From Ferrimicrobium sp. (GTDB lineage: Bacteria; Actinomycetota; Acidimicrobiia; Acidimicrobiales; Acidimicrobiaceae): a stretch of 64,000 bases of DNA. Position numbers and translations under genes: made by a program. The notes beneath the pieces are model-generated. The model made no database searches, was not told where the DNA came from, and saw only the letters and a list, made by a program, of their open reading frames with translations. This document shows, piece after piece, positions 1 through 64,000 of this stretch. Positions within the stretch are counted from its first letter, which is position 1. Every line of letters starts with the position of its first letter. Location: NCBI RefSeq assembly GCF_027364955.1, contig NZ_DAHXOI010000001.1:186001-250000 (forward strand), read 5' to 3'.

Positions 1-2
1 TC

Positions 3-860
3 GCGCTGATCTTCGAGAAACCCTCTACTCGAACGCGATCGGCATTCGAAGTCGCTGCCCTTGACCAGGGTGCACATCCTGTCTACATCGGTCCTGGTGA
101 GAGTCATCTCGGAGTCGAAGAGTCGCCAGCGGACACGGGAAAGGTCCTCAGCCGAATGTACGATGGAATCGAGTTTCGAGGGTTCACACAAGAGAGTGTC
201 GAGAGGTTAGATCAGGCGGCTGACGTGCCGGTGTGGAATGGCCTGACTGATAGGTGGCATCCCACGCAGATGCTCGCAGATGTGCTGACCATGACGGAAC
301 ATACCACCAAAGAGTTCGGGCGCGTTGTGTTGACCTACGTCGGCGATGGGCGCAATAACACTGCACGCTCGTTGCTGGTGACAGGTGCTCTGTTGGGTTT
401 CGAGATCAGGATTGTGAGCCCAAAGGAGCTCACACTTGAGGACACCTCTGTGCTCCTCGCCAAGCAATTGGCCGAGAACTCCGGTGCGCGACTGGTCATG
501 ACGGAAAATATCGAGTGGGGACTGCACGGGACTGACTTTCTCTACACCGATGTCTGGTTATCCATGGGTGAGCCTGAGGAGGCATGGAAAGAACGCATTG
601 ACCTTCTCCGGGAGTATCAAGTGAACGAAGCCATGATACGCGCGACCCATAACCCAGAGGTCAAGTTTATGCATTGTCTTCCTTCGTTGCATGACCAGCA
701 TTCGGCGACAGGCGCCCGCCTGTCCAAGCTTGTGGGCACCGATGGGGTGGAGGTGACCGACGAGGTCTTCTCCTCTCAGGCTTCCATCGTCTTTGATCAG
801 GCTGAGAATCGGCTCCACACCATCAAGGCGTTGATGCTGGCTTCGCTGCGTGGTCATTGA
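3..860 (+). CDS. arcB: Ornithine carbamoyltransferase, catabolic type, 5' end outside window
   Basis: Interconverts ornithine plus carbamoyl phosphate with citrulline plus phosphate in the cytoplasm. The reading frame is open to the left edge, so the first ATG (156) is internal. Just upstream of it the carbamoyl-phosphate motif FEKPSTRTR is readable, followed by VWNGLTDRWHPTQ and the ornithine/catalytic HCLPSLHD motif. The window holds 285 residues, so about 45-50 N-terminal residues are missing by comparison with the E. coli enzyme. The stop overlaps the next gene, carbamate kinase, in a TGATG junction. That pairing points to the ATP-yielding citrulline breakdown direction (arginine deiminase pathway) rather than arginine synthesis; arcA is not in view. 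An anabolic argF is the alternative name. Confidence 0.93.
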   Translation, partial: ALIFEKPSTRTRSAFEVAALDQGAHPVYIGPGESHLGVEESPADTGKVLSRMYDGIEFRGFTQESVERLDQAADVPVWNGLTDRWHPTQMLADVLTMTEHTTKEFGRVVLTYVGDGRNNTARSLLVTGALLGFEIRIVSPKELTLEDTSVLLAKQLAENSGARLVMTENIEWGLHGTDFLYTDVWLSMGEPEEAWKERIDLLREYQVNEAMIRATHNPEVKFMHCLPSLHDQHSATGARLSKLVGTDGVEVTDEVFSSQASIVFDQAENRLHTIKALMLASLRGH

Positions 861-1768
861 TGCGGCTGGTGGTAGCGCTAGGAGGCAACGCGTTGCTTCG
901 GCGCGGCGAGCGACCTGATGCGACCACCCAGTCGCATCACGTTGAGGAGGCTGCTGTCTCGCTCGGAAGATTGCGCGTCGGCAACCAGCTCGTCATTACC
1001 CACGGCAACGGCCCGCAGGTGGGGTTATTGGCGCTTGAGAGTCAGGAGGATTCCTCGCTCAGCTCTCCCTACCCACTCGACGTTCTTGGTGCACAGACCC
1101 AGGGGATGATCGGCTATTGGATTAGTAACGACCTTGACAGCACCGCTGGAGCCTCGGGTACCTGTACCTTGATCACTAGGGTGGTGATCGATCCGAACGA
1201 TGCGGCCTTCACCGACCCCACCAAGTTTGTGGGTAGGACCTATGACGCTGAAGAGGCGAGAAGACTGGCCTCAGAATTTGGGTGGGAGGTCAAACGTGAC
1301 GGTGATGCTTGGCGGCGGGTGGTTCCCTCTCCCTATCCGCTGCGCATCGTCGAGCTGCCGGTGATCGAGGGCTTGCTATCGATGGGCCTCACCGTCATCT
1401 GCGCCGGTGGGGGCGGGATCCCTGTCATGGAGGGACCCCAGGGAGGATTGCTTGGAGTTGAGGCGGTCATCGACAAGGATCTCACCAGTGCAAAGTTGGC
1501 CATCGCGTTGGAGGCGGATGTGTTGATGATCCTTACCGACGTCAATGCGATTTATCGTGACTATGGAACGGAACATGCCACAGCCTATCGAAGGCTATCA
1601 CTTACCCAGCTTGCGGGGTTGGACTTCGCGGCTGGATCGATGGGCCCAAAAGTCCGTGCCGCCGAGGAGTTTGTGCGACACACTGGCCGTAGGGCCGTCG
1701 TCGGCGCGCTTGAGGATGCTGATACGCTTCTCGCTGGTGAGAAGGGAACCATGATCATCTCAGGCTGA
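860..1768 (+). CDS. arcC: Carbamate kinase
   Basis: Transfers phosphate from carbamoyl phosphate to ADP, releasing ATP, CO2 and ammonia. The 302-residue product opens with the amino-acid-kinase motif VALGGNALLRRG, then HGNGPQVGLL, CAGGGGIPV and DKDLTSAKLA, all typical of ArcC, and has the usual family length. A TTG one codon earlier (857) is possible, but the ATG at 860 overlaps the upstream TGA and fits translational coupling with the ornithine carbamoyltransferase. Together the two enzymes turn citrulline into ornithine, ATP, CO2 and ammonia. In an acid habitat the ammonia would also buffer the cytoplasm, which is inference. Confidence 0.95.
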   Translation: MRLVVALGGNALLRRGERPDATTQSHHVEEAAVSLGRLRVGNQLVITHGNGPQVGLLALESQEDSSLSSPYPLDVLGAQTQGMIGYWISNDLDSTAGASGTCTLITRVVIDPNDAAFTDPTKFVGRTYDAEEARRLASEFGWEVKRDGDAWRRVVPSPYPLRIVELPVIEGLLSMGLTVICAGGGGIPVMEGPQGGLLGVEAVIDKDLTSAKLAIALEADVLMILTDVNAIYRDYGTEHATAYRRLSLTQLAGLDFAAGSMGPKVRAAEEFVRHTGRRAVVGALEDADTLLAGEKGTMIISG

Positions 1769-1894
1769 GGGTGCCTCCTCACCAAGGCCCTAAGTCCCGC
1801 CCTTGCTGTGTCCAAGGCCACTGGGTATTGCCCCGTTCGATCCCTAAAACGAGTAGGTGAAGCCCGGGTGGGCCAGGGAGTGGAAGGAGTGATC

Positions 1895-2521
1895 ATGACC
1901 AAGTTCATGCATCATCAGACAACGACACCAACCAAGACGGTCGATGTCACCAATATCGAGGAGCCACGAGCGGCTCGTTGGCTCTTTGCCAGCAAGGCCG
2001 CCTCATGGATCTGGCTGATCGTACGGCTCTGGTTGGGCTATGAGTGGATTAACGCAGGTGCCTCCAAGCTCTGGGGAGCAGAGTCGGCGGCGTTCTGGAG
2101 GAGTGGCCTTGGTGTCAAGGGCTTTACCCTTGGTGCTATCGCTGAGTCCAAGGGACCCCATGCACAGGTCTCCTATGGCTGGTGGGTCGCGATACTGCGT
2201 CATGGGGTGCTCCCACACTATCTGTTGGTAGCACGCGTCGATGCGATCGCAGAGTTGGTGATCGGGATCGCCTTGGTTCTTGGTGCCTTTAGTGCAATCG
2301 CTGCCTTCTTTGGCCTTGCATTGAACTTCACCTATGTCTTTTCCGGTGCTGTCTCAACGAACCCCGTCTTTATCATCCTTGGCATCGGCATCGTACTGGC
2401 CTGGAGGAACGCTGGGTGGCTAGGACTTGACCGTTACCTGCTTCCACGGATGGGAACCCCATGGCAGCACCAACGTGCTCTCCCAACTCAAGACCCAATC
2501 AGTCGAGACTCAACCAACTGA
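1895..2521 (+). CDS. DoxX/DoxD-family membrane protein
   Basis: Integral membrane protein of 208 residues resembling the DoxD-type (thiosulfate:quinone oxidoreductase large-subunit-like) DoxX proteins of actinobacteria. About four hydrophobic helices are visible. Family hallmarks are LRLWLGYEWINAG-like text near residue 45, AELVIGIALVLGAF, the GAVSTNPV segment, and a C-terminal GLDRYLLPRMGTPW. I chose ATG 1895 because GGAAGGAG lies just upstream; the frame is open further back to 1808. Biochemical roles in this family vary (thiosulfate oxidation, redox homeostasis), so no substrate is assigned. It is followed by a strong hairpin. Confidence 0.8.
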   Translation: MTKFMHHQTTTPTKTVDVTNIEEPRAARWLFASKAASWIWLIVRLWLGYEWINAGASKLWGAESAAFWRSGLGVKGFTLGAIAESKGPHAQVSYGWWVAILRHGVLPHYLLVARVDAIAELVIGIALVLGAFSAIAAFFGLALNFTYVFSGAVSTNPVFIILGIGIVLAWRNAGWLGLDRYLLPRMGTPWQHQRALPTQDPISRDSTN

Positions 2522-2556
2522 AGACCCACAAACCGTAATCCACATCCCCAAGGCAC

Positions 2557-2594
2557 ACACCAACTCCCCCTCATCTACGAGGGGGAGTTGGTGT
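2557..2594. terminator. Perfect 16-bp hairpin between convergent genes
   Basis: Arms 2557-2572 and 2579-2594 are perfectly complementary (ACACCAACTCCCCCTC and its complement) around a 6-nt loop. It lies 35 nt after the DoxX gene. On the other strand it encodes the last codons of the ETF fusion gene, whose stop (2571-2573) falls at the loop edge. No U-tract follows on either strand, so it may act as a bidirectional terminator or a 3'-end stabiliser. Confidence 0.7.
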
Positions 2595-4352
2595 ATAGCG
2601 TTCTAAGAGGGACCGCAGATGGGCAATGATTGGGGGAAGCGTTTGGTGCCAGTCTCCGATGATGGTGAGATCCACTCCTGGGTCGCCCAGAGGAGGTGAC
2701 TGTGTCAGGTTCACCGTTGTCCCGGCCTCGCTCACGCCAGTCAGATGGTTGTGGCTCCCACGCGTTCCCACCCCGATGTAGAGCCGTGGCGAGATGGAGC
2801 GTCCAGTGATGCCTATCTGGCGTGATCGTGGCAGCACTCCGCGGTCGGCAATCTTTCTTGTACAGCCTAACTCTGCGTTAACGGTGGCTGCCAGTTGGTA
2901 AATGTCGGCGAGTTCGTCGTTCGCGACGCCGGCACCAACGGCCAAGACGAGCGGTGCATTCGCGAATTGAGCGACGTCCTGGGTTTCGGGGGAACCAGTG
3001 AGGGAGACGCGGCCTCGTTCGGGGACGGTGAGTGCGGATCGCGTGGGTTCGGTGTGAACAAGCCGGTCGACGGGGGATACTCCCCGAGGGCGCAACAGCG
3101 CGATGCCTATCGTAGTGGTCGTTGAGACCTCGGCGACGGAGGCCACCGACCCAACAGACTTCCAGCCGGTGATGGTGGGAGGTTCGGTGATGGTCAATTG
3201 GTCCAGATCGGTGAGGACGCCGGCATTAAGGGTCGCACCAAGGCGGCCACCGAGTTCTCGGCCATAGGAGGTCGCCGGTGCCACCACCAGTTGCTGTGGG
3301 TGATTTTGCAGCCACGCAGCGATGACTGGTGCGAGATCGTCCTCCAGTCGGCTTCCGCTGAGGTCAATGAGGTGATGAGCACCGAGCAACGCGTGTGGCG
3401 TCGTCTGGGGAGTGGTGGCGAATGAGAGAACCGTGAGTTGAGCGTCGTTTGATGCACATCCATTGAGCAGGTAAGTGACCAGCTGCTCATTGAGTGCTGG
3501 CTGATCTGGGTCACAGAGATAGGCCACGCGTGCGAGTGATAAAGTTGTAGTTGGTTTGGGAGTCGGTGATTGATCGGTCGCAAGCAGTCGGTCGCCGAGC
3601 AACGCGAGTGCCTTATCGAGTTCGGTTGCCCCGTCGATGACAATATTCAATCGTTGCAGTGATACATGCTGGATGCGATTCACTCGTGTTCTTGAGCTGG
3701 GACTTCCGTGGGCAAATCCCAGGTTGTCGGCATCGAGCCGTTGGATGGCCGTAACGGAGACCGCTTCGATTGCCTCAGGGGACGCCTTAGCTGGTGCACA
3801 GATGCGTTCGGCGACGGCGACTACGGCAGGAAGGGTGACGCGTATCGACCGGACGCCATCATCGAGTTCGGTGCTCAGCAATAGGGAGTCGTCGTGGAGA
3901 TCGAGCTGCTTGGCAGCCCCTGCATAGGGCACGCCGAGCAATTCGGCCAATTGAACTCCTACGAGACCGGTGTTTGCGTCGATCGCAAAACGGCCAGTCA
4001 GAATGAGGTCGTAGGGATGTGACCGCGTTTGAATGAATCGGGCGAGTACCTCCGCTGTCGCTAACGCGTCAGAACCAGCAAAACGCGGATCGCTGAGAAG
4101 ATATGCGTCGTGTGCCCCGACGGCAAGTGCCTCTCGTAGAATCTGAGTCGCCGATGGCGGCCCCATGCTGACTACCGAGCAGGTGCCTCCGTGTTGGTTG
4201 GCAAGCGTCACTCCAGTGGCGATAGCTCGCCGACAAAAAGGATTCAATCCCTGATCTTCGGGGGGTCGGAGCATCCTGCCTGAGGCATCAAAGTCGGCAA
4301 AATCTGCCTGGGTCACCTGCTTGATCGCAACGAGGATACGCAGTCCATTCAT
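2571..4352 (-). CDS. Fused electron transfer flavoprotein, beta-alpha in one chain
   Basis: A 593-residue protein that joins both ETF subunits. Residues 1 to about 265 match EtfB/FixA (start MNGLRILVAIKQV, the early GLNPFCRRAI segment, LTGRFAIDANTGLVG). Residues from about 290 match EtfA/FixB, ending with the FAD-binding region that contains GITGRSISPRLYI, GTRGSHNHL and a terminal IIGDW segment. ETFs carry electrons from acyl-CoA dehydrogenases to the quinone pool; several acyl-CoA genes are in this window. ATG 4352 was chosen because AGAAGGAG precedes it, trimming ten residues from the longest frame. The natural fusion fixes subunit stoichiometry; separate etfBA genes may exist elsewhere. 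The last codons lie inside a hairpin. Confidence 0.88.
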   Translation of the reverse strand: MNGLRILVAIKQVTQADFADFDASGRMLRPPEDQGLNPFCRRAIATGVTLANQHGGTCSVVSMGPPSATQILREALAVGAHDAYLLSDPRFAGSDALATAEVLARFIQTRSHPYDLILTGRFAIDANTGLVGVQLAELLGVPYAGAAKQLDLHDDSLLLSTELDDGVRSIRVTLPAVVAVAERICAPAKASPEAIEAVSVTAIQRLDADNLGFAHGSPSSRTRVNRIQHVSLQRLNIVIDGATELDKALALLGDRLLATDQSPTPKPTTTLSLARVAYLCDPDQPALNEQLVTYLLNGCASNDAQLTVLSFATTPQTTPHALLGAHHLIDLSGSRLEDDLAPVIAAWLQNHPQQLVVAPATSYGRELGGRLGATLNAGVLTDLDQLTITEPPTITGWKSVGSVASVAEVSTTTTIGIALLRPRGVSPVDRLVHTEPTRSALTVPERGRVSLTGSPETQDVAQFANAPLVLAVGAGVANDELADIYQLAATVNAELGCTRKIADRGVLPRSRQIGITGRSISPRLYIGVGTRGSHNHLTGVSEAGTTVNLTQSPPLGDPGVDLTIIGDWHQTLPPIIAHLRSLLERYTPTPPRR

Positions 4353-4416
4353 CGATACAGCTCCTTCTGGCCGGGATGTCATGCGTTTAACGTCTTGTCA
4401 GTCGATGGTGGTGAAG

Positions 4417-4872
4417 TTATCGTGAGTGGCCGCGTCGTAGTACGAAGTTGGTAGCTATCATCGAGAGAACCGGTGACTCGCCTTCGAGACTCATCTCGAT
4501 TTTGGTCTTGATGATGCCTCGATCAGACTTGGTGCGTGATGGCCTTGCGTCGACGACGCCACAGTGGAGCCACAGTTGATCGCCAGCTCGTACTGGCGCA
4601 AGCCACTGTAGGCTGTCAAGACCCGGCGAACCGAGGCTAGATTCGGGTGACAGGTAATTGGCGACGAGCTCTCTCATCGCCAAGACACAGGTGAACCAAC
4701 CGCTAGCGATGATTCCTCCATAGATGCTCTGTTGTGCCGCTTGTGCATCGATATGAAATGGCTGTGGATCCCACTGGCGCGCGAACGTGATCATCTCTTC
4801 TTCGTCGACCGCAATGGGGCCATAGCGAACTTCGTCACCAATGGTGTAGTCCTCAAAGAAGTGTGTCGCCAT
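4417..4872 (-). CDS. MaoC-like hydratase domain protein
   Basis: A 151-residue single hot-dog-fold protein. The hydratase motif is seen as RQWDPQPFHID (Asp and His about five residues apart), followed by GGIIASGWF. The C-terminal half has the VRAGDQLWL strand and a segment with KSDRGIIK, as in actinobacterial acyl dehydratases. Proteins of this family hydrate trans-2-enoyl-CoA to (R)-3-hydroxyacyl-CoA or bind acyl-CoA. It precedes the ETF fusion by 64 nt on the same strand. There is no Shine-Dalgarno; a TAGACT hexamer ends 7 nt before the ATG, so a leaderless mRNA is likely. Confidence 0.88.
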   Translation of the reverse strand: MATHFFEDYTIGDEVRYGPIAVDEEEMITFARQWDPQPFHIDAQAAQQSIYGGIIASGWFTCVLAMRELVANYLSPESSLGSPGLDSLQWLAPVRAGDQLWLHCGVVDARPSRTKSDRGIIKTKIEMSLEGESPVLSMIATNFVLRRGHSR

Positions 4873-4879
4873 GTGCTCT

Positions 4880-4885
4880 AGTCTA
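4880..4885 (-). promoter_or_regulatory. -10 element for leaderless maoC-like gene
   Basis: TAGACT on the minus strand, then exactly 7 nt, then the ATG at 4872. The spacing puts the transcription start at the first base of the start codon. No ribosome-binding site is present. Confidence 0.5.
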
Positions 4886-4922
4886 ACCAGCTCGAGAGGA
4901 GGGGGGCTGGCGTGAGACGTCG

Positions 4923-5180
4923 CTAGTCTTGCTGAGGAGGGAGAAGAACCCCAAGCTTTGCAGCGAGTTCCTGATCGGTGGGTTCAACGAGAAAACTACC
5001 ATCCTCGAAGACGATCGTGGGGATGTGGGGCTCACCACCCTGAAGTTCGCGGATGTGTGCTTTGCCAGCCTCATCAGCATCGGTATCTATCCAGGTGAAG
5101 GCCGTTCCCGTTTGCAACAAGAGCTCCTTGGAACGCCTGCAATCTGGACACCAGTCGGCGCCGTATACTACGAGGGCCAT
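4923..5180 (-). CDS. Mycoredoxin-like glutaredoxin
   Basis: An 85-residue thioredoxin-fold protein with the redox motif CPDC at residues 11-14, a cis-Pro segment HIPTIVFEDGS, and an NPS-like EPTDQELAAKL tail. Size and layout match actinobacterial mycoredoxin-1 (Mrx1), which reduces mycothiol mixed disulfides. A mycothiol pathway gene (mca) elsewhere in the window supports this. Start 5180 has a textbook AAGGAGGT upstream. Electron donor and substrate specificity cannot be read from sequence; an NrdH-type redoxin is the alternative. Confidence 0.87.
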   Translation of the reverse strand: MALVVYGADWCPDCRRSKELLLQTGTAFTWIDTDADEAGKAHIRELQGGEPHIPTIVFEDGSFLVEPTDQELAAKLGVLLPPQQD

Positions 5181-5259
5181 TGCTCATTACCTCCTTCGAG
5201 CGGAGCGCGAGGGCTTCGTCGGTAGTTCATTGCTTACTGTCATGGACTCAGTTGTTCGC

Positions 5260-7080
5260 TTAAGATGATTGCCCCGGTCGTCTCGCCTTTGCGCGTGCGG
5301 CACCCTCCAGGATAACCTTTCGTACCCGCACTTGCGTAGGCGTCACCTCGACGCACTCGTCATCGGTGATGAGTTCGAGAGCTGATTCGAGCGTGAGGGG
5401 AATGGGCGGGACGAGGCGGACGAGTTCATCTGCCGTCGAAGAGCGGACGTTGGTGAGCTTCTTCTCTTTGGTGGGGTTCACGTCCATGTCCCCAGGTCTT
5501 GCGTTGATCCCGATGACCATACCCTCGTAGACCTGATCCTGGGGAGAGACGAAGAGTTCGCCACGTTCTTGCAGGTTTAAAAGGGCGTAGGTCATTGCTA
5601 CGCCAGTGCGGTCTGATACCAGACTTCCCTGACTTCTTGGCTTTATCTCGCCAACTACTGGTCCCCACTTCTCAAAGGTGTGATGGATGATTGCGCTGCC
5701 CCGGGTCGCGGAGAGGAGTTCACTACGGATACCGAGGAGCCCTCGAGACGGGATCAGGTAACTTGCACGCATCCACCCAGATGCCATTTGGTGCATCGAG
5801 TCGAGTGTCGCTCGCCGCATTGAGACGATCTGCGTGAGTGAGCCAAAGTACTCGTCGGGTACGTCGACCTCAAGCAACTCGAATGGTTCAAAGATTTGGC
5901 CATCGACCAGCATGGTGAGTGCTTTTGGTTTTGAAACGGTCAGTTCAAAGCCTTCTCGACGCATGAGCTCGATCAGGACTGCGAGTGCGAGTTCCCCTCT
6001 GCCCTGCACCTCAAAGGTGTCGTTGCGCTCAGTTGGGACGACTTTGATCGCAACATTTCCGATGGTCTCCTGTGCGAGTCGTGAGCTGATCAAACGAGCG
6101 GTGAGTTTTTTACCTTCCTTGCCTGCCAAGGGTGAGGTGTTGACGCCAATCGTCATTGAGATGGCTGGCTCTTCGATGGTGAGTGGTGGCAGTGCACTGG
6201 GTGCCTCAGAGTCAGCGATTGTCTCGCCGATATTGACGTCCTCAAGCCCAGCGACGATGGCGAGCTCACCCGCGGCAACCTCGTCAACGGCGATGCGTTC
6301 CAGGTAGTGAGTAATGAACAACTCACCCAGTCGTATCCGCGTCTGTGTCCCGTCGATGTGGATGCGCGTGACGTTAGCTCCGCGCTTCAACGAACCGGCA
6401 AAGACGCGGCAGATAGCGAGTCTACCGAGATATGGAGATGCATCGAGGTTGGTGACCTGGGCCTGCAACGGAGCGTCTGGTAGGGCAAGAGGGGCGGGAA
6501 TGGTCTCGATGATGGCCCGAAACAAGGGGGTCAAATCCTCCTCGAGTTGATCTGCCGCGAGGCCGGCCACTCCTTGCTTCGCCGATGCGTAGATGACCGG
6601 GAACTCGATCTGGTCTTCATCGGCACCGAGTTCGATAAAGAGCCCCAAGATCTCGTCCAACACCTCGCTTGGACGCGAGTCCGGACGGTCAACTTTGTTG
6701 ATGACCACGATGACAGGGAGCTTTCGCTCAAGGGCTTTGCGGAGGACGAAACGGGTCTGCGGTAGCGGACCCTCTGCAGCATCTACCAACATCAGCACTC
6801 CGTCGACCATGAAGAGCGCCCGCTCCACTTCGCCGCCGAAGTCAGCGTGCCCTGGCGTGTCCACGAGATTGATCTTGTAATCCTCGAAGAATACCGAGGT
6901 ATTCTTGGCAAGAATCGTGATGCCCTTTTCTCGTTCTAGATCCATCGAGTCCATAATGCGATCCTCGATGGCTTGGTTCTCCCGGAATGCTCCCGATTGA
7001 CGAAGGAGTTTGTCGACAAGGGTTGTCTTTCCGTGGTCGACGTGGGCGATGATAGCAACGTTACGTAACTCGTTGGGCAC
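5260..7080 (-). CDS. typA: Translational GTPase TypA/BipA
   Basis: Ribosome-binding GTPase of the EF-G-like superfamily, involved in ribosome assembly and stress adaptation. The G1 motif AHVDHGKTT is at residues 13-21. G2 lies in the DLEREKGITI segment, G3 is DTPGHADF and G4 is NKVD. A long C-terminal BipA-specific domain includes SRGLLGIRSE. I chose GTG 7080 (606 residues, family-typical) because AGAGGAG lies upstream; the open frame runs back to 7224 but the extra text looks non-coding. It lies 67 nt downstream of the CtaG-like gene on the same strand. Confidence 0.95.
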   Translation of the reverse strand: MPNELRNVAIIAHVDHGKTTLVDKLLRQSGAFRENQAIEDRIMDSMDLEREKGITILAKNTSVFFEDYKINLVDTPGHADFGGEVERALFMVDGVLMLVDAAEGPLPQTRFVLRKALERKLPVIVVINKVDRPDSRPSEVLDEILGLFIELGADEDQIEFPVIYASAKQGVAGLAADQLEEDLTPLFRAIIETIPAPLALPDAPLQAQVTNLDASPYLGRLAICRVFAGSLKRGANVTRIHIDGTQTRIRLGELFITHYLERIAVDEVAAGELAIVAGLEDVNIGETIADSEAPSALPPLTIEEPAISMTIGVNTSPLAGKEGKKLTARLISSRLAQETIGNVAIKVVPTERNDTFEVQGRGELALAVLIELMRREGFELTVSKPKALTMLVDGQIFEPFELLEVDVPDEYFGSLTQIVSMRRATLDSMHQMASGWMRASYLIPSRGLLGIRSELLSATRGSAIIHHTFEKWGPVVGEIKPRSQGSLVSDRTGVAMTYALLNLQERGELFVSPQDQVYEGMVIGINARPGDMDVNPTKEKKLTNVRSSTADELVRLVPPIPLTLESALELITDDECVEVTPTQVRVRKVILEGAARAKARRPGQSS

Positions 7081-7147
7081 TGTGGTGAATACTCCTCTTA
7101 ATTGGGCGTGTCGGTCTCGGGCATGGTGGAATGGGTCGGACGATGAT

Positions 7148-8041
7148 CTAGGCGCCGGTGTTCTTCTGAGTTCTTTTGAACTCACGCTCGACATCGAGCC
7201 AGGTGATCGGCTCCGGGTCTGCACCCAGATCCTCTTGCTTTTGCGCCCTAACCATTATAGCGACAGCGACGGTCCAGAGAATCCCGAAGTCGATGAGCTT
7301 CGGTATTGCTCCAGCCAACTGCTGGTCCCCGACCTCTGATACGCCGAAGATGAGATGGATGTTGGTGGCAAAAATTGGGTAGAAGGAGTGGTGGGAGAAG
7401 ATGAGTACAAAAGCGGGGAATGTGGGGAGAAGGCTTTGTGCGAACAGATACAACACTCGCCCACCGGTCGAGAGCTTGCGTGTTCCCGGATTGAGCCTGA
7501 GGGCAGGAATCCACATGAGCGCCCCGATGACCACAAAGGCCACTTGCAGATAGACGTAGACGATCAGCGAAGTGGCTTGCGCCTCGACGATGACCGCAAG
7601 CATAGAGAGGACGAAGAGGGCGGTATAGAGAATCGTGGTCAGGATCGGTGAGGTGAGTAACTCGAGGAGGGCATCCACTAAGGGAGTCTCTGTCAGTCGG
7701 TGGAACAACCAATGGGGAATGCCAAGGAGTAGGAGAGGAACGGCGACCAGCTCAATCAGCATGTTGTGCGTGAGGTAGGCGAGGCTCGAGACGTAGCGGG
7801 CAAGCTCAAGCGAGGGCCAACTCTCCATCAGTGCGAGTAGAACGAGGCCGCTCAGGAACAGCGCGTGTTGTCGTGGAGTCACTGCGTCACGAAGTCGAAC
7901 ATGGAGCGGTGAGTTGCTCAGCCGACTCGCTATCTTGGGGATCAGCCAATAGTAAAAGAGTCCTCCAAGCAAGAGGACAATAGCCCCTCCGTATGGAGGG
8001 GTGATGCGAAGTACGGCTTCGCCCGTGACGGTGCCTAGCAC
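7148..8041 (-). CDS. Cytochrome c oxidase assembly factor CtaG-like (caa3_CtaG family)
   Basis: A polytopic membrane protein of about 297 residues with roughly seven hydrophobic segments. Family marks are the YLTHNMLIELVAVPLLLLG helix, the segment around LFVLSM, a MWIPAL loop, and the periplasmic DQQLAGAIPK motif near the last helix, as in Bacillus CtaG and actinobacterial relatives needed for copper-oxidase assembly. Start: GTG 8041 has GGGAGG six nt upstream; an ATG at 8065 in the same frame is possible but has no clear ribosome site. Oxidase genes are not in the window. Confidence 0.85.
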   Translation of the reverse strand: MLGTVTGEAVLRITPPYGGAIVLLLGGLFYYWLIPKIASRLSNSPLHVRLRDAVTPRQHALFLSGLVLLALMESWPSLELARYVSSLAYLTHNMLIELVAVPLLLLGIPHWLFHRLTETPLVDALLELLTSPILTTILYTALFVLSMLAVIVEAQATSLIVYVYLQVAFVVIGALMWIPALRLNPGTRKLSTGGRVLYLFAQSLLPTFPAFVLIFSHHSFYPIFATNIHLIFGVSEVGDQQLAGAIPKLIDFGILWTVAVAIMVRAQKQEDLGADPEPITWLDVEREFKRTQKNTGA

Positions 8042-8237
8042 CTCATTCCTCCCAGCGACACACATCCCTTTTGCAAGGGTCCCTTACCTAAGGGTTACCC
8101 CGTAAGTTTAGGCTGATGTTGTGGCGAACGAGAACTTCGACGTTTCATCGTCGTGCCGGATCGATGGGTAGGGAGGAAGCGCCGATGTTGGGATGCCAAA
8201 CGGCGGCGGGAATTTTGACGCAGAAAGGCTGGTGCGG

Positions 8238-10217
8238 ATGGCCTCCGACCCCTTGATCAGGCTGGTCAATCTCTTTGAACTCCTGAGCACGACGCACGAA
8301 CCGCTGACCCAAGAGATGATCACCGATCTCGTGCCGGGGTTTCCTGAGTCGCCCAGTGCTCGTGCACGCGCCTTTGAACGAGCCAAGGCAAGCTTGCGTG
8401 AGATTGGCATCCCCCTTCGGACCGTGACATTGCCCGGTCGGTCCCAGGTTGGTTATCAGATTGACGCTGAGGATATTCAGTTTGACCTCGATCTTACTCG
8501 GGCTGAATGGGCAGCGCTTGAGGCGGCACTTGGTTGTGCCGTCTTCGTCGGCCAGCACGGTCGACATTTTGAAACCCGTCTCGGCTTGCTGTATCGACAG
8601 GCAGCTCCAATCGTCTGGGGAATGGGAGAACTCGCCCATCTCAACCCCGATCTCGGTCGGGCTATCGCGGAGTCACGGCGTGTGCGCTTCTTCTATCGTG
8701 GTCGCGAGCGTGATGTCTTCCCCTTTGGGGTGCTCATGCGTTGGGGACACGCCTATCTGGTCGCCGATGAGGGAGGACACCAAAAGAGCTTTCGCACTGA
8801 CCGCATCGAACCTCCTTACCTCCTTGGCCCCCTTGACGAACACCTCAGACCTGCCGATCTCCGGTCTGCATTGCCCGAACATCCGTGGCTGCTAGAGGTT
8901 GACCAAAGGGTTGCCGTCATGCTGGTTGGATCGCCAGCGCAGCTTGCGTCCCTTGGTGCCACGCTCGTTGGAGATGCTCCGATCATGACCACCGAAGGTC
9001 TGGTGCTAGATGCCCAAGCGTTGGTATATGGGCGTGTCGAGGTCTCAAATGTTGGCGCTCTCCTCTCCGACCTACTGATGGAGTCGTATCCGGTGATCCC
9101 GGTGGCCCCTGCCGAGATTCGTGAGCGCTTTGTGCAGCAAGTCCGGGCCGTCTGGGCCTCGCTGGATGTGGGATTGGTCGCCGGTGAGGTCCAGGCCATG
9201 GCACCGCGGGCGAACTCACGACAGCCTAGTCGCGTGAACCGTACCCTGGAGGATCGCTTTCTCGCGGTCCAGGGCCTACTCTCGTATCTGCGGGTCAATG
9301 GCGGGTCGGCGACGATCGTGAACTTGGCCGATGTCTCTGGCTTGGAGCCGAGTGAGGTGGTGGAGCTCTTGGAGACTGCTTCGCTGGCAGGACTGCCGCC
9401 CTACAGCCCCGACGTGCTCTTGGACGTGGTGGTCGACGAGGAGTTTGATCTTGTCGAGGTCTCTGTTGATACTGGTCTCGGTCGAAGTCAGCGGATCGAT
9501 GTGGTCGAGGCGATGACCGTCCTCGCGACACTCGAGGCGGTGACGAGCATCATGGATGGGGAGGTTCCCGAACTCCAGCGCGCTTCAGAGAAGCTCCGGT
9601 ATGCTATTCGAGGACAACTATTGCGATCAGGAGAGGTGGCGAACTCTGATGACCCACCGGAAGCGGTGGCACTTCTCCGACGGGCTATCGCTGAACCTGA
9701 ATGTGTCGAGCTCGACTACACCGATGCCGAAGGCCGCATGAGTCATCGACACCTACTCGCCATCAGCCTGTTTGTGCTGGCGGGTCGATGGTATCTCTAC
9801 GGCCTCTCCGATGGTCAGCAGCGTCACTTTCGGCTGGATCGGATGCGCAATATTAGGTTGATAGAGTTTGACGGATGCCATGAGGTTGCCGCCATTCGCC
9901 TTGCGCAACGCTCGCTCGATCGCCTTGATCCTTTGGGTCTGCGATCCTCGGGAACGCCGATTTGGCTGCATCTTGAACCAGATCAACTCGCCAAGCTTGA
10001 GGCGCTGACCCAGGGTATCTTTGACCGAGAGGGGAATGGCTATGTTGTCTACCGGTTCCGTGATGAATGGTTGGTGCGTCTTTTGTTGGCAATCGGCCCC
10101 GGAACGAGTGGTGTCATTCCGGCCTCGGTACTAGCCAGCCTTCGTCACCGCGCATCTGTTATCTTGACGATGGTTGAGGAGTGGGTCTCCTCAACGACGG
10201 AGCGGTCCGAGTTGTGA
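8238..10217 (+). CDS. pafBC: Fused PafB-PafC WYL-domain transcription regulator
   Basis: A 659-residue protein with two similar halves. Each has an N-terminal winged helix (first: PLIRLVNLFELLSTT; second: the EDRFLAVQGLLSYLRVN segment) and a WYL domain (first: RVRFFYRGRERDVFP; second: VELDYTDAEGR then AGRWYLYGLS). In mycobacteria PafB and PafC are separate, act as a heterodimer and turn on the LexA-independent DNA-damage response. The fused form would be the same machine in one chain. Here it stands alone, away from proteasome genes. ATG 8238 has AAAGG nine nt upstream; 8193 is an alternative. The damage-inducible mutasome at 27 kb shows DNA repair is well represented. Confidence 0.87.
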   Translation: MASDPLIRLVNLFELLSTTHEPLTQEMITDLVPGFPESPSARARAFERAKASLREIGIPLRTVTLPGRSQVGYQIDAEDIQFDLDLTRAEWAALEAALGCAVFVGQHGRHFETRLGLLYRQAAPIVWGMGELAHLNPDLGRAIAESRRVRFFYRGRERDVFPFGVLMRWGHAYLVADEGGHQKSFRTDRIEPPYLLGPLDEHLRPADLRSALPEHPWLLEVDQRVAVMLVGSPAQLASLGATLVGDAPIMTTEGLVLDAQALVYGRVEVSNVGALLSDLLMESYPVIPVAPAEIRERFVQQVRAVWASLDVGLVAGEVQAMAPRANSRQPSRVNRTLEDRFLAVQGLLSYLRVNGGSATIVNLADVSGLEPSEVVELLETASLAGLPPYSPDVLLDVVVDEEFDLVEVSVDTGLGRSQRIDVVEAMTVLATLEAVTSIMDGEVPELQRASEKLRYAIRGQLLRSGEVANSDDPPEAVALLRRAIAEPECVELDYTDAEGRMSHRHLLAISLFVLAGRWYLYGLSDGQQRHFRLDRMRNIRLIEFDGCHEVAAIRLAQRSLDRLDPLGLRSSGTPIWLHLEPDQLAKLEALTQGIFDREGNGYVVYRFRDEWLVRLLLAIGPGTSGVIPASVLASLRHRASVILTMVEEWVSSTTERSEL

Positions 10218-10235
10218 CGATGCAGTTGAGGTGGT

Positions 10236-10652
10236 TTGGTGGCGGTTCAGGAAGGTCGAGGCGGTTCATTGGAGAGAACTGAGGTTGTGCAGGCGATCGC
10301 AAGCACGCGACACGGGCTACTCGCGACGATCACTCCAAAGGGGGCAGTGCACACGGTCCTTGTGAATCCCTTTTGGTTAGAAAGCCGAGAATGCATTGCG
10401 GTGTTTTCGCGACGGAGGAGCCAAAAGGTGGTCAATCTGGAGAATCGATCAACGGCGACCATCACCTTGATCGAGGGTGCGAAGTACTTTGCCATGCTTG
10501 GGGTTGCGACAGTCGTGGATGATGGAGATGAAGTGGAGCGTTGCTTGCCCGCTTTTTACGCTAAGTATCAGCGATTCCCTGCGGAAGCAGCCGACAGAGT
10601 CGTGATCTATCTGAACGTCGAACGTACGCTTGGTGGTCTCTCGTTGCGGTGA
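10236..10652 (+). CDS. PPOX-class pyridoxamine-phosphate-oxidase-fold protein
   Basis: A protein of about 130 residues with the split beta-barrel pattern of F420/FMN-binding PPOX proteins: GLLATITPKGAVHTVLVNPFW, then a VFSRRRSQKVVNLE stretch and a TITLIEGAKYF strand. A CofC gene at 17 kb shows F420 is made, so F420 is a plausible cofactor, but the sequence does not decide between F420, FMN and haem. The start is uncertain: TTG 10236 is the furthest upstream and another TTG lies about 33 nt later. It follows pafBC by 18 nt and may be co-transcribed. Confidence 0.75.
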   Translation: MVAVQEGRGGSLERTEVVQAIASTRHGLLATITPKGAVHTVLVNPFWLESRECIAVFSRRRSQKVVNLENRSTATITLIEGAKYFAMLGVATVVDDGDEVERCLPAFYAKYQRFPAEAADRVVIYLNVERTLGGLSLR

Positions 10653-10753
10653 TCGAAAAGCGGGACTTGGTTTTCTTGCTGATCGCGAGCTAAGAATTGG
10701 CTGGAGACGACGGGGTGGCTGGAGGCGAGTCATGGTTCTATGCTTACCAGGTA

Positions 10754-10764
10754 TAAACAGTTTA
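10754..10764. promoter_or_regulatory. Palindrome upstream of MarR gene, possible operator
   Basis: TAAACAGTTTA is a perfect 11-bp palindrome and sits in the AT-rich gap 71 nt before the MarR gene. MarR proteins commonly repress their own promoter through such short dyads. Position and symmetry are seen; the function is inferred. Confidence 0.35.
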
Positions 10765-10834
10765 CAGTGATTGGTTTTTAGGGTGATTGTGTTTTGATAG
10801 CGGGTGATACGGCGCGCGTGACCAGAGGAAGACC

Positions 10835-11350
10835 ATGGAGCTAGTGAAGACAGGGGCAGCGGATGCTACGGCTGGCAGTCCTGCGGGGCATGAGCAGTTG
10901 CGTGATGCGGTATCGCTTATCCTCGCCATGATGCCGGTCGTGAGGACGATCAAGGCGCGAGCCGGCAGCTGTCAAGTCCAGGGCGTGTCGATTACCCCTC
11001 GCCACATGCAAGTGTTGATGCAAATTCTCTTGGTGGGAGAGGTTACCGTGAGCGAACTGGCAGAACAGCTGAGAATGAGCCTTGCAAGCATCTCTTTGAT
11101 CGTCTCACAACTGGCCGCAATAGGTCTTTTGGAACGCCATGAGGACCCTCTTGATCACCGACGAACCGTGGTGCATGCAGGCCCAGAGTATGTTCGGTTC
11201 GTCACCGAGGTGCTGATCGAACGGTTCCAGCCACTGATCAACGCGCTCGACACCCTTGCCCCCGAGGAACGGAACAACCTCGAGCGCCTCGCACATCTTT
11301 TGTCGTCTCACCTTGTTGCAGCGCTCGATGGAATGACGCTCGATGGGTGA
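10835..11350 (+). CDS. MarR-family transcriptional regulator
   Basis: A 171-residue winged-helix regulator. The reader helix region is EVTVSELAEQLRMSLASISLIVSQL, followed by the wing HEDPLDHRRTVVHA with the DHR signature of MarR proteins. AGAGGAAG precedes the ATG. It lies 86 nt ahead of an MMPL exporter on the same strand, a common MarR-pump arrangement, so the likely role is repression of the pump until a toxic or signalling ligand binds. A palindrome upstream may be its operator. Confidence 0.9.
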   Translation: MELVKTGAADATAGSPAGHEQLRDAVSLILAMMPVVRTIKARAGSCQVQGVSITPRHMQVLMQILLVGEVTVSELAEQLRMSLASISLIVSQLAAIGLLERHEDPLDHRRTVVHAGPEYVRFVTEVLIERFQPLINALDTLAPEERNNLERLAHLLSSHLVAALDGMTLDG

Positions 11351-11436
11351 GGCGCACCCACGATCAACCGGAATATGGTTTGGGCACTTGCGGTTGGCAA
11401 GTATCGCAACATCGTCCACTATGACAGGAGCTTCTT

Positions 11437-13791
11437 TTGAGTCGGTTTTTTGAGCGCCTCGGTGTTTTTGCGGTCAGGTTCAAGTATGCCATCGTGGTGG
11501 TATGGATTGCGGGCCTGATAGCTGCGCTCGCGTTTTTGCCTTCGATTGGCTCGGTGGTGCAAAACAACTTCTCTAACTTCCTGCCAACCAACTCACCGTC
11601 GATCAAAGCAGCACAGTTAGCCGATGTGTTTCAAAAGAGCACGGACTCGACGGTTGTCGTTGTCGCGGATAATCCGCACGCCGCACTCACGACAGCCGAC
11701 ACCACGTATCTCAATAGCCTGTCACAGACGTTGAAGTCCGTGCCGAGTGTGGTCAAGTCGAATGTGGCGGCGATCTCGGCCAATGGTAAGGCAGAGCAGA
11801 TCGAGGTCGTTTCTTCGACCTCACAGTTCAACGATTTGGGCATCAAATCCCTCGTCAACGACCTGCAGGCCAAGCTGCAGAGCAACCCTGCTCCGGCTGA
11901 TCTTCAGATTCATTTAGCCGGGACGGTGGCGACAGCGGTCGCTCAGGCTGACCAGAATAATTCGAGTGCAAGTGCCACGCAGGGCTTCTCGGTACTGTTC
12001 ATTCTCGTGCTTCTCTTCATTGTTTTCCGCTCGGTGCTGGCGCCCTTCTTGACTCTTTTGCCTGCGCTCATCGTCACGTTGTTAGCTGGACCGGTGGTGG
12101 CCCGGTTGACCTCGGTCCTGCACTATCAGGTCTCTAGCGTCACCCAGCTACTCATGATCGTCCTCGTGTTGGGTGCGGGGACCGACTATGGACTCTTCCT
12201 TGTGTTCCGAACCCGGGAAGAGCTCAACCGTGGGCGTTCTCCACAGGAGGCAGTTGAGTTTGCCCTCTCTAAGGTCGGAGAGTCGATTACCTTCTCGGCT
12301 CTCACCGTGATCGCAGCGGTCCTTATGCTCATCACCGCTACCTTTGGCTTCTACCGAGGGCTCGGTTATCCCCTCGCTATCGCTGTGTTCTTGATGCTCC
12401 TTGCCGGTCTGACCCTTCAGCCTGCACTACTGGCTATCTTTGGTAAGGCTGCGTTCTGGCCACGACGTAAGTCGGAGAAGCGACAGGAGGCCAAGTATGG
12501 GCTGTGGGGCAGGATAGCAGGTCGCCTGGTGATGCGCCCGGTGGTCACACTCTTGATTGGAGTTGCCTTTTTCGGTGTTCTTGCCTTCTTCGCCCCGCTG
12601 AATCGTCCCTCAGGGTTCGCAAGCAACGCCGCGGCTCCTACTGGCACCAACGCCTATTATGGGAACCAGGACCTTACCCGTTACTTCCCAAAGGCATCCT
12701 TTAACCCCACTGAGTTAATCTTTCGTTTCTCCTCTCCAATCTGGAACCATATTGGCACGTTAGAGACCTTGGATACCGATATCTCGCACTCCTCGCTCTT
12801 TACACAAGTCGATGGGGCACTCAACCCCGCCGGAGTTGCTCTTCCGGTTGCTCAGCTCCAGCGTCTCCACGCCCTTCTTGGACCCGCATCGACGCTTCCC
12901 CAGGTGAGCACCGGTCATCTCGTTCCAGCTGGGGTGTATCAGCTGTACCGGGCGACCGGTAACTATATCAGCAGTAATGGTGACGAGGTGTTGTTTGAGA
13001 CGACCCTTACGGCGGGATCGCCAGGCCAAAATCCTGCGATCAATGCGGTACCGGCGATTCGGTCTTTCACGACCACGTTGGCCAAGCAAGTCGGGGCAAC
13101 GAAGTCGGGTGTTGCCGGCGAGGCACCGGCTTCCTACGATGTCTCGTCGGCCTCGAATCACGATCTTGTCCATATTGTTCCGCTCGTGATCTTGATCATC
13201 GCTATTTTGTTGGCCCTCGTTCTCCGCTCCGTCGTAGCTCCTGTGTTTCTTGTCGTGAGTGTCGGACTCTCTTTCTTCGCCGCCTTGGGTGTCGCGGTGC
13301 TACTCTTTATGAAAATCGGCAGTCACAGCGGTCTGATCTTCATTTTGCCGTTCATGCTCTTCCTCTTCCTGTTAGCACTCGGAGAGGACTACAACATCCT
13401 GGTGATGACCCGAATACGGGAGGAGTCTCATCATCACACCATCCGCGAGGCAGTGGTTGCCGCAATCGGTGCAACCGGGCCGGCAGTGACCTCGGCCGGC
13501 ATGGTGCTCGCAGGCACCTTCCTTGTCCTGGGTCTTGCATCAGCAGGTCAGGCAGAGGTCGAGGAGATCGGGATTTCGCTGGCGTTGGGTATCTTGATGG
13601 ATACTTTTTTGGTGAGGACGCTCTTAGTTCCCTCAGCGGTGGTGCTGCTCGGTCGTTGGAGCTGGTGGCCTTCGAAGCTTAGCGACGTAGAGCCAGACCC
13701 GGATTCGCCACATCGGCACGGCGGTCAACAAACGTCGTCGCTCTCCGCGACAGGGGAGAGCAATCGAGAGCCTGAGGGGCAGCTTACCTAG
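11437..13791 (+). CDS. MMPL/RND-family exporter
   Basis: A 784-residue membrane transporter with two MMPL repeats. It has an N-terminal helix, an extracytoplasmic loop (about residues 45-170), a five-helix bundle, a second large loop (about 390-580) and a second bundle. Both proton-relay Asp-Tyr pairs are intact: GTDYGLF near residue 250 and GEDYNIL near 651. This family moves lipids or drugs across the inner membrane using the proton gradient. The start is TTG 11437 with AGGAG upstream. The C-terminus ends in a short hydrophilic tail. The adjacent MarR gene is the probable regulator. Confidence 0.9.
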   Translation: MSRFFERLGVFAVRFKYAIVVVWIAGLIAALAFLPSIGSVVQNNFSNFLPTNSPSIKAAQLADVFQKSTDSTVVVVADNPHAALTTADTTYLNSLSQTLKSVPSVVKSNVAAISANGKAEQIEVVSSTSQFNDLGIKSLVNDLQAKLQSNPAPADLQIHLAGTVATAVAQADQNNSSASATQGFSVLFILVLLFIVFRSVLAPFLTLLPALIVTLLAGPVVARLTSVLHYQVSSVTQLLMIVLVLGAGTDYGLFLVFRTREELNRGRSPQEAVEFALSKVGESITFSALTVIAAVLMLITATFGFYRGLGYPLAIAVFLMLLAGLTLQPALLAIFGKAAFWPRRKSEKRQEAKYGLWGRIAGRLVMRPVVTLLIGVAFFGVLAFFAPLNRPSGFASNAAAPTGTNAYYGNQDLTRYFPKASFNPTELIFRFSSPIWNHIGTLETLDTDISHSSLFTQVDGALNPAGVALPVAQLQRLHALLGPASTLPQVSTGHLVPAGVYQLYRATGNYISSNGDEVLFETTLTAGSPGQNPAINAVPAIRSFTTTLAKQVGATKSGVAGEAPASYDVSSASNHDLVHIVPLVILIIAILLALVLRSVVAPVFLVVSVGLSFFAALGVAVLLFMKIGSHSGLIFILPFMLFLFLLALGEDYNILVMTRIREESHHHTIREAVVAAIGATGPAVTSAGMVLAGTFLVLGLASAGQAEVEEIGISLALGILMDTFLVRTLLVPSAVVLLGRWSWWPSKLSDVEPDPDSPHRHGGQQTSSLSATGESNREPEGQLT

Positions 13792-13792
13792 C

Positions 13793-14539
13793 GTGCAAGG
13801 GAACGTCTTTGCAGAGGTTGACGCCGGTACTAAGGTTGCGACGGTTTGGATCGACAACCCTGAGCGCGTGAACGCGATGTCGATTCAGATGTGGGAACGG
13901 TTGGCGGAGGTGCTCGGTGCACTTGCACAGGACCGAGACGTCTGGGTCGTAGCGATCCGAGGGGTGAACGGCAACTTTTGCGCCGGTGCCGATCTGAGTG
14001 AGTTTGGCGATCATCGGCAAGGGGCTGATACGTTTGTCTATGACCAACGCACGGAATCCGCGCTCGTCATTCCTCGCCAGATGCCTATGCCAGTCGTGGC
14101 CGTTGTCGAGGGTTACTGCTTGGGTGGGGGTGTCAGCATCGCCGTGGCCTGCGACATTGTCTATGCTGTGGAAGACGCCAGATTTCAAATTCCTGCTGCG
14201 AAGGTTGGTACCGCGTATCCCGATGGGGCCCTCCATCGATTGCGTGATCGGGTAGGCTATGCCAATGCTCTGGAGCTGATCGCAACGGCGAGGAGAGTTA
14301 CTGCCGTTGATGCCGTCGCGCTTGGCCTTGCGACCCAGACTTTTGCTTCGAGCGAGGAGGTTGTGGACCAGCTGCGGCGAATCGCTACACTGGCACCACG
14401 GTCGATCGCAGCGGCGAAGGCGAGCATGGATGGCCGCATAAGCGAGGATGAGCGAATCGCGATCTTCTCGAGCCAAGACTATCAAGAAGGGCTTCGCGCA
14501 TTCGCGGAGCGACGCAGTCCCCGATTCACTGGTCTTTGA
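13793..14539 (+). CDS. Crotonase-fold protein lacking both hydratase glutamates
   Basis: A 248-residue enoyl-CoA hydratase/isomerase family member. The oxyanion-hole segments are clear (NGNFCAGADLSEF near 60-70 and YCLGGGVSIAVACD near 108-121). The two catalytic glutamates of classical hydratases are replaced: Ser115 where GCEL would carry Glu, and Ala135 where the second Glu lies. It may therefore catalyse another crotonase reaction (isomerase, thioesterase or decarboxylase) or bind acyl-CoA only. The GTG start comes one base after the upstream stop, so it is probably co-transcribed with the exporter, and an acyl-CoA synthetase follows. Confidence 0.88.
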   Translation: MQGNVFAEVDAGTKVATVWIDNPERVNAMSIQMWERLAEVLGALAQDRDVWVVAIRGVNGNFCAGADLSEFGDHRQGADTFVYDQRTESALVIPRQMPMPVVAVVEGYCLGGGVSIAVACDIVYAVEDARFQIPAAKVGTAYPDGALHRLRDRVGYANALELIATARRVTAVDAVALGLATQTFASSEEVVDQLRRIATLAPRSIAAAKASMDGRISEDERIAIFSSQDYQEGLRAFAERRSPRFTGL

Positions 14540-14608
14540 ATTTCGCGATCGTAGGTGACGTGCTACCATAGACGTAGACCACGGCTTAGCACATCAAAAG
14601 GGGGGCAA

Positions 14609-16156
14609 ATGAAAGTTGAACTCAACGTCTTGGATTTCCTGTATCGCGCCGTCGAGGTATACCCCGATCGTTTGGCGCTGGTGGATGATCCTGGTGTTCC
14701 TGGTGCGCTGGGCCGGTTGACCTATGGTGAGATTGGCCAGCGCGTGAAGGGCATGGCTTCCACGCTCGAGGCGATGGGTTATGAGGTAGGGGACCGGATT
14801 GGCATCGTGTCACCGAACGCCGGGAAATTCTTGATCTCGTACTTTGGTATCTCTGGCTACGGACGCATTCTGGTGCCGATCAACTATCGATTGAACGTCG
14901 ATGAAGTACAGTACATCGTCAACCATTCGGGCACGCGACTCCTCTTGATCGACCCAGAGTATGCCGATGTCTTCGGTAACGTCAAGGTCGAGAAGTCGAT
15001 CATCCTTGACGGCGTGGAGGATGCCCAGCTCTTTGCACCCCTGGCAGAGGGCGCATCGGTTCCAGTCTGGGCAGGTGATGAGGAGTTTGCCTGTTCGATC
15101 AACTACACCTCTGGCACAACGTCTCGTCCTAAAGGGGTCCAGATGACCCATAGAAATGCCTGGCTGAACGCATCGACGCTTGGTTGGCACACGACGGTGA
15201 CGGATCGGGATGTGCTTTTGCACACGCTGCCCATGTTCCACTGCAACGGTTGGGGTATGCCCTATGCAGTAACTGGTATGGGCGGCACCCATGTGATCCA
15301 ACGAAAGATCGATGGGGAGAGCATCCTTGCCAACGTCGAAAACGAGGGTGTGACCATCGCCTGTGGTGCACCGGCCGTCTGGGCTGCCACGTTGCAGGGT
15401 GCGGAGCGTCGGGTCAGTGAGGGTCGCCAAATCCCAGGGCGCGATCTCATGCGCGTGGTCGCGGCAGGCGCGCCCCCTCCGTCGCGGACGATCGAGAGTA
15501 TTCAGGAGGTGCTGGGCTGGGAATTTATCCAGATCTATGGCTTGACGGAGACCTCACCACTGCTGACGGTGAACCGTCGGCCACAGGAGTGGGATGCGTT
15601 GGAGCCGGCGGAGCTCGCGCGTCGTCTATCAATGGCTGGGACTCCGAGTATTGGCGTTCGTATCGCTGAAGATGTCGACGGTGAGGTGCTCGCCCAAGGG
15701 AACCAGGTATTCAAAGGCTATTGGGAGCAGCCTGAAGAGACGGCGAAGGCACTTGCTGGCGGATGGTTCCATACCGGTGACGGTGGTGTCTACCGGGATG
15801 GATTTCTCCGGATTCTCGATCGGAAGAAAGACGTCATCATCACCGGTGGAGAGAACGTCTCTTCCATCGAAGTAGAGGATGCACTATTTGCGCATCCGGC
15901 CGTCGCGGAGGTAGCGGTGATTGGCGTGCCTGATGCCAAGTGGGGCGAGACGGTGAAGGCTCTGGTTGTGCCGAAGCAGGGCACGGATCCAACCGAGAAG
16001 GAGTTGCAAGAGTTCTGCCGAGAGCGTTTAGCGCATTTCAAGTGCCCGACTTCGATCGAGTTTCGTGAGGAGCTAGCCCGAACCGCCACGGGCAAGTTGC
16101 AGAAATTTAAATTGCGAGCACCCTATTGGGAGGGCAAGGACCGTCTAGTTAACTGA
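14609..16156 (+). CDS. Acyl-CoA synthetase (AMP-forming), fatty-acyl type
   Basis: A 515-residue ANL-superfamily ligase that activates a carboxylic acid with ATP to an acyl-adenylate and then an acyl-CoA. The P-loop motif YTSGTTSRPKGV is near residue 170. The A5 motif is QIYGLTETSP, the A7 region contains GWFHTGDGG, the hinge is LDRKKDVIITGGENVSS, and the catalytic Lys lies in the closing ATGKLQKFKLR segment. ATG 14609 follows a G-rich ribosome site; upstream codons to 14555 are not convincing. It follows the crotonase gene, consistent with fatty-acid handling. Confidence 0.93.
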   Translation: MKVELNVLDFLYRAVEVYPDRLALVDDPGVPGALGRLTYGEIGQRVKGMASTLEAMGYEVGDRIGIVSPNAGKFLISYFGISGYGRILVPINYRLNVDEVQYIVNHSGTRLLLIDPEYADVFGNVKVEKSIILDGVEDAQLFAPLAEGASVPVWAGDEEFACSINYTSGTTSRPKGVQMTHRNAWLNASTLGWHTTVTDRDVLLHTLPMFHCNGWGMPYAVTGMGGTHVIQRKIDGESILANVENEGVTIACGAPAVWAATLQGAERRVSEGRQIPGRDLMRVVAAGAPPPSRTIESIQEVLGWEFIQIYGLTETSPLLTVNRRPQEWDALEPAELARRLSMAGTPSIGVRIAEDVDGEVLAQGNQVFKGYWEQPEETAKALAGGWFHTGDGGVYRDGFLRILDRKKDVIITGGENVSSIEVEDALFAHPAVAEVAVIGVPDAKWGETVKALVVPKQGTDPTEKELQEFCRERLAHFKCPTSIEFREELARTATGKLQKFKLRAPYWEGKDRLVN

Positions 16157-16220
16157 GTCCAGTAGCTCTAGCGCAGCTGGTGGTTCGAGGGTTCCCGTCT
16201 TTGCGCAGAGGTTCCCGCTA

Positions 16221-16988
16221 CTAGAGGTCGGTGATGAGCTTGAAGCGCTCGCTGAGGTGGGCGCTGTCAGGTTGAGAGGCTGCCTCGATGAGATGAGGCA
16301 GGAGGTGGTCCGTTGCGTCCGCCGTCTCAGGTGCGAGGCCATAGCTCGAGGGGTACTGGCTGCGGTGGCACGCCAGAGCCCGAGCCTTGGCCTTGAGGTG
16401 TCGTTGTTCTACGGTCTCGCTGTGGTCCTCGATATCTGCCTCAAAGAGTAGAAGGGCGTCAGGCCGCGATGCCGGTAGCGATAGTTCTCGCCAGAAGCTC
16501 TGGTCGCGTGCTTGTACGAGCGCTTCGACTACGATCTCACCGGTAACGCGGTGATCTGGGTGAAGACGATAGCGTTTCCATGGGTCATGCGTGATGACGA
16601 CCGAGGGGCGGATCGATCGGAGCAGCGTTACGAGACGAAGAACGATATCGGAGGTGGAGCGGAGCTCTCCATCGATCTGTTGAAAGAAGAGGGGTGCCTG
16701 AGCACCTAATGCTAAGGCTGCCGACTGGGCCTCTGCTTGGCGTGAGACCGCCAGTGCGAGCAGGTCTTGTGTTGGATTCCAGGTACCACGTCGCCCATCG
16801 GTCAGAATGGCGACATGAATGGCGCATGAGCGTTCCGCCCATTTGGCGAGGGTGGCACCGCAGCCGAACTCGATGTCATCGGGGTGCGCGCCGATGGCGA
16901 GGACCGTTGCGGGGACCTCAAGATCCTTGGTGATCCTCTGGGGAGAGGTGGTAAAGTAGGTCGCGAATCCCTCACGTTGTGTGTTCAT
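16221..16988 (-). CDS. PIG-L family deacetylase
   Basis: A 255-residue LmbE-like zinc hydrolase. The metal motif AHPDDIE lies near residue 33 and the matching second motif is HPDHRVTGE in the middle. It is shorter than and distinct from the Mca-type protein at 35.4 kb. Candidate substrates are N-acetylglucosaminyl compounds; whether it is MshB of mycothiol synthesis or a sugar deacetylase cannot be told. Its ATG overlaps the stop of cofC by four bases (ATGA), so the two are translationally coupled. Its stop faces the acyl-CoA synthetase. Confidence 0.88.
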   Translation of the reverse strand: MNTQREGFATYFTTSPQRITKDLEVPATVLAIGAHPDDIEFGCGATLAKWAERSCAIHVAILTDGRRGTWNPTQDLLALAVSRQAEAQSAALALGAQAPLFFQQIDGELRSTSDIVLRLVTLLRSIRPSVVITHDPWKRYRLHPDHRVTGEIVVEALVQARDQSFWRELSLPASRPDALLLFEADIEDHSETVEQRHLKAKARALACHRSQYPSSYGLAPETADATDHLLPHLIEAASQPDSAHLSERFKLITDL

Positions 16989-17596
16989 AAGAGGTCCCAG
17001 AGTTCTGAATCAGGGAAGATCTCTCGAGCAAGGATGAGATCCTCTGGTGTATCGATGTCGAAAGCGGAAGGACAGGGGGTGACTGCAACAGCGAGCTCCC
17101 GAGCTTTTGCACCTTGGATGTGATGGAAAAACGAGTCTTGACCATAGGCGAAGATGGGGTCTTGGACTGAGGTAGGGACGCGAAGAAGATTGGTCCCCGA
17201 TAGGTGAGAGTCTGGGGTGACCAGAGAGACCCTCGCCGTTGGCCTCTGCCGGTACGCCTCCAGGCTTGTGAGAAACGGTAGGTCATTGGGCAAGATAGTC
17301 ACACAACGATAGGCCCCAAGCGCGGAGGAAGTGACGATCGCATGAATGGCGACGTTGAGGTCAGCCCCCTGTTGGAGGATAGGGGTGATGTCGAGGCGAA
17401 GGCCTTCGTTCGCGGCCTGTTCGTTCGCGGCCAACAGGTAGAGGGTGTCTGGCTCAGTGAGGTCGGTGATGCGTTGCAGGCAGAAACGGGTGAGCACCGT
17501 TCGTTGCTCTGGAGAAAGGACAGCGCTCAGCCGCGATTTCGATGTCGCAGGATCGCCTTGAAGAACCACGAAGGCAACATCATTGGGTTCTGACAC
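16985..17596 (-). CDS. cofC: 2-phospho-L-lactate (or PEP) guanylyltransferase CofC
   Basis: Makes the GDP-activated C3 acid used in coenzyme F420 biosynthesis. The nucleotidyltransferase pattern is present: KSRLSAVLSPEQR near the N-terminus, ADLNVAIHA, ILPNDLPFL, SGTNLLRVP and the closing FDIDTPEDL. I prefer GTG 17596 (203 residues), because TAGGAT ends exactly 7 nt upstream and fits leaderless transcription; ATG 17614 gives six more residues but has neither a -10 nor a ribosome site. In actinobacteria the activated acid is usually phosphoenolpyruvate. It is coupled to the PIG-L gene. Confidence 0.88.
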   Translation of the reverse strand: MSEPNDVAFVVLQGDPATSKSRLSAVLSPEQRTVLTRFCLQRITDLTEPDTLYLLAANEQAANEGLRLDITPILQQGADLNVAIHAIVTSSALGAYRCVTILPNDLPFLTSLEAYRQRPTARVSLVTPDSHLSGTNLLRVPTSVQDPIFAYGQDSFFHHIQGAKARELAVAVTPCPSAFDIDTPEDLILAREIFPDSELWDLL

Positions 17597-17603
17597 GGGC
17601 ATC

Positions 17604-17609
17604 ATCCTA
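17604..17609 (-). promoter_or_regulatory. -10 element for leaderless cofC
   Basis: TAGGAT on the minus strand followed by 7 nt and GTG 17596. The hexamer lies within the longer ATG-initiated frame, which is the reason for choosing the later start. Confidence 0.4.
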
Positions 17610-17716
17610 GCCATGTGCCGCTACTCATCACGACACCTTTGGGGAGCGCGGACCTCCGAGCCGACCAGATCGCCTGGTGTAGACGGATTCGCAGGTGTTT
17701 GACCCTTAGGGTGGGC

Positions 17717-17722
17717 TAGCCT
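17717..17722 (+). promoter_or_regulatory. -10 element for leaderless rnhB
   Basis: TAGCCT, 7 nt, then ATG 17730. An in-frame ATG also sits at 17727, but the spacing favours initiation on the second one. Confidence 0.45.
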
Positions 17723-17729
17723 GTCCATG

Positions 17730-18368
17730 ATGTCGGTGGGTATTGATGAGGTGGGACGGGGTGCCTGGGCTGGTCCACTGGCGGTCGGTGTCGCTTTGGG
17801 CGATGAGAGGATTGCAGGGCATATTCTTAGGCGCCGTCAAACGGATTCGTATTATGACTCGAAGGCACTCTCGCCACAGCGACGGCGCGCGTTGCATGAG
17901 CAGCTCCAAAGTGCAGGGCTAGCTTTTGGTGTTGGGTACGCGACGGCATTGGAGATCGATACCCTCGGGTTAACAGCGGCTCTTGTCGTGGCGGCTGAGC
18001 GAGGGTTGGTCGAGCTGGAGAGGAAGACGACGGCGACCATTGGCGACCACCGTTTGCTGCTCGATGGAAAACACAACTATCTTCAACGCTCCAACGTGCA
18101 GATGATCGTGGGTGGCGATCGTTTGCATCCACTGATCGGGGCGGCCTCGATTGCAGCCAAGTTGGCCCGTGATGCGGTGATGGCTAGCCTTGACCAGGAG
18201 TTGCCCTATTGGGATTTTCTCGCATCGAAGGGGTATGGCTCCAAACGGCACCGATTTGGTCTCCATTGGCAAGGACCTTCAGTTGAGCACCGCCGTTCGT
18301 TTCGGCCGGTGCAAGCGTTGAGTGCGCCCCTGCCCACTCGGTTTTTCTCCCCCCAAGAGGCAAAGTAG
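17730..18368 (+). CDS. rnhB: Ribonuclease HII
   Basis: Degrades RNA in RNA/DNA hybrids and excises single ribonucleotides from DNA. The opening GIDEVGRGAWAGPLAVG carries the conserved Asp-Glu pair; LLLDGKHNY and SIAAKLARDAVM carry the further conserved acidic and basic residues of type 2 RNase H. At 212 residues it has the usual length. The start at the second of two tandem ATGs is chosen from the -10 spacing. It lies divergent from cofC. Confidence 0.95.
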   Translation: MSVGIDEVGRGAWAGPLAVGVALGDERIAGHILRRRQTDSYYDSKALSPQRRRALHEQLQSAGLAFGVGYATALEIDTLGLTAALVVAAERGLVELERKTTATIGDHRLLLDGKHNYLQRSNVQMIVGGDRLHPLIGAASIAAKLARDAVMASLDQELPYWDFLASKGYGSKRHRFGLHWQGPSVEHRRSFRPVQALSAPLPTRFFSPQEAK

Positions 18369-18428
18369 ACTAAAGGATGTGAAAACTAGCAACACGGGAG
18401 CCCGGCGTGCCGATTGGGTGTGTGATTA

Positions 18429-19157
18429 GTGATCGAGTCACAGTCGCATGCAAACGCTGGTCTGCCGCTCTGGGCCCAGCTAGCTGAGGCGCTGCGCGAG
18501 GGGATCGAAGCTGGGCGATACTATCGCCATTTCCCCTCCGAACCTGAACTGGTGGAACGCTACAAGGTGTCACGGTCAACGGTGCGTGAAGCGATACGCT
18601 ATCTGCGCTCCGAGGGGTACCTTGAATCGAGACAGGGTAAAGGCACTTTCGTGGTTGCGCGAGAGAGTTTTGAGTCACTCCACAATCACCGATTTTCCTT
18701 AGCTGGTAGGATCGCAGAGTCTGGACTTGAGGAGGTCGCAGAACTCCTCTGGAAGGGGCTGATCTCCGAACCAGCGCTGGCGCATCGACTCGGGCTGGAG
18801 TCTGAGGAGTTTTATTTGATCGAGCGATTGCGCGGATCCCAACATGAGCGCTTGGCCCTTGAGCGAGCCTACTTGCCACGAGCGAACGCCGATAGTTTCG
18901 AGGATGTTGACCTGACGCAGGTGGGGTCACTCTACGCCGTGCTGCAGTCAGGAACTGGTATCACGGTCACGGCTGGAGCTGACGAGGTTTCCGCTGCGAT
19001 GCCCTCGGCGAACGAAGCTGAATTACTTGGCATTGCCGAGACAGAGCCGGTGTTGGTGGTCGAACGGACGGCCTACTCGCACCAGGAGCTGGTAGAGTTT
19101 CGACGAACGATCCTTGTCCCGGCCCGGGTACGCTTCCGCAGCGAGTGGGGGAGGTAG
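18429..19157 (+). CDS. GntR-family regulator, HutC/UTRA type
   Basis: A 242-residue regulator. The N-terminal winged helix contains FPSEPELVERYKVSRSTVRE, ending in SRQGKGTFV (residues 1-75). A C-terminal UTRA ligand-binding domain runs from about residue 100 to 235 (LERAYLPRANA, ETEPVLVVERTAY). HutC-type regulators sense small metabolites such as amino sugars or organic acids. The GTG start at 18429 is the only sensible one; no strong ribosome site is visible. It stands between rnhB and a pirin gene with no obvious target operon. Confidence 0.88.
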   Translation: MIESQSHANAGLPLWAQLAEALREGIEAGRYYRHFPSEPELVERYKVSRSTVREAIRYLRSEGYLESRQGKGTFVVARESFESLHNHRFSLAGRIAESGLEEVAELLWKGLISEPALAHRLGLESEEFYLIERLRGSQHERLALERAYLPRANADSFEDVDLTQVGSLYAVLQSGTGITVTAGADEVSAAMPSANEAELLGIAETEPVLVVERTAYSHQELVEFRRTILVPARVRFRSEWGR

Positions 19158-19190
19158 TGCCTACCACGAAAAGCGGGCGACTAGCATAAT

Positions 19191-19200
19191 AGTTGCAACT
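19191..19200. repeat. 10-bp palindrome at the pirin start
   Basis: AGTTGCAACT is a perfect palindrome just downstream of TAGCATAAT (19182-19190), a possible -10. It overlaps the most upstream TTG start (19193). It could be an operator for the adjacent GntR regulator, but GntR sites differ between subfamilies. Confidence 0.3.
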
Positions 19201-20161
19201 GCAACGGAAGATGAGGTGTGCCGTGGTATCCAGCGGGCTCGAACAGGCGACCATCGTAACAACTACCGTAGGAGGGGGTGCTCGTGAGCGACTCCCGCGG
19301 AGGCTTATTAAGGCGCCAAGCGGTCTAGAGGGTGAGGGCTTTCCGGTGAAACGAGCCTTCGCTGGGGTGCCGATGTCAGAGCTTGATCCCTTTGTCCACA
19401 TGGATGAGATGGGTGAGGTGGAGTATGGACCAGGCGAGCCAAAAGGCACGCCATGGCATCCCCACCGTGGGTTTGAGACGGTCACCTACCTGATGGAGGG
19501 TCAGTTCGTCCATCAGGACTCAATCGGGGGTGGTGGCAGCCTTGGTCAAGGTGATACGCAGTGGATGACGGCAGGTGCTGGCATTCTCCATATTGAGCGC
19601 CCCCCAGAGGAACTGGTAGTGCAAGGAGGCCTCTTTCACGGACTGCAACTGTGGGTCAATCTACCGTCTCGGCAGAAGTGGGTGGAGCCTCGCTATCAGG
19701 ACATCGGACATCGGAAGGTGGCGGTGGGGACAAGTCCATACCGTGATGTTCGCCTGCGGGTGATCGCGGGTGGTCTCGGCCCTGATCTGCGTGGACCCGG
19801 TGTTGCCTATACCCCGATCAACATGGTGCATGCGACGCTGCATCCGGGTGCACGCCTTTCACTTGACTGGCCAGCTGCCTTCAATCTTCTTATCTACGTG
19901 ATGGAGGGCGCCGTCCAGTTTGGATCGACGCGCGTGGCTGCACAGGCATCGCAGCTAGCAGTCTTTGGCGATGGTGACTTCTTCGAACTGGTCAACCCTG
20001 GTGTCGGTAAAGCGGAGGTGGTTCTCCTGGGTGGCCAGCCTATCGGCGAGCCGGTCGCTCACTATGGACCGTTTGTGATGAATACCCGTGCCGAGCTTGA
20101 ACAGGCGATCGCCGACTTCCAGGCAGGGAGAATGGGTCAGGTCCCTGTCACGCATCTGTGA
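19193..20161 (+). CDS. Pirin-family bicupin protein
   Basis: A protein of about 322 residues from the pirin clade. The N-terminal cupin carries the metal ligands in WHPHRGFETVTYL, and the segment with TAGAGILHIE carries further ligand residues; GGLFHGLQLWVNLP follows and a second cupin occupies the rest. Pirins are iron-binding proteins; some have quercetinase activity and others have regulatory roles. The start is uncertain: TTG 19193, ATG 19211 and GTG 19223 (with GAGGTG four nt upstream) are all in frame. It follows the GntR gene but has its own possible -10. Confidence 0.85.
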   Translation: MQLQRKMRCAVVSSGLEQATIVTTTVGGGARERLPRRLIKAPSGLEGEGFPVKRAFAGVPMSELDPFVHMDEMGEVEYGPGEPKGTPWHPHRGFETVTYLMEGQFVHQDSIGGGGSLGQGDTQWMTAGAGILHIERPPEELVVQGGLFHGLQLWVNLPSRQKWVEPRYQDIGHRKVAVGTSPYRDVRLRVIAGGLGPDLRGPGVAYTPINMVHATLHPGARLSLDWPAAFNLLIYVMEGAVQFGSTRVAAQASQLAVFGDGDFFELVNPGVGKAEVVLLGGQPIGEPVAHYGPFVMNTRAELEQAIADFQAGRMGQVPVTHL

Positions 20162-20239
20162 TTCCTTGATAGGTTTGGCGTCGAACTAGGCTGGATGGAG
20201 CATAGCTGAGCGGACGATAATAGCAGAGGTGGTTGGAGA

Positions 20240-23200
20240 TTGAAGAAAGGGTGGATGGCTCAACTCGTTGGAGTGGTGCTCACACAGCGGAAGGAGCTAT
20301 TCATTGCTCTTGCCACTGCCATCCTCGGAACAGTAGCAACGCTGTTCGTGCCCATCTTTGAGGAGGCCTTTGTCGATTCGCTGCACGGCCATCACGAACA
20401 GGTTGGTTGGCTCGTGGGGCTTATCGTGCTGGCGGTGGCCGCCTTTGGTCTTGCCTTCCTGCGGCGTTTCTTTGGTGGACGTTTGGCCCTTGGTGTCCAA
20501 CACTACCTGAGAACTCGGATCTTCAATCACCTACAGCGCATCGACTTCGCAGCTCACGATACGTTGCAGACCGGTCAGTTGGTCTCCGAGGCGAACGCTG
20601 ACGTCTCCTTGATTCAAGGGTTACTTTCGTTTCTGCCGCGACTGTTTGGTAATGCGCTGCTCGCGCTGCTCTCCATCGTCGTGATGGCGGTGGTGTACTG
20701 GCCTCTTGCACTCTTGGTAGCGTTGTCCCTTGTGCTGATCGGAGCAGCCTCGATACGGTTGCGGAAGCAGATTTTTCCGGTGAGTCTGATCGCGCAGCAG
20801 GAGAAGGGGGCGGTCAACGAGGTTGTTGAGGAGACGGTACGAGGGATCGCCGTCGTCAAGGGATCTGCTCTCGAGGATGTGCTGCTGGATCGTCTTCATG
20901 CGAGGGCTCGACGCCTCTATCGGGCAAGAGTGGCTACGATCTGGCGTCAGGCAAAGCTGCAGGCTTTTCTCCAACTCGTCCCGTTACTCACTGAGGCGCT
21001 GGTGATCGGCATTGGGGGCTATGCGGCCATCAACGGTCATCTTTCGGTTGGCGCCTTTCTTCTTTTTACCACCTACATCGTTGAGTTGATTTTGCCAGTG
21101 CGTCAACTCTCGGTCTTGGTTGCCCTCTCCGAACAGGCGAGGGCTGGCGTGGAGCGCATTTTTGGACTGCTCGAGATCAACCCTGCAATCGTGCAGCCAG
21201 CGGATCCCTATATTCCCGTAGCAGTACAGGGCGCTATCGAGTTCAGCGATGTCCACTTCGCCTATAAGCCAGGGGTGTCGGTCCTCGATGGCTTGAACCT
21301 TAGCATCACACCCGGCGAAACCGTCGCTGTTGTCGGTTCATCTGGCTCTGGCAAGTCGTCGCTCGCCCTTCTCATTCCCCGTTTCTATGAGCCCCAGACG
21401 GGGGCGATCACTATCGATGGTGTGCCAGTAAATCAGTGGGATCTTGGATCCTTGCGCCAATCGATCGGCATCGTCTTCGAGGAGAGCTTTCTGTTCTCTG
21501 ATACCGTGCGGGCCAACATCGCCCTTGGCCGATCAGATATCGGCGAGGATGAGTTGATGCGGGCAGCGCGGGCAGCGCGGGTCCATGAGTTTGTGATGGA
21601 TCTTCCGCAAGGTTACGAGACCGTGGTTGGAGAGCGGGGGGTCCGTCTATCCGGTGGCCAACGACAACGCATTGCACTCGCTCGCGCTCTCCTTGGATCG
21701 CCACCCATACTCATCCTCGACGATGCGACCTCTTCGGTTGATCCGGCAACCGAGGCGGAAATTCTTGACGCGATTGGTTCAGCCGGCGCCGGGCGGACGA
21801 TGATTCTTATCGCTCATCGGCGATCGACCTTACATCTGGCTGACCGTATCGTGCTGATGGATCACGGCCGTATCATCGCGATTGGCACCCACGAGGAACT
21901 GTTGGCAACGGAGCCAGCCTATGTCGAACTCATGAGCGGTGAGTCCGAGGCGCTCGTCGAGACCCCAAGGATGGCTCTTGTGGAGAGTGGCGCCGAACCC
22001 GTCGTCAAACAAGAGGTTCCGGTAGTGGTTCCACGGTTGATCGACCGTTGGGTTGATCTTGGTTGGGTTGATGAGCGCTTTCGATTTGGGAGTCTTTTTA
22101 AGCTCATCCGGGTTGGCGTGATCGTTGGTGCGATATTGGTCGCCCTTGATGCGCTGTTGAGCCTTGCCTCCCCACTTGTGCTGCGCTCGGGTATCGATGT
22201 CGGTGTGCTGCGTCACGCGCGGCCACTGGTCGTCGATGCGGCCCTTGCCCTCGGTATCATCTCCGTGGTCGATCTGATCGTTGTGATCCTCGAACAGGTG
22301 ATTGCAGGACTTGCGGCAGAGAAGTTCTTGCTGCTGTTGCGCTCGCGGATCTTCCAAAAAATCCTTCGCCTCGACATGGACTACTATGAGTCAGAGATGT
22401 CGGGTCGTATTATGACCCGCATGATCAGCGATGTCGATGCCTTTTCAAATCTTGTTCAAAATGGCTTGATCACGGCGCTGGTCTCGGTGGTCTCCTTTGG
22501 TCTTGTGCTGGTGGTGGTGGTGATCATCGCGCCAAGCATCGCGCTCGTCTTGGTCGCTAGCCTGCCGCTGACCATCCTGGCGAGCATCATCTTCCAGCGG
22601 TACTCTAATCGTGCCTATACCACGGCACGAGAACGTATTGCGGCGGTCAACGCCAACTTCCAGGAACAGGTCTCTGGGGTGCGAGCTTCTCGGGCAAAAA
22701 ATCGTGGCCGTGAAGCGATCAATCGCTTTGATTCTTTGAGTAGTGGATATCGCGATGCACGCATGGACGCGCAGAAGGCGATCTCCATCTACTTCCCATT
22801 TTTGTTGATGCTGGCAGACGTCACCACCGCGCTGACGCTGCTCTATGGTGGGAGTCAGGTGTTGAGCCATACGCTAGCGGTTGGGACGTTGTTGGCAGCC
22901 ACGCTCTATGTCAATCAGTTTTTCTCTCCGATCCAACAACTTTCGCAGACCTTTGACCAGTTCCAGCAGGCCCGGGTGGCTGCCCGTCAAATTCGGCGTT
23001 TGATGGCGCGTGATATCTCCATCCATCCCATTGACCATCCCGTCCAACTCGATCAAATCCAGGGCGCAATCGCGTTCCGGGATGTCACCTTCCAGTATCC
23101 CCAAGCAGAGCACCCCTCTCTCGATGCAGTCTCCTTTGATGTCGCCCCAGGTGCGCGTGTTGCGTTCGTTGGCGAGACCGGGGCGGGGAAATCGACGATC

Positions 23201-23785
23201 GCCAAACTGTTGGTGCGATTCTACGATGCGACAGCAGGGCTGGTGATGGTCGACGGAGTCCCGTTGGTCGATCTCGATCTGCATCAGTACCGCCGCCAGG
23301 TCGCCTATCTCCCGCAGGAGCCCTTTCTTTTCACTGGCAGCATCTCCGAAAACGTCTCCTTTGTCCGTCCGGATGCCTCAGCTGCTGAAATCGAGCGCGC
23401 TTGTCGGATGGTTGGGTTGGGTGGCTTCCTTGATCGAAATGATGAGGGGATCAACTACGAGATCGGTGATCGGGGCGTGCGACTTTCAGCTGGACAAAAG
23501 CAGTCAGTCGTGTTGGCCCGGCTCATCATTCAGGACCCGCGGATCGTCATCCTCGACGAGGTCTCTTCCTCACTCGATCTCGTTGCAGAGGCACAGATGC
23601 AGACGGCACTCGATGAGGTCCTGGCTGGCCGGACGACTTTGGTGATTGCGCACCGACTCTCCACCTTGTTAAAGGCGGATCAGATCTACGTGCTGTCGAA
23701 TGGCGCGATCACCGAACAGGGAACACATGCTGACCTCATTGGCCAGGGTGGCCACTACGCATCGCTCTGGGAACTCTCGGCCTAA
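20240..23785 (+). CDS. Double (TMD-NBD-TMD-NBD) ABC exporter, Rv0194-like
   Basis: An 1181-residue full-length ABC exporter in one chain. The first half has six helices then an NBD with Walker A GSSGSGKSS (about 366), signature LSGGQ (about 470) and Walker B ILILDDATS. The second half repeats the layout, with GETGAGKST (about 978), LSAGQ (about 1081) and IVILDEVSSS. NBD1 has Asp in place of the catalytic Glu and NBD2 has the altered signature. These two form the same composite site, so one ATP site is probably degenerate, as in heterodimeric exporters. Length and layout match M. tuberculosis Rv0194, a multidrug efflux pump. TTG start with GGAG upstream. It could export drugs, lipids or peptides. 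Confidence 0.92.
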   Translation: MKKGWMAQLVGVVLTQRKELFIALATAILGTVATLFVPIFEEAFVDSLHGHHEQVGWLVGLIVLAVAAFGLAFLRRFFGGRLALGVQHYLRTRIFNHLQRIDFAAHDTLQTGQLVSEANADVSLIQGLLSFLPRLFGNALLALLSIVVMAVVYWPLALLVALSLVLIGAASIRLRKQIFPVSLIAQQEKGAVNEVVEETVRGIAVVKGSALEDVLLDRLHARARRLYRARVATIWRQAKLQAFLQLVPLLTEALVIGIGGYAAINGHLSVGAFLLFTTYIVELILPVRQLSVLVALSEQARAGVERIFGLLEINPAIVQPADPYIPVAVQGAIEFSDVHFAYKPGVSVLDGLNLSITPGETVAVVGSSGSGKSSLALLIPRFYEPQTGAITIDGVPVNQWDLGSLRQSIGIVFEESFLFSDTVRANIALGRSDIGEDELMRAARAARVHEFVMDLPQGYETVVGERGVRLSGGQRQRIALARALLGSPPILILDDATSSVDPATEAEILDAIGSAGAGRTMILIAHRRSTLHLADRIVLMDHGRIIAIGTHEELLATEPAYVELMSGESEALVETPRMALVESGAEPVVKQEVPVVVPRLIDRWVDLGWVDERFRFGSLFKLIRVGVIVGAILVALDALLSLASPLVLRSGIDVGVLRHARPLVVDAALALGIISVVDLIVVILEQVIAGLAAEKFLLLLRSRIFQKILRLDMDYYESEMSGRIMTRMISDVDAFSNLVQNGLITALVSVVSFGLVLVVVVIIAPSIALVLVASLPLTILASIIFQRYSNRAYTTARERIAAVNANFQEQVSGVRASRAKNRGREAINRFDSLSSGYRDARMDAQKAISIYFPFLLMLADVTTALTLLYGGSQVLSHTLAVGTLLAATLYVNQFFSPIQQLSQTFDQFQQARVAARQIRRLMARDISIHPIDHPVQLDQIQGAIAFRDVTFQYPQAEHPSLDAVSFDVAPGARVAFVGETGAGKSTIAKLLVRFYDATAGLVMVDGVPLVDLDLHQYRRQVAYLPQEPFLFTGSISENVSFVRPDASAAEIERACRMVGLGGFLDRNDEGINYEIGDRGVRLSAGQKQSVVLARLIIQDPRIVILDEVSSSLDLVAEAQMQTALDEVLAGRTTLVIAHRLSTLLKADQIYVLSNGAITEQGTHADLIGQGGHYASLWELSA

Positions 23786-23796
23786 GCGGCGGCGGA

Positions 23797-24648
23797 TCAG
23801 GACTCTCTGATCACCCGCACATGGACCTCCATCGTCGAGGTGCCGCCACCACGGTAGATACCGATCAAGGGAGGGACGTCAGCGTAGTCACGACCACGAC
23901 CGATCACGACGTACCTCTCGGGTTCGAAGACTTGATTCGTTGGATCGAGCGGCAGCCATGAACCGATCCATGCCTCAACCCATGCGTGGCTTTCAGCATC
24001 AATGACCTCGCCGATCGATTCCTCCTGGTCTGGATAGTAATAGCCAGAGACATAGCGAGCTGGTATGCCGAGACGTCTGAGAAAGGCGATACACAGGTGG
24101 GCGAAGTCCTGACAGACGCCTTTGCGTATCGACCAAGCCTCGCTTGCTGACGTGGAGACCGCGGTTGATCCAGCCTCGTAGGTGAGACGTTCGTGGACCA
24201 GGTCTGAGGCCCACTGCGCCGCCTCAGCTGGGTTCGGACGCTCAAGTAGGAGCTCGAGCGCGTTGACAACTTCATCGGAATCCTCGACCAGTGTCAGGGC
24301 AGTAGGATCCAGAAACTCGGCAAAGGTGTCATCGAAGACGGGGTCCCGATAGTGTTGCCAGGGTGGCGAAGGATCTCGTGGGAGCGTGGCTGTTCCCGTC
24401 TGTACGCGGGAACGAGCGATGATCGAGAGCTCTCGGTGGGGTTGATGGACCTCAAATACGTGTGCGAGCGTCCCCCAGTAGTCTTGATAACCCAGTACAT
24501 GAGCCGACGGCGTCACGATCAGACTGCGTTCGAGAACGAACTGCGTCCGATCGGACTGGGGGAGCATTCTTGCTTCGTTCAGAGATCCATCTGATGCGAG
24601 AGAATAGCGATAGTGCGACGAGTGTTCGATGGAGAGAATCCAACTCAT
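23797..24648 (-). CDS. Transglutaminase-like cysteine peptidase-fold protein
   Basis: A 283-residue protein with the bacterial transglutaminase N-terminal domain (IEHSSHYRYS) and a catalytic core. The nucleophile lies in RKGVCQDFAHL, the His in ESHAWVEAW and the Asp in LPLDPTNQ. The ATG overlaps the stop of the alpha-E gene (ATGA). The trio of permuted ATP-grasp, alpha-E and transglutaminase is widely conserved and has been predicted to modify or link peptides or proteins, but its product is unknown. Confidence 0.92.
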   Translation of the reverse strand: MSWILSIEHSSHYRYSLASDGSLNEARMLPQSDRTQFVLERSLIVTPSAHVLGYQDYWGTLAHVFEVHQPHRELSIIARSRVQTGTATLPRDPSPPWQHYRDPVFDDTFAEFLDPTALTLVEDSDEVVNALELLLERPNPAEAAQWASDLVHERLTYEAGSTAVSTSASEAWSIRKGVCQDFAHLCIAFLRRLGIPARYVSGYYYPDQEESIGEVIDAESHAWVEAWIGSWLPLDPTNQVFEPERYVVIGRGRDYADVPPLIGIYRGGGTSTMEVHVRVIRES

Positions 24649-25601
24649 CGCCCACTCCGTGGCAGCGTGGTGGCTACTTCGCGTTGCCACGATTGTCCGC
24701 GGACGTCTCCGAAGTATTGCTGGGTGATGGCATCTGAGGCGAGAGAGCAGGCAAGGCTCAAGTCTTCAAGCAGTGTCTCGATTCGTGTGGTGAGGTCCTC
24801 CCTCGTCAAGAAGGATATCGTGGCTCTTGCCTGGCCGAGGATTCGTTGGGCTGGCGCGGGCGGAGCACTCCGATGGGTGTCGGGTGCGATGTGTTCCAAG
24901 CAGCGCTCGGCCGTCAGTAGGCCAAACTGGACGCTGCGCGGGAACAGGCGGTCGACGAGTAGAAATTCGAGCACATACTCAGGCTCTACTTGACCATGGT
25001 AGGTGCGAATATAGAACTCATACGCAGAACAGTACTTCAACGTCGTGACCCAATCTCGACTTTCTGGTGCGAAGACGAGGCGAAACTTGAGGAGTCGAAG
25101 CGTCATGTCGACACGCTCGATAAAGGTCCCAAGTTGGAGGAATTGCCAACCATCATCGCGTGGGAAGCTCTCGTTGAGGAGGCCGACGGTGATGGCAACC
25201 CGCTCATGGGCAAGGCGGACGTAGCGGAAAAATTCGGAGAGGGAAGTACTTCTGCGAGGCATTTTGACGAGGAGGCGATCAGCGATGTTGATGGCTTCGT
25301 AGACTTCGCTTGGTAACAGTTCCCTTAGCCCTCCAGCGTTTCTTCTGGCAGCAACAATTGAGGATGCGATCGAGTTTGGATGGTCGAGCGAGAAGCCCAG
25401 TGTGGCAAAGAGTGTCGCCGAGTCGGCTTCGTCGCCGTCAAACTTGTCAAAACCGAGGGTAGAGAGGAAGGAACTCTGTGGAGCTGTTGATCCAGACTCG
25501 AGCTCATGGTTGAGGTGTACCTCAAGGATGCGAGCGGTATCATCGGCGCGCTCCAAGTAACGACCTAGCCAGAACAGTGATGCTGCGATGCGGACCAACA
25601 T
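24645..25601 (-). CDS. Alpha-E domain protein
   Basis: A 318-residue all-helical alpha-E (DUF403) protein, starting MLVRIAASLFWLGRYLERADD, the family's signature opening. It has a conserved mid-section SEVYEAINIADRLL and DDGWQFLQLGTFIERVDMT. The function is unknown; its genes almost always accompany permuted ATP-grasp and transglutaminase genes, as here. AGGAG lies nine nt before the ATG; the start overlaps the end of the ATP-grasp gene, so the three genes form a tight operon. Confidence 0.92.
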   Translation of the reverse strand: MLVRIAASLFWLGRYLERADDTARILEVHLNHELESGSTAPQSSFLSTLGFDKFDGDEADSATLFATLGFSLDHPNSIASSIVAARRNAGGLRELLPSEVYEAINIADRLLVKMPRRSTSLSEFFRYVRLAHERVAITVGLLNESFPRDDGWQFLQLGTFIERVDMTLRLLKFRLVFAPESRDWVTTLKYCSAYEFYIRTYHGQVEPEYVLEFLLVDRLFPRSVQFGLLTAERCLEHIAPDTHRSAPPAPAQRILGQARATISFLTREDLTTRIETLLEDLSLACSLASDAITQQYFGDVRGQSWQREVATTLPRSGR

Positions 25602-25602
25602 C

Positions 25603-27159
25603 TCATTGCTCCTGTTGTTTCGTGCTTTGTAGCGGGTGATCTGGCTCAGGAACAGTCGCCTGATGGGCAAGATGTTCGCCAGCTGCGACGCCGTTGGTGG
25701 GATGGAGATCGACCTTGTCTGCGGTGGCATCGAGTACCCAGGTGTCCTTGGAACCGCCTCCCTGGGAGGAGTTGACGATCAGTGAGCCCTTCGGCAAGGC
25801 CACCCGTGTGAGCCCTCCAGGAAGCACCCAGATGCGATCCCCTTGGTTGATGACAAACGGACGTAGGTCGATATGTCGGGGTTCGATACCTTCAGGAACT
25901 CTGGTTGGACAGGTCGACAGCCGGACCACCTCTTGGGCAATCCAGCCACGAGGGTTCGCAAGTATCGCTGCTCTCGCCGCAATGAGCGTCGCCTCGTCGG
26001 CATCAGGTCCGATCACGATCCCGGCACCACCCGAGGCATCGACTGGCTTGAGCACGAGTTGGTCGAGCCTGTCGATGACCCATGAACGGACATCGGGGTC
26101 CTCAAGCCGATAGGTTGGAACGTTTGCGAGAATCGGCTCCTCACCAAGATAATAACGAATCATATCGGGAACATAGGTATAGGTGAGTTTGTCGTCGGCG
26201 ACGCCATTGCCGATTGCATTCGCGACGGTGAGGTTACCCGCACGGATACAGGTGACGAGGCCAGGTACGCCAAGCAACGAGGAGGGCTCAAAGTAGAGCG
26301 GGTCGAGGTAATCGTCACTGATGCGTCGGTAGATGACATCGACTCGCTGGTCCCCCTCAGTGGTATGGAGATAACAGATACCGTCCCGACAGGCTAGATC
26401 GCCTCCTTCAACGAGATCCACACCCATCTGCCGAGCAAGAAAGGTGTGCTCGAAGTAGGCGGCGTTGTGGATGCCAGGTGTGAGGAGGACCACTTTTGGA
26501 TCCGAAGTCGCGCTTTGAGGGGCCGCCGCCACGAGGGCGCGGAGGAGCTCTGTCGGGTAGTTTGCTACTGGTCGCACTCGGTTTCCACGAAAGAACTCTG
26601 GAAAGATGCGCGTCATACTCCGCCGATTTTCGAGTACGTAGGAGACTCCCGACGGGGTTCGCAGGTTGTCCTCAAGCACCATCAGTTTCCCATCATGGCC
26701 CCTCACAATGTCCATGCCCGAGATGTGGATGCGAACACCGTTGGCTGGTGCCAGTCCGTAGGCCTGTCGAATGAAGAGTGGGGAGGAGAGAACGAGCCGG
26801 TGAGGGATGATTCGATCTCGGAAGATCCGCTGTTGAGTGAAGACGTCGTCGAGGAAGGCCTCGAGTGCACGGACTCGTTGGATGACACCGCTCTCGAGAT
26901 AGGCCCACTCCTGTGAGGAGATGATCCTCGGGATCGGGTCAAGCGGGAAGGGTGCCTCCAGTCCTGCGAAGGAGTAGGTGACACCACGGTCACGGAACGA
27001 GAGGTCTCGCTCTTGGCATCGCTGCTCGAACTCGGTCTCGCTGAGCTCCTGCAGTGCGCTGTAGAGCTCCATGCAACCTGGCCGTGGAAGTCCTGGCGCA
27101 GTGAGCACCTCGTCGAAGGTGTTCGAGATCACGTATGCGTCAAGGAGGGTATTCTCCAT
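25603..27159 (-). CDS. Circularly permuted ATP-grasp type 2 protein
   Basis: A 518-residue ATP-dependent carboxylate-amine-ligase-like enzyme. Family features include FPLDPIPRIISSQEW near residue 70, HISGMDIVRGHDGKLMVLED, an LRTPSGVSYVLENR loop, LTPGIHN, LKPVDASGGAGIVIGP and SLIVNSSQGGGSKDTWV. It is the first gene of the operon with the alpha-E and transglutaminase genes and would make an amide or peptide-like bond; the substrate is unknown. The N-terminus is slightly longer than usual. TAAGGT ends 6 nt before the ATG, consistent with a leaderless message. Confidence 0.92.
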   Translation of the reverse strand: MENTLLDAYVISNTFDEVLTAPGLPRPGCMELYSALQELSETEFEQRCQERDLSFRDRGVTYSFAGLEAPFPLDPIPRIISSQEWAYLESGVIQRVRALEAFLDDVFTQQRIFRDRIIPHRLVLSSPLFIRQAYGLAPANGVRIHISGMDIVRGHDGKLMVLEDNLRTPSGVSYVLENRRSMTRIFPEFFRGNRVRPVANYPTELLRALVAAAPQSATSDPKVVLLTPGIHNAAYFEHTFLARQMGVDLVEGGDLACRDGICYLHTTEGDQRVDVIYRRISDDYLDPLYFEPSSLLGVPGLVTCIRAGNLTVANAIGNGVADDKLTYTYVPDMIRYYLGEEPILANVPTYRLEDPDVRSWVIDRLDQLVLKPVDASGGAGIVIGPDADEATLIAARAAILANPRGWIAQEVVRLSTCPTRVPEGIEPRHIDLRPFVINQGDRIWVLPGGLTRVALPKGSLIVNSSQGGGSKDTWVLDATADKVDLHPTNGVAAGEHLAHQATVPEPDHPLQSTKQQEQ

Positions 27160-27165
27160 AGCGCA

Positions 27166-27171
27166 ACCTTA
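27166..27171 (-). promoter_or_regulatory. -10 element for the ATP-grasp operon
   Basis: TAAGGT on the minus strand followed by 6 nt and ATG 27159; no Shine-Dalgarno. It would drive the three-gene ATP-grasp / alpha-E / transglutaminase operon. Confidence 0.4.
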
Positions 27172-27257
27172 GCAGATCTGGTTCGACGATTTTCCCAAGC
27201 AACATGTTGTTCATCGTTGTTATGAGAGTATGTGCGGTCGAACCTACGCCAGAAAAG

Positions 27258-27271
27258 CGAACAAATGTACT
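27258..27271 (+). promoter_or_regulatory. LexA (SOS) box of the mutasome operon
   Basis: CGAACAAATGTACT matches the Gram-positive SOS consensus CGAACRNRYGTTYG at 12 of 14 positions. It abuts the TACTAT -10 (27271-27276), which ends 6 nt before the imuA' ATG, so bound LexA would block polymerase. ImuA'/ImuB/DnaE2 cassettes are LexA-controlled in mycobacteria. Confidence 0.6.
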
Positions 27272-27276
27272 ACTAT
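27271..27276 (+). promoter_or_regulatory. -10 element for imuA'-imuB-dnaE2
   Basis: TACTAT followed by 6 nt and ATG 27283, suggesting leaderless transcription of imuA'. Its first base is the last base of the LexA-like box. Confidence 0.5.
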
Positions 27277-27282
27277 GTCGCT

Positions 27283-27888
27283 ATGGAGCTGTTGCCTACC
27301 TCATCGTTGCTTGACGCGACCTCGCATCAACCACCGACAACGTTACCGCTCAAGGCCGAGTACGCGGCGTTGCTTCCAAAGGGGGGATTGCTGGCAGGCG
27401 CCGTTACCAGCGTCCGTGGACCAGGGTCCTATACCGCCATGATTGAGATGCTCAGTGTCACCTCTCAAGCGGGTTGCAACATCGCCCTTGCTGGCCTCCA
27501 CGATCTTGGTGTGGTGGCGCTAGCACGAGCCGGTTGGGATCTTTCTCGTGTCCTATTGGTCGATCATGAATCTGAGATGACCCAGGTCATTGCGCTGCTT
27601 GTTGCAGCCTTTGATGTGGTCGTGTTGGATGTGGCCGTCCTCGACCGTTCTTGGTACCGACTTGTCGCGCGGGCTAGGGAGCGCAGGAGCGCACTGGTAA
27701 TGCTTGATCGTATGGTGACGATCGAGCATCACCAGCTCCGACGACCTCTGCCTGGAGTGACGCTCGTCGTCGAGGAACTCGGTTGGGGTGTCCCAACGCC
27801 GGAGTGCCCCTTGGGATCTCCAATCCTGCGTATGACAGCAGAAGAGCACGGGCTCACGCTCGGTAATGCAACAACGGTGGCGCAATGA
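27283..27888 (+). CDS. imuA': ImuA' mutasome accessory protein
   Basis: A 201-residue RecA-like protein of the actinobacterial ImuA' type (Rv3395c-like). LKAEYAALLPKGGLLAGAVTSV occupies the place of the RecA Walker A region, and VLLVDHESEMTQVIALLVAA follows. In mycobacteria it joins ImuB and DnaE2 in damage-induced mutagenesis. I set the start at ATG 27283 because a TACTAT -10 is 6 nt upstream and the more upstream ATG at 27265 lies inside the LexA box. It overlaps imuB by four bases (ATGA). Confidence 0.82.
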   Translation: MELLPTSSLLDATSHQPPTTLPLKAEYAALLPKGGLLAGAVTSVRGPGSYTAMIEMLSVTSQAGCNIALAGLHDLGVVALARAGWDLSRVLLVDHESEMTQVIALLVAAFDVVVLDVAVLDRSWYRLVARARERRSALVMLDRMVTIEHHQLRRPLPGVTLVVEELGWGVPTPECPLGSPILRMTAEEHGLTLGNATTVAQ

Positions 27889-29402
27889 TGCTGACCACTC
27901 CTCGACGTATGGTTGCTCTCGATCTCACTGGGCTTTCGGCGCTGGCGCTCGATCTTGCAGTACGTGATTGCGCTGCAGTGGTGTACCGAGGTCAGATCGT
28001 GGAGGTAGCTGAGGCAGCCAAACACCATGGTGTTGTGGTCGGCATGCGTGCATCGGAGGCGATGGCACGCTGTCCCATGCTGGAGGTGCGAGAGCGCGAT
28101 CAGTATCGAGAAGAGCAGTGGCTTGCACGATTGTTGCGGATGTTTGACTCGGTCTCTCCTCACTTTCGTCGCTACCGACATTCGTTGATAGCCCCATTGG
28201 GCTCGATGACTCGCTACTTTGGGTCCGAACCACAGGTATTTGCGGCTATCGAGTCGGTCATTGCATCGCTGACCCAGACCTACCCCCAGGTGCGTGCCAC
28301 GCTTGGTGCGGCGGATTCTGCCTTTGCTGCATTGGTAGCAGCACGCATGGGGTGTCGAATACGTCCAGGGGAGTCGGTGTCGTTTGTGGGCGAGCGCAGA
28401 GTCACTGAACTCCTTCCAACGCCAGTGGCGGCGGTGTTGTGTGAGGTGGGGATGGAGCGAGTTGCTGATTTTCAACGACTCGATGGTGCTGTTGTGGCGG
28501 CACGTTTTGGCGGCACCGGACTGCACTGGCATCGTCTCTGTCGCCTTGAAGCCGATCTTGTTGTCGGGGATGATGATCCCTCCGAGATCGTGATGTGTGC
28601 CACGACTGTCTTCGATGGCGACACCATCGAACGGATCTCATTCCGCCTGATGCGACCACTCGATCGACTTGTTCACACCGCCGAACAGGGTGGACTGATA
28701 CTTGTGAAGGCGAACATGGTCCTCGTTACGACGACGGGTGAGCTCACCAAAGTGGTGGAGGTGCTTGATGGAGCAAGTACTACGGAACTGATCGCTCGAC
28801 TTCGATGGTTCGAGCAGGCGACGCGGTCGCGTCGTGATCGGTTGGTTGAGGTGCGTATCGAACCATTGGGGTGGTCCCCATTGCGTCGACGCCAGCTGAC
28901 ACTCGATCGTCAGGAGCTCAAGGAGTCGGCGATTCTTGCGACACTGACTCGATTGACGACACTCTATGGTGACGATAGTGTGCGCGTACCGGTGATACAG
29001 GGTGGTCGGTCCCTAGGCGAGCAGGGCGTTTGGGTCCCTTGGAGTGGGCGATGGCCATCTCCGATGCCCTCAGATGATACTGGGGCTCCGTGGCCAGGTC
29101 GTCTGCACGGTGCTGCCCCAAGCCTGGTCTATCAACACCCCCGTGAGATCGGTCTCTTTGATGTCGCTGGCGTTCCTGTGGGGGTGTACGGGGACGGAGT
29201 CATTCTTCCTCAACCCGCGGTGCTCGTTCTCGGCCGTGAGCAGCTCGTGATTTTGGCTTTTCATGGCCCTTGGGTCGTCGTTGAGCGCTGGTGGGAACAC
29301 CGTCGCCGACGGTATGTGCGGCTGATGGTGATCACCCCCAAAGGGGTCAGTCTCGTGATTCGAGAGGCACAACGTTGGTGGCTCGAGGGGGAGTTTGCCT
29401 GA
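27885..29402 (+). CDS. imuB: ImuB, catalytically inactive Y-family polymerase homologue
   Basis: A 505-residue Y-family-related protein that bridges DnaE2 and the sliding clamp in the mutasome. The N-terminal palm/finger region is readable (VVVGMRASEAMARCPML), but the acidic SxDE motif of active Y polymerases is replaced by an APLGSMTRYFG segment, as in other ImuB proteins. The helix-hairpin-helix region (VTELLPTPVAAVLCEVGM) and a little-finger region follow. The clamp-binding motif was not pinned down by eye. It sits three bases ahead of dnaE2. Confidence 0.9.
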   Translation: MMLTTPRRMVALDLTGLSALALDLAVRDCAAVVYRGQIVEVAEAAKHHGVVVGMRASEAMARCPMLEVRERDQYREEQWLARLLRMFDSVSPHFRRYRHSLIAPLGSMTRYFGSEPQVFAAIESVIASLTQTYPQVRATLGAADSAFAALVAARMGCRIRPGESVSFVGERRVTELLPTPVAAVLCEVGMERVADFQRLDGAVVAARFGGTGLHWHRLCRLEADLVVGDDDPSEIVMCATTVFDGDTIERISFRLMRPLDRLVHTAEQGGLILVKANMVLVTTTGELTKVVEVLDGASTTELIARLRWFEQATRSRRDRLVEVRIEPLGWSPLRRRQLTLDRQELKESAILATLTRLTTLYGDDSVRVPVIQGGRSLGEQGVWVPWSGRWPSPMPSDDTGAPWPGRLHGAAPSLVYQHPREIGLFDVAGVPVGVYGDGVILPQPAVLVLGREQLVILAFHGPWVVVERWWEHRRRRYVRLMVITPKGVSLVIREAQRWWLEGEFA

Positions 29403-29405
29403 CGC

Positions 29406-32400
29406 ATGTCTCGCCACCGACAGCGACCGATCTGGCGCGTTCAAGATGTCGCTAGTGTGCGATCGGAGTATGCGGTACCCGACCCTTTGATATCGGGTTA
29501 CGCAGAACTCCACGCGCATAGCTACTTTAGCTTCCTTGACGGTGTCGTCTCACCCGAGGATCTTGTCGCCGCGGCGAGCCATGCAGGTCTCGCTGGGATT
29601 GCACTGACCGACCACAATGGTCTCTATGGGATCCCTCGCTTTTTGGCGGCTGCTCACTCCGTTGGAATTCAACCGATTATCGGGGCTGAAGTAACCCTTG
29701 GTAAGGAAGAGACGCGCACCGGGACATTCGATCCGCCCGGAGAGCATCTCGTGATTCTTGCGGCCTCGATCGAGGGGTATCAAGCACTCTCTCGAACGAT
29801 TGCTGAAGGACATCTTCGGGGGGGATCGAAGGGCGTCTTTTCGTTGTCCCTCGATCAGTTGGCCGCCAACCAACCACAGGATGGCTGGATTGTATTAACT
29901 GGATGTCGGAAAGGGCCCCTCTCGCGTGCGTTCATGGAGGAAGGTCCCAACGCGACTCGACGTCGATTGAGTGAATTGGAGGAGCGTTTCGGCCATGATG
30001 CGTTGGTGATTGAGATCCACGATCATGGTGATCCATTGGATGCGGTCCGAGCGGATTTCTTCGCTGCACTTGCGACCGAGCGGGCGTTACCGCTCGTCGG
30101 TACGCAAAATGTGCACGCTCTCGATGGCCATGGTCAGCGATTAGCGACGATTGCGGCTGCGATCAGGTCAAACTCTCGGCTTGCGCAACTCGACGGATAC
30201 CTGCCGAGTGCGGGGGTGCCGCGACTGCGCACCCCCAAGGAGCAGCAACAGCATTTTGGACGTTATCCGGGTATCGTAGCCCAGACGTTGGAGGTGATGG
30301 AACGCTGTCGTTTCCCACTCCAGCTCATCGCTCCGGGTCTGCCTCGCTCGCTTGCCCCTGCGGGTGCGACGGATAGCTCCTGGCTTCGCAACCTCACTTT
30401 TGAGCGAGCGCCACAGCGCTATGGAGTTGCAGCTGCCGAACGGGTTCCAGGAGCCTATCGTCAGCTCGGCTACGAGCTTGATATCATCGAGTCATTGGGT
30501 TTTGCTGGCTACTTCCTTGTGGTGACCGATCTGGTCGATTTTTGCCGCAGAGAAGGGATCTACTGCCAGGGTCGGGGATCGGCAGCGAACTCCGCCGTCT
30601 GTTACGCCCTCGGGATTACCAACGCTGACCCGGTCGCCCTTGGTCTGCTCTTTGAACGTTTCCTCTCTCCTGAGCGTGACGGTCCTCCGGATATCGATAT
30701 CGATATCGAGAGTGGGCGACGCGAGGAGGTGTTGCAGTATGTCTTTCGTCGCTATGGCAGGGAACACGCCGCTCAAGTCGCTAGCCTGATCACCTATCGG
30801 GCTCGTTCTGTGCTCCGAGATACCGCACGCGTCTACGGTGTGCCAACCACACAGATCGACCGATGGTCTCGCCAGATCGAACGGCGCGGTTCATTACGTG
30901 CTTCACTGGATGCGCGTGATCATCACGGACACCCACTGCTGGAAGTTCCTGCCGACATGGCTCAGATCGCACTCGGTCTCGAAGATGTCCCCCGACACCT
31001 TGGTCTTCATGTGGGGGGGATGGTGATCTGTGATCGACCGATCATTGAGGTTTGTCCAGTTGAGTGGGCGCGTAAGGCAGAACGAAGTGTGCTGCAATGG
31101 GACAAGGATGATTGCGCACAGATGGGACTCGTCAAGTTCGATCTCCTTGGCCTCGGGATGCTAGGCGCGATCCATGAGATGGTCGACCTGGTCAAGGAGG
31201 CCTGGGGCGTTACTGTCGACATTGCACTTTTGCCCCAAGAAGAGCAGGTCTACGAGATGTTACAGCACGCTGACTCGATCGGTCTTTTCCAGGTGGAGTC
31301 GCGGGCGCAGATGGCGACATTGCCACGGTTGAAACCGACCTGTTTTTATGACCTTGTCGTCGAGGTCGCACTCATTCGCCCGGGCCCAATCCAGGGAGGG
31401 TCGGTCCACCCCTACCTCCGACGCCGGAGCGGGGAGGAGGCGGTGACGTACTCGCATCCACTGCTCGAACGGTCGCTCGCCAAGACCCTCGGGGTGCCAC
31501 TCTTTCAAGAACAACTCATGCAGATGGCGATGGATGTTGCTGGGTTCTCGCCAGCACAGGCTGACGAACTGCGACAGGCGATGAGTTCTCGACGATCAAC
31601 GGAGCGCATGGAGCGACTCAAAAGGCGTCTTTTTGCCGGTATGGAGGCGAACGGGGTCGATGACCGTGCAAAGGAGGAGATCTACCAGAAGCTCTCTGCT
31701 TTTGCAAACTTTGGGTTCCCGGAGAGTCATGCTGCCTCCTTTGCCTACCTTGTCTATGTCAGTGCGTGGTTTAAACGCTATTACCCGGCAGCGTTTTATG
31801 CAGGTATCTTGCGTTCGCAGCCGATGGGGTTTTGGTCACCGCAGACCTTGCTGCGTGACGCCACTCGTCATGGGGTTGAGATTATGCCTCCTGATGTCAA
31901 CCGTGGGTCAGCTATCACCACCTTGGAGGCGCATGATGGTGAGATCCGGCTTCGGGTGGGACTCAACACCATCCGTGGCATTGGAGACGAGAAAGCTCAC
32001 GCCATCATCGGGGCCAGACCGTACGACGCTTGGCGAGCGCTTCTCGACCGTGTCGAACTCAACGAGTCGCAGATGATCAATCTCGCCAAAGCAGGGGCAT
32101 TCGATAGCTTTGGTGAACATCGTCATGCGGTGATCTGGCAGAGTGGTGAGTTGGTGCGGGATCAAGGAGGGCTCTCGGGTATCGTGGCGATGGGTACACA
32201 ACCTTCCTTCCCGCCCCTCAATGAGCAGGAGCGACAGCGCATGGAGTCTCGCGCTCTCGGATTTGTGACCGGTGGGCACCCACTGGAGTTGCTCCGCACC
32301 TCACTAGAAGGATCTGGCGTCGTGCGCTCCGATCGGCTAAGAGAGTTAGGCGATGGGGCCAAGGTAGTGGTGGCGGGCATCATTACCCATCGACAGCGTC

Positions 32401-32627
32401 CAGGTACGGCAAAGGGTGTGGTCTTCCTCAACCTTGAGGATGAGGCTGGGTTGGTGAATGTCCTCCTACGCCCTGGCGTTTGGGTTCGTTTTCGCGAAGC
32501 AGCCCTTTCATCTGCCGTGCTCGTGACAGGGAGGTTGCAGTGTAATGGGGAGGTGCGCTCGGTGATCGCATCCAAGGTGACACCGCTTGACAGTATCCCT
32601 GTATTTGGAGCGCGTAATTTTCAATAA
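29406..32627 (+). CDS. dnaE2: Error-prone DNA polymerase III alpha subunit DnaE2
   Basis: A 1073-residue C-family polymerase. The N-terminal PHP domain begins ELHAHSYFSFLDG (about residues 35-50). The palm has RGSAANSAVCYALG and the metal-binding PDIDIDIE motif at 428-435, then GLVKFDLLGLG and the finger region with FPESHAASFAYLVY; an OB fold closes the chain. In actinobacteria it makes translesion errors together with ImuA' and ImuB and is the last gene of the SOS-induced cassette. The DIDIDI residues are encoded by three perfect GATATC repeats (30690-30707). Confidence 0.95.
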   Translation: MSRHRQRPIWRVQDVASVRSEYAVPDPLISGYAELHAHSYFSFLDGVVSPEDLVAAASHAGLAGIALTDHNGLYGIPRFLAAAHSVGIQPIIGAEVTLGKEETRTGTFDPPGEHLVILAASIEGYQALSRTIAEGHLRGGSKGVFSLSLDQLAANQPQDGWIVLTGCRKGPLSRAFMEEGPNATRRRLSELEERFGHDALVIEIHDHGDPLDAVRADFFAALATERALPLVGTQNVHALDGHGQRLATIAAAIRSNSRLAQLDGYLPSAGVPRLRTPKEQQQHFGRYPGIVAQTLEVMERCRFPLQLIAPGLPRSLAPAGATDSSWLRNLTFERAPQRYGVAAAERVPGAYRQLGYELDIIESLGFAGYFLVVTDLVDFCRREGIYCQGRGSAANSAVCYALGITNADPVALGLLFERFLSPERDGPPDIDIDIESGRREEVLQYVFRRYGREHAAQVASLITYRARSVLRDTARVYGVPTTQIDRWSRQIERRGSLRASLDARDHHGHPLLEVPADMAQIALGLEDVPRHLGLHVGGMVICDRPIIEVCPVEWARKAERSVLQWDKDDCAQMGLVKFDLLGLGMLGAIHEMVDLVKEAWGVTVDIALLPQEEQVYEMLQHADSIGLFQVESRAQMATLPRLKPTCFYDLVVEVALIRPGPIQGGSVHPYLRRRSGEEAVTYSHPLLERSLAKTLGVPLFQEQLMQMAMDVAGFSPAQADELRQAMSSRRSTERMERLKRRLFAGMEANGVDDRAKEEIYQKLSAFANFGFPESHAASFAYLVYVSAWFKRYYPAAFYAGILRSQPMGFWSPQTLLRDATRHGVEIMPPDVNRGSAITTLEAHDGEIRLRVGLNTIRGIGDEKAHAIIGARPYDAWRALLDRVELNESQMINLAKAGAFDSFGEHRHAVIWQSGELVRDQGGLSGIVAMGTQPSFPPLNEQERQRMESRALGFVTGGHPLELLRTSLEGSGVVRSDRLRELGDGAKVVVAGIITHRQRPGTAKGVVFLNLEDEAGLVNVLLRPGVWVRFREAALSSAVLVTGRLQCNGEVRSVIASKVTPLDSIPVFGARNFQ

Positions 32628-32710
32628 GGGTAGCTCCGCGCTAGGGATAGTGACACAGATCACGACCACGACCTTAAGTGAGGTAGAACCAAAGGCGGAT
32701 GAAGACGTGC

Positions 32711-32716
32711 TAGGGT
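32711..32716 (+). promoter_or_regulatory. Possible -10 for leaderless lipoprotein gene
   Basis: TAGGGT, then 8 nt, then ATG 32725, with no purine-rich ribosome site between them. Confidence 0.35.
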
Positions 32717-32724
32717 AGTGGCCG

Positions 32725-33903
32725 ATGCGATACCAGACGATCAGTATGTCATTAGTGGTCGCCTTGGGTGGTCTCGTGCTGGCGAGTTGTGGAAGTCGGA
32801 CGACGAGCCTGACGACGCCGCTTGCCTCGGCCCCAGGGATTACCGCTTCGAGCGTGCTGTTTGCGAGCGAGGTCGACACCGATGGGGTTTCTCGTCAGTA
32901 CGCCGCTGATGAGGTGGCTGGCATCCGTGCGGTCCTTCGACTATTTGACGAACACCACGGTATCTATGGTCGTCAGCTGAGCGTTGTTGTGAAAGATGAC
33001 GCGGGACAGACCGCGATTGCGGCTGACGAGACACGGTATTTGAGCATGACGGTTGGTGCTTTTGCCCTGATAGGCGATAGCCCGTCCTCGGTGCTGAATC
33101 CTATCTCGGCCCAGGCCTCGAATTCGGGCATCCTTCAGCTCTATCCGATTGGACAGGCGACGGGGGCGAATACGGTCAATGCCGTTCCTCCGGTCACTAC
33201 CTCAGCCTCCAATCTTGGGACGCTTCTGAACTATCTCGATTTAGCCAATGGCACCATCGCTGTCCTCTCACCAACTGGTATTCCAACGATCGCTCGTGAT
33301 CTTGGCGTCAAGACGACACCGGAACAGCTCACGTATACCACCAGTGGACAACTGCAAGGGTTGACCCAGCTCACCACAACGGTCCCGGACCTCGTGTTGA
33401 GCTTCGCTCCAGCGTCGGTGACGATCAAACTGCTTGCAGAGCTCAGTAGCTTGAATGAGGCGCCGACGGTGATCGCCGTCGAGGACTCCACATCGCGTCA
33501 ACGGTTGCATGCCGGAGCACCAACGTTTCATGGCGATCTCCTGCGCCTTGGAACTTGGGTGCCTCAAGAAGCCCTTGATCAGGCATGGAGTGGGTATCTG
33601 TCCAAGGTTGATCACCTCCTCGGTCCAAAAGTCCCCCTGAACTCTGCGACCCTTAACGGCATCTACAGCGCTACGATGTCGGTAGAACTCCTCCGTTCAG
33701 TGGGGCTCAATCCGAGTCGTCGCGCGATATTGACGAGCTTGGCTCAGCACCGCTTCAGTCCGGCCATACCAGCTTTGGGTCCGTGGAGTGCGACTTCGGG
33801 ATTTCAAGGGGGTGTACTGACGGGGACCGCACACCCCGTATACGTTGATGGCACCCGAGTAACGCTGACGCCGCCCAGCCTGGCATCACCTCCGAGGGTC
33901 TAG
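32725..33903 (+). CDS. Solute-binding lipoprotein, type I periplasmic-binding fold
   Basis: A 392-residue exported lipoprotein. The signal peptide ends in a lipobox LVLASC with the lipidated Cys at about residue 22, followed by a low-complexity linker. The mature part resembles branched-chain amino-acid-binding (LivJ-like) proteins: VVVKDDAGQ, the IGDSPSSVLNPISAQAS segment, and a terminal FQGGVLTG element. No permease or ATPase genes are adjacent, so it is an orphan binding protein or a sensor. The ligand is unknown. Confidence 0.8.
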   Translation: MRYQTISMSLVVALGGLVLASCGSRTTSLTTPLASAPGITASSVLFASEVDTDGVSRQYAADEVAGIRAVLRLFDEHHGIYGRQLSVVVKDDAGQTAIAADETRYLSMTVGAFALIGDSPSSVLNPISAQASNSGILQLYPIGQATGANTVNAVPPVTTSASNLGTLLNYLDLANGTIAVLSPTGIPTIARDLGVKTTPEQLTYTTSGQLQGLTQLTTTVPDLVLSFAPASVTIKLLAELSSLNEAPTVIAVEDSTSRQRLHAGAPTFHGDLLRLGTWVPQEALDQAWSGYLSKVDHLLGPKVPLNSATLNGIYSATMSVELLRSVGLNPSRRAILTSLAQHRFSPAIPALGPWSATSGFQGGVLTGTAHPVYVDGTRVTLTPPSLASPPRV

Positions 33904-33979
33904 GCCGGCGGTTTGCCTGACCCTTTGAGTCGCCTGGGTGGTGCTAGAGTCGGTGCATGCGCGAGAGAAGGAGGCGATG

Positions 33980-35278
33980 ATGGCGTGGGACTTTGCTACT
34001 GACCCCGCATTTGCAGCGCAACTGGTATGGATCGAGGAGTTGGTCCGGGAGGAGATTTTTCCGCTTGAAACGCTCGATCTTGCTACTCCAGGGCTGAAGC
34101 AGATCATCAAGCCTTTGCAGGAGGAGGTGAAGGAGCGTGGACTTTTCGCTGCCCATCTGCCTCCAGGTCTTGGTGGTCAAGGTTTTGGTCAGGTCAAGCT
34201 AGGACTGATGAATGAGATTTTGGGGATGTCACCAATTGCCCCACTCGTCTTTGGCAACAACGCTCCCGACTCGGGAAATGCTGAACTTCTTGCTCTTGGT
34301 ATCGAGGCAAATGGTGCCGAGTTCCAGCGCGAACGCTATCTTGAACCCCTGTTACGCGGTGAACTCGCGAGCGGGTTTTCGATGACTGAGCCCGATGCAG
34401 GTGCTGATCCGACGCGCATTAGCGCGACGGCGTTAAGGGATGGTGATGAGTGGGTCATCAACGGGCATAAATGGTACACCACCAATGGATCGGTGGCAGA
34501 TTTTCTCATTGTGATGGTCCGGACGATTCCTGATGTGCCTGCTCGCCAGGGTATGTCGATGCTACTTGTCCCGAAGGGGACGCCTGGGGTGCGTGTGGTG
34601 CGAGATATCCCCACCATGGAAGACCCTGTCGTACGCCCAGGCTCTTACGGCAATCACGCGGAGATCATCTACGAGGATGTTCGCGTACCCCTTGATCATC
34701 TCATTGGACATGAAGGGATGGGATTTTCCCTCGCTCAGAGTCGGCTCGGTCCTGGTCGGATCCACCACTGCATGCGATGGCTTGGGCAGTCACGCCGGGC
34801 CTTTGCGATGATGTGTGAGCGAGCTGTCTCCAGGGAGGTTTTTGGCGAGCCACTCGCTGCCAAGCAGACGGTGCAAAACTGGATCGCCGATTCAGCTGCT
34901 GAGATGTCGGCTGCTCGTTTAATGACCCTGCAGGCGGCGTGGTTGATCGACCTGAAGGGACAGAAGGCAGCTCGCAAGGAGATCTCGATGATCAAGTACT
35001 TTGGGGCCCAGGTGCTCTACAACGTGATCGATCGGGCGATCCAAGTCCACGGTGGTCTCGGGTTCTCCTCCGACCTTCCGCTGGAACAGATGTACCGTGC
35101 TGCACGGGCAGCCCGCATCTATGATGGTCCCGATGAGGTGCACCGCATGACGGTTGCTCGCCAGATACTGCGTGATTACGAGCCTGTCGAAGAACCCACT
35201 GAACTCATCGCCACCCGGCGAGTGGCAGCCAAGGAGCACTTTGCGGCGCAGCTTGAGCTGTTAAGCATCGACCGTTGA
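33980..35278 (+). CDS. Acyl-CoA dehydrogenase
   Basis: A 432-residue flavoenzyme introducing a trans-2 double bond into acyl-CoAs and passing electrons to an ETF (a fused one lies at 2.6-4.4 kb). Visible family motifs are GFSMTEPDAGADPTRI (FAD/substrate signature), HKWYTTNG, QVHGGLGFSSDLPLEQMYR and ARIYDGPDEVHRMTVAR near the C-terminus. ATG 33980 is favoured over the adjacent ATG 33977 because GGAGG ends 5 nt before it. The insert in the first half resembles the larger ACAD11-like dehydrogenases. Confidence 0.92.
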   Translation: MAWDFATDPAFAAQLVWIEELVREEIFPLETLDLATPGLKQIIKPLQEEVKERGLFAAHLPPGLGGQGFGQVKLGLMNEILGMSPIAPLVFGNNAPDSGNAELLALGIEANGAEFQRERYLEPLLRGELASGFSMTEPDAGADPTRISATALRDGDEWVINGHKWYTTNGSVADFLIVMVRTIPDVPARQGMSMLLVPKGTPGVRVVRDIPTMEDPVVRPGSYGNHAEIIYEDVRVPLDHLIGHEGMGFSLAQSRLGPGRIHHCMRWLGQSRRAFAMMCERAVSREVFGEPLAAKQTVQNWIADSAAEMSAARLMTLQAAWLIDLKGQKAARKEISMIKYFGAQVLYNVIDRAIQVHGGLGFSSDLPLEQMYRAARAARIYDGPDEVHRMTVARQILRDYEPVEEPTELIATRRVAAKEHFAAQLELLSIDR

Positions 35279-35365
35279 GCGAGTAGGGCGAACGCATCGG
35301 TCCTGTAGCTTGCCTTTGGCAGTTAGCCTATTGAGAGCACAACATGTGAGATCGATGGAGGAGAT

Positions 35366-36214
35366 GTGTCGAGAGACCCGCGGACGATTGTGAGCGTTCA
35401 TGCCCACCCCGATGATGAAGCATCCAAGGGTGCTGCTACGATCGCGAAGTACGCCCAGCTGGGTGTTCGTGCGGTGCTGGTCACCGCCACGGGCGGCGAG
35501 GAGGGCGAGTACCTGAATCCAGCCTTCAAGGAGCGGGACCCAGGCGAGTTGCCGGAGCTGAGGATGAAGGAGCTGGCACGTTCTGCTGAGATCATCGGCT
35601 ATGAGCAGGTCGAGCTGCTTGGTTTTCGTGACTCAGGCATGCCTGGCAGTGAGGCTAATGGCCATGTGAACTGCTTTGGCGCGGTCTCGCTGGAGACGGC
35701 GGTGCGACCTCTAGTCGCAGTCCTCCGACGAGAGCGGCCTCAGGTGATGATCAGTTATGGAGAACGACAGGATGGGTATCCGCATCCCGATCACCTGCGT
35801 GTCTACGAGGTAGCAAAGGTCGCCCGCGATTGGGCGGGTGATCCAGACTTCGCCCCTGAACTTGGCCCGGCACACCGGGTCGCAAAGTGGTATTGGTCAC
35901 TTTGGGTGCGTGCTCGTTTCGAGGCGCTAGGCAAGGCTATCGCTGCGAAGGGGATCGAGCTTCCTTTCCGTATGGGAGAACGTGCGGGTGATGATGATCT
36001 CGTCACCACTCGTATCGACGTACGGGAGACCATTGGGGTGGGTCCTCGGGCCTTGCTGGCCCACGAGACCCAGGTGGATCCGAATTCGCCATTCTGGTTT
36101 GCGCTCTCCCCTGAGGAACTCGCTGAGGTCTATCCCTACGAGGAGTATCACCTTGTCGGCGCGCCCGAAGGCTATATCGAGCATGACCTCTTCGCTGGAT
36201 TAGAGGGGGACTGA
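35366..36214 (+). CDS. mca: Mycothiol S-conjugate amidase
   Basis: A 282-residue zinc amidase of the PIG-L/LmbE fold that cleaves mycothiol-toxin adducts, releasing a mercapturic acid. The zinc motif is SVHAHPDDEASKGAATI (residues 10-26), then TGGEEGEYLNP, and HPDHLRVYE provides the later His ligands. The C-terminal text (YPYEEYHLV) is typical of Mca rather than MshB. The GTG start is preceded by GGAGGAG. It is a strong marker of actinobacterial thiol metabolism. The next gene starts one base after its stop codon. Confidence 0.93.
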   Translation: MSRDPRTIVSVHAHPDDEASKGAATIAKYAQLGVRAVLVTATGGEEGEYLNPAFKERDPGELPELRMKELARSAEIIGYEQVELLGFRDSGMPGSEANGHVNCFGAVSLETAVRPLVAVLRRERPQVMISYGERQDGYPHPDHLRVYEVAKVARDWAGDPDFAPELGPAHRVAKWYWSLWVRARFEALGKAIAAKGIELPFRMGERAGDDDLVTTRIDVRETIGVGPRALLAHETQVDPNSPFWFALSPEELAEVYPYEEYHLVGAPEGYIEHDLFAGLEGD

Positions 36215-36215
36215 G

Positions 36216-36617
36216 ATGGCTGCATGGCTCTCAGAGGGATGGATTGCGGATACTCTCGAGCTCGGTGCGGTGATGCCGTATCAGGCGGGGGTATCGGCGA
36301 CGCTTCAGTACTTTCTGACCGATACCCACGGCACCGAGTACGCCTACTACTGGACGATTCGAGATGGTCAACTTGCCGCTGCTGGACTCGGTGAACACGG
36401 GGCTCCTGATGTCGAACTCTCCGTCGCACTCGATGATGCGCGTAGCATGCAGACGGGTTTGACAGATGCAACGAGCGCATTTATGGAGGGCAAGTTACGA
36501 GTTGACGGTGATCTCGATCTGCTGATGACATTACTCCCGATCACCGGTTCGAAGGAGTATCAGGAACTCGAGCGCGAGCTTGCTCGCCGTACAGATTTCG
36601 ACCGCCTGGGATCCTAG
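36216..36617 (+). CDS. SCP2-like sterol/acyl-carrier domain protein
   Basis: A 133-residue protein with the SCP2 pattern: a strand-rich first half (YAYYWTIRDGQLAAAG), the conserved DVELSVALDDA strand and helix, and the AFMEGKLRVDGDLDLLMTL segment. Such domains bind hydrophobic acyl chains or act as auxiliary domains. It is squeezed between mca and an IMPase-family gene with one or zero spacer bases, so the three are one operon. The specific role is unknown. Confidence 0.8.
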   Translation: MAAWLSEGWIADTLELGAVMPYQAGVSATLQYFLTDTHGTEYAYYWTIRDGQLAAAGLGEHGAPDVELSVALDDARSMQTGLTDATSAFMEGKLRVDGDLDLLMTLLPITGSKEYQELERELARRTDFDRLGS

Positions 36618-37400
36618 TTGCTCGATCCTCGACTGGTTCTTGCACTCGTCGATGCGACGATTGAAGCGACCAACGGGATCGACTCGTCACCGTGGGAAAA
36701 ATCCCCTGGCGAGTGGGTGACTGAGCGGGATGTTGCGATCGAGTCCATGATGAAGATGCGGCTTGCGCCTCTCATCCCTGGGAGTCGAGTCCTTGGGGAG
36801 GAGTGGGCAGCGCACGATGGGGAGTGGCCCAGCTGGATCGGTTGTGGGCCGGTATGGGTGATCGACCCAATCGATGGTACCGCGAACTATGTGGCTGGTG
36901 TTGGACCAGTCGCTACCATGGTAGGGCTTGTACTGGATGGGTCACCATGCCTGAGCTGCATTCGGCTGCATAATGGCCCGGCGCTTATCGCTGATTCGTC
37001 GAGGGTGATGGTTATCGACCAACCGATTCAGTCCACAGAGCGACGAGCACGAAGTCGGGGAATGGTCTCCTCGCGATTCCTACCCAGAACTGTTGCCGAA
37101 CAGTTTCTGGGTGTGCTGAGTGACGACTTTGATATCGTCGAGGGTTCTGGTTGCGCAGGGAGCGACTATCTCGAGCTGGTGAGCGGTACCTTTGACTTTC
37201 TCATCTACGAACGGGTTCTACCTTGGGATCACGTCCCAGGAGCTCATGCCGCGACCGTCTGGGGCGCTTCGGCACGCATGGGGGACGGCTGCCTGTATCA
37301 GGCGCAACCGGAAGGGGCTGGCCTGGTCGTTAGTCGGGAAGAGGTCCTTACTCAGCACTTGTTAGGACTTCGGCGATCAGCACTCCGGGCGGAGTCATAA
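36618..37400 (+). CDS. Inositol monophosphatase family phosphatase
   Basis: A 260-residue metal-dependent sugar/inositol phosphatase. Metal-binding motifs are intact: GEEW near residue 60, DPIDGT near residue 88 and WDHVPGA near 205. Possible substrates are inositol-1-phosphate (a mycothiol precursor step, fitting the neighbouring mca), histidinol phosphate or PAP. The TTG start directly abuts the upstream TAG. The C-terminal third is less conserved. Confidence 0.85.
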   Translation: MLDPRLVLALVDATIEATNGIDSSPWEKSPGEWVTERDVAIESMMKMRLAPLIPGSRVLGEEWAAHDGEWPSWIGCGPVWVIDPIDGTANYVAGVGPVATMVGLVLDGSPCLSCIRLHNGPALIADSSRVMVIDQPIQSTERRARSRGMVSSRFLPRTVAEQFLGVLSDDFDIVEGSGCAGSDYLELVSGTFDFLIYERVLPWDHVPGAHAATVWGASARMGDGCLYQAQPEGAGLVVSREEVLTQHLLGLRRSALRAES

Positions 37401-37514
37401 GGTCAAGGTTGCCTGAGTCGCAATGTCGTCGATGAGCTGCGAGGGCGTCGGTATCGTCATCGATGGAGTACTGTGACGGTGCCGACCCAGTGACGGCGGT
37501 CGGTCACCTTGACC
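37401..37514. other. Inverted-repeat region between convergent genes
   Basis: GGTCAAGGT (37401-37409) is repeated inverted at 37506-37514, and inside lies a second stem, 37479-37487 with 37498-37507 (one bulged base). The two stems share bases and so are mutually exclusive. The 209-nt gap between the IMPase and ChbG-like genes has no other feature. It may act as a terminator region. Confidence 0.35.
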
Positions 37515-37609
37515 CGATTGGGTTGTTGGTGTGTCGAACGCAACTAGTGGAGGTTTGTGTTCCAGGGTCGGATTGTGATGCGAACTCCCACCCCTGTCGT
37601 CAGGCTGGC

Positions 37610-38440
37610 TCAGGTGGTGTGGTGTAGATCTGGGTGTCGATGCGGTTCTGTCTCGCGATACCCGTCTTGGGTGATAGCGAACTTGGCGAGGAGTCGGGTG
37701 AGCCTGGTGGTCGCTTGCGGTAGCTCTTCTGCGTCAATAAGAAGGGTCGTCCTCGTCCCGTAGGTTTGGAGCTCAGGGGTATCCGCACCAAAGGTCACCG
37801 ATACTTCCGTGACGCCTGCGGTCTGGGCGCCAAGTTCATCCTCCAAGAAGTTCAGAAGTCGTGCGATCGAGGTGATCTCGTCTCGGGGGATCACCAGGAT
37901 CTTGTCGATGGTCCTAATCCCGCGCTGACGAGCCAATGTATAGGCATCGTAGCCGAGATGATTTTCGTCGCTCATCGAGGTCAGACGAAGGGGAATGCAG
38001 AACTCTTCAGCCAGACCGAAGAGGACATCAGCAAGATCGGCTCTGGGCCAGATGGAGTCCTCAAGGACCGCCAGGTGCGAGACGCTGATGCCCCAGAGAA
38101 TCGCGCGCTCAAGTTGGGCGCGCAGCTCATGGTAAACCTCTACTGCGTCGGCATGTTCAAGCAGGTCTTCGACGGTCGTAGGGAACGTTCCATCGCCTCC
38201 CATCAGTGTTGGTGCATAGGTGAGCGGACGATAGCCAAGGATTGGGTGAGGCGATGTGAGCACGAGCTCTACGCCAAGATCCTCGCCTCGGTAACGCTTG
38301 ACCACTTCGCGAGCCCAAGCGCCGACGACGTTGAGCCGTCCGCTGGTAGCAAAACCACTCTTCATTGCGAGGAACCCGGCTGAGGTCGTCGCTTCAGTCA
38401 CGCCGAGACTATCGGCAACGAGAATGAGTTGTTTGGCCAC
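37610..38440 (-). CDS. ChbG/YdjC-family deacetylase homologue lacking metal ligands
   Basis: A 276-residue homologue of the ChbG/HpnK/YdjC carbohydrate deacetylases; the framework is clear (TYAPTLMGGDGTFPTTVEDL, AQLERAILWGISVSHL, DTPELQTYG). All three metal-binding positions differ: ADDxG is VADSLG (Asp to Ser11), GVHLTL is GVELVL (His to Glu58), and HLDSH is HLAVL (His to Leu126). The late LHPA His is also missing. It is probably a pseudo-enzyme or sugar-binding protein. It starts 15 nt after ftsH with AAAGGAG overlapping the ftsH stop, so they form an operon. The alignment is from memory of the family. Confidence 0.78.
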   Translation of the reverse strand: MAKQLILVADSLGVTEATTSAGFLAMKSGFATSGRLNVVGAWAREVVKRYRGEDLGVELVLTSPHPILGYRPLTYAPTLMGGDGTFPTTVEDLLEHADAVEVYHELRAQLERAILWGISVSHLAVLEDSIWPRADLADVLFGLAEEFCIPLRLTSMSDENHLGYDAYTLARQRGIRTIDKILVIPRDEITSIARLLNFLEDELGAQTAGVTEVSVTFGADTPELQTYGTRTTLLIDAEELPQATTRLTRLLAKFAITQDGYRETEPHRHPDLHHTT

Positions 38441-38454
38441 CTAGGGGCTCTCCT

Positions 38455-40425
38455 TTAGTCGTTGGGAGTGGCGGTGGAGTGGTTAGTGTTTTCAGCGATT
38501 GCAAGTCCAGCCGTTGGGCGAAAGTCCTCAAGTTTGGCGATCGAGGCGTTCTTTTTGCCCTCAGGGTGCACAGGCTTGCCAAAGGCTTTATCAACCAATT
38601 CAGCGACATCGGCACCGGAGATCGTTTCGCGTTCAAGGAGTGCATTTGCGACGTTGACGAGGCCCGGGAGATGGGTCTTGAGTATCTTCGAAGCTCGCTC
38701 CTCTTGCTCGCGGAGGATGCGCTCCACCTCCTCATCCACCAGCCTGGCGGTTCTATCGGAGTAGTCCGATGAGTGCAGCAGGTCTTCACCTAGGAAGACG
38801 ACGTTTTGCGAGCCCCAAGCCATCGGGCCGATCCGTTCGCTCATGCCCCATTCGCGCACCATCCTTCGTGCGAGCTCGGTATTTCCTTGAAGATCGTTGC
38901 TCGCACCCGTGGAGAGGTCCCCATACACCAGGAGTTCTGCAACACGTCCACCCATACGAACAACCAGCGAGTCCTCAATGTACTCTTTCGGGTACAGATG
39001 GCGCTCCTCAAGCGGTAGCTGTTGAGTTACACCCAGTGCCATGCCGGTTGGTAGGATCGTCACTTTGTGTACAGGATCCGAGTACTGGAGTACGTAGGCG
39101 AGCACGGCATGTCCACCTTCGTGAAAGGCGACACGCTCTTTCTCTTCGTCTGAGAGGATGGTCGACTCTCGACGCTGTCCCATGAGGACGCGATCACGAG
39201 AATACTCGAAGTCTTCCATGTCGATTTCGGAAGAACTGCGACGGACCGCACTCAATGCCGCCTCATTGACGAGATTGGCAAGATCAGCACCGCTCATGCC
39301 TGGCGTGCCGCGCGCGACGACGGTCAGGTCGACATCGTCGGCGAGCTTTTTGGATCGGGTATGTACCTCAAGAATTGCTGTCCGCTCGTCGAGGTCGGGG
39401 AGTGGTACCACTACCTGCCGGTCGAAACGACCAGGGCGCAAAAGTGCAGGATCAAGAATATCAGGACGGTTGGTTGCCGCCATCACGACGATCCCCTCCG
39501 CTGGGTCGAAGCCGTCCATCTCGGAGAGCATCTGGTTCAAGGTCTGCTCACGCTCGTCGTGCCCTCCTCCGAGGCCGGTACCGCGCTTACGACCGATGGA
39601 GTCAATCTCATCGATGAAGATAATAGAGGGCGCTTGCTTGCGGGCGGTTTGGAAGAGGTCGCGAACGCGGCTAGCCCCGACACCGACGAACATCTCCATA
39701 AAATCTGAGCCACTGACGGACATAAACGGCACACCAGCCTCACCGGCCACGGCCCTTGCGAGCAGTGTCTTGCCGGTGCCAGGAGGCCCAACGAGAAGGA
39801 TGCCCTTGGGGATACGTGCGCCGAGGTTGGTGAAACGGGTGGGGTCGCTGAGAAACTCGACGATCTCCTTCACCTCTCCCTTCACTCCTTGATAGCCAGC
39901 GATGTCATCAAAGGTCGTGCGCGGGCGTTCAGGAGAGTAGACGCGCGCCTTTGACCGTCCAATCGACATAATCCCCGACATCGAACCCTGGGTCCGGCGG
40001 CTGATGAATATCCACACGAGGGCGAAGCCGCCGATCAGAATCGCATACTCAATGATGGTGCCAAGAATGCTGGGAGTTGTTGTCTGGAAGTTGTAGCTGA
40101 CGCCAGCCTTCTTCAGCGCCGTGATCTCGCTCTGGAAGGCGGGGAGTGGCCCATAGAGGCTGTAACTCTTGCCGTTTGTCAAGGTACCCGTAATTTGCCC
40201 AGACGAGTTGTCAATCAGGGCAGTTTTGATGTGATGGGAACTCACATTCGAGAGAAACTGACTGTAGGTCAGTGTCTTGGCGGTCGGTCCATGATTGAAG
40301 AGAGACACGAGAAGAACGACGACCACGAGCCCGATCAGGAGCCCAAAGGTTATTCGCGCACGGCGATCGTTGCCTTGTTGTTGACCGCTGTTACCGGGTC
40401 GCATATTTTGAGGAGTGCGGCTCAT
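38455..40425 (-). CDS. ftsH: ATP-dependent zinc metalloprotease FtsH
   Basis: A 656-residue membrane AAA+ protease that degrades misfolded membrane proteins and regulatory proteins. Two helices (about 25-43 and 118-140) flank an extracytoplasmic domain. Walker A GPPGTGKT is at about 212-219, Walker [12 protein letters not shown] follows, then the SRH region, and the zinc site HEGGH is at about 435-439. The longest frame runs upstream to 40683, but ATG 40425 gives the normal N-terminus and has TAGCAT exactly 7 nt upstream, suggesting leaderless transcription. The downstream gene is a degenerate ChbG homologue. Confidence 0.95.
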
Positions 40426-40432
40426 TGCTACT

Positions 40433-40438
40433 ATGCTA
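40433..40438 (-). promoter_or_regulatory. -10 element for leaderless ftsH
   Basis: TAGCAT on the minus strand, 7 nt, then ATG 40425; no Shine-Dalgarno is present. Confidence 0.5.
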
Positions 40439-40572
40439 GGCGGTTTGGCACCAATTGAGAAACCTAGTGCGCCAAGTCTCGTAGTGCATATCGGTGGCTG
40501 TTCCTCAGGTTGAGATGCCCGAGCGTTGATGGCGCGGCAACTTCGGTGGAATGCGTGAGGAAGGAGCGATGC

Positions 40573-41310
40573 GTGGAGGTGACAAAGGGCCGACCGGCTC
40601 CACTCTGGTTTCCTCCGGTCGTCCTCGGCTTGGCGTTGGTGTCGAGCACGATTTTTCTCTCTGTCGGGATCTCGGTCTCCCACTTCTCAGGGCCGGCAAC
40701 CCTCTCTCGCCTAACCCCATTCTTGTTGCTTATGGACGAAATTGGGTTGTGGGTCTTCTTTGTGGGTGGCGCAGCTTTTGCCGCGCATACCTACTGGCGT
40801 GAACCCTTCTTCGCGTTGATTGGATGGCACCTTCGACCACTCGTTGACGTGCCAGTAGGGATAGTCGCCGGTGTCGTCTCCCAGTTGGTGATTGTCCCCC
40901 TGCTGTACCTCCCTTTCGAGGCGATCAATCCCTCACTCTCACGGTCCCTATCGAAACCTGCACAGTCCATCGTTGGTATTGGTCATGGCGAGGGGCTCAT
41001 CGTGATCGCCTTTGTTTTGGTGATCGGGGCACCCGTGTGTGAGGAGATTTTCTTTCGTGGACTCACTTTGGCGGTGCTCCGTGACCGGTTGGGGCGATTT
41101 GGACCAGTGCTTCGGGCGACATTGGCGATCCTTGGTAGCGCCTTGCTCTTTGCCCTCGCACACTTCGAACCGTTGCAGTTCGCTGGCCTCTTTGCCGTCG
41201 GTTGTGTGTTCGGGGGCCTTATGTGGCGGACGAAGCGACTCGGCACGTCGATCATCGCTCATGCAACCTTCAACCTGGTGGCATTGCTTGCGCTCGTGCA
41301 CGTACACTGA
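40573..41310 (+). CDS. CPBP-family intramembrane glutamic endopeptidase
   Basis: A 245-residue membrane protein with about six to eight helices. The CAAX/Rce1-type catalytic motifs are present: EEIFFRGL (EExxxR), FALAHFEPLQF and the final HATFNLVALL. Such proteins cleave membrane substrates or act in bacteriocin immunity. GTG 40573 follows AAGGAG by six nt; upstream codons back to 40510 are unlikely. The gene is divergent from ftsH, from which it is separated by 147 nt. Confidence 0.85.
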   Translation: MEVTKGRPAPLWFPPVVLGLALVSSTIFLSVGISVSHFSGPATLSRLTPFLLLMDEIGLWVFFVGGAAFAAHTYWREPFFALIGWHLRPLVDVPVGIVAGVVSQLVIVPLLYLPFEAINPSLSRSLSKPAQSIVGIGHGEGLIVIAFVLVIGAPVCEEIFFRGLTLAVLRDRLGRFGPVLRATLAILGSALLFALAHFEPLQFAGLFAVGCVFGGLMWRTKRLGTSIIAHATFNLVALLALVHVH

Positions 41311-41356
41311 TGCGTATAAGAGCGAGTGCCGATGCGATGCATCAGGTTAATTATCG

Positions 41357-42055
41357 TTATTGAAGCTGGCCACACGCCAACACGAGCGTGGGAAGCGAGA
41401 CAAACGAAGCTGGGTCTGGGTCAACGCCGGTCATGGCTGCGAGATAGCGTCCCGCCAGCGACCCACCCAAACCCACTGGGGTAAAAGCGGCGATGCTGGG
41501 CTCGCTGACACCCACCGCCGCGAGCAGTTCGCACAGGCGCAGGCCGATGTCTGGGTTCGCAATCTCGTCGGTCCCAACGCTGAGCGGGTGACCCTCGACT
41601 CTTCCGGTTGACGTAATTGGCTCCATCAAGACGAGGTGGCCACTTGGTCGCACCCACTGTCGCATCCGCTCTACGGCTGCGAGAGGTGTTGCGAGGTTGA
41701 GGAGTAGGAAGCGGCAAAAGAGCACATCAACTTCGGTCGGTAACGTGAGCTCGTTCACCTCCTGGACGAGAGTCGTGATGGTGCAGTGTGCTCTCGTGTG
41801 TTCGCCAAACGGTGGGTCGAAAACGGTTGGATCGTGGTCAATGGCGTAGAGGGTGGTGTCGTAGGGGAGCACTTGGGCAACGTCGAAGGTGACACCCGCG
41901 TCACCGCATCCCACATCAGCGACCAGGTGTGGGTTCAAGCTCACGAGGAGATCGAGCAGATAATCGGTGGCTTGCGAATAAGGGTCACCGATGTCATCGT
42001 CGGTATTTGTCTGTCCACAATTGGATTTTGTCGGTATAAGGTGGCGATCTCCCAC
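41357..42055 (-). CDS. SAM-dependent methyltransferase, class I
   Basis: A 232-residue protein with motif I VADVGCGDAGVTFDVA (about residues 45-60), a motif II acidic residue in LYAIDHDP, and LFCRFLLLNLATP plus VRPSGHLVLMEP as later Rossmann motifs. The substrate is unknown. The GTG start at 42055 lies 6 nt after TAGCGT, with no ribosome site, suggesting leaderless expression from a palindromic -10 shared with the divergent gene at 42080. Confidence 0.83.
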   Translation of the reverse strand: MGDRHLIPTKSNCGQTNTDDDIGDPYSQATDYLLDLLVSLNPHLVADVGCGDAGVTFDVAQVLPYDTTLYAIDHDPTVFDPPFGEHTRAHCTITTLVQEVNELTLPTEVDVLFCRFLLLNLATPLAAVERMRQWVRPSGHLVLMEPITSTGRVEGHPLSVGTDEIANPDIGLRLCELLAAVGVSEPSIAAFTPVGLGGSLAGRYLAAMTGVDPDPASFVSLPTLVLACGQLQ

Positions 42056-42061
42056 ATTTCT

Positions 42062-42071
42062 ACGCTAGCGT
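42062..42071. promoter_or_regulatory. Palindromic bidirectional -10 element
   Basis: ACGCTAGCGT is a perfect 10-bp palindrome containing TAGCGT on both strands. On the minus strand it stands 6 nt before GTG 42055; on the plus strand (42066-42071) it stands 8 nt before GTG 42080. Both divergent genes could be leaderless and driven by overlapping -10 hexamers. Confidence 0.5.
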
Positions 42072-42079
42072 TATGGGTC

Positions 42080-42562
42080 GTGAATGCAACGTTAATACTC
42101 TGCGATTCTGCGCAGGTCAGTGAAGGTAAGCTCTTTCTCCTTGGCGGTGGGTGGTCGGTGACCGGCCCAGGTATGTCGCCGATGGCGATTGCAATGAAGG
42201 TCGATGTTGGGTGGAGCGAGGCTCCTGAGGCACATCACTGGGAGTTGTTTCTACAGGATAATGATGGCGGTGCCATCACGGTGGAGACGCCGGAGGGTCC
42301 ACAACCGGTCGAAGTGCGTGGTGATTTTCAAATCGGCACACCGCAAGGGGTACCTCTTGGCAGCGATATACCGGTGAATCTTGCGATTAACCTCGGTCCA
42401 CTCCCGCTACCACCAGGGGGTCGCTATCGCTGGATACTCACCATCGATGGTGAGTCTCAACCGGACTGGAATGCAACCTTCTCCACAATGGCGCTTCCGC
42501 AGGGCGACGTCGCTGAAGGCGGGGAACCAAGCGAGGCCCCGCGTCCAATCTCAGAGGACTAA
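42080..42562 (+). CDS. Conserved hypothetical protein
   Basis: About 160 residues, beginning VNATLILCDSAQVSEGKLFLLGG. The text is strand-rich (WELFLQDNDG, VEVRGDFQIGTPQGVPLG, NLAINLGPLPLPPGGRYRW, ILTIDGE) and looks like an immunoglobulin-like or beta-sandwich fold with no signal peptide. I recall similar uncharacterised actinobacterial proteins with the GGGWS and PLPLPPGRY elements but assign no function. GTG 42080 keeps the conserved opening; the frame is open back to 41786, antisense to the methyltransferase. It lies six nt ahead of a MaoC gene. Confidence 0.72.
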   Translation: MNATLILCDSAQVSEGKLFLLGGGWSVTGPGMSPMAIAMKVDVGWSEAPEAHHWELFLQDNDGGAITVETPEGPQPVEVRGDFQIGTPQGVPLGSDIPVNLAINLGPLPLPPGGRYRWILTIDGESQPDWNATFSTMALPQGDVAEGGEPSEAPRPISED

Positions 42563-42568
42563 CCCTCC

Positions 42569-43075
42569 ATGGGCGTGAGTGACCGACCCTTTGGTCGAGC
42601 GTTCGAAGATTTCGTCGTCGGTGATGTCTATCGTCATTGGCCTGGCAAGACCATCACCGAGGCGGACGACCACCTCTTTTGTATGATCACCATGAATCAT
42701 CATCCCTTGCACACGGATGCGTACTTCGCTGAGCACTCGACGGTGCACCAGCGGAATGTTGTAGTTGGCAACCTTGTCTACTCGATCGTCTTGGGAATGA
42801 GCGTTCCGGATATCTCCGGTTCTGCCATCGCGAATCTCGAAGTCGAGTCGCTCATCCATCGTAAGCCCACCTTCCACGGCGATACCATCTATGCGGAGTC
42901 GCGGGTACTCGCGGCCGAACCCTCAAAATCGAAGCCTGACCGCGGTATCGTGACGGTCGAGACCTTTGGTTATAATCAGGATGGCGACGAGGTGGTGTAC
43001 TTCCGTCGCAAGGTTATGGTTTGGCGCAAAGATTCGGTGCCGACGAGAAAATTCCCCTACGCTGAACCTCGCTGA
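42569..43075 (+). CDS. MaoC-like acyl dehydratase
   Basis: A 168-residue hot-dog-fold protein. GKTITEADDHLFCMITMNHHPLHTD covers the hydratase motif, although the usual catalytic Asp position reads Asn (TMNHHPLH), a variant I associate with one actinobacterial subfamily. VVGNLVYSIVLGMSV and ESRVLAAEPSKSKPDRGIV follow. It probably acts on an acyl-CoA such as a mesaconyl- or beta-hydroxyacyl-CoA. It is probably co-transcribed with the conserved hypothetical six nt upstream. Confidence 0.87.
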   Translation: MGVSDRPFGRAFEDFVVGDVYRHWPGKTITEADDHLFCMITMNHHPLHTDAYFAEHSTVHQRNVVVGNLVYSIVLGMSVPDISGSAIANLEVESLIHRKPTFHGDTIYAESRVLAAEPSKSKPDRGIVTVETFGYNQDGDEVVYFRRKVMVWRKDSVPTRKFPYAEPR

Positions 43076-43647
43076 CGCGTTCACCATCTCATCGGACAGG
43101 TTTGACTAGCCTGCCTCGCCTGAGGCATCGTTCATGCTGCGGTTTGGCGATATTCCATTATTTTCTCAAGGTCTGAGGGCGCAAGACGATGTTGTTCTGA
43201 GAGGAGATGAGCCGCTGACCTAGACCTCCCCCTCTCTGTCATGTGGCCTCTCCTCTCTCACAATGCACCGACATTGACGAACGTGATCGTGGCCGGCAAT
43301 CGCAGGTTTGTTACACTCGGATAACGGCTGGAGTGAAGGACGGCTGTTGGCAGGTGCCCCGCAGTTGGACTGATGCTGGTGAAGCGTGTCTGCTCATTTA
43401 GCTTGCGGGTTTGTCCTGGGCTTGGCGACGGAGAGGAAATTCTCTCTCGAGTGCGATGGGTCTTTGGGGCTTGACAAGCTCAGAACATCACGCGTTGTTT
43501 GTAGCCCATTATCAAGGCATTCCAGGCGCCTGGTTGACGCCAGGGTCGCTCTTCGAAGAGGTGCCTTCGAATTGCGCTACCTTCCGGACCTTCGCGATGA
43601 GTCTTGACGGCAGCCCTCCCTCTGTTCTGAATAGATGCTGTTGTGTA

Positions 43648-43677
43648 AAAGGGGGCTCCTTTGAAGGAAGCTCCTTT
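43648..43677 (+). terminator. Hairpin in intergenic region, possible terminator
   Basis: Arms of 12 nt (starting AAAGGGGG and ending CTCCTTT) pair with two internal mismatches and one G-T around a TTTGAA loop. A short TTT closes the second arm. It would end any plus-strand transcript from the upstream gap. Confidence 0.35.
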
Positions 43678-44094
43678 GTGTCATTCGCGAGATGAGGTGC
43701 CGTTTGGCGCTCTGCTGAGCAAGTTCCCGTACGAAGCACTTGTCATACTGGACAACTCGTCATACTGTCTCTTGCGATGATCAATCAGCACTATTGGCCT
43801 GGTGTGCGAATGTAATCGTCTCCTATGATGCCGGCCAGTGGATCGATAGACGACGGGTGCCACCTCTTTGTTCCCTGCGCATCGTGGTGGGTGGGGGCAA
43901 TGTCCACGGTGGAAACGGTGTCGTGGGATGAGTTTGTCATAACCACCTTGTCATGCGATCCCTACGTCATGCTCGGTAGAACGATGCGGAATCGGCGCGA
44001 TGTTGTTCGCTGTTTGGTGCCGGCCGAGGTGGCGAGTCAACGGAACTGTCCAATGGTTGCAGTAACACGAGACGTTATCTGGACATAAAAGAGA

Positions 44095-44100
44095 TATAAC
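44095..44100 (+). promoter_or_regulatory. -10-like TATAAC before the sigma gene
   Basis: TATAAC just upstream of ATG 44104. It is too close for a leaderless start at that codon, so the transcript would probably begin near 44107 and translation at ATG 44125, behind AGGGGG. Confidence 0.35.
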
Positions 44101-44124
44101 CTAATGGCCACGCAGGGGGTATCG

Positions 44125-44721
44125 ATGACAGAGGAGCGGCAGGAACGTTTTGACGCGCTGTACCGCTCAACACGAGCCAAAATACTTGCCTATGCACTGC
44201 GACGGGTCCCTTCAACTGAGGATGCCGCGGATGTCTTGGCGGAGACATTCACCGTGGCTTGGCGAAGGTTGGAGCAGGCCCCTGCTGGTGACGCCGCGCT
44301 CCTATGGCTCTACGGCATTGCTCACAATGTCGTTCGCAACGACGGTCGCAGTCGTAGGCGACGTTCGCAGCTCGTGGGGCGGATTGCTCAGCAGATACCT
44401 GAAACTCAATGGTGGAGTGTCGCTCGCGACGAAGACCGTCTGGTCGCGCTCATGTGCTTGGCGAGACTTCCCCGGGATGACCGAGAAGTACTGATGTTGG
44501 TGGCCTGGGAAGGACTTACACCGTCGGCGATTGCTACGGTCCTGGGATGCTCTCCTGGGGCAGCGAGGGCGCGTATCCATCGCGCTCGCCGGCGTCTTGA
44601 ACTGGCGATCCATACGGCGGGAGTAGAGGAAAAGCATCGAAACGATGTCAGTACGCATGGGTCGACAACGCCCGTAGTAGATCTATTCACCAATGATGTT
44701 AAGGGAGAGAGGCCACAATGA
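44125..44721 (+). CDS. ECF-type RNA polymerase sigma factor
   Basis: About 198 residues. Region 2 has FDALYRSTRAKILAYALRR and DAADVLAETFTVAWRR; region 4 has LARLPRDDREVLMLVAWEGL with the helix-turn-helix GLTPSAIATVLGCSPGAARARIHRARRRL. A C-terminal tail of about 35 residues follows. It would redirect polymerase to a small regulon. ATG 44125 has AGGGGG five nt upstream; ATG 44104 adds seven residues. The stop overlaps the next start (ATGA), so the membrane propeller protein is made in fixed proportion, as for sigma/anti-sigma pairs. Confidence 0.9.
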   Translation: MTEERQERFDALYRSTRAKILAYALRRVPSTEDAADVLAETFTVAWRRLEQAPAGDAALLWLYGIAHNVVRNDGRSRRRRSQLVGRIAQQIPETQWWSVARDEDRLVALMCLARLPRDDREVLMLVAWEGLTPSAIATVLGCSPGAARARIHRARRRLELAIHTAGVEEKHRNDVSTHGSTTPVVDLFTNDVKGERPQ

Positions 44722-46358
44722 ACGTGTTTTTGAGTCAACTTGATCCGGTCGATGAATGGACCGTTGAAGCAGCCGTTACCCATCCCGTCTTTGAGGAACT
44801 ATTTGGAGTAATTGTTGGGGAGGAGATCGAGACATCGTCTGAGCCTGGACCAAAGTGCCCTACTCCCTCCAGGCGATCATCGCACGGGCGCGTAGTAGCG
44901 CTCGTGGCGGTTCTCATACTCGTGGGTGCCTTGGTGGGAATTCGAGCCTTCAGTGGTGTCCGCGCGCTCACCCATCCCATCACCACCGCTTGGCGCCAGG
45001 CCCAGGTGCTCGCGTCGGGGAGTTCTCCTCGCGGCGGAACCTGGCAACTTGTTGATGCGGTCATGAGTGGGACCTGGCAACAGAACGAGGATGGACCACC
45101 GCCGGGGTACCTTACCTGCGCGACTCAGGGGCGCTGCTATGTGATGGCGGGTAACTACTCGTCCGCTTCTGCTGGAGCGCCACTGCTCTCCGAGTCACTT
45201 TACGTTACGATCGACCAGGGTGCAAACTGGGCAATTCTTCCCATGCCCGCCGGGTTTGCCCCTACGACAGCCCTGTCCTGTTCAGGGGCGGGCTGGTGCG
45301 CAGCCGGTGGAACCTATCACGGGCAACCGATTGTACTCTCGACCACAGATGGAGGACATTCCTTCACCTTGACGCCTCTGCCGGGTGGGCTGGGGACGAT
45401 CGACGTCCTCTCGTGTCCATCTCGCGGAGCCTGTGACGCACTGGTCGCGGCGTCGACTGGACTAAATGGTGGTCCGATTGGGGCTACGTTTCTTACCATG
45501 ACCGGTGAAGGAGCGAGATTTGTGGATCATCCGATCCTGCAAGGGGATTCGATGGTCGCGCTTGCCTGCGTCTCCTCGACCCGCTGTACGGTGGTTGGAG
45601 CGACGAGCCGAACACAGGGTTCGCTGCTACCCACCGGGGTGGCGGCGTTGACGAACAATGGCGGCAAGACGTGGACGCCGGGGAGTATTCCTGCTGGGTT
45701 TGGCATCCAAAGGATGTCTTCGCCTCTGGTCTGTTCCGATGCGACCCACTGTGTTCTTGGTGGGGAGATTCCTATTCACGATGCGAATACCTGTGTCGGG
45801 ATACCCACCGTTGGACCATCGCTTGCGTCGTTTCCCTTATCGCCTTCGATACGAGCGATCTCTCGTACTGAGTCACGGATCGCCGAAGACTGGGCGATCC
45901 AAAGCGGGAGCTTTCAGGGTGCAAGGACCTGCACGAACGCTAGGACTAGCGTAGTGAGCGCATTTGCCACAAGTGCGAATGGTGGCCTGACCTGGAGCGC
46001 ACAGTCGTTGCCCTCTGACGTGCCTGATCCACAAATCGATGGGCTCGCCTGCTCTTCGGCAACTGCGTGCTGGGCAGCGGGGTCGGAGTCGGTGCCCCAA
46101 AAGATCGCTAAGGTTACTGACTTTAGCTCCTCTGTCCTCCTAGGAACGGTCAATGGGGGCCAGAGTTGGTCAAAGGTGATCTTTCATGTGCCCGCAAGCG
46201 CACCGAATCCACAGGGGCAGTCGTATCAGACTATCGGTGCCGTCAGTTGCCCAACGAGTAGTCTTTGTCTGGCCGCAGGGGTGGCGGCCCAGGGCGCCAG
46301 CGTCAGTCCAATCTACCGCTTAGCCATTCCAAGCCACCAACCTCAGAGGTTGGGGTGA
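44718..46358 (+). CDS. Membrane-anchored cysteine-repeat propeller protein, putative anti-sigma/sensor
   Basis: A 546-residue protein with a cytoplasmic N-terminus (about 1-58), one helix (VVALVAVLILVGALVGI, 59-75) and a large extracytoplasmic domain. The latter has seven C-X5-C motifs at Cys 134/140, 188/194, 233/239, 284/290, 339/345, 445/451 and 511/517, most 45-66 residues apart; the 106-residue gap between the fifth and sixth probably hides a degraded unit. BNR-like Asp-box text (DGGHSF, NNGGKTW, NGGLTW, NGGQSW) recurs, so a beta-propeller is expected. Its four-base overlap with the sigma gene suggests it controls that factor. No HxxxCxxC zinc anti-sigma motif is present. Ligand unknown. 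Confidence 0.82.
   Translation: MNVFLSQLDPVDEWTVEAAVTHPVFEELFGVIVGEEIETSSEPGPKCPTPSRRSSHGRVVALVAVLILVGALVGIRAFSGVRALTHPITTAWRQAQVLASGSSPRGGTWQLVDAVMSGTWQQNEDGPPPGYLTCATQGRCYVMAGNYSSASAGAPLLSESLYVTIDQGANWAILPMPAGFAPTTALSCSGAGWCAAGGTYHGQPIVLSTTDGGHSFTLTPLPGGLGTIDVLSCPSRGACDALVAASTGLNGGPIGATFLTMTGEGARFVDHPILQGDSMVALACVSSTRCTVVGATSRTQGSLLPTGVAALTNNGGKTWTPGSIPAGFGIQRMSSPLVCSDATHCVLGGEIPIHDANTCVGIPTVGPSLASFPLSPSIRAISRTESRIAEDWAIQSGSFQGARTCTNARTSVVSAFATSANGGLTWSAQSLPSDVPDPQIDGLACSSATACWAAGSESVPQKIAKVTDFSSSVLLGTVNGGQSWSKVIFHVPASAPNPQGQSYQTIGAVSCPTSSLCLAAGVAAQGASVSPIYRLAIPSHQPQRLG
46337..46353 (+). terminator. Short hairpin at end of propeller gene
   Basis: CCAACCT and AGGTTGG are perfectly complementary around a CAG loop and end three bases before the stop codon. 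There is no U-tract. It may be a weak terminator or merely coding. Confidence 0.25.
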
Positions 46359-46838
46359 GGCGAGCGCTACCGGCAATCCCCTGTGCGTACTCGATTATTG
46401 GCCCGTAGAGCGTTAGCGGAGGGCGCTGCCAGGGCGGTGAGACCACCGGAGGAGAGGAGTACGTTGCACGACCGGTCCCGAGACGGCGCATTCAGGTATC
46501 CCCTGTCGAGGCCGTCTGGAGCGCGGTGGGAGCTATAGACGCCGATCAGCAACAGAGAGACTGCGCCGATTGTCCCGTGTATCGGAGGACTCGCACCTGG
46601 ATTCAGTGCATCTTTCAGCACCCCAAGATGGCCTATGGCGCGCAACCGGATGAAATCTAGCGTGCACCCGCTGGTGGCTGACTCGGGGTACCTCCCAGTG
46701 CGAACGTCGGAACGAAATGGAGAGGCAAGACCCGGTGAGGGCGCCCTCAATACACTTGCGGTCACTCGGCTGGTAGGGTCAGGGCGAGACCGAAGGATGG
46801 ATCGCACGTTCACACGCCTCGAGGAAGGGCGTCTGTCG
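46359..46838. other. 480-bp gap, nothing recognised
   Basis: Between the propeller gene and the convergent RmlC-like gene. Open frames here have implausible composition (Arg/Ser/Pro-rich) and no recognisable motif. I see no tRNA, repeat array or clear promoter. Confidence 0.5.
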
Positions 46839-47390
46839 CTAGGTTCTTGGTGTCCCTTGCGGTCGATGCTGGGGGGCGATCTCGGAGAGCCGAGGGTTCG
46901 TCTGATCACGGGTCGAGACGACGGGGTCTGAGATGCGCCAAGCGTCTTGGAAGCGGGGGTCGTCCCAACGGATGCCGAGTTCGTCGGAGGGGTTGTAGTA
47001 GCTGTCCACAAGGTACGTCAAAGTGATATCGGTGAGCGTCGCGAATCCGTGCGCAACTCCAGGAGGGATGAAGACCCCGATAGGGTTCGTCTCTCCCATC
47101 TCTAGATTCATTAGTCGGTCATAGGTCGTGGAGGAGGCACGCAGGTCGTAGAGGAGAACCTGTGCGACACCGTCGACGATGTACCAGTAGTCGGCTTGGT
47201 GGAGGTGGTAATGAAACCCTACCAGCGATCCAGCTATCTTGTCGGAACGGGAACTCTGTACCATCTCGCGACCGAGTGGAAACCATGAGCGACGATAGGT
47301 CTCCTGGAAGGTGCCACGGGCATCTCGATGGACCTCAGGTTGGATGATGATGACGTCTTGAATAGCGTCGTTGGAATCTTGGTTCGTCAT
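46839..47390 (-). CDS. dTDP-4-dehydrorhamnose 3,5-epimerase-like protein (RmlC family)
   Basis: A cupin of 183 residues. HRDARGTFQETYRRS is the RmlC-like opening, followed by GSLVGFHYHLHQADYWYIVDG with the conserved His region, IPPGVAHGFATLTD and NPSDELGIRWDDPRF. The family epimerises C3/C5 of dTDP-4-keto-6-deoxyglucose on the route to rhamnose. No rmlABD genes accompany it. TTG 47396 is an alternative start; neither it nor ATG 47390 has a good ribosome site. The C-terminus is longer and Arg/Pro-rich. Confidence 0.85.
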   Translation of the reverse strand: MTNQDSNDAIQDVIIIQPEVHRDARGTFQETYRRSWFPLGREMVQSSRSDKIAGSLVGFHYHLHQADYWYIVDGVAQVLLYDLRASSTTYDRLMNLEMGETNPIGVFIPPGVAHGFATLTDITLTYLVDSYYNPSDELGIRWDDPRFQDAWRISDPVVSTRDQTNPRLSEIAPQHRPQGTPRT

Positions 47391-47491
47391 TTGCAACCGC
47401 CGTTTCTTTGCGTCCCTTTGACGGTTAGGCTATCAGCCGCCAACGGCTTTGCACGCATCTGCTGAGGCCGTCGCGTTTGCGTCGATGCGAA

Positions 47492-48583
47492 TCAGTTGGC
47501 CGTGAGTCCGAGATCCTTGAGCATGAGTCCGAGATCGTGACTATTGGATGCATTGGCGAGTGCGGTCTCGGCGGTGATTTTCCCCTCGGTAACTAACTGG
47601 GCGAGCGCTTGATCGAAGGTCATCATCCCGTAGAAGGCGCCCTCGGTAACGATGGTCTTTAGGTCAGTCGCGCGGTCAGGCTCAAGGATGGCCTGCTTGA
47701 CCCTTCCGTTGGTGACAAGAATCTCGCAAGCGGCTACCAGTGCAGTGCCAGCGGCTGCGTCGACAAGGCGTTGCGAGATGACGCCAGCTAGGATATCTGC
47801 AAGAGAGACCCGAGCCTGTTGTTGTTGATAGGGCGGGAAGAAGTCGATGATACGAGAGATCGTCTCGGCAACACCGAGCGTGTGGAGCGTCGACAGCACA
47901 AGATGCCCGGTCTCAGCCGCTTGCATGGCAGCCTCAACGGTCTCGAGATCCCGCATCTCTCCTACCAGGATCACGTCGGGATCCTGGCGTAGGGACGCCC
48001 GCAATGCGGAAGCGAAGGTGCGAGTATCAAAGCCGATCTCGCGTTGGTTGATAAAGGACATCTGGTCGCGGTGGGTGAACTCGATTGGATCCTCGAGGGT
48101 GATGATATGCTTGGCCTGGGTCATGTTGATGGCGTTCACGATGGCTGCGAGCGTCGATGATTTGCCCGACCCGGTCGGTCCTGTGACAAGGATGAGACCG
48201 CGTTCGATGGCCGCCAGGTTGGCGATTGAGGCGGGGAGACCGAGGTCGGTGTAGGAAGGAGCCTCTGGCTTGACGGAGCGAAAGGCAAATCCGACCGCTC
48301 GCCCGAAGACAAAGCAGTTCACGCGGTAGCGACGGCCGTGGGTATCGACGTAGGCAAAGTCTGTCTCACCGGTCTTCTTGAAGTTTGCTGCCGCCGTCTC
48401 GGGCAGGATCGTCTCCATCATCGCCGAGAGGTCACTTGCGGTCGGAACGGGCAGGGTAGCAAGTGTTTGGAGTCGGCCACTGACACGAACCCGAGCGTGG
48501 GCATCGGCCTTGATATGCAGGTCCGATCCTCCTTGTTCGCGGAGGGTGTCTAGGTAGCGCTCCAAAAGAGGGTGATAGGTCAT
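47492..48583 (-). CDS. pilT: PilT-type retraction ATPase
   Basis: A 363-residue hexameric secretion-type ATPase that powers type IV pilus retraction. Walker A is VTGPTGSGKSSTLAA, the Asp box and Walker B lie in DPDVILVGEMRDLETV, and the His box is ETGHLVLSTLHT. The N-terminal PAS-like domain includes GGSDLHIKADAHARVRVSGRL. ATG 48583 gives the normal family start; the open frame upstream to 48802 overlaps the divergent gene. No other pilus genes are in the window, so it is an isolated pilT, or its partners lie elsewhere. Confidence 0.93.
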   Translation of the reverse strand: MTYHPLLERYLDTLREQGGSDLHIKADAHARVRVSGRLQTLATLPVPTASDLSAMMETILPETAAANFKKTGETDFAYVDTHGRRYRVNCFVFGRAVGFAFRSVKPEAPSYTDLGLPASIANLAAIERGLILVTGPTGSGKSSTLAAIVNAINMTQAKHIITLEDPIEFTHRDQMSFINQREIGFDTRTFASALRASLRQDPDVILVGEMRDLETVEAAMQAAETGHLVLSTLHTLGVAETISRIIDFFPPYQQQQARVSLADILAGVISQRLVDAAAGTALVAACEILVTNGRVKQAILEPDRATDLKTIVTEGAFYGMMTFDQALAQLVTEGKITAETALANASNSHDLGLMLKDLGLTAN

Positions 48584-48633
48584 ACTGGACAATCTTCGAC
48601 CTGTTGGGCCGGTTGCTGAAGGTGTACCTAAAT

Positions 48634-48647
48634 CCGCATAACTGCGG
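48634..48647. repeat. Inverted repeat in the pilT divergent promoter region
   Basis: CCGCA-TAAC-TGCGG, a 5-bp-arm dyad in the 124-nt divergent gap between pilT and the two-helix protein. A TATACT hexamer lies just beyond (48664-48669) on the plus strand. It could be a regulator site for either gene. Confidence 0.3.
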
Positions 48648-48707
48648 CTATTTTTGCGACGTCTATACTGGAGCAAGAAGCGTCGTCTCTCACCTTCGAG
48701 GTGTCCC

Positions 48708-49997
48708 ATGGAAGTAATAATCGTCTTTGTAGTTGCATTTATCGGCTTGGCGGTTGTAGCGCGGATTGGGCTATCGAATGCGACCCGCGAACGTCGTTCC
48801 ATGTCTGGTCATCGCCAGACGCTTGAGACCATCTCAAAGGTAGCTGACGCTCCAGTTGCTGACCGAGATGTTCGTACCTTTAAGGTTGAACCTCTCCGTC
48901 CAGTGCGCCTTGATCTCTCCAAACTCGATGATCTTACCGATCCCGACCTCATTCGTATCACCTCTCCGCTTGCGAGTGATGACGAGCCGCCGGTCGTGGA
49001 GGACCCTGCTACCGATACAGGTCAAGACCACGACACCGGTCGTTCTCGGACACACGCTTCGAGCGAGAGCGATGCCACGGTTGCCCATGACACCTTTCTT
49101 GACCGCGACGATCGTGAAGAACCTGCCTCTGTTGCAGAGCGTGAGGCTATCGATTCAGGACTTGTCTTTGGCGATGAAGGTCTCATCGGTACAGCCCCCG
49201 GGGAATCGGAGGTGACGGCTCAGCTTATTGCCGCAGGAGAGGTGGACCCATCGCTACTGACGCAGTCCATGGGGACGGTAGAGCCACCGCTAGGCCAAGA
49301 CGCAGTGGATGAAAAGGGTTCGGCAGATGAGCAGGGCTCGACAGGGGGGTTTGGAGCTCGAGGTCAGCACCGTGTCTATTCCAGTGGACGTAGGGGCGTT
49401 CCGCTGTCGGCGATGGCGGTAGGCGCCGGGGCGATTGCGGTGCTGCTCGGCGTAGGCTTCTTCGTGCTTGGTAGGAATACTTCGGCTACCGTTGTTCCAC
49501 CCTCGAGTACGAACCAGACGCAGACCACTACACCCTCAAAGACCTCGTCCACCGGCTCTCAGCCCACATCATCGACCAAAAAGAAGACGGGTACTGGTGG
49601 ATCATCGACGACCAAACAAGCGAAATCAACGACCGGAGGTAATGGAGCTTCAGGGAATTCCTCATCGGCGTCGCCGACGAGTTACACGCCGGTGAGTTCA
49701 AATGCGGGTTACGCTACCTACGACATACCTGGAGGCGCTAAGACGATTGTTGTGAGCGCAAGTCAACCGTGCTGGGTGGCGGACTCAGATTCTGCGAACG
49801 GTGCTCTCCTGTGGGACGAGACGCTCCCAGCGGGTGGATCATATACGATCTCGTCGACGGCCCCGTCGTTGTGGATCAAAGTTGGCAACGCGCATGAATT
49901 CCAGATGCAGGTCAATGGTGTCCCGGTCTCATTCTCGGCACCGCCGGGAGTCTACGCTTTCAACTTAGTGGCGACCTCTGGCCAGTCGCCAGCGTAA
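48708..49997 (+). CDS. Two-helix protein with RodZ-tail-like C-terminal domain
   Basis: A 429-residue protein with an N-terminal helix (VIIVFVVAFIGLAVVARIGL), an acidic cytoplasmic middle of about 200 residues, and a second helix (about 245-270, MAVGAGAIAVLLGVGFFVLG). A Ser/Thr/Gly-rich linker and a folded C-terminal domain follow. That last domain (SQPCWVADSDSANGALLWDE, WIKVGNAHEFQMQVNG) resembles the DUF4115 domain at the end of RodZ. No helix-turn-helix is present. It is divergent from pilT. GAGG lies six nt before the ATG. A cell-envelope role is inferred. Confidence 0.75.
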   Translation: MEVIIVFVVAFIGLAVVARIGLSNATRERRSMSGHRQTLETISKVADAPVADRDVRTFKVEPLRPVRLDLSKLDDLTDPDLIRITSPLASDDEPPVVEDPATDTGQDHDTGRSRTHASSESDATVAHDTFLDRDDREEPASVAEREAIDSGLVFGDEGLIGTAPGESEVTAQLIAAGEVDPSLLTQSMGTVEPPLGQDAVDEKGSADEQGSTGGFGARGQHRVYSSGRRGVPLSAMAVGAGAIAVLLGVGFFVLGRNTSATVVPPSSTNQTQTTTPSKTSSTGSQPTSSTKKKTGTGGSSTTKQAKSTTGGNGASGNSSSASPTSYTPVSSNAGYATYDIPGGAKTIVVSASQPCWVADSDSANGALLWDETLPAGGSYTISSTAPSLWIKVGNAHEFQMQVNGVPVSFSAPPGVYAFNLVATSGQSPA

Positions 49998-50122
49998 TTG
50001 CTGCCATGATCTGGGGTCGCTGGGCGCCGCGCTTGCGAAAGCCACCGCCCATGCGGATGGAGAGAGCACCGGGGGAGCCTGCAGGTACGTGACCCCAGCT
50101 TGTGGTTCGATCTAGGCTCGGT

Positions 50123-52201
50123 TTACGGTAGCTCAACGTTCGTGCATGCGGCGATGAGGAAGGCTTGTACCAGTGCCTCATTCTCATAGACCTCCGTACG
50201 CTTTGAGGCGCCCATATGTCCTGCCTCCTCCTCGACTTTGAGAGCGACATTGGTCATCGGGGAGAGTTGACGGAGTTTGGCGACGTATTTGGTCGGCTCC
50301 CAATAGGAGACCCTGGAGTCATTGAGGCCTGTCGTGACCAGAAGGTCCGGATATGGTTCGGCTCGCAGATTATCGTACGGGCTATAGGAGGCCATCAGCG
50401 CCTCGATTGCCAGCGATTCGGTGGGGTTGCCCCACTCCTCCCATTCGGTAATGGTGAGCGGAAGATTGGGGTCTGATATGGTCGTCAAGCAGTCAACGAA
50501 CGGGACTTCAAGGACCGCAGCGCGGAAGCGATGCGGATCGAGGTTGAGTGTCGCTCCTACCATGAGCCCACCTGCACTGGCACCGCGAAGACAGAGCATG
50601 TTCTGGTCAGTGACTCCACGACTGATGAGCCAGTCGCTCGCAGCGAGTAGGTCATGAAAGCCTTGAGTTTTGCGCTCGAGGCGTCCCTCATCGTGCCACG
50701 TGCGACCGAGTTCACCGCCGCCTCGCACATGGGCGATCGCGTAGGCAAATCCGCGATCGAGAAGGGAGAGCCGCATGGTTGAAAAACTCGGATCGATGGG
50801 TTCTCCATAGGCGCCGTAGCTGTACAGCAGTGTTGGGACCGGCAGCATGACGTCTCGACGGTGGATCACCGTCACGGGGATCGGGGTTCCATCGTCGCTC
50901 GGTGCGTAACCACGATACGTCAGATAGTTGGCGAGGTTGACGTCGCCAACTACTCGCTGTTGCCACAGGGTGGTCCGTTCGAGCGTAGCGAGATCAATCT
51001 CGTACAAGGTCGCCGGCAATCCAAGCGAGGTCTCTTCGATCCTGATCGTGGTGGCAGCGGGGTCGGCATTGCCGAGCAGTATCGATGTAATGGCGGCGTC
51101 GTCTCCTGACAGTTCGATACCAGTGCTTGCTGGCGCTCGATCAAAGGCGACATAGGTGAGCTTTGTGCGGTCCTGCGAGCGCAGTTGCAACACAAGTCCA
51201 AGTGAGGTCGCCTCAAAGCTCTCAAGGCGGTCGTCAACCGGTAGATCGAAGAAGGGTTGCCATGGGGTCTGTGGGGTTTGTGCTGAGAAGAGACGGTACT
51301 CCTCGCCCTCATGAGCGGCCAGGAGATAGAACGTCCCATTGATATGGTCTAAGTGATATTCAAGCCCCTGTTCACGTGGTCGAAAACAGGTGGGCGTACC
51401 AAGATCCCCCGAGGTCGGCAACAGCCAGTATTCGCTGGTGATTGCACTTGCTGATGAGATCACCAACAACTCTCTATCCTTGGTGCGGCCGACGTCGAGG
51501 TAGAAACGTTGATCGTCTTCATGCATGAGCAGTCGATCGTTGGCTGAGTCAGAGCCAAGTGCGTGCAGGAGGACGGTGTCTGGTCGCATCGCTTCGTCAG
51601 GACGGGTGTAGAGCAACTGGGTCGCATCGTTGGTAAAGACAAACCCGTACGATGTGCTGGGAATCTCTTCAAGGACGTTGATCACGCCATCGGTCAGTTG
51701 TCCAATACGCAGGGTGTAGCGCTCCTCTCCAGTGAAGTCAACTCCATAGGCAATCGTGTGATCGTCATCAGCGATGGCGATACCGCTGATGCCGAGAAAA
51801 TCATGGCCCTCGGCGACTACGTTCTCGTCGAGCACCGTCTCGATATGGGTGTCGCCGACTCTGCGCCGGAGATGAATCGGGTAGTCGCGATCTGGTTCTA
51901 TTCTTGTGAAGTACTCAAAGGCCCCGCGACGCATCGGATAGCTCTCATCTGGCTCAGGGATACGGGTGCGAAACTCCCGTACTAGCTCATCTCGTGAGGT
52001 CAGCAAGGTTCCGGTGAGTCGATCCATGAAGTCTCGCTCCTGCTCAAGATAGGCGGCCGTGACCGGGTTGTCGAGGTTACGCAGTTCGTAAAATGGGTCC
52101 TCGCGTAGGATGGAACGGCCTTGGAGGGTGCGTTGGAGCCCCCGCGGAGGGGTTGGGGTCGGTAAGGCGCGTGCAAAAAGCTGCTGAGACAGATATGGCA
52201 T
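50123..52201 (-). CDS. ptrB: Oligopeptidase B / prolyl oligopeptidase family (S9)
   Basis: A 692-residue cytoplasmic serine peptidase with an N-terminal propeller (about 70-410) and an alpha/beta-hydrolase domain. The nucleophile is in LRGASAGGLMVG (Ser about 542), the Asp in TTGLNDSRV (about 627) and the His in EEAGHMG (about 662). The length and the YGAYGEPIDPSFS segment fit oligopeptidase B, which cuts after basic residues in short peptides. ATG 52201 is preceded by TACACT and exactly 7 nt; the open frame upstream to 52492 overlaps the sufB leader. Confidence 0.92.
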   Translation of the reverse strand: MPYLSQQLFARALPTPTPPRGLQRTLQGRSILREDPFYELRNLDNPVTAAYLEQERDFMDRLTGTLLTSRDELVREFRTRIPEPDESYPMRRGAFEYFTRIEPDRDYPIHLRRRVGDTHIETVLDENVVAEGHDFLGISGIAIADDDHTIAYGVDFTGEERYTLRIGQLTDGVINVLEEIPSTSYGFVFTNDATQLLYTRPDEAMRPDTVLLHALGSDSANDRLLMHEDDQRFYLDVGRTKDRELLVISSASAITSEYWLLPTSGDLGTPTCFRPREQGLEYHLDHINGTFYLLAAHEGEEYRLFSAQTPQTPWQPFFDLPVDDRLESFEATSLGLVLQLRSQDRTKLTYVAFDRAPASTGIELSGDDAAITSILLGNADPAATTIRIEETSLGLPATLYEIDLATLERTTLWQQRVVGDVNLANYLTYRGYAPSDDGTPIPVTVIHRRDVMLPVPTLLYSYGAYGEPIDPSFSTMRLSLLDRGFAYAIAHVRGGGELGRTWHDEGRLERKTQGFHDLLAASDWLISRGVTDQNMLCLRGASAGGLMVGATLNLDPHRFRAAVLEVPFVDCLTTISDPNLPLTITEWEEWGNPTESLAIEALMASYSPYDNLRAEPYPDLLVTTGLNDSRVSYWEPTKYVAKLRQLSPMTNVALKVEEEAGHMGASKRTEVYENEALVQAFLIAACTNVELP

Positions 52202-52208
52202 GATGCTC

Positions 52209-52214
52209 AGTGTA
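52209..52214 (-). promoter_or_regulatory. -10 element for leaderless oligopeptidase gene
   Basis: TACACT on the minus strand, 7 nt, then ATG 52201. No ribosome-binding site. Confidence 0.5.
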
Positions 52215-52242
52215 GACCGGTCGTGGCGATGCGCAGAGTTGT

Positions 52243-52248
52243 TACTAT
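52243..52248 (+). promoter_or_regulatory. Possible -10 of sufB
   Basis: TACTAT on the plus strand about 74 nt before the sufB ATG. It would give a leader of about 65 nt. No Rrf2/IscR-like or SufR-like dyad was recognised. Confidence 0.35.
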
Positions 52249-52321
52249 GGAGGTAGTGCAAATCACTCGTACGACTCAGTTGGGGGGTGATGGTGCCTAG
52301 CGGATGCGTGAAGGAGTAACG

Positions 52322-53722
52322 ATGGCCTCGGTAGAACTTGATCTGGGACGATACAAACTCGGTTGGTCTGACGTCGAGGATTATGTATTTAAGCCGAAGA
52401 AGGGACTCTCCAGAGAAATCGTGGAGGAGATGTCGAGAATCAAGGGCGAACCTGATTGGATGCGAGCATTTCGATTGAAGGCCCTTGACCACTTCATGCG
52501 TAGGCCGATGGCTCCCTGGTTTGCGGTCAACATGCCTGATTTAGACTTTGATGATATCTACTATTACGTGAAGCCCACCGACCACCAGGTAGATAACTGG
52601 GATGCGCTTCCCGAAAACATGAAGAATACGTGGGATAAACTTGGCATCCCTGAGGCTGAGCGTAAATACCTCGGTGGCGTGACCGCACAGTATGAGTCTG
52701 AGGTCGTTTATCATCGCAACCGGGATGACCTCGCCAGACTTGGTGTGCTCTTCACCGATATGGATACCGCCTTGCGCGATTACCCGGAGATCGTCAAACA
52801 GTATTTCGGAACGGTGATTCCGCCCAATGACAACAAATTTGCCGCATTAAACTCTGCGGTCTGGTCAGGGGGATCCTTCATCTACGTGCCCAAGGGTGTG
52901 AAGCTTGACATGCCTCTGCAGGCGTACTTCCGGATCAACTCAGAGAATATGGGCCAGTTTGAGCGGACATTGATCATTGCCGATGAGGGTTCGCAGGTTC
53001 ACTACATCGAGGGTTGTTCGGCACCGGTATATTCGACGGATTCATTGCACTCCGCGGTGGTTGAGTTAATTGCAAAGCCGGGTGCTCGTATCACCTATAC
53101 GACGATCCAGAACTGGTCATCAAACGTCTATAACCTGGTGACGAAGAGAGCCCGTGCTGAAGCTGAGGCGCGAGTGGAATGGATCGATGGCAACATCGGC
53201 TCTCGCTTGACGATGAAGTATCCTTCGGTGTACCTGATGGGTCCTAAGGCATCTGGAGAGGTCCTCTCGGTGGCCTATGCCGGAGCGGGACAGCACCAAG
53301 ATGCAGGGGCCAAAATGATCCATGCTGCGCCGGAGACGACCTCGACGATCGTCTCCAAGTCCATCTCAAAAGATGGAGGGACTGCGACCTATCGCGGGCT
53401 CGTGCACATGGAAGAGGGCGCGAAGAACTCACGATCCTTCGTGCGTTGTGACGCACTACTCCTAGACGATAACTCTATCTCCGAGACGAAGCCGTACATG
53501 GAGATCGGAGAGCGTAACGCATGGATTGGTCACGAGGCGACGGTCTCGAAGGTGGGTGAGGATCAGCTCTTCTACTTGATGAGCCGAGGCCTATCAGAGG
53601 CTCAAGCCATGAGCCTGATCGTGAACGGGTTTATCGAGCCGGTGACGCGCACGCTGCCGATGGAGTATGCGGTTGAATGGTCAAGGCTGATCGAGCTGCA
53701 GATGGATGGTTCGATCGGTTAA
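52322..53722 (+). CDS. sufB: Fe-S cluster assembly scaffold SufB
   Basis: A 466-residue subunit of the SufBC2D complex that builds Fe-S clusters. Typical text includes [20 protein letters not shown], the [25 protein letters not shown] strand region, [10 protein letters not shown] with the conserved Cys, and the C-terminal RDCD-like [11 protein letters not shown] with [21 protein letters not shown] is six nt before the ATG. sufD and sufC lie over 7 kb away, unlike the usual contiguous sufBDC operon. Confidence 0.97.
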
Positions 53723-53822
53723 TGGGGTCGCTTGACCTTGGTCAGGGTCGAGCTAACGCAACGTACGGTGATGCGATCGCATGGAGCGAATCTTTCGCGG
53801 CGATCGGTCACCGACGGGCTGG

Positions 53823-53839
53823 CGTTGCTTGAGGCAACG
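53823..53839 (+). terminator. Possible sufB terminator hairpin
   Basis: CGTTGC-TTGAG-GCAACG: a perfect 6-bp stem about 100 nt past the sufB stop, followed by a short T-rich stretch (ctttct). Confidence 0.35.
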
Positions 53840-53844
53840 AGGCT

Positions 53845-53878
53845 TTCTCGTCTCCATAGCCTTCTCGTCTCCATAGCC
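53845..53878 (+). repeat. 17-bp tandem duplication
   Basis: TTCTCGTCTCCATAGCC occurs twice, head to tail, with no interruption (53845-53861 and 53862-53878). It is probably a recent slippage event in non-coding DNA. Confidence 0.9.
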
Positions 53879-54214
53879 CTAGTCAGAAGTTACCCCATGA
53901 AGTCCTCCCTTAAGGCGTTCTAACTGGACTTATTCCAAAAATCCTGCCTACTGTGGGCATGTAGACAGACCGCTCACCTGGGGTGGAGTACTCCTGAAGG
54001 GGGAACTTTGGCCTCGCAGGGCCGCAGCGGCACACAAAGACTTGATGGACTTGCTAAGCGACGCATCAAACGAGTTGAGATGTGCCCACCGCTACCCGAA
54101 CCTCAGGTCCGCAGTAGCGCCATGATGAACCATGCGTTCTGTCCGTCTCGCAACAGGATGCGCGTGCCCCCGAAAGGATGGACCCGCTCCACCTGTTGCG
54201 ATAGGGACGTGCGT

Positions 54215-54412
54215 CTAGCTCGTGCGATCTCTCGTAGAGTACTTATAGCCAAGCCATCCCCCTGCAGCAGCACCGACGACGAGGCCGATCGGTCCTGCTA
54301 GCATCGTTCCGAGGACAGCGACCACTGCTCCGGCACCTACGGTCTTGCCTACCAAGGCTGGTCCACGATTCGAATAGCTGCTCACGGTGTCACCTTTCAA
54401 GAACTCTGTCAT
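54215..54412 (-). CDS. Small Gly-zipper membrane protein
   Basis: A 65-residue product with a hydrophobic, Gly/Ala-rich middle (VGAGAVVAVLGTMLAGPIGLVVGAAAGG) and a charged short tail. This is the pattern of Gly-zipper membrane miniproteins. Start choices: ATG 54412, with TAGCAT five nt upstream (leaderless-like), or GTG 54385 with AAAGGTGA ahead (56 residues). It lies downstream of the histidine kinase on the same strand, 145 nt away. Function unknown. Confidence 0.6.
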   Translation of the reverse strand: MTEFLKGDTVSSYSNRGPALVGKTVGAGAVVAVLGTMLAGPIGLVVGAAAGGWLGYKYSTRDRTS

Positions 54413-54557
54413 GGGTCATGCTACTAGCGTTGCTGGAGCGAGACAACCTTGTGGTTGCGGGCTTCTTCAGCAAAGCCGCCTGGTTCGGCTCCCGGGTTCC
54501 TCCCTGCTCTGTGGTGGCGTGCCGTGGCTTGACCCCACTCGGATGGCAGGGCGGGGT

Positions 54558-56195
54558 TCATTCCGCTTTGGAATGCCGTTCTCTGCGAGAGGAGATCTTC
54601 CAGCGGGGCGTGAGTCTTGCGGTCGGTTCGTTGGTTGCTTGGCGATCTGCTAAGTCAGGGATGGTATCGGCAGCATCCATCTCGAGCATTGGGAGATCGA
54701 CTCCAAAACAACTGCCTCGCCCGAGACCAGGGCTGGCGACCCAAGCGGTACCTCCATGGGCATGCGTGATGGCGGCGACGAGGGAGAGTCCAAGTCCAGC
54801 TCCACCACGCGCGCGTGAACGCGATTCGTCCGATCGATAGAACCGTTCGAAGACGCGTTCTAGCTGTTGCCCGTCGAGCCCGGGTCCAGAGTCGCAGACG
54901 GTGAGCCGTACCATAGCGTCCCACTCGAGGAGTGCGATGGTTTCGTCAATACTGCCGAACAGATCTGATATACCCTTTGCTGTACGGGCACCTGGGGGCG
55001 GCAAGGCGCCCTTTGGAACCATCTCGACTCGCACCACGACGGTCGCCGTTGGAGGAGTGTGGGTGCGCACATTGGAGAGGAGGTTGGTGATCACCTGGGT
55101 AAGCCGATGTTGATCACCGAGAACCAACGCTTCGTCTGGTGTGATCAGCTCGATGTTGCGATCGGGTTCGACGGCCTTAGCGTCCATGACCGCGGCCTTC
55201 GCGAGCGCTGATAAATCGATAGGGGCTAGCGAGAGCGGTCGGTTCTCGTCCATGCGGGCGAGCAGGAGCAAGTCTTCGATGAGCGCTGCCATGCGACTCG
55301 CCTCGGATTGAATGCGTTCCATGGCGATCGGTGTGTCGGTCGTTGGGTCGAGAGCGCCGTCGAGATAGAGTTCAGCGTAACCCTTGATGCTGGTGAGCGG
55401 TGTGCGGAGCTCATGACTGACGTCCGCGATGAATTGACGCAGGCGGGTCTGTGAACTCTGGGAATCGTTGTAGGCCTCCTGGAGCCGTTCTAGCATTGTG
55501 TTGAGCGTGCCAGCAAGACTAGCGATCTCCTGAGGACCATGATCGTCGACTCGGGCCATGGAGTCACCTGCGGTGATCTCACGAGCCTGTGTTCGCATCC
55601 GCTCAAGTGGGTTCAGACCAATGCGAATGGAGAAGGCACCTGCGAGACCAAGTGCCAGAACAACCCCGAGGGAAACGAAGAGTTCGGCTAACTCAAGCCG
55701 GCGGAGCGTGCTTTGCACCGAGGTGAGGGGGATTGAGAGGACCATCGTCGCGCCGAGTGACGGATCGCGAGCAGCGAGTACACGGTAGGCGTAGTCGGTT
55801 CCAGTGAGTTCGATCGTGATGGGGTGTCCGACAGGTATGTCGACGCGTTGGTCTCCTGCCTTGCCTGAAGCGACGTTTGGCGGGGGTTCAGAGACCGAAT
55901 TTGAGAATTGGCCAACCACTGAGGTCCCGTTTGAGAAGATCAGCTCACCATAACTGCCTTGTGGCAAGGAGACAAGACCGGTAAAGCTCGAATCACCATA
56001 GATGCTTGAGTGCAAGAGCTCTCGGGCAGCGAGGGGGATATCGTTGGTCAACTGAGAGTCGACTCGTGCTACGAGGAATGATCTGAGTGCGGTGACCGTC
56101 GTGAAGTCGATTGCCAGGGTGCCGACGATCAGGGTGGTCAGCGCGATGAGCAGCAGTCGAGCCCTCAGGGAAAGAGTTGATCGCTTCGGTGACAC
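54558..56195 (-). CDS. Sensor histidine kinase
   Basis: A 545-residue membrane kinase with helix 1 (about 11-33), an extracytoplasmic sensor domain of about 135 residues, helix 2 (about 172-192), a HAMP domain, the dimerisation motif VSHELRTPLTSIKGYAELYL (phospho-His261) and an ATPase domain with N box LTQVITNLLSN, G1 DSGPGLDG and G2 GGAGLGLSLV. GTG start 17 nt after the response regulator stop. The layout resembles mycobacterial TrcS/MprB-type kinases. An envelope-stress stimulus is inferred from the neighbouring HtrA. Confidence 0.93.
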   Translation of the reverse strand: MSPKRSTLSLRARLLLIALTTLIVGTLAIDFTTVTALRSFLVARVDSQLTNDIPLAARELLHSSIYGDSSFTGLVSLPQGSYGELIFSNGTSVVGQFSNSVSEPPPNVASGKAGDQRVDIPVGHPITIELTGTDYAYRVLAARDPSLGATMVLSIPLTSVQSTLRRLELAELFVSLGVVLALGLAGAFSIRIGLNPLERMRTQAREITAGDSMARVDDHGPQEIASLAGTLNTMLERLQEAYNDSQSSQTRLRQFIADVSHELRTPLTSIKGYAELYLDGALDPTTDTPIAMERIQSEASRMAALIEDLLLLARMDENRPLSLAPIDLSALAKAAVMDAKAVEPDRNIELITPDEALVLGDQHRLTQVITNLLSNVRTHTPPTATVVVRVEMVPKGALPPPGARTAKGISDLFGSIDETIALLEWDAMVRLTVCDSGPGLDGQQLERVFERFYRSDESRSRARGGAGLGLSLVAAITHAHGGTAWVASPGLGRGSCFGVDLPMLEMDAADTIPDLADRQATNEPTARLTPRWKISSRRERHSKAE

Positions 56196-56212
56196 GGCCC
56201 CTGTCTCGCGCT

Positions 56213-56935
56213 TCAGGAGTTTTTGATCTCTGGGGCCCGCAGACTGTAGCCGACTCCGCGGATCGTTTTGATGATCGGTGGCCCAAACTGGTCCAGTTTC
56301 TTGCGAAGGTAACTGATGTACGTTTCGACGATATTGGCATCGCCTCCGAAGTCATACTCCCAGACATGGTCGAGAATCTGTGTCTTTGAGACGACCTTAT
56401 TAGCATTGAGCATGAGGAATCGCAGAAGTTTGAACTCGGTGGCGGTGAGCTCCACGAGTTTACCTGCCCTAAAAACTTCGTGTGTCTCATCATCAAGTGT
56501 AAGATCATGAAATGTTTGCCGGGTGGATTCGGTTGTTGCTCCACCGCTGCGTCGCAACACCGCCTCAATACGAGCTGTCAATTCGGCGAGCGAAAATGGT
56601 TTCGTGAGATAGTCGTCTGACCCTAAGCGGAGTCCTTCAACACGATCCTCGACCGAGTCACGTGCCGTTAAAAAGAGGATAGGCGTGTCATCGCGTTCCT
56701 CGCGGAGCCGCTTGACGACCTGGAAGCCATCAAGTCCTGGCATCATGACGTCGAGCACGATGACATCAGGGCGAAAGGTCCTGGTGAGTTCTAGGGCTTC
56801 ACGACCGGAAGCTGCCACCCCAACATCGTAGCCTTCGAAGTTGAGCGCCATTTGGAGAAGTTCGGTGATTGGCAGCTCGTCGTCTACCACCAGTATCCGT
56901 TTGTCCTTGGATGGTCGGCCCTGTGGGGATGTCAT
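56213..56935 (-). CDS. OmpR-family response regulator
   Basis: A 240-residue regulator. The receiver domain begins ILVVDDELPITELL and has phospho-Asp62 in VIVLDVMMPG and the Lys of the DYLTKPF motif. The C-terminal winged helix has LTATEFKLLRFLMLN, the SKTQILDHVWEYDF turn and ETYISYLRKKLD. It is paired with the kinase 17 nt downstream. A GAGG ribosome site precedes the ATG. The upstream neighbour is an HtrA protease, recalling mprAB-pepD in mycobacteria though in another order. Confidence 0.94.
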   Translation of the reverse strand: MTSPQGRPSKDKRILVVDDELPITELLQMALNFEGYDVGVAASGREALELTRTFRPDVIVLDVMMPGLDGFQVVKRLREERDDTPILFLTARDSVEDRVEGLRLGSDDYLTKPFSLAELTARIEAVLRRSGGATTESTRQTFHDLTLDDETHEVFRAGKLVELTATEFKLLRFLMLNANKVVSKTQILDHVWEYDFGGDANIVETYISYLRKKLDQFGPPIIKTIRGVGYSLRAPEIKNS

Positions 56936-57024
56936 GAATCCTCATTTCTGTTGGCTGCGGCTCTGCCTCTCGTGTGCAGCCCGGCGGACACTGGTCGAAG
57001 AGGCAAGGGTTGGATGACTGAGAC

Positions 57025-57072
57025 AGGAACGATACCGCTCGTGTCATAGGTGACGCGAGCGGTATCGTTCCT
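57025..57072 (-). terminator. 22-bp hairpin after htrA
   Basis: Near-perfect 48-nt palindrome: 17 perfect pairs (57025-57041 with 57056-57072), one T-G wobble, four more pairs (GTCA/TGAC) and a TAGG loop. It lies 30 nt past the htrA stop and about 90 nt before the response regulator start. No U-tract follows, so it could be a terminator, an mRNA-end stabiliser or a regulator site. Confidence 0.55.
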
Positions 57073-57102
57073 ACGAGTTCTACCGAACCAAGAACGCCTC
57101 AT

Positions 57103-58677
57103 CTAGGCTGCCGGAGCGTTGCCAAGAGTAATCGTCATTGTCGAAGTCCCTGATTGTGAGAGTACCTTCAAGGTGACGGAGGTTCCAGGAGACTTTGACG
57201 TGACGTCGGTGACGAGTTCAGAGGCGTCCGTCACTGCCTTGCCATCGAATCCAATGATGACATCACCCGACGTGAGTCCAGCGTTCGATGCGGGCGACCC
57301 AGGATAGATGTAGTCGATGAGCGCCCCCTGTTGATCGGTCGGATAACCGAGTTGGGCTGCGGCTTGTGCATTCATCGTCTGTATACCGACGCCGAGAAAT
57401 GCCTTTGCCGTGGTGGCGGTGCTCGAGGAACTTGAAGAAGTTCTGGTGTAGTAGCTCGGATCCTTCAGGATATTTTTCACGACTGGCAGAACAGAATCTA
57501 TCGATTCGGCGAAGCCTAGGTTTTGGGCGGGAGTCTGTGAAGTGGAGGAGATAATGGCGGTGTCCATTCCCACCACCTGTCCCGCTGCATTGACGAGCGG
57601 ACCGCCGGAGTTGCCGGGGTTGATGGGTGCATCCGTTTGAATCATTTGGGTGAGGTGTTCGCTTAAATTTTGATCCTGCGCAGTGATCGAACGGTTGAGC
57701 GCAGAGACGATGCCCTGCGTAACCGTAGGATCACCTTGCAGTGCGAGTGCATTGCCGATCGCCACGACAGGATCGCCTACTTCCAGTTGCCCAGAGTTTC
57801 CAAACTTGACGGTAGGCAAGCCTGATAGGCCCTCGATCTGAAGGACAGCAACATCATGGGTGGGATCGGTTCCCACAATCTTGACCGGGTAGGACTTCGA
57901 TTGGTTATAGAGCGTCGCCTGTATTGAGGTGGCCCCGGCGATGACATGGTTGTTGGTCAGTACAAGACCGCTGGAACCAAATATCATCCCTGTTCCGGCG
58001 TCTTCAAACTGACTAGTGCCCAGGAAGCCGTTGCTGGTCGAGCCCTCAGCCGTGATATCAACGACTGCAGGTTCGACTTTGGCCAGGATCTGAGGCACAT
58101 TAAGACTCCCGTTACCATTTAACCCGGAGCCTTGAATGGCGGTGGGAGAAGCCGATGACTCGGTGATGACGACAGGCTTTGAGTTCGAGGTGCCGCTCAA
58201 GTGAACGACGGTGATGCTGGTGCCGACGGCCACCACTGCTGCCACCACCGCTGCGGTGAGGACAGTCAAGCCAGAGAAGCGCCGCTCGCTGAGTGAGCCT
58301 CGACGCTTCGCTGATCCCTTCTTTGTTGCACCTGACGTCGGCGCTGACGGTGGGGGGGAGGCCCAACTGGATGCATATTCATAGCCTCGATAGCCAGCAC
58401 TCTCCGCAGTGGTGGGTCCATCGGGATCAGTGTTCTCATGTCGGATGAAGGGATCATCGCTCGACGCCTCGCTCGACCAACTTTCACCGGACGAGAGGGT
58501 GTCGCCAGCAGACCAACCGTCACCGGAGGACCAACCATCTCCCTGCAAAGTCGCATCGGGATCCTGTCCGCTGGGGTTCGAAGACATCTCCTCGTCCTGC
58601 GAAGAGGAGTCTGCGGCCTCGTCGCCCGTCGGCTCCGCTCCGGTGCCATTCTCTGGGAAATCGCCGTCACTCATCAT
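57103..58677 (-). CDS. HtrA/DegP-like membrane serine protease with PDZ domain
   Basis: A 524-residue envelope protease. A cytoplasmic acidic, Ser-rich N-terminus (about 1-135) contains four 6-residue GDGWSS-like repeats (46-69). One helix follows (about 137-158), then the trypsin domain with His244 (TNNHVIAG), Asp275 (THDVAVLQI) and Ser357 (NPGNSGGPL), and one PDZ domain with LGVGIQTMNAQ and GDVIIGFDGK. It degrades or refolds damaged exported proteins. GAAAGG precedes the ATG. It lies upstream of the two-component genes on the same strand, which may regulate it. Confidence 0.93.
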   Translation of the reverse strand: MMSDGDFPENGTGAEPTGDEAADSSSQDEEMSSNPSGQDPDATLQGDGWSSGDGWSAGDTLSSGESWSSEASSDDPFIRHENTDPDGPTTAESAGYRGYEYASSWASPPPSAPTSGATKKGSAKRRGSLSERRFSGLTVLTAAVVAAVVAVGTSITVVHLSGTSNSKPVVITESSASPTAIQGSGLNGNGSLNVPQILAKVEPAVVDITAEGSTSNGFLGTSQFEDAGTGMIFGSSGLVLTNNHVIAGATSIQATLYNQSKSYPVKIVGTDPTHDVAVLQIEGLSGLPTVKFGNSGQLEVGDPVVAIGNALALQGDPTVTQGIVSALNRSITAQDQNLSEHLTQMIQTDAPINPGNSGGPLVNAAGQVVGMDTAIISSTSQTPAQNLGFAESIDSVLPVVKNILKDPSYYTRTSSSSSSTATTAKAFLGVGIQTMNAQAAAQLGYPTDQQGALIDYIYPGSPASNAGLTSGDVIIGFDGKAVTDASELVTDVTSKSPGTSVTLKVLSQSGTSTMTITLGNAPAA

Positions 58678-58792
58678 GCGTGCCTTTCTCTACCGATCTT
58701 CTTTGAGCGCTACCAACCGTGAGACTCATCGGTGTCAGCAACCTTTCACCCGTCATTCTGGTGGTCTATGCTTTGAGAAACCTTAGGAACAG

Positions 58793-58827
58793 GTAGGAGC
58801 TTGGCTAAAGGCCAACAGCGCTCCTAC
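58793..58827. repeat. Two-part hairpin upstream of htrA
   Basis: GTAGGAGC pairs with GCTCCTAC, and inside it TTGGC pairs with GCCAA around TAAAG. It lies about 115 nt before the htrA start and 98 nt from the IS end. It may be a former terminator or part of the htrA control region. Confidence 0.4.
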
Positions 58828-58925
58828 ATCCAGCACTCCTAGATCTATGGTAGCGGTACGGGAGCAAAGCCCGGTCTTAGGTCCTTGGTGTGTCGAGCAT
58901 GCGAAGCAGATGCGACGGTGTTCTA

Positions 58926-60170
58926 GTGTCCCTAGCCAGAAATTCCTTCAATAAGGAATTTTCAACCCTTACACCTGGTTATCCCAGTTGGTATCTACTC
59001 TGGGAGGTAGTCGGTTATGGGAAAGCAAGAAGAGCAATCAACAAACGAGGATCATGCAAGGAACGTCGGTGGACGCCCGATCCTCTATCACGTGACGCTC
59101 TCTCCAGAGGAACGAGAGCGCTTAGATGCCCTTGTTCGTCAAACAACGGCCCCGCAGGCTCAGGTACGTCGTGCCAAGATCGCTTTGTACGCAGCTGAGG
59201 GGATGGGGACCACCGAGATTGCCAGAAAACTCTCGCTATCAGCTCAAACAGTAGATAAGTGGAGAAGGCGGTTCTCGTTGTTTGGGGTAAAGGCACTCTC
59301 GGATGCACCAAGATCTGGGACTCCAAGAACCCATGGGGATGACAAGATCGCCGAGATCATCAAGCTCACTACCACGACTGATCCCCCGGATTCATCAACC
59401 CATTGGTCAACCAACACCATGGCAGCCCTAGCTGGTGTATCCCCCTCTACAGTGGGGAGGATCTGGCGAACCTTTGGGCTCAAACCTCACATGGTCGAGA
59501 CCTTCACTGTATCAAACGATCCAGAGTTCACCGAGAAGGTCAGAGACGTTGCTGGTATCTATCTCAACCCACCTGAGGCGCACGATCGAACTCTCGCGTC
59601 GACGAGAAGACACAGATCCAGGCACTGAACCGTACCCAGCCCATGCTCCCCATGGTGCCAGGGGTTCCTCTGCGTCGTACGACCGAGTACAAGCGCAACG
59701 GTATCTCCAATCTTTACGCTGCACTCGACATCGCTTCCGGCAAGGTCATCACCAAGATGAGGAACGCCCACAGGGCGATAGAGTTCATTGAGTTCTTAGA
59801 GCTTATCGACCGACAAGTACCCAAGGAGCTGGGAGTTCACGTTGTCTTAGACAACTACTCAGCCCATAAGACCGAGTCGGTGAGAACCTGGCTCCTTGCC
59901 CACCCGAGGTTTGAGTTCCACTTCACGCCAACGTATTCTTCTTGGATGAACCAGGTAGAGAGATGGTTCTCAGCGTTAACCACCAAGTACCTTCAACGAA
60001 GCGTTCACCACAGTGTGACCGAACTCAACCGAGGGATTATCAAGTGGGCCAAAGCCTGGAACGAGAACCCCAAGCCCTTCATCTGGACCAAGAGCGCCGA
60101 CGAGATCTTCGCTTCTATGCGCAAATACCTGGAGCCGATAGTTATGAATGGAACTTCCGAGGAGGGACAC
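58926..60170 (+). mobile_element. IS630-family insertion sequence, 1245 bp
   Basis: The left end GTGTCCCTAGCC (58926) and right end (reading inward from 60170) GTGTCCCTCCTC form imperfect inverted repeats of about 22 bp, diverging in the middle and matching again at AA-TTCC. The element is flanked by TA dinucleotides (58924-58925 and 60171-60172), the target duplication of IS630/Tc1-type elements. It contains one transposase gene in two frames. The right TA lies inside the stop codon of the adjacent dienoyl-CoA isomerase gene. Confidence 0.85.
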
Positions 60171-60173
60171 TAG
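59017..60173 (+). pseudogene. IS630-type transposase, interrupted by a -1 frameshift
   Basis: Frame one (59017-59628) encodes the N-terminal helix-turn-helix part (GMGTTEIARKLSLSAQTVDKWRR, WSTNTMAALAGVSPSTVGRIWR). Frame two (open 59577-60173) encodes the DDE domain: VDEKTQIQALNRTQPM with the first Asp, HVVLDNYSAHK with the second, and SSWMNQVERWF with the Glu. The frames overlap by 52 nt, but I see no slippery heptamer there. A point deletion or insertion is more likely than programmed frameshifting, which some IS630 members do use. The stop codon TAG (60171-60173) is completed by the target-site duplication. Confidence 0.8.
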
Positions 60174-60949
60174 TTGGCGTGATAGTTGGGGGGCCGTCGT
60201 TCCTTCATGGCGGTCAACGCTTCTCGCATGTCGTTCGATCGCATCAGCGCGACGTTGTAACTGGCAGCGAGTTCCAGGTGCTGTGTGAGCCCTTGTGTTC
60301 GTCCTTGGACGAGCAGGCGCTTGGTCGCCTGAACGGCCAGGGGTGGATTGGCCTGAATTTGCTGGCCGAGCTCCAGGACGGCCCGGTCCAGATCCTCGGC
60401 GGTATCCCAGATCGAGTGCACGAGTCCGATTGTGTGAGCTTCGACGGCATCGACATCGCGACCGGTGAGGGCCATCTCGGCCAGGATCGCTTGGGGGAGC
60501 ACCCCGGAGAGCAGGGTGAGCGACCCGAGATCGGCGACGATTCCAATGCGGACTTCGCGGAGCGAAAAGATCGCCGAACGAGTAGCTAGGCGAAGGTCGC
60601 AAGCGGCGATCAGATCGAGGCCTCCGCCGATGCAGTAGCCGTTGACGACAGCCAGCGTGGGTTTCTGGGCAGTCGCGAGGGCGATAAAGCCCAGTTGAAG
60701 CGATCGTATGTCGTTGGTCGATTGGATGTTCTGGGACCCTGGCGCGAAGTCGGTGAGGTCAAGTCCTGCACTGAAGTGGGGACCGTTGGCACGAATGACG
60801 ATGACTCGTACGGCTGTGTCCGCCTCAAGGATCTCGATCGCGCGTGGCAGTTCCGTGAAGAAGGTGGCGTTCATGGCGTTGAGTTTGGCGGGACGGTTGA
60901 GGACTAACGCTCCGATCCCATCGTTGATCTCAATCTCTAGGGTCTCCAT
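60170..60949 (-). CDS. Delta3,5-delta2,4-dienoyl-CoA isomerase-like crotonase
   Basis: A 259-residue crotonase. All three acidic residues of mammalian ECH1 (dienoyl-CoA isomerase) are in place: Asp112 (GGGLDL), Glu132 (REVR) and Asp140 (VADLG). Oxyanion-hole text includes PHFSAGLDLTDF. This makes an isomerase acting on dienoyl-CoAs in unsaturated fatty-acid oxidation more likely than a hydratase. AAGGAG precedes the ATG. The stop codon TAG (60172-60170) contains the TA duplicated by the neighbouring IS; both the pre-insertion and present sequence give TAG. It is divergent from sufD. Confidence 0.88.
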   Translation of the reverse strand: METLEIEINDGIGALVLNRPAKLNAMNATFFTELPRAIEILEADTAVRVIVIRANGPHFSAGLDLTDFAPGSQNIQSTNDIRSLQLGFIALATAQKPTLAVVNGYCIGGGLDLIAACDLRLATRSAIFSLREVRIGIVADLGSLTLLSGVLPQAILAEMALTGRDVDAVEAHTIGLVHSIWDTAEDLDRAVLELGQQIQANPPLAVQATKRLLVQGRTQGLTQHLELAASYNVALMRSNDMREALTAMKERRPPNYHAN

Positions 60950-61061
60950 ACCTCTCCTTTTGGTGGTGCATCGTGGACACTTCCTAGGTTATCACTATGA
61001 TGGTAGGGGAAACTAGCACCCTGGCGGTGCGAAGGTAGCAAACAGTATCGAAGGAGATCGC

Positions 61062-62261
61062 GTGAAGTCCCTAGGGAAGGATATGTCCTGGGAGCTGCCG
61101 GCTCGCAGTATGACGAGGGCGGCCGAAGCTGAACGACTGGAACAGCCGACAGAAGCCCTGGAGTGCTGGAGATACTCTCCAGTTGACGAGATCGAATGGG
61201 AGCGCTACCAGAAGAGCTGTGCGGCGACGAACGATGATCTGTGGGCAAGAGGACTGGAGATACTTTCGACCTTTGGCGCGGTGGATGCGACCGTGCGTGT
61301 GGATGGTGGCCGGTTGATAGAGGGTAGTTCTGCGGTACCTGGATTAACCGTGGCCCAGACGGAGGCCGTTGGTGAGTTCCTTCGCGAGGAGGACGAAAGT
61401 CTGTTGACGCTTGGCACCCTCCTGGCCCCTGGTCGCGTCGAGATCAAAGTGGAGGCTCCACTCCGGCGGCTGGGCATTCTCACCGCTGGAACGGGTGACG
61501 ATGCTGGCCTGTGGAGTTGGCTTCGACTCTCGGTGGCTCCCGATGTCGAGCTCGAAGTCATCCATGTCGACCTCTTGACCGGGTCGGTTATGCACCTTCC
61601 GATTCTTGAGATCGTTGGTCAAGAGCGGTCAGCGGTGGTCTATCGCCACCAGCTCGAACACGACCGAAAGGCTCTCAGTCTTGGGTACGTACGATTTCGA
61701 CTCGGCGCCGAAGCCAGTCTCGAGCTGGATGCGGCCAGTGCCCATCAGGGGTACACCCGTGTGCGTACGGATGGCATACTCGAAGGCACCAGGGCCCAGG
61801 CCGTGATTCGGGTTGGCTATGTCGTTGGTGCCCATGAACGTGTTGATTATCGGACGTTCATCACCCATGACGCGCCGAGTACGACCAGCAACCTGCTCTA
61901 CAAGGGGGTGGTCAATGGTGATGGGACGTCAATTTACACCGGGATGATCACGATCACGCCGCTCGGGAGAGGTTCTGAAGCCTTCCAGACCAACCGGAAC
62001 GTCCTCTTGTCGGAGGACGCGCTTGCGTGGTCGGTGCCAAACCTCGATATTCAGATCAGCGATGTGAAGTGCTCACATGCCTCCACCGTCGGTCCTATCG
62101 ACGAGGAGGAGTTGTTCTACCTCGCCTCAAAGGGTTTTCCGGCCGAGGAGGCTCGACGTACCCTCGCGCGTGCGTTCTTCGCTGACATGGGAGATACTTT
62201 TGCGGTTGAACAGCAGCGCCTGCGAGCGGCAGTCGATGAGAAATGGGAGGCAGGGGCGTAA
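61062..62261 (+). CDS. sufD: Fe-S cluster assembly protein SufD
   Basis: A 399-residue SufB/SufD-family protein pairing with SufB and SufC. The core beta-helix region is readable (SLGYVRFRLGAEASLELDAAS, DYRTFITHDAPSTTSNLLYKGV), and the C-terminus has VKCSHASTVGPIDEEELFYLASKGF, with the conserved His and the family tail. GAAGGAGA lies upstream of the GTG start. Its stop overlaps the Rieske gene in TAATG. sufB is 7.3 kb upstream, beyond the IS and the htrA/two-component genes. Confidence 0.93.
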   Translation: MKSLGKDMSWELPARSMTRAAEAERLEQPTEALECWRYSPVDEIEWERYQKSCAATNDDLWARGLEILSTFGAVDATVRVDGGRLIEGSSAVPGLTVAQTEAVGEFLREEDESLLTLGTLLAPGRVEIKVEAPLRRLGILTAGTGDDAGLWSWLRLSVAPDVELEVIHVDLLTGSVMHLPILEIVGQERSAVVYRHQLEHDRKALSLGYVRFRLGAEASLELDAASAHQGYTRVRTDGILEGTRAQAVIRVGYVVGAHERVDYRTFITHDAPSTTSNLLYKGVVNGDGTSIYTGMITITPLGRGSEAFQTNRNVLLSEDALAWSVPNLDIQISDVKCSHASTVGPIDEEELFYLASKGFPAEEARRTLARAFFADMGDTFAVEQQRLRAAVDEKWEAGA

Positions 62262-62599
62262 TGGACAAAATTGGCACAACGCGAGATTTTGAAGAAGGCA
62301 AGCCGGTGAAGGTTGATTTCAACGGCTTTCCGGTGGTGGTTGTTCGAGTCGATGGTGAACTCTTTGCTATTGGTGATACCTGCTCACATGCCAAATACAG
62401 CCTGTCGGAGGGCGAAGTGTATGCAGAGGAGCGTGAGATTGAATGCTGGAAGCACGGCAGCACCTTTTCGCTCCGTGACGGGCACCCAACTTGCTTCCCA
62501 GCGACGAAGGCCGTTCCGGTCTTTGAGGTTATCGAGCGGACTGGCGACGTCTTCCTGGAGGCACCCGAAGACAGCAAAATCAACACGAAGAGAAGTTGA
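62261..62599 (+). CDS. Rieske-type [2Fe-2S] ferredoxin of the suf cluster
   Basis: A 112-residue soluble Rieske protein of the BphF/NirD-like type. Ligands are Cys41 and His43 (DTCSHAKYS) and Cys62 and His65 (ECWKHGSTF). Rieske ferredoxins commonly lie between sufD and sufC in actinobacteria and may supply electrons for cluster assembly. The ATG overlaps the sufD stop and sufC begins seven bases after its own stop, so the three genes are one operon. Confidence 0.92.
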   Translation: MDKIGTTRDFEEGKPVKVDFNGFPVVVVRVDGELFAIGDTCSHAKYSLSEGEVYAEEREIECWKHGSTFSLRDGHPTCFPATKAVPVFEVIERTGDVFLEAPEDSKINTKRS

Positions 62600-62606
62600 G
62601 GAAAAC

Positions 62607-63362
62607 ATGGCGTTCTTAGCAATCGATGACCTTCATGTCGCAATCGGTTCCAAGCAGGTACTCCAAGGTGTTGACTTGTCGGTCGACAAGGGTGAAGTCG
62701 TCGCGGTGATGGGTCCGAATGGATCGGGGAAAAGTACCCTCGTCTCGACGGTCATGGGTCGCCCCAACTACCAAGTCGTTGGGGGCTCGGTCACGATCGA
62801 TGGGGAGGAGATTGCTGGTTGGGCCACCGATGAGCGAGCTCGTCAAGGCATCGCTTTGATCTCTCAGAGCCAACCAGAGATCCCCGGTGTTCGGGTCGAC
62901 GAACTGGTGACAGCGATGTACCGCTTCCGTGGCCTTGATCCACAGGGCGTCTCCGAACGCATCGTTGCTGAGGCTGTCGAGCTCTCGCTCGATCAGGCAC
63001 TGCTCAACCGTTGGGTGAACGTTGACCTCTCGGGTGGGGAGAAGAAAAAGCTCGAGACGCTGCTGGTGAGTGCGGTACCGCAGTCATTGGTTATTGGAGA
63101 TGAAATCGACTCTGGCCTCGACATCGATGCATTGCGGGATGTCGCTCGTCGACTTCGACGGCTGAATGAGGAGCAAGGAACTTCGCTGCTCCTGATCACC
63201 CATTACCCTCGTCTCTTGCGTGAGATCAAAGCTGACCGAGTCGTTGTCCTCGTGCGAGGTAAGATTGTCGCCGAAGGCGGTATGGACTTGGCGGTCGAAC
63301 TAGAGCGTTCGGGCTATCAACAGTTTGGTGCTGAACCAGCTGAGCACGCCGCGTTCGACTGA
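62607..63362 (+). CDS. sufC: Fe-S assembly ATPase SufC
   Basis: A 251-residue ABC-type ATPase of the SufBC2D complex. Walker A GPNGSGKST is at 36-44, the SufC-specific Q-loop region is ALISQSQPEIPGV, the signature is DLSGGEKKKLE, Walker B runs into GDEIDSGLDIDALR, and the H-loop is LLLITHYPRLL. The residue before Walker B Asp is Gly rather than the usual Leu, a minor change. No sufS or sufU follows within the window; the next gene is on the other strand. Confidence 0.96.
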   Translation: MAFLAIDDLHVAIGSKQVLQGVDLSVDKGEVVAVMGPNGSGKSTLVSTVMGRPNYQVVGGSVTIDGEEIAGWATDERARQGIALISQSQPEIPGVRVDELVTAMYRFRGLDPQGVSERIVAEAVELSLDQALLNRWVNVDLSGGEKKKLETLLVSAVPQSLVIGDEIDSGLDIDALRDVARRLRRLNEEQGTSLLLITHYPRLLREIKADRVVVLVRGKIVAEGGMDLAVELERSGYQQFGAEPAEHAAFD

Positions 63363-63417
63363 ACCAAGCGAGGCTTGACGACTCTTCAAGCAGCCTTGCC
63401 CTGGGAGCTGCGAGCCA

Positions 63418-64000
63418 TCACTGGCTTCCCAGTGAGGCAGTGATCCTATCTCGCAACTTGGTGAGCTCCTCTGGCGCGTTCATGAGTACGGCACCCTCGA
63501 GGCGGTCGTCACGCCGGTAGAGGAAGATCTTGCCGCCCTCGACCTCCTCGACCTCCTCGGTGAGATCGGGACCTGGTACTCCAATCACTTGGAGTAAGAG
63601 ATCGCCTTGATCACTCCATCCAAAGGGGAGTTCCCCATAGGCAACGCGTCTGTTGGCCACGAGCGCCTGGGCCGTGTGGAGGGCGTGGTTGGTAGCTACC
63701 TCAAAGTGCTCAAAGCGCACCGAACGACCATAGAGAGGGTGATCCCAACTGGCGACGTCACCAGCGGCTCCTACTTGCTCAAAACCCTCGACGAGCCCCA
63801 TTTCGTTCACATGGATTCCCTCGTCCTCGGCCAATGGGAGCGCTCCGCCGAGCCACGCAGTGCAGGGCACGACTCCCACCCCTACCACCACAAGGTCGGT
63901 GGGCCAGGACTGTGTTCCGTTACTGACGAGCCGATGGTCTCTCATGGTCTCAAGGTTTGCTGTGCTATTGAGTAGCAGTTCGATATTGCGTTCATGGAGA
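63418..64000 (-). CDS. NAD(P)/FAD-dependent oxidoreductase, C-terminal part
   Basis: The frame is open to the right edge, so the true start lies beyond 64000; 193 C-terminal residues are visible. DLVVVGVGVVPCTAWL and the FAD-binding GFEQVGAAGDVASWDHP match ferredoxin-reductase/AIF-like pyridine nucleotide oxidoreductases, and HFEVATNHALHTAQAL follows. It could reduce the Rieske ferredoxin next door, but it is on the opposite strand, so this is only a suggestion. The stop lies 55 nt from the convergent sufC stop. Confidence 0.88.
   Translation of the reverse strand, partial: LHERNIELLLNSTANLETMRDHRLVSNGTQSWPTDLVVVGVGVVPCTAWLGGALPLAEDEGIHVNEMGLVEGFEQVGAAGDVASWDHPLYGRSVRFEHFEVATNHALHTAQALVANRRVAYGELPFGWSDQGDLLLQVIGVPGPDLTEEVEEVEGGKIFLYRRDDRLEGAVLMNAPEELTKLRDRITASLGSQ

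Follow-up and report, generated by a model that had tools for sequence, protein, structure and literature searches.

An ECF sigma factor gene overlapping the gene of a membrane protein with a predicted seven-bladed propeller ectodomain is a conserved two-gene unit of patchy distribution

We observed that the gene of an ECF sigma factor overlaps the gene of a single-pass membrane protein, here called the partner, in a 64,000-nucleotide stretch of Ferrimicrobium sp. DNA (the window), and that the two genes form a conserved unit. This gene architecture and a split between the N-terminus and the propeller of the partner as separate modules were seen in the analysis, and the propeller fold itself is predicted. 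The pair probably consists of an ECF sigma factor and a membrane-anchored, anti-sigma-type regulator with a propeller as its sensor. The features of the locus are as follows.

44060..44124, + strand: 5' region, putative promoter and leader, with conservation seen in an alignment of three genomes from the genus
44125..44721, + strand: ECF sigma factor, 198 aa, with Sigma70_r2, Sigma70_r4_2 and TIGR02937 above cut-offs
44158..44364, + strand: sigma region 2 domain, residues 12-80 (PF04542 match)
44449..44598, + strand: sigma region 4 domain, residues 109-158 (PF08281 match)
44718..44721, + strand: ATGA overlap of partner start and sigma stop (TGA), read from the sequence
44718..46358, + strand: single-pass membrane partner with propeller ectodomain, 546 aa (ORF, hydropathy, model)
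44739..44819, + strand: N-terminal cytoplasmic segment, residues 8-34, candidate sigma-binding element (conservation, sigma tracking)
44892..44948, + strand: transmembrane helix, residues about 59-77 (hydropathy; low-confidence helix 63-77 in the model)
44970..46355, + strand: ectodomain, predicted seven-bladed propeller, residues 85-546 (two models, fold matches)
45117..45137, + strand: C134-X5-C140, blade 1 (sequence, model)
45279..45299, + strand: C188-X5-C194, blade 2 (sequence, model)
45414..45434, + strand: C233-X5-C239, blade 3 (sequence, model)
45567..45587, + strand: C284-X5-C290, blade 4 (sequence, model)
45732..45752, + strand: C339-X5-C345, blade 5 (sequence, model)
45783..45944, + strand: variable insertion in blade 5, residues 356-409, with helix 376-396, C359 and C405 (model, identity)
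46050..46070, + strand: C445-X5-C451, blade 6 (sequence, model)
46248..46268, + strand: C511-X5-C517, blade 7 (sequence, model)

The sigma ORF belongs to the ECF group by its length of about 200 aa and by having sigma2 and sigma4 domains only (PF04542, PF08281, TIGR02937). Sigma70_r2 (35.3 bits) and Sigma70_r4_2 (56.8 bits) both exceeded the Pfam cut-offs, TIGR02937, the ECF superfamily model, was passed as well, and the sole further domain over its cut-off was the overlapping region-4 model PF04545. Translation likely starts at the ATG at 44125, since in the related genome G004 an ATG 21 nt upstream runs into an in-frame TAG. The initial annotation had proposed that the sigma stop and the partner start share an ATGA, and the coordinates of the two genes (44125-44721 and 44718-46358) confirm this. 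Across the 26 distinct pairs described below, the 4-nt overlap is exact in 15, and the remaining pairs range from -23 to +11 nt. An ECF gene that overlaps the gene of a single-pass protein is usually one half of an anti-sigma pair. At the locus, a search for sigma-70 promoters found none, terminator predictions were at the same level as in shuffles, and an Rfam scan around it gave nothing over the gathering score. A conserved 10-mer of the leader was no commoner than chance elsewhere in the window.

In the partner, about 58 residues precede one hydrophobic stretch (about 59-77), which is followed by the ectodomain. The latter comprises 465 aa with 16 cysteines, 14 of which lie in seven C-X5-C pairs. 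Five of the six gaps between successive pairs measure 45-66 residues and one measures 106. When the ectodomain was shuffled 20,000 times, the mean number of C-X5-C pairs was 0.5 and the maximum five, so that seven were never reached. These results bear out two earlier claims, namely that seven such pairs are present with most spacings at 45-66 residues, and that a cytoplasmic segment of about 58 residues lacking a zinc motif is followed by a single helix (Hx3Cx2C does not occur in the first 90 residues). Exactly seven pairs were likewise counted in all 24 partners that are uncut by a contig end. In an alignment of the window protein with three orthologues, to which it is 85, 71 and 43% identical, no change is seen at any of the 14 paired cysteines, at C359 and C405, or at 14 positions within residues 8-32.

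We predicted the structure of the whole partner with 21 homologues, and of the ectodomain alone with 16 homologues, using AlphaFold2. The whole-protein model has a mean pLDDT of 73, with blades mostly at 75-94 and lower values at 101-128, 147-157, 498-503 and 524-528; the ectodomain-only model reached a pLDDT of 77.8 and a pTM of 0.83. In both, the order of the strands can be read as seven blades, each with three to four strands, and an N-terminal strand (about 109-114) closes the last one. From the modelled strand positions, each C-X5-C pair spans the first hairpin of its own blade. In blade 5, a modelled helical insertion (376-396) sits between C359 and C405, and in a set of ten related proteins (type A, see below) this insertion has a mean identity of 0.29, the lowest within the ectodomain proper. 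The models thus support a seven-bladed propeller with one C-X5-C pair per blade as the predicted fold. Together with the fold matches, they agree with the earlier expectation that structure prediction would return seven or eight blades with intra-blade cysteine pairs.

Foldseek gave YCF48 as the top match of the ectodomain (E about 1e-11), followed by DAIP (E about 1e-8 to 1e-7), GH74 and sortilin propellers. With VIA-align, 340 residues were aligned to CylK (7ron) at a Z of 25.5 and an rmsd of 3.7, and Sec12 and Vgb gave Z values of 24-25. The NGGxTW-like, Asp-box-like text described in the initial annotation is present in the ectodomain, where the BNR model reaches 24.2 bits, short of its cut-off of 27; in the partners of loci L135, L159 and L161, BNR/Asp-box exceeds the Pfam cut-off. 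No Pfam or NCBIfam family passed its cut-off in the window partner, and a comparison with PDB sequences returned no match up to E 1. YCF48 and DAIP are the closest single-propeller folds by Foldseek, but their alignments with the window protein show 12-16% identity. PF14870 (PSII_BNR) has no match in the window partner up to E 1 and none in its own genome, and YCF48 membership was rejected on this basis. The presence of GH74 xyloglucanases and Vgb lyases among the fold matches, besides YCF48 and DAIP, leads to another reading of the signal, in which the ectodomain would act as an enzyme or bind a polymer, and its catalytic or binding state, rather than a small-ligand change, would control the sigma factor. 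A fold match does not show function, however, and we regard this reading as rather unlikely. It concerns the signal only and overlaps with the anti-sigma-type explanation; a sensor of cell-surface or soil glycans would be an example.

Next, we determined where the pair occurs. At least 26 distinct sigma-propeller pairs were found in Acidimicrobiales and Streptosporangiaceae, Trebonia kvetii included, spanning at least three families: three in the same genus, 19 in the family of genome G454 (f23) and four in Streptosporangiaceae. The conserved adjacency that had been suggested as a check by genome survey was thus borne out. Close orthologues occur in three genomes of the genus, its own included, among 98 related genomes, and all three are paired. 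In the family of G454, at least 22 of the 172 genomes have a match with E <= 1e-15; at least 25 distinct genes were recovered there, of which 19 have an ECF gene directly upstream, four (in G874, G870, G848 and G828, with 0.4-1.3 kb upstream seen) do not and two are contig-edge fragments, these counts being lower bounds from at most eight candidates scored per genome. In a scan of further genomes, all 16 loci were paired; 13 of them repeat pairs already counted, with the same N-termini, and the three added pairs come from two Streptosporangiaceae MAGs and Trebonia kvetii 15TR583. Another pair, L167, lies in the genome of L160. The three Streptosporangiaceae genomes (L159-L161) hold ten distinct homologues at E <= 1e-6, four paired and six unpaired, and in the family of Trebonia three of 61 genomes match at 1e-20, two of them with a pair. 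When close orthologues were used to sample 396 genomes of the phylum, with no more than three candidates scored in each, the genome of the window was the sole match, and a contig scan with three close orthologues matched 30 stretches, none of which was confirmed.

The surroundings of the pair are less constant. Eight neighbourhoods (G003, G454, L148, L149, L151, L153, L159 and L161) have only the two genes in common with positions 38001-54000 of the window; a ninth, G004, is syntenic with this region throughout. The sigma-propeller system is patchy in its distribution. Homologues in G354 and G974 have no sigma gene upstream, and in 38 other stretches with a CX5C propeller, some at contig edges, we found no same-strand sigma gene directly upstream; two of these stretches (L041 and L060) contain sigma ORFs, both on the opposite strand. 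Many of the 38 encode large proteins in which the number of cysteine pairs is a multiple of about seven. In Acidimicrobiales, CX5C propellers commonly occur with no sigma gene beside them, and the coupling to sigma is the unusual part. The absence of an upstream sigma gene in four of 25 cases in f23, six of ten in Streptosporangiaceae, G354, G974 and 38 of 38 stretches speaks against an anti-sigma-type reading.

We then compared how the parts of the partner vary with the sigma factor and with the propeller. The N-termini fall into at least seven types, which were assigned by eye prior to tree building. L127, with a sigma gene cut by the contig end, and L131, with a cut propeller, were left out of the first partial Mantel test, and the sigma and propeller trees were built without L127 and L131, respectively. 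The near-copies L012, L126 and L136 were also dropped from the set used for the AU tests and segment lengths, as was, in addition, L160 from the set used for the transmembrane helix, stalk and linker; L167 is absent from the trees, the first Mantel test and the AU set, and L159-L161 are absent from the trees and the first Mantel test. Given the propeller, the partial Mantel correlation of the N-terminus with sigma was 0.72 (20 rows) and 0.75 (17 rows), 0.64-0.68 over three segment lengths and 0.62 in a further set, values never attained in 1000-2000 permutations. Given sigma, the correlation of the N-terminus with the propeller was -0.06 to 0.11 and not significant. The opposite was observed for the transmembrane helix plus stalk, which followed the propeller (0.57; 0/1000 permutations) more than sigma (0.24; 20/1000). 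For the linker, neither relation was strong (propeller 0.21, 34/1000; sigma -0.10). Because the N-terminus and the transmembrane-stalk part track in opposite directions, the evolutionary partner switches at the linker.

The trees point the same way. In the sigma tree, every type with two or more rows forms one group, type A weakly so (59/63). Types B and F fall among type A in the propeller tree, where C and D are intermixed. An AU test rejected a single clade for the propellers of type A (p 1.8e-32) and for those of type C (p 0.013). The number of label changes is six on both trees, and the count alone therefore gives no conflict. From the Mantel and AU results, the cytoplasmic tip, comprising the first ~40 residues of the partner, belongs evolutionarily to the sigma factor, with the propeller as an exchangeable ectodomain. 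Since the segment sits between sigma and propeller on the DNA, linkage may carry it along with sigma. However, the N-terminal segment tracks the sigma core at 0.62, compared to 0.27 for sigma's own last 40 residues, even though this tail shares 10 residues with the core, a bias in its favour. This speaks against linkage alone, with the reservation that the sigma tail may be merely unconstrained. The converse case is L108 in genome G033, where the sigma factor is closest to type B (0.51; next type 0.31), as is the N-terminus (0.30; next type 0.17), and the partner has no cysteine in the 282 residues seen before the end of the stretch cuts it. Across propeller and non-propeller pairs, the relation between sigma and N-terminus was weak (Spearman 0.21; 5/2000 permutations), and it fell to 0.06 (161/2000) without four doubtful pairs of the 15.

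These data bear on whether the partner might instead be a co-transcribed surface protein, itself a target of the sigma factor, with an N-terminus that serves as a signal anchor and is linked to sigma by DNA proximity. The segment does adjoin the sigma gene, and related CX5C propellers are frequent without sigma (0/38 stretches, as above). Propellers can be sigma targets, since Rv1057 of M. tuberculosis is described as a seven-bladed propeller membrane protein in the SigE/SigB regulon (PMC2851646). Among the ten type-A proteins, however, the mean pairwise identity of residues 8-34 is 0.55, as in the blades (0.52-0.57) and far above the linker (0.22) and the transmembrane helix (0.35), unlike what a mere anchor would show. 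Moreover, the segment identity flips from sigma tracking to propeller tracking at the linker, and 26 pairs are kept across at least three families. Simple co-transcription was rejected on this segment conservation, tracking switch and pair persistence, and we consider a co-transcribed target improbable.

The anti-sigma role of the partner gains indirect support from the fact that its N-terminus tracks sigma and not the propeller, and from the zinc signature of one relative, L160, although the true anti-sigma factor may be encoded by another gene elsewhere. Hx3Cx2C, described as the signature of zinc anti-sigma domains (PMC7406223), is absent from the first 90 residues of the window protein and of 24 of the 25 other pairs, and a zinc anti-sigma domain (ASD) was rejected for the window protein because it lacks the motif. 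The N-terminus of L160 (1/26 pairs) contains it as HLAICAGC, with matches to the anti-sigma model NF052375 (1.8e-5) and zf-HC2 (0.017) that are both below the NCBIfam and Pfam cut-offs, respectively; among PDB sequences, ChrR (0.064) came behind an unrelated aldehyde dehydrogenase (0.029). The four-helix ASD I of class I is given an average of 101 aa (PMC7406223). The window N-terminus does not fit any class I domain, having about 58 residues before the membrane, three short helices in the model and no Pfam match. Its length and topology fit class II, the CnrY-like domains, with the three short helices modelled at low confidence (block means of 38-64 pLDDT); the segments may belong to class II, to class III (RsbN-like) or to a new class.

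In the genome of the window, the sigma paralogues nearest to this one are L005 and L006; each overlaps the gene of a single-pass partner whose N-terminus is short and lacks a zinc motif. Several of the nearest sigma relatives in other families likewise have overlapping, single-pass partners with a short, non-zinc N-terminus. The ECF genes of L010 and L011, also in this genome, are followed by proteins with the zinc signature Hx3Cx2C.

We propose that the partner N-terminus (about residues 2-34, helical in the model and without a zinc motif) would keep sigma bound at the membrane. A single helix would cross to the outside, where the Asp-box-like, seven-bladed propeller, with every blade stapled by one C-X5-C pair, would act as the sensor. 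A change outside the cell, such as ligand binding, cleavage or a different redox state of the staples, might then result in the release of sigma through a conformational change or regulated proteolysis. In this scheme we infer binding, its inhibitory sign, the sensing role, disulfide formation and the release step. The N-terminus might also bind sigma as an activator, as a dual-function partner or as a membrane tether rather than as an inhibitor. Any specific sigma-binding role would be compatible with all data, and RskA of M. tuberculosis has been reported to act on SigK both as activator and as inhibitor (PMC7509140). Against this stand the fact that an ECF gene in such an overlap usually belongs to an anti-sigma pair, as noted above, and the position of the zinc anti-sigma signature at the N-terminus of L160. 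We judge a non-inhibitory role to be very unlikely and retain the anti-sigma-type reading. More tentatively, one type of seven-bladed propeller with seven C-X5-C staples may have been joined repeatedly, via exchange at the linker, to at least seven dissimilar short cytoplasmic segments that bind sigma, every one matched to a different ECF subtype, and once to a zinc ASD; these short segments would lie outside the three described anti-sigma classes, an extension about which we remain somewhat doubtful.

ECF regulators that are anchored in the membrane and vary in their ectodomains are already known. CnrY has a single membrane anchor and works with separate sensor proteins. Like the partner, CnrY of Cupriavidus metallidurans, which acts with CnrH, uses a short segment; no sequence relation to the window partner was seen, and the window ectodomain differs in being a predicted seven-bladed propeller. 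In class I (RsiW, RskA, RseA) and zinc ASD systems, the sigma gene also adjoins the gene of a membrane regulator with an extracytoplasmic part; the window protein differs by lacking Hx3Cx2C, which L160 has, and by an N-terminus that matches nothing in Pfam. For class II, two helices of the short CnrY segment are described as wrapping CnrH (PMC7406223). The partners of L159 and L125 match the CU044_5270 model (NF038083) weakly in their N-terminal and transmembrane parts (3e-5 and 0.0048), but their scores of 24 and 16.8 bits lie far under the curated threshold of 100, and the window protein has no match to it.

WD40-like and sugar-binding domains have also been tied to ECF signalling: PMC8999054 describes C-terminal WD40-like repeats in ECF57, fused anti-sigma domains with transmembrane helices in ECF48/52/53 and a carbohydrate-binding domain in SCO4117 (ECF52). 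There the domains are fused to sigma, whereas the window propeller sits on a membrane protein distinct from sigma. A membrane protein of M. tuberculosis, PknD, is described as having an extracellular beta-propeller sensor whose connection to the SigF regulon runs via phosphorylation (PMC4601284). PknD is a Ser/Thr kinase acting via an anti-anti-sigma factor, while the window system has no kinase and its partner gene overlaps the ECF gene. The claim of the initial annotation that the pair is a new signalling architecture is thus too strong, since varied-ectodomain ECF regulators and the PknD propeller were already known. In titles and the beginnings of abstracts of open-licence literature, we found no ECF sigma factor paired with a membrane propeller protein; the direct pairing of propeller and ECF factor is the apparently new part.

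If the proposed reading is correct, ECF signalling gains a direct propeller ectodomain, and the pairs constitute a natural experiment in which one sensor is exchanged among different sigma factors. Because the sensor and the sigma-binding tip look separable, the pairs could act as interchangeable parts. Two questions would also become open to experiment: what is sensed by the CX5C propellers, which abound in these mostly uncultured Actinobacteria, and how an anti-sigma segment no longer than about 35 residues can recognize its sigma factor. One pair lies in the genome of a named strain, Trebonia kvetii.

We compared window positions 38001-54000 with the syntenic stretch (L056) of G004, a genome that carries the paired orthologue. 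The sigma-propeller pair is 85-86% identical between the two, whereas most of the flanking genes are 88-99.7% identical, indicating that the pair evolves faster than its neighbours. We found no convincing gene in the ~1 kb upstream of the sigma gene (43076-44103) or in the ~0.5 kb downstream of the pair (46359-46838), and an Rfam search around the locus placed no family in either interval.

In the genome that contains the window, two additional ECF genes (L005 and L006) are each overlapped by the gene for a single-pass protein with a short non-zinc N-terminus and an ectodomain of another kind. In G001, a genome of the same genus, we observed a short ORF (L099 1522-1773) similar to residues 4-71 of the window sigma factor (E 3.3e-24), and no propeller orthologue was found in that genome. 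This ORF may be what is left of a pair that has decayed. A sigma-propeller pair occurs in L158, a record named Acidobacteria bacterium; at its N-terminus the membrane partner matches the one from G919 (L130), a genome that we assigned to the actinobacterial order. The Acidobacteria name is likely a naming problem.

Large proteins with CX5C Asp-box propellers were observed in further stretches (L041-L080; G049, G061, G073, G079, G083, G085, G088 and others), with several per genome, often 7 or about 12-15 CX5C pairs and, in many, a signal-peptide-like start. In G083 (L041 1103-2599), a sigma-like ORF lies ~1.1 kb from a CX5C propeller gene and is convergent to it, and is therefore not its operon partner. 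Two G061 proteins (L057 4702-6540 and L067 3780-5825) combine seven CX5C pairs with approximately five N-terminal hydrophobic stretches; these represent a different membrane-coupled propeller design.
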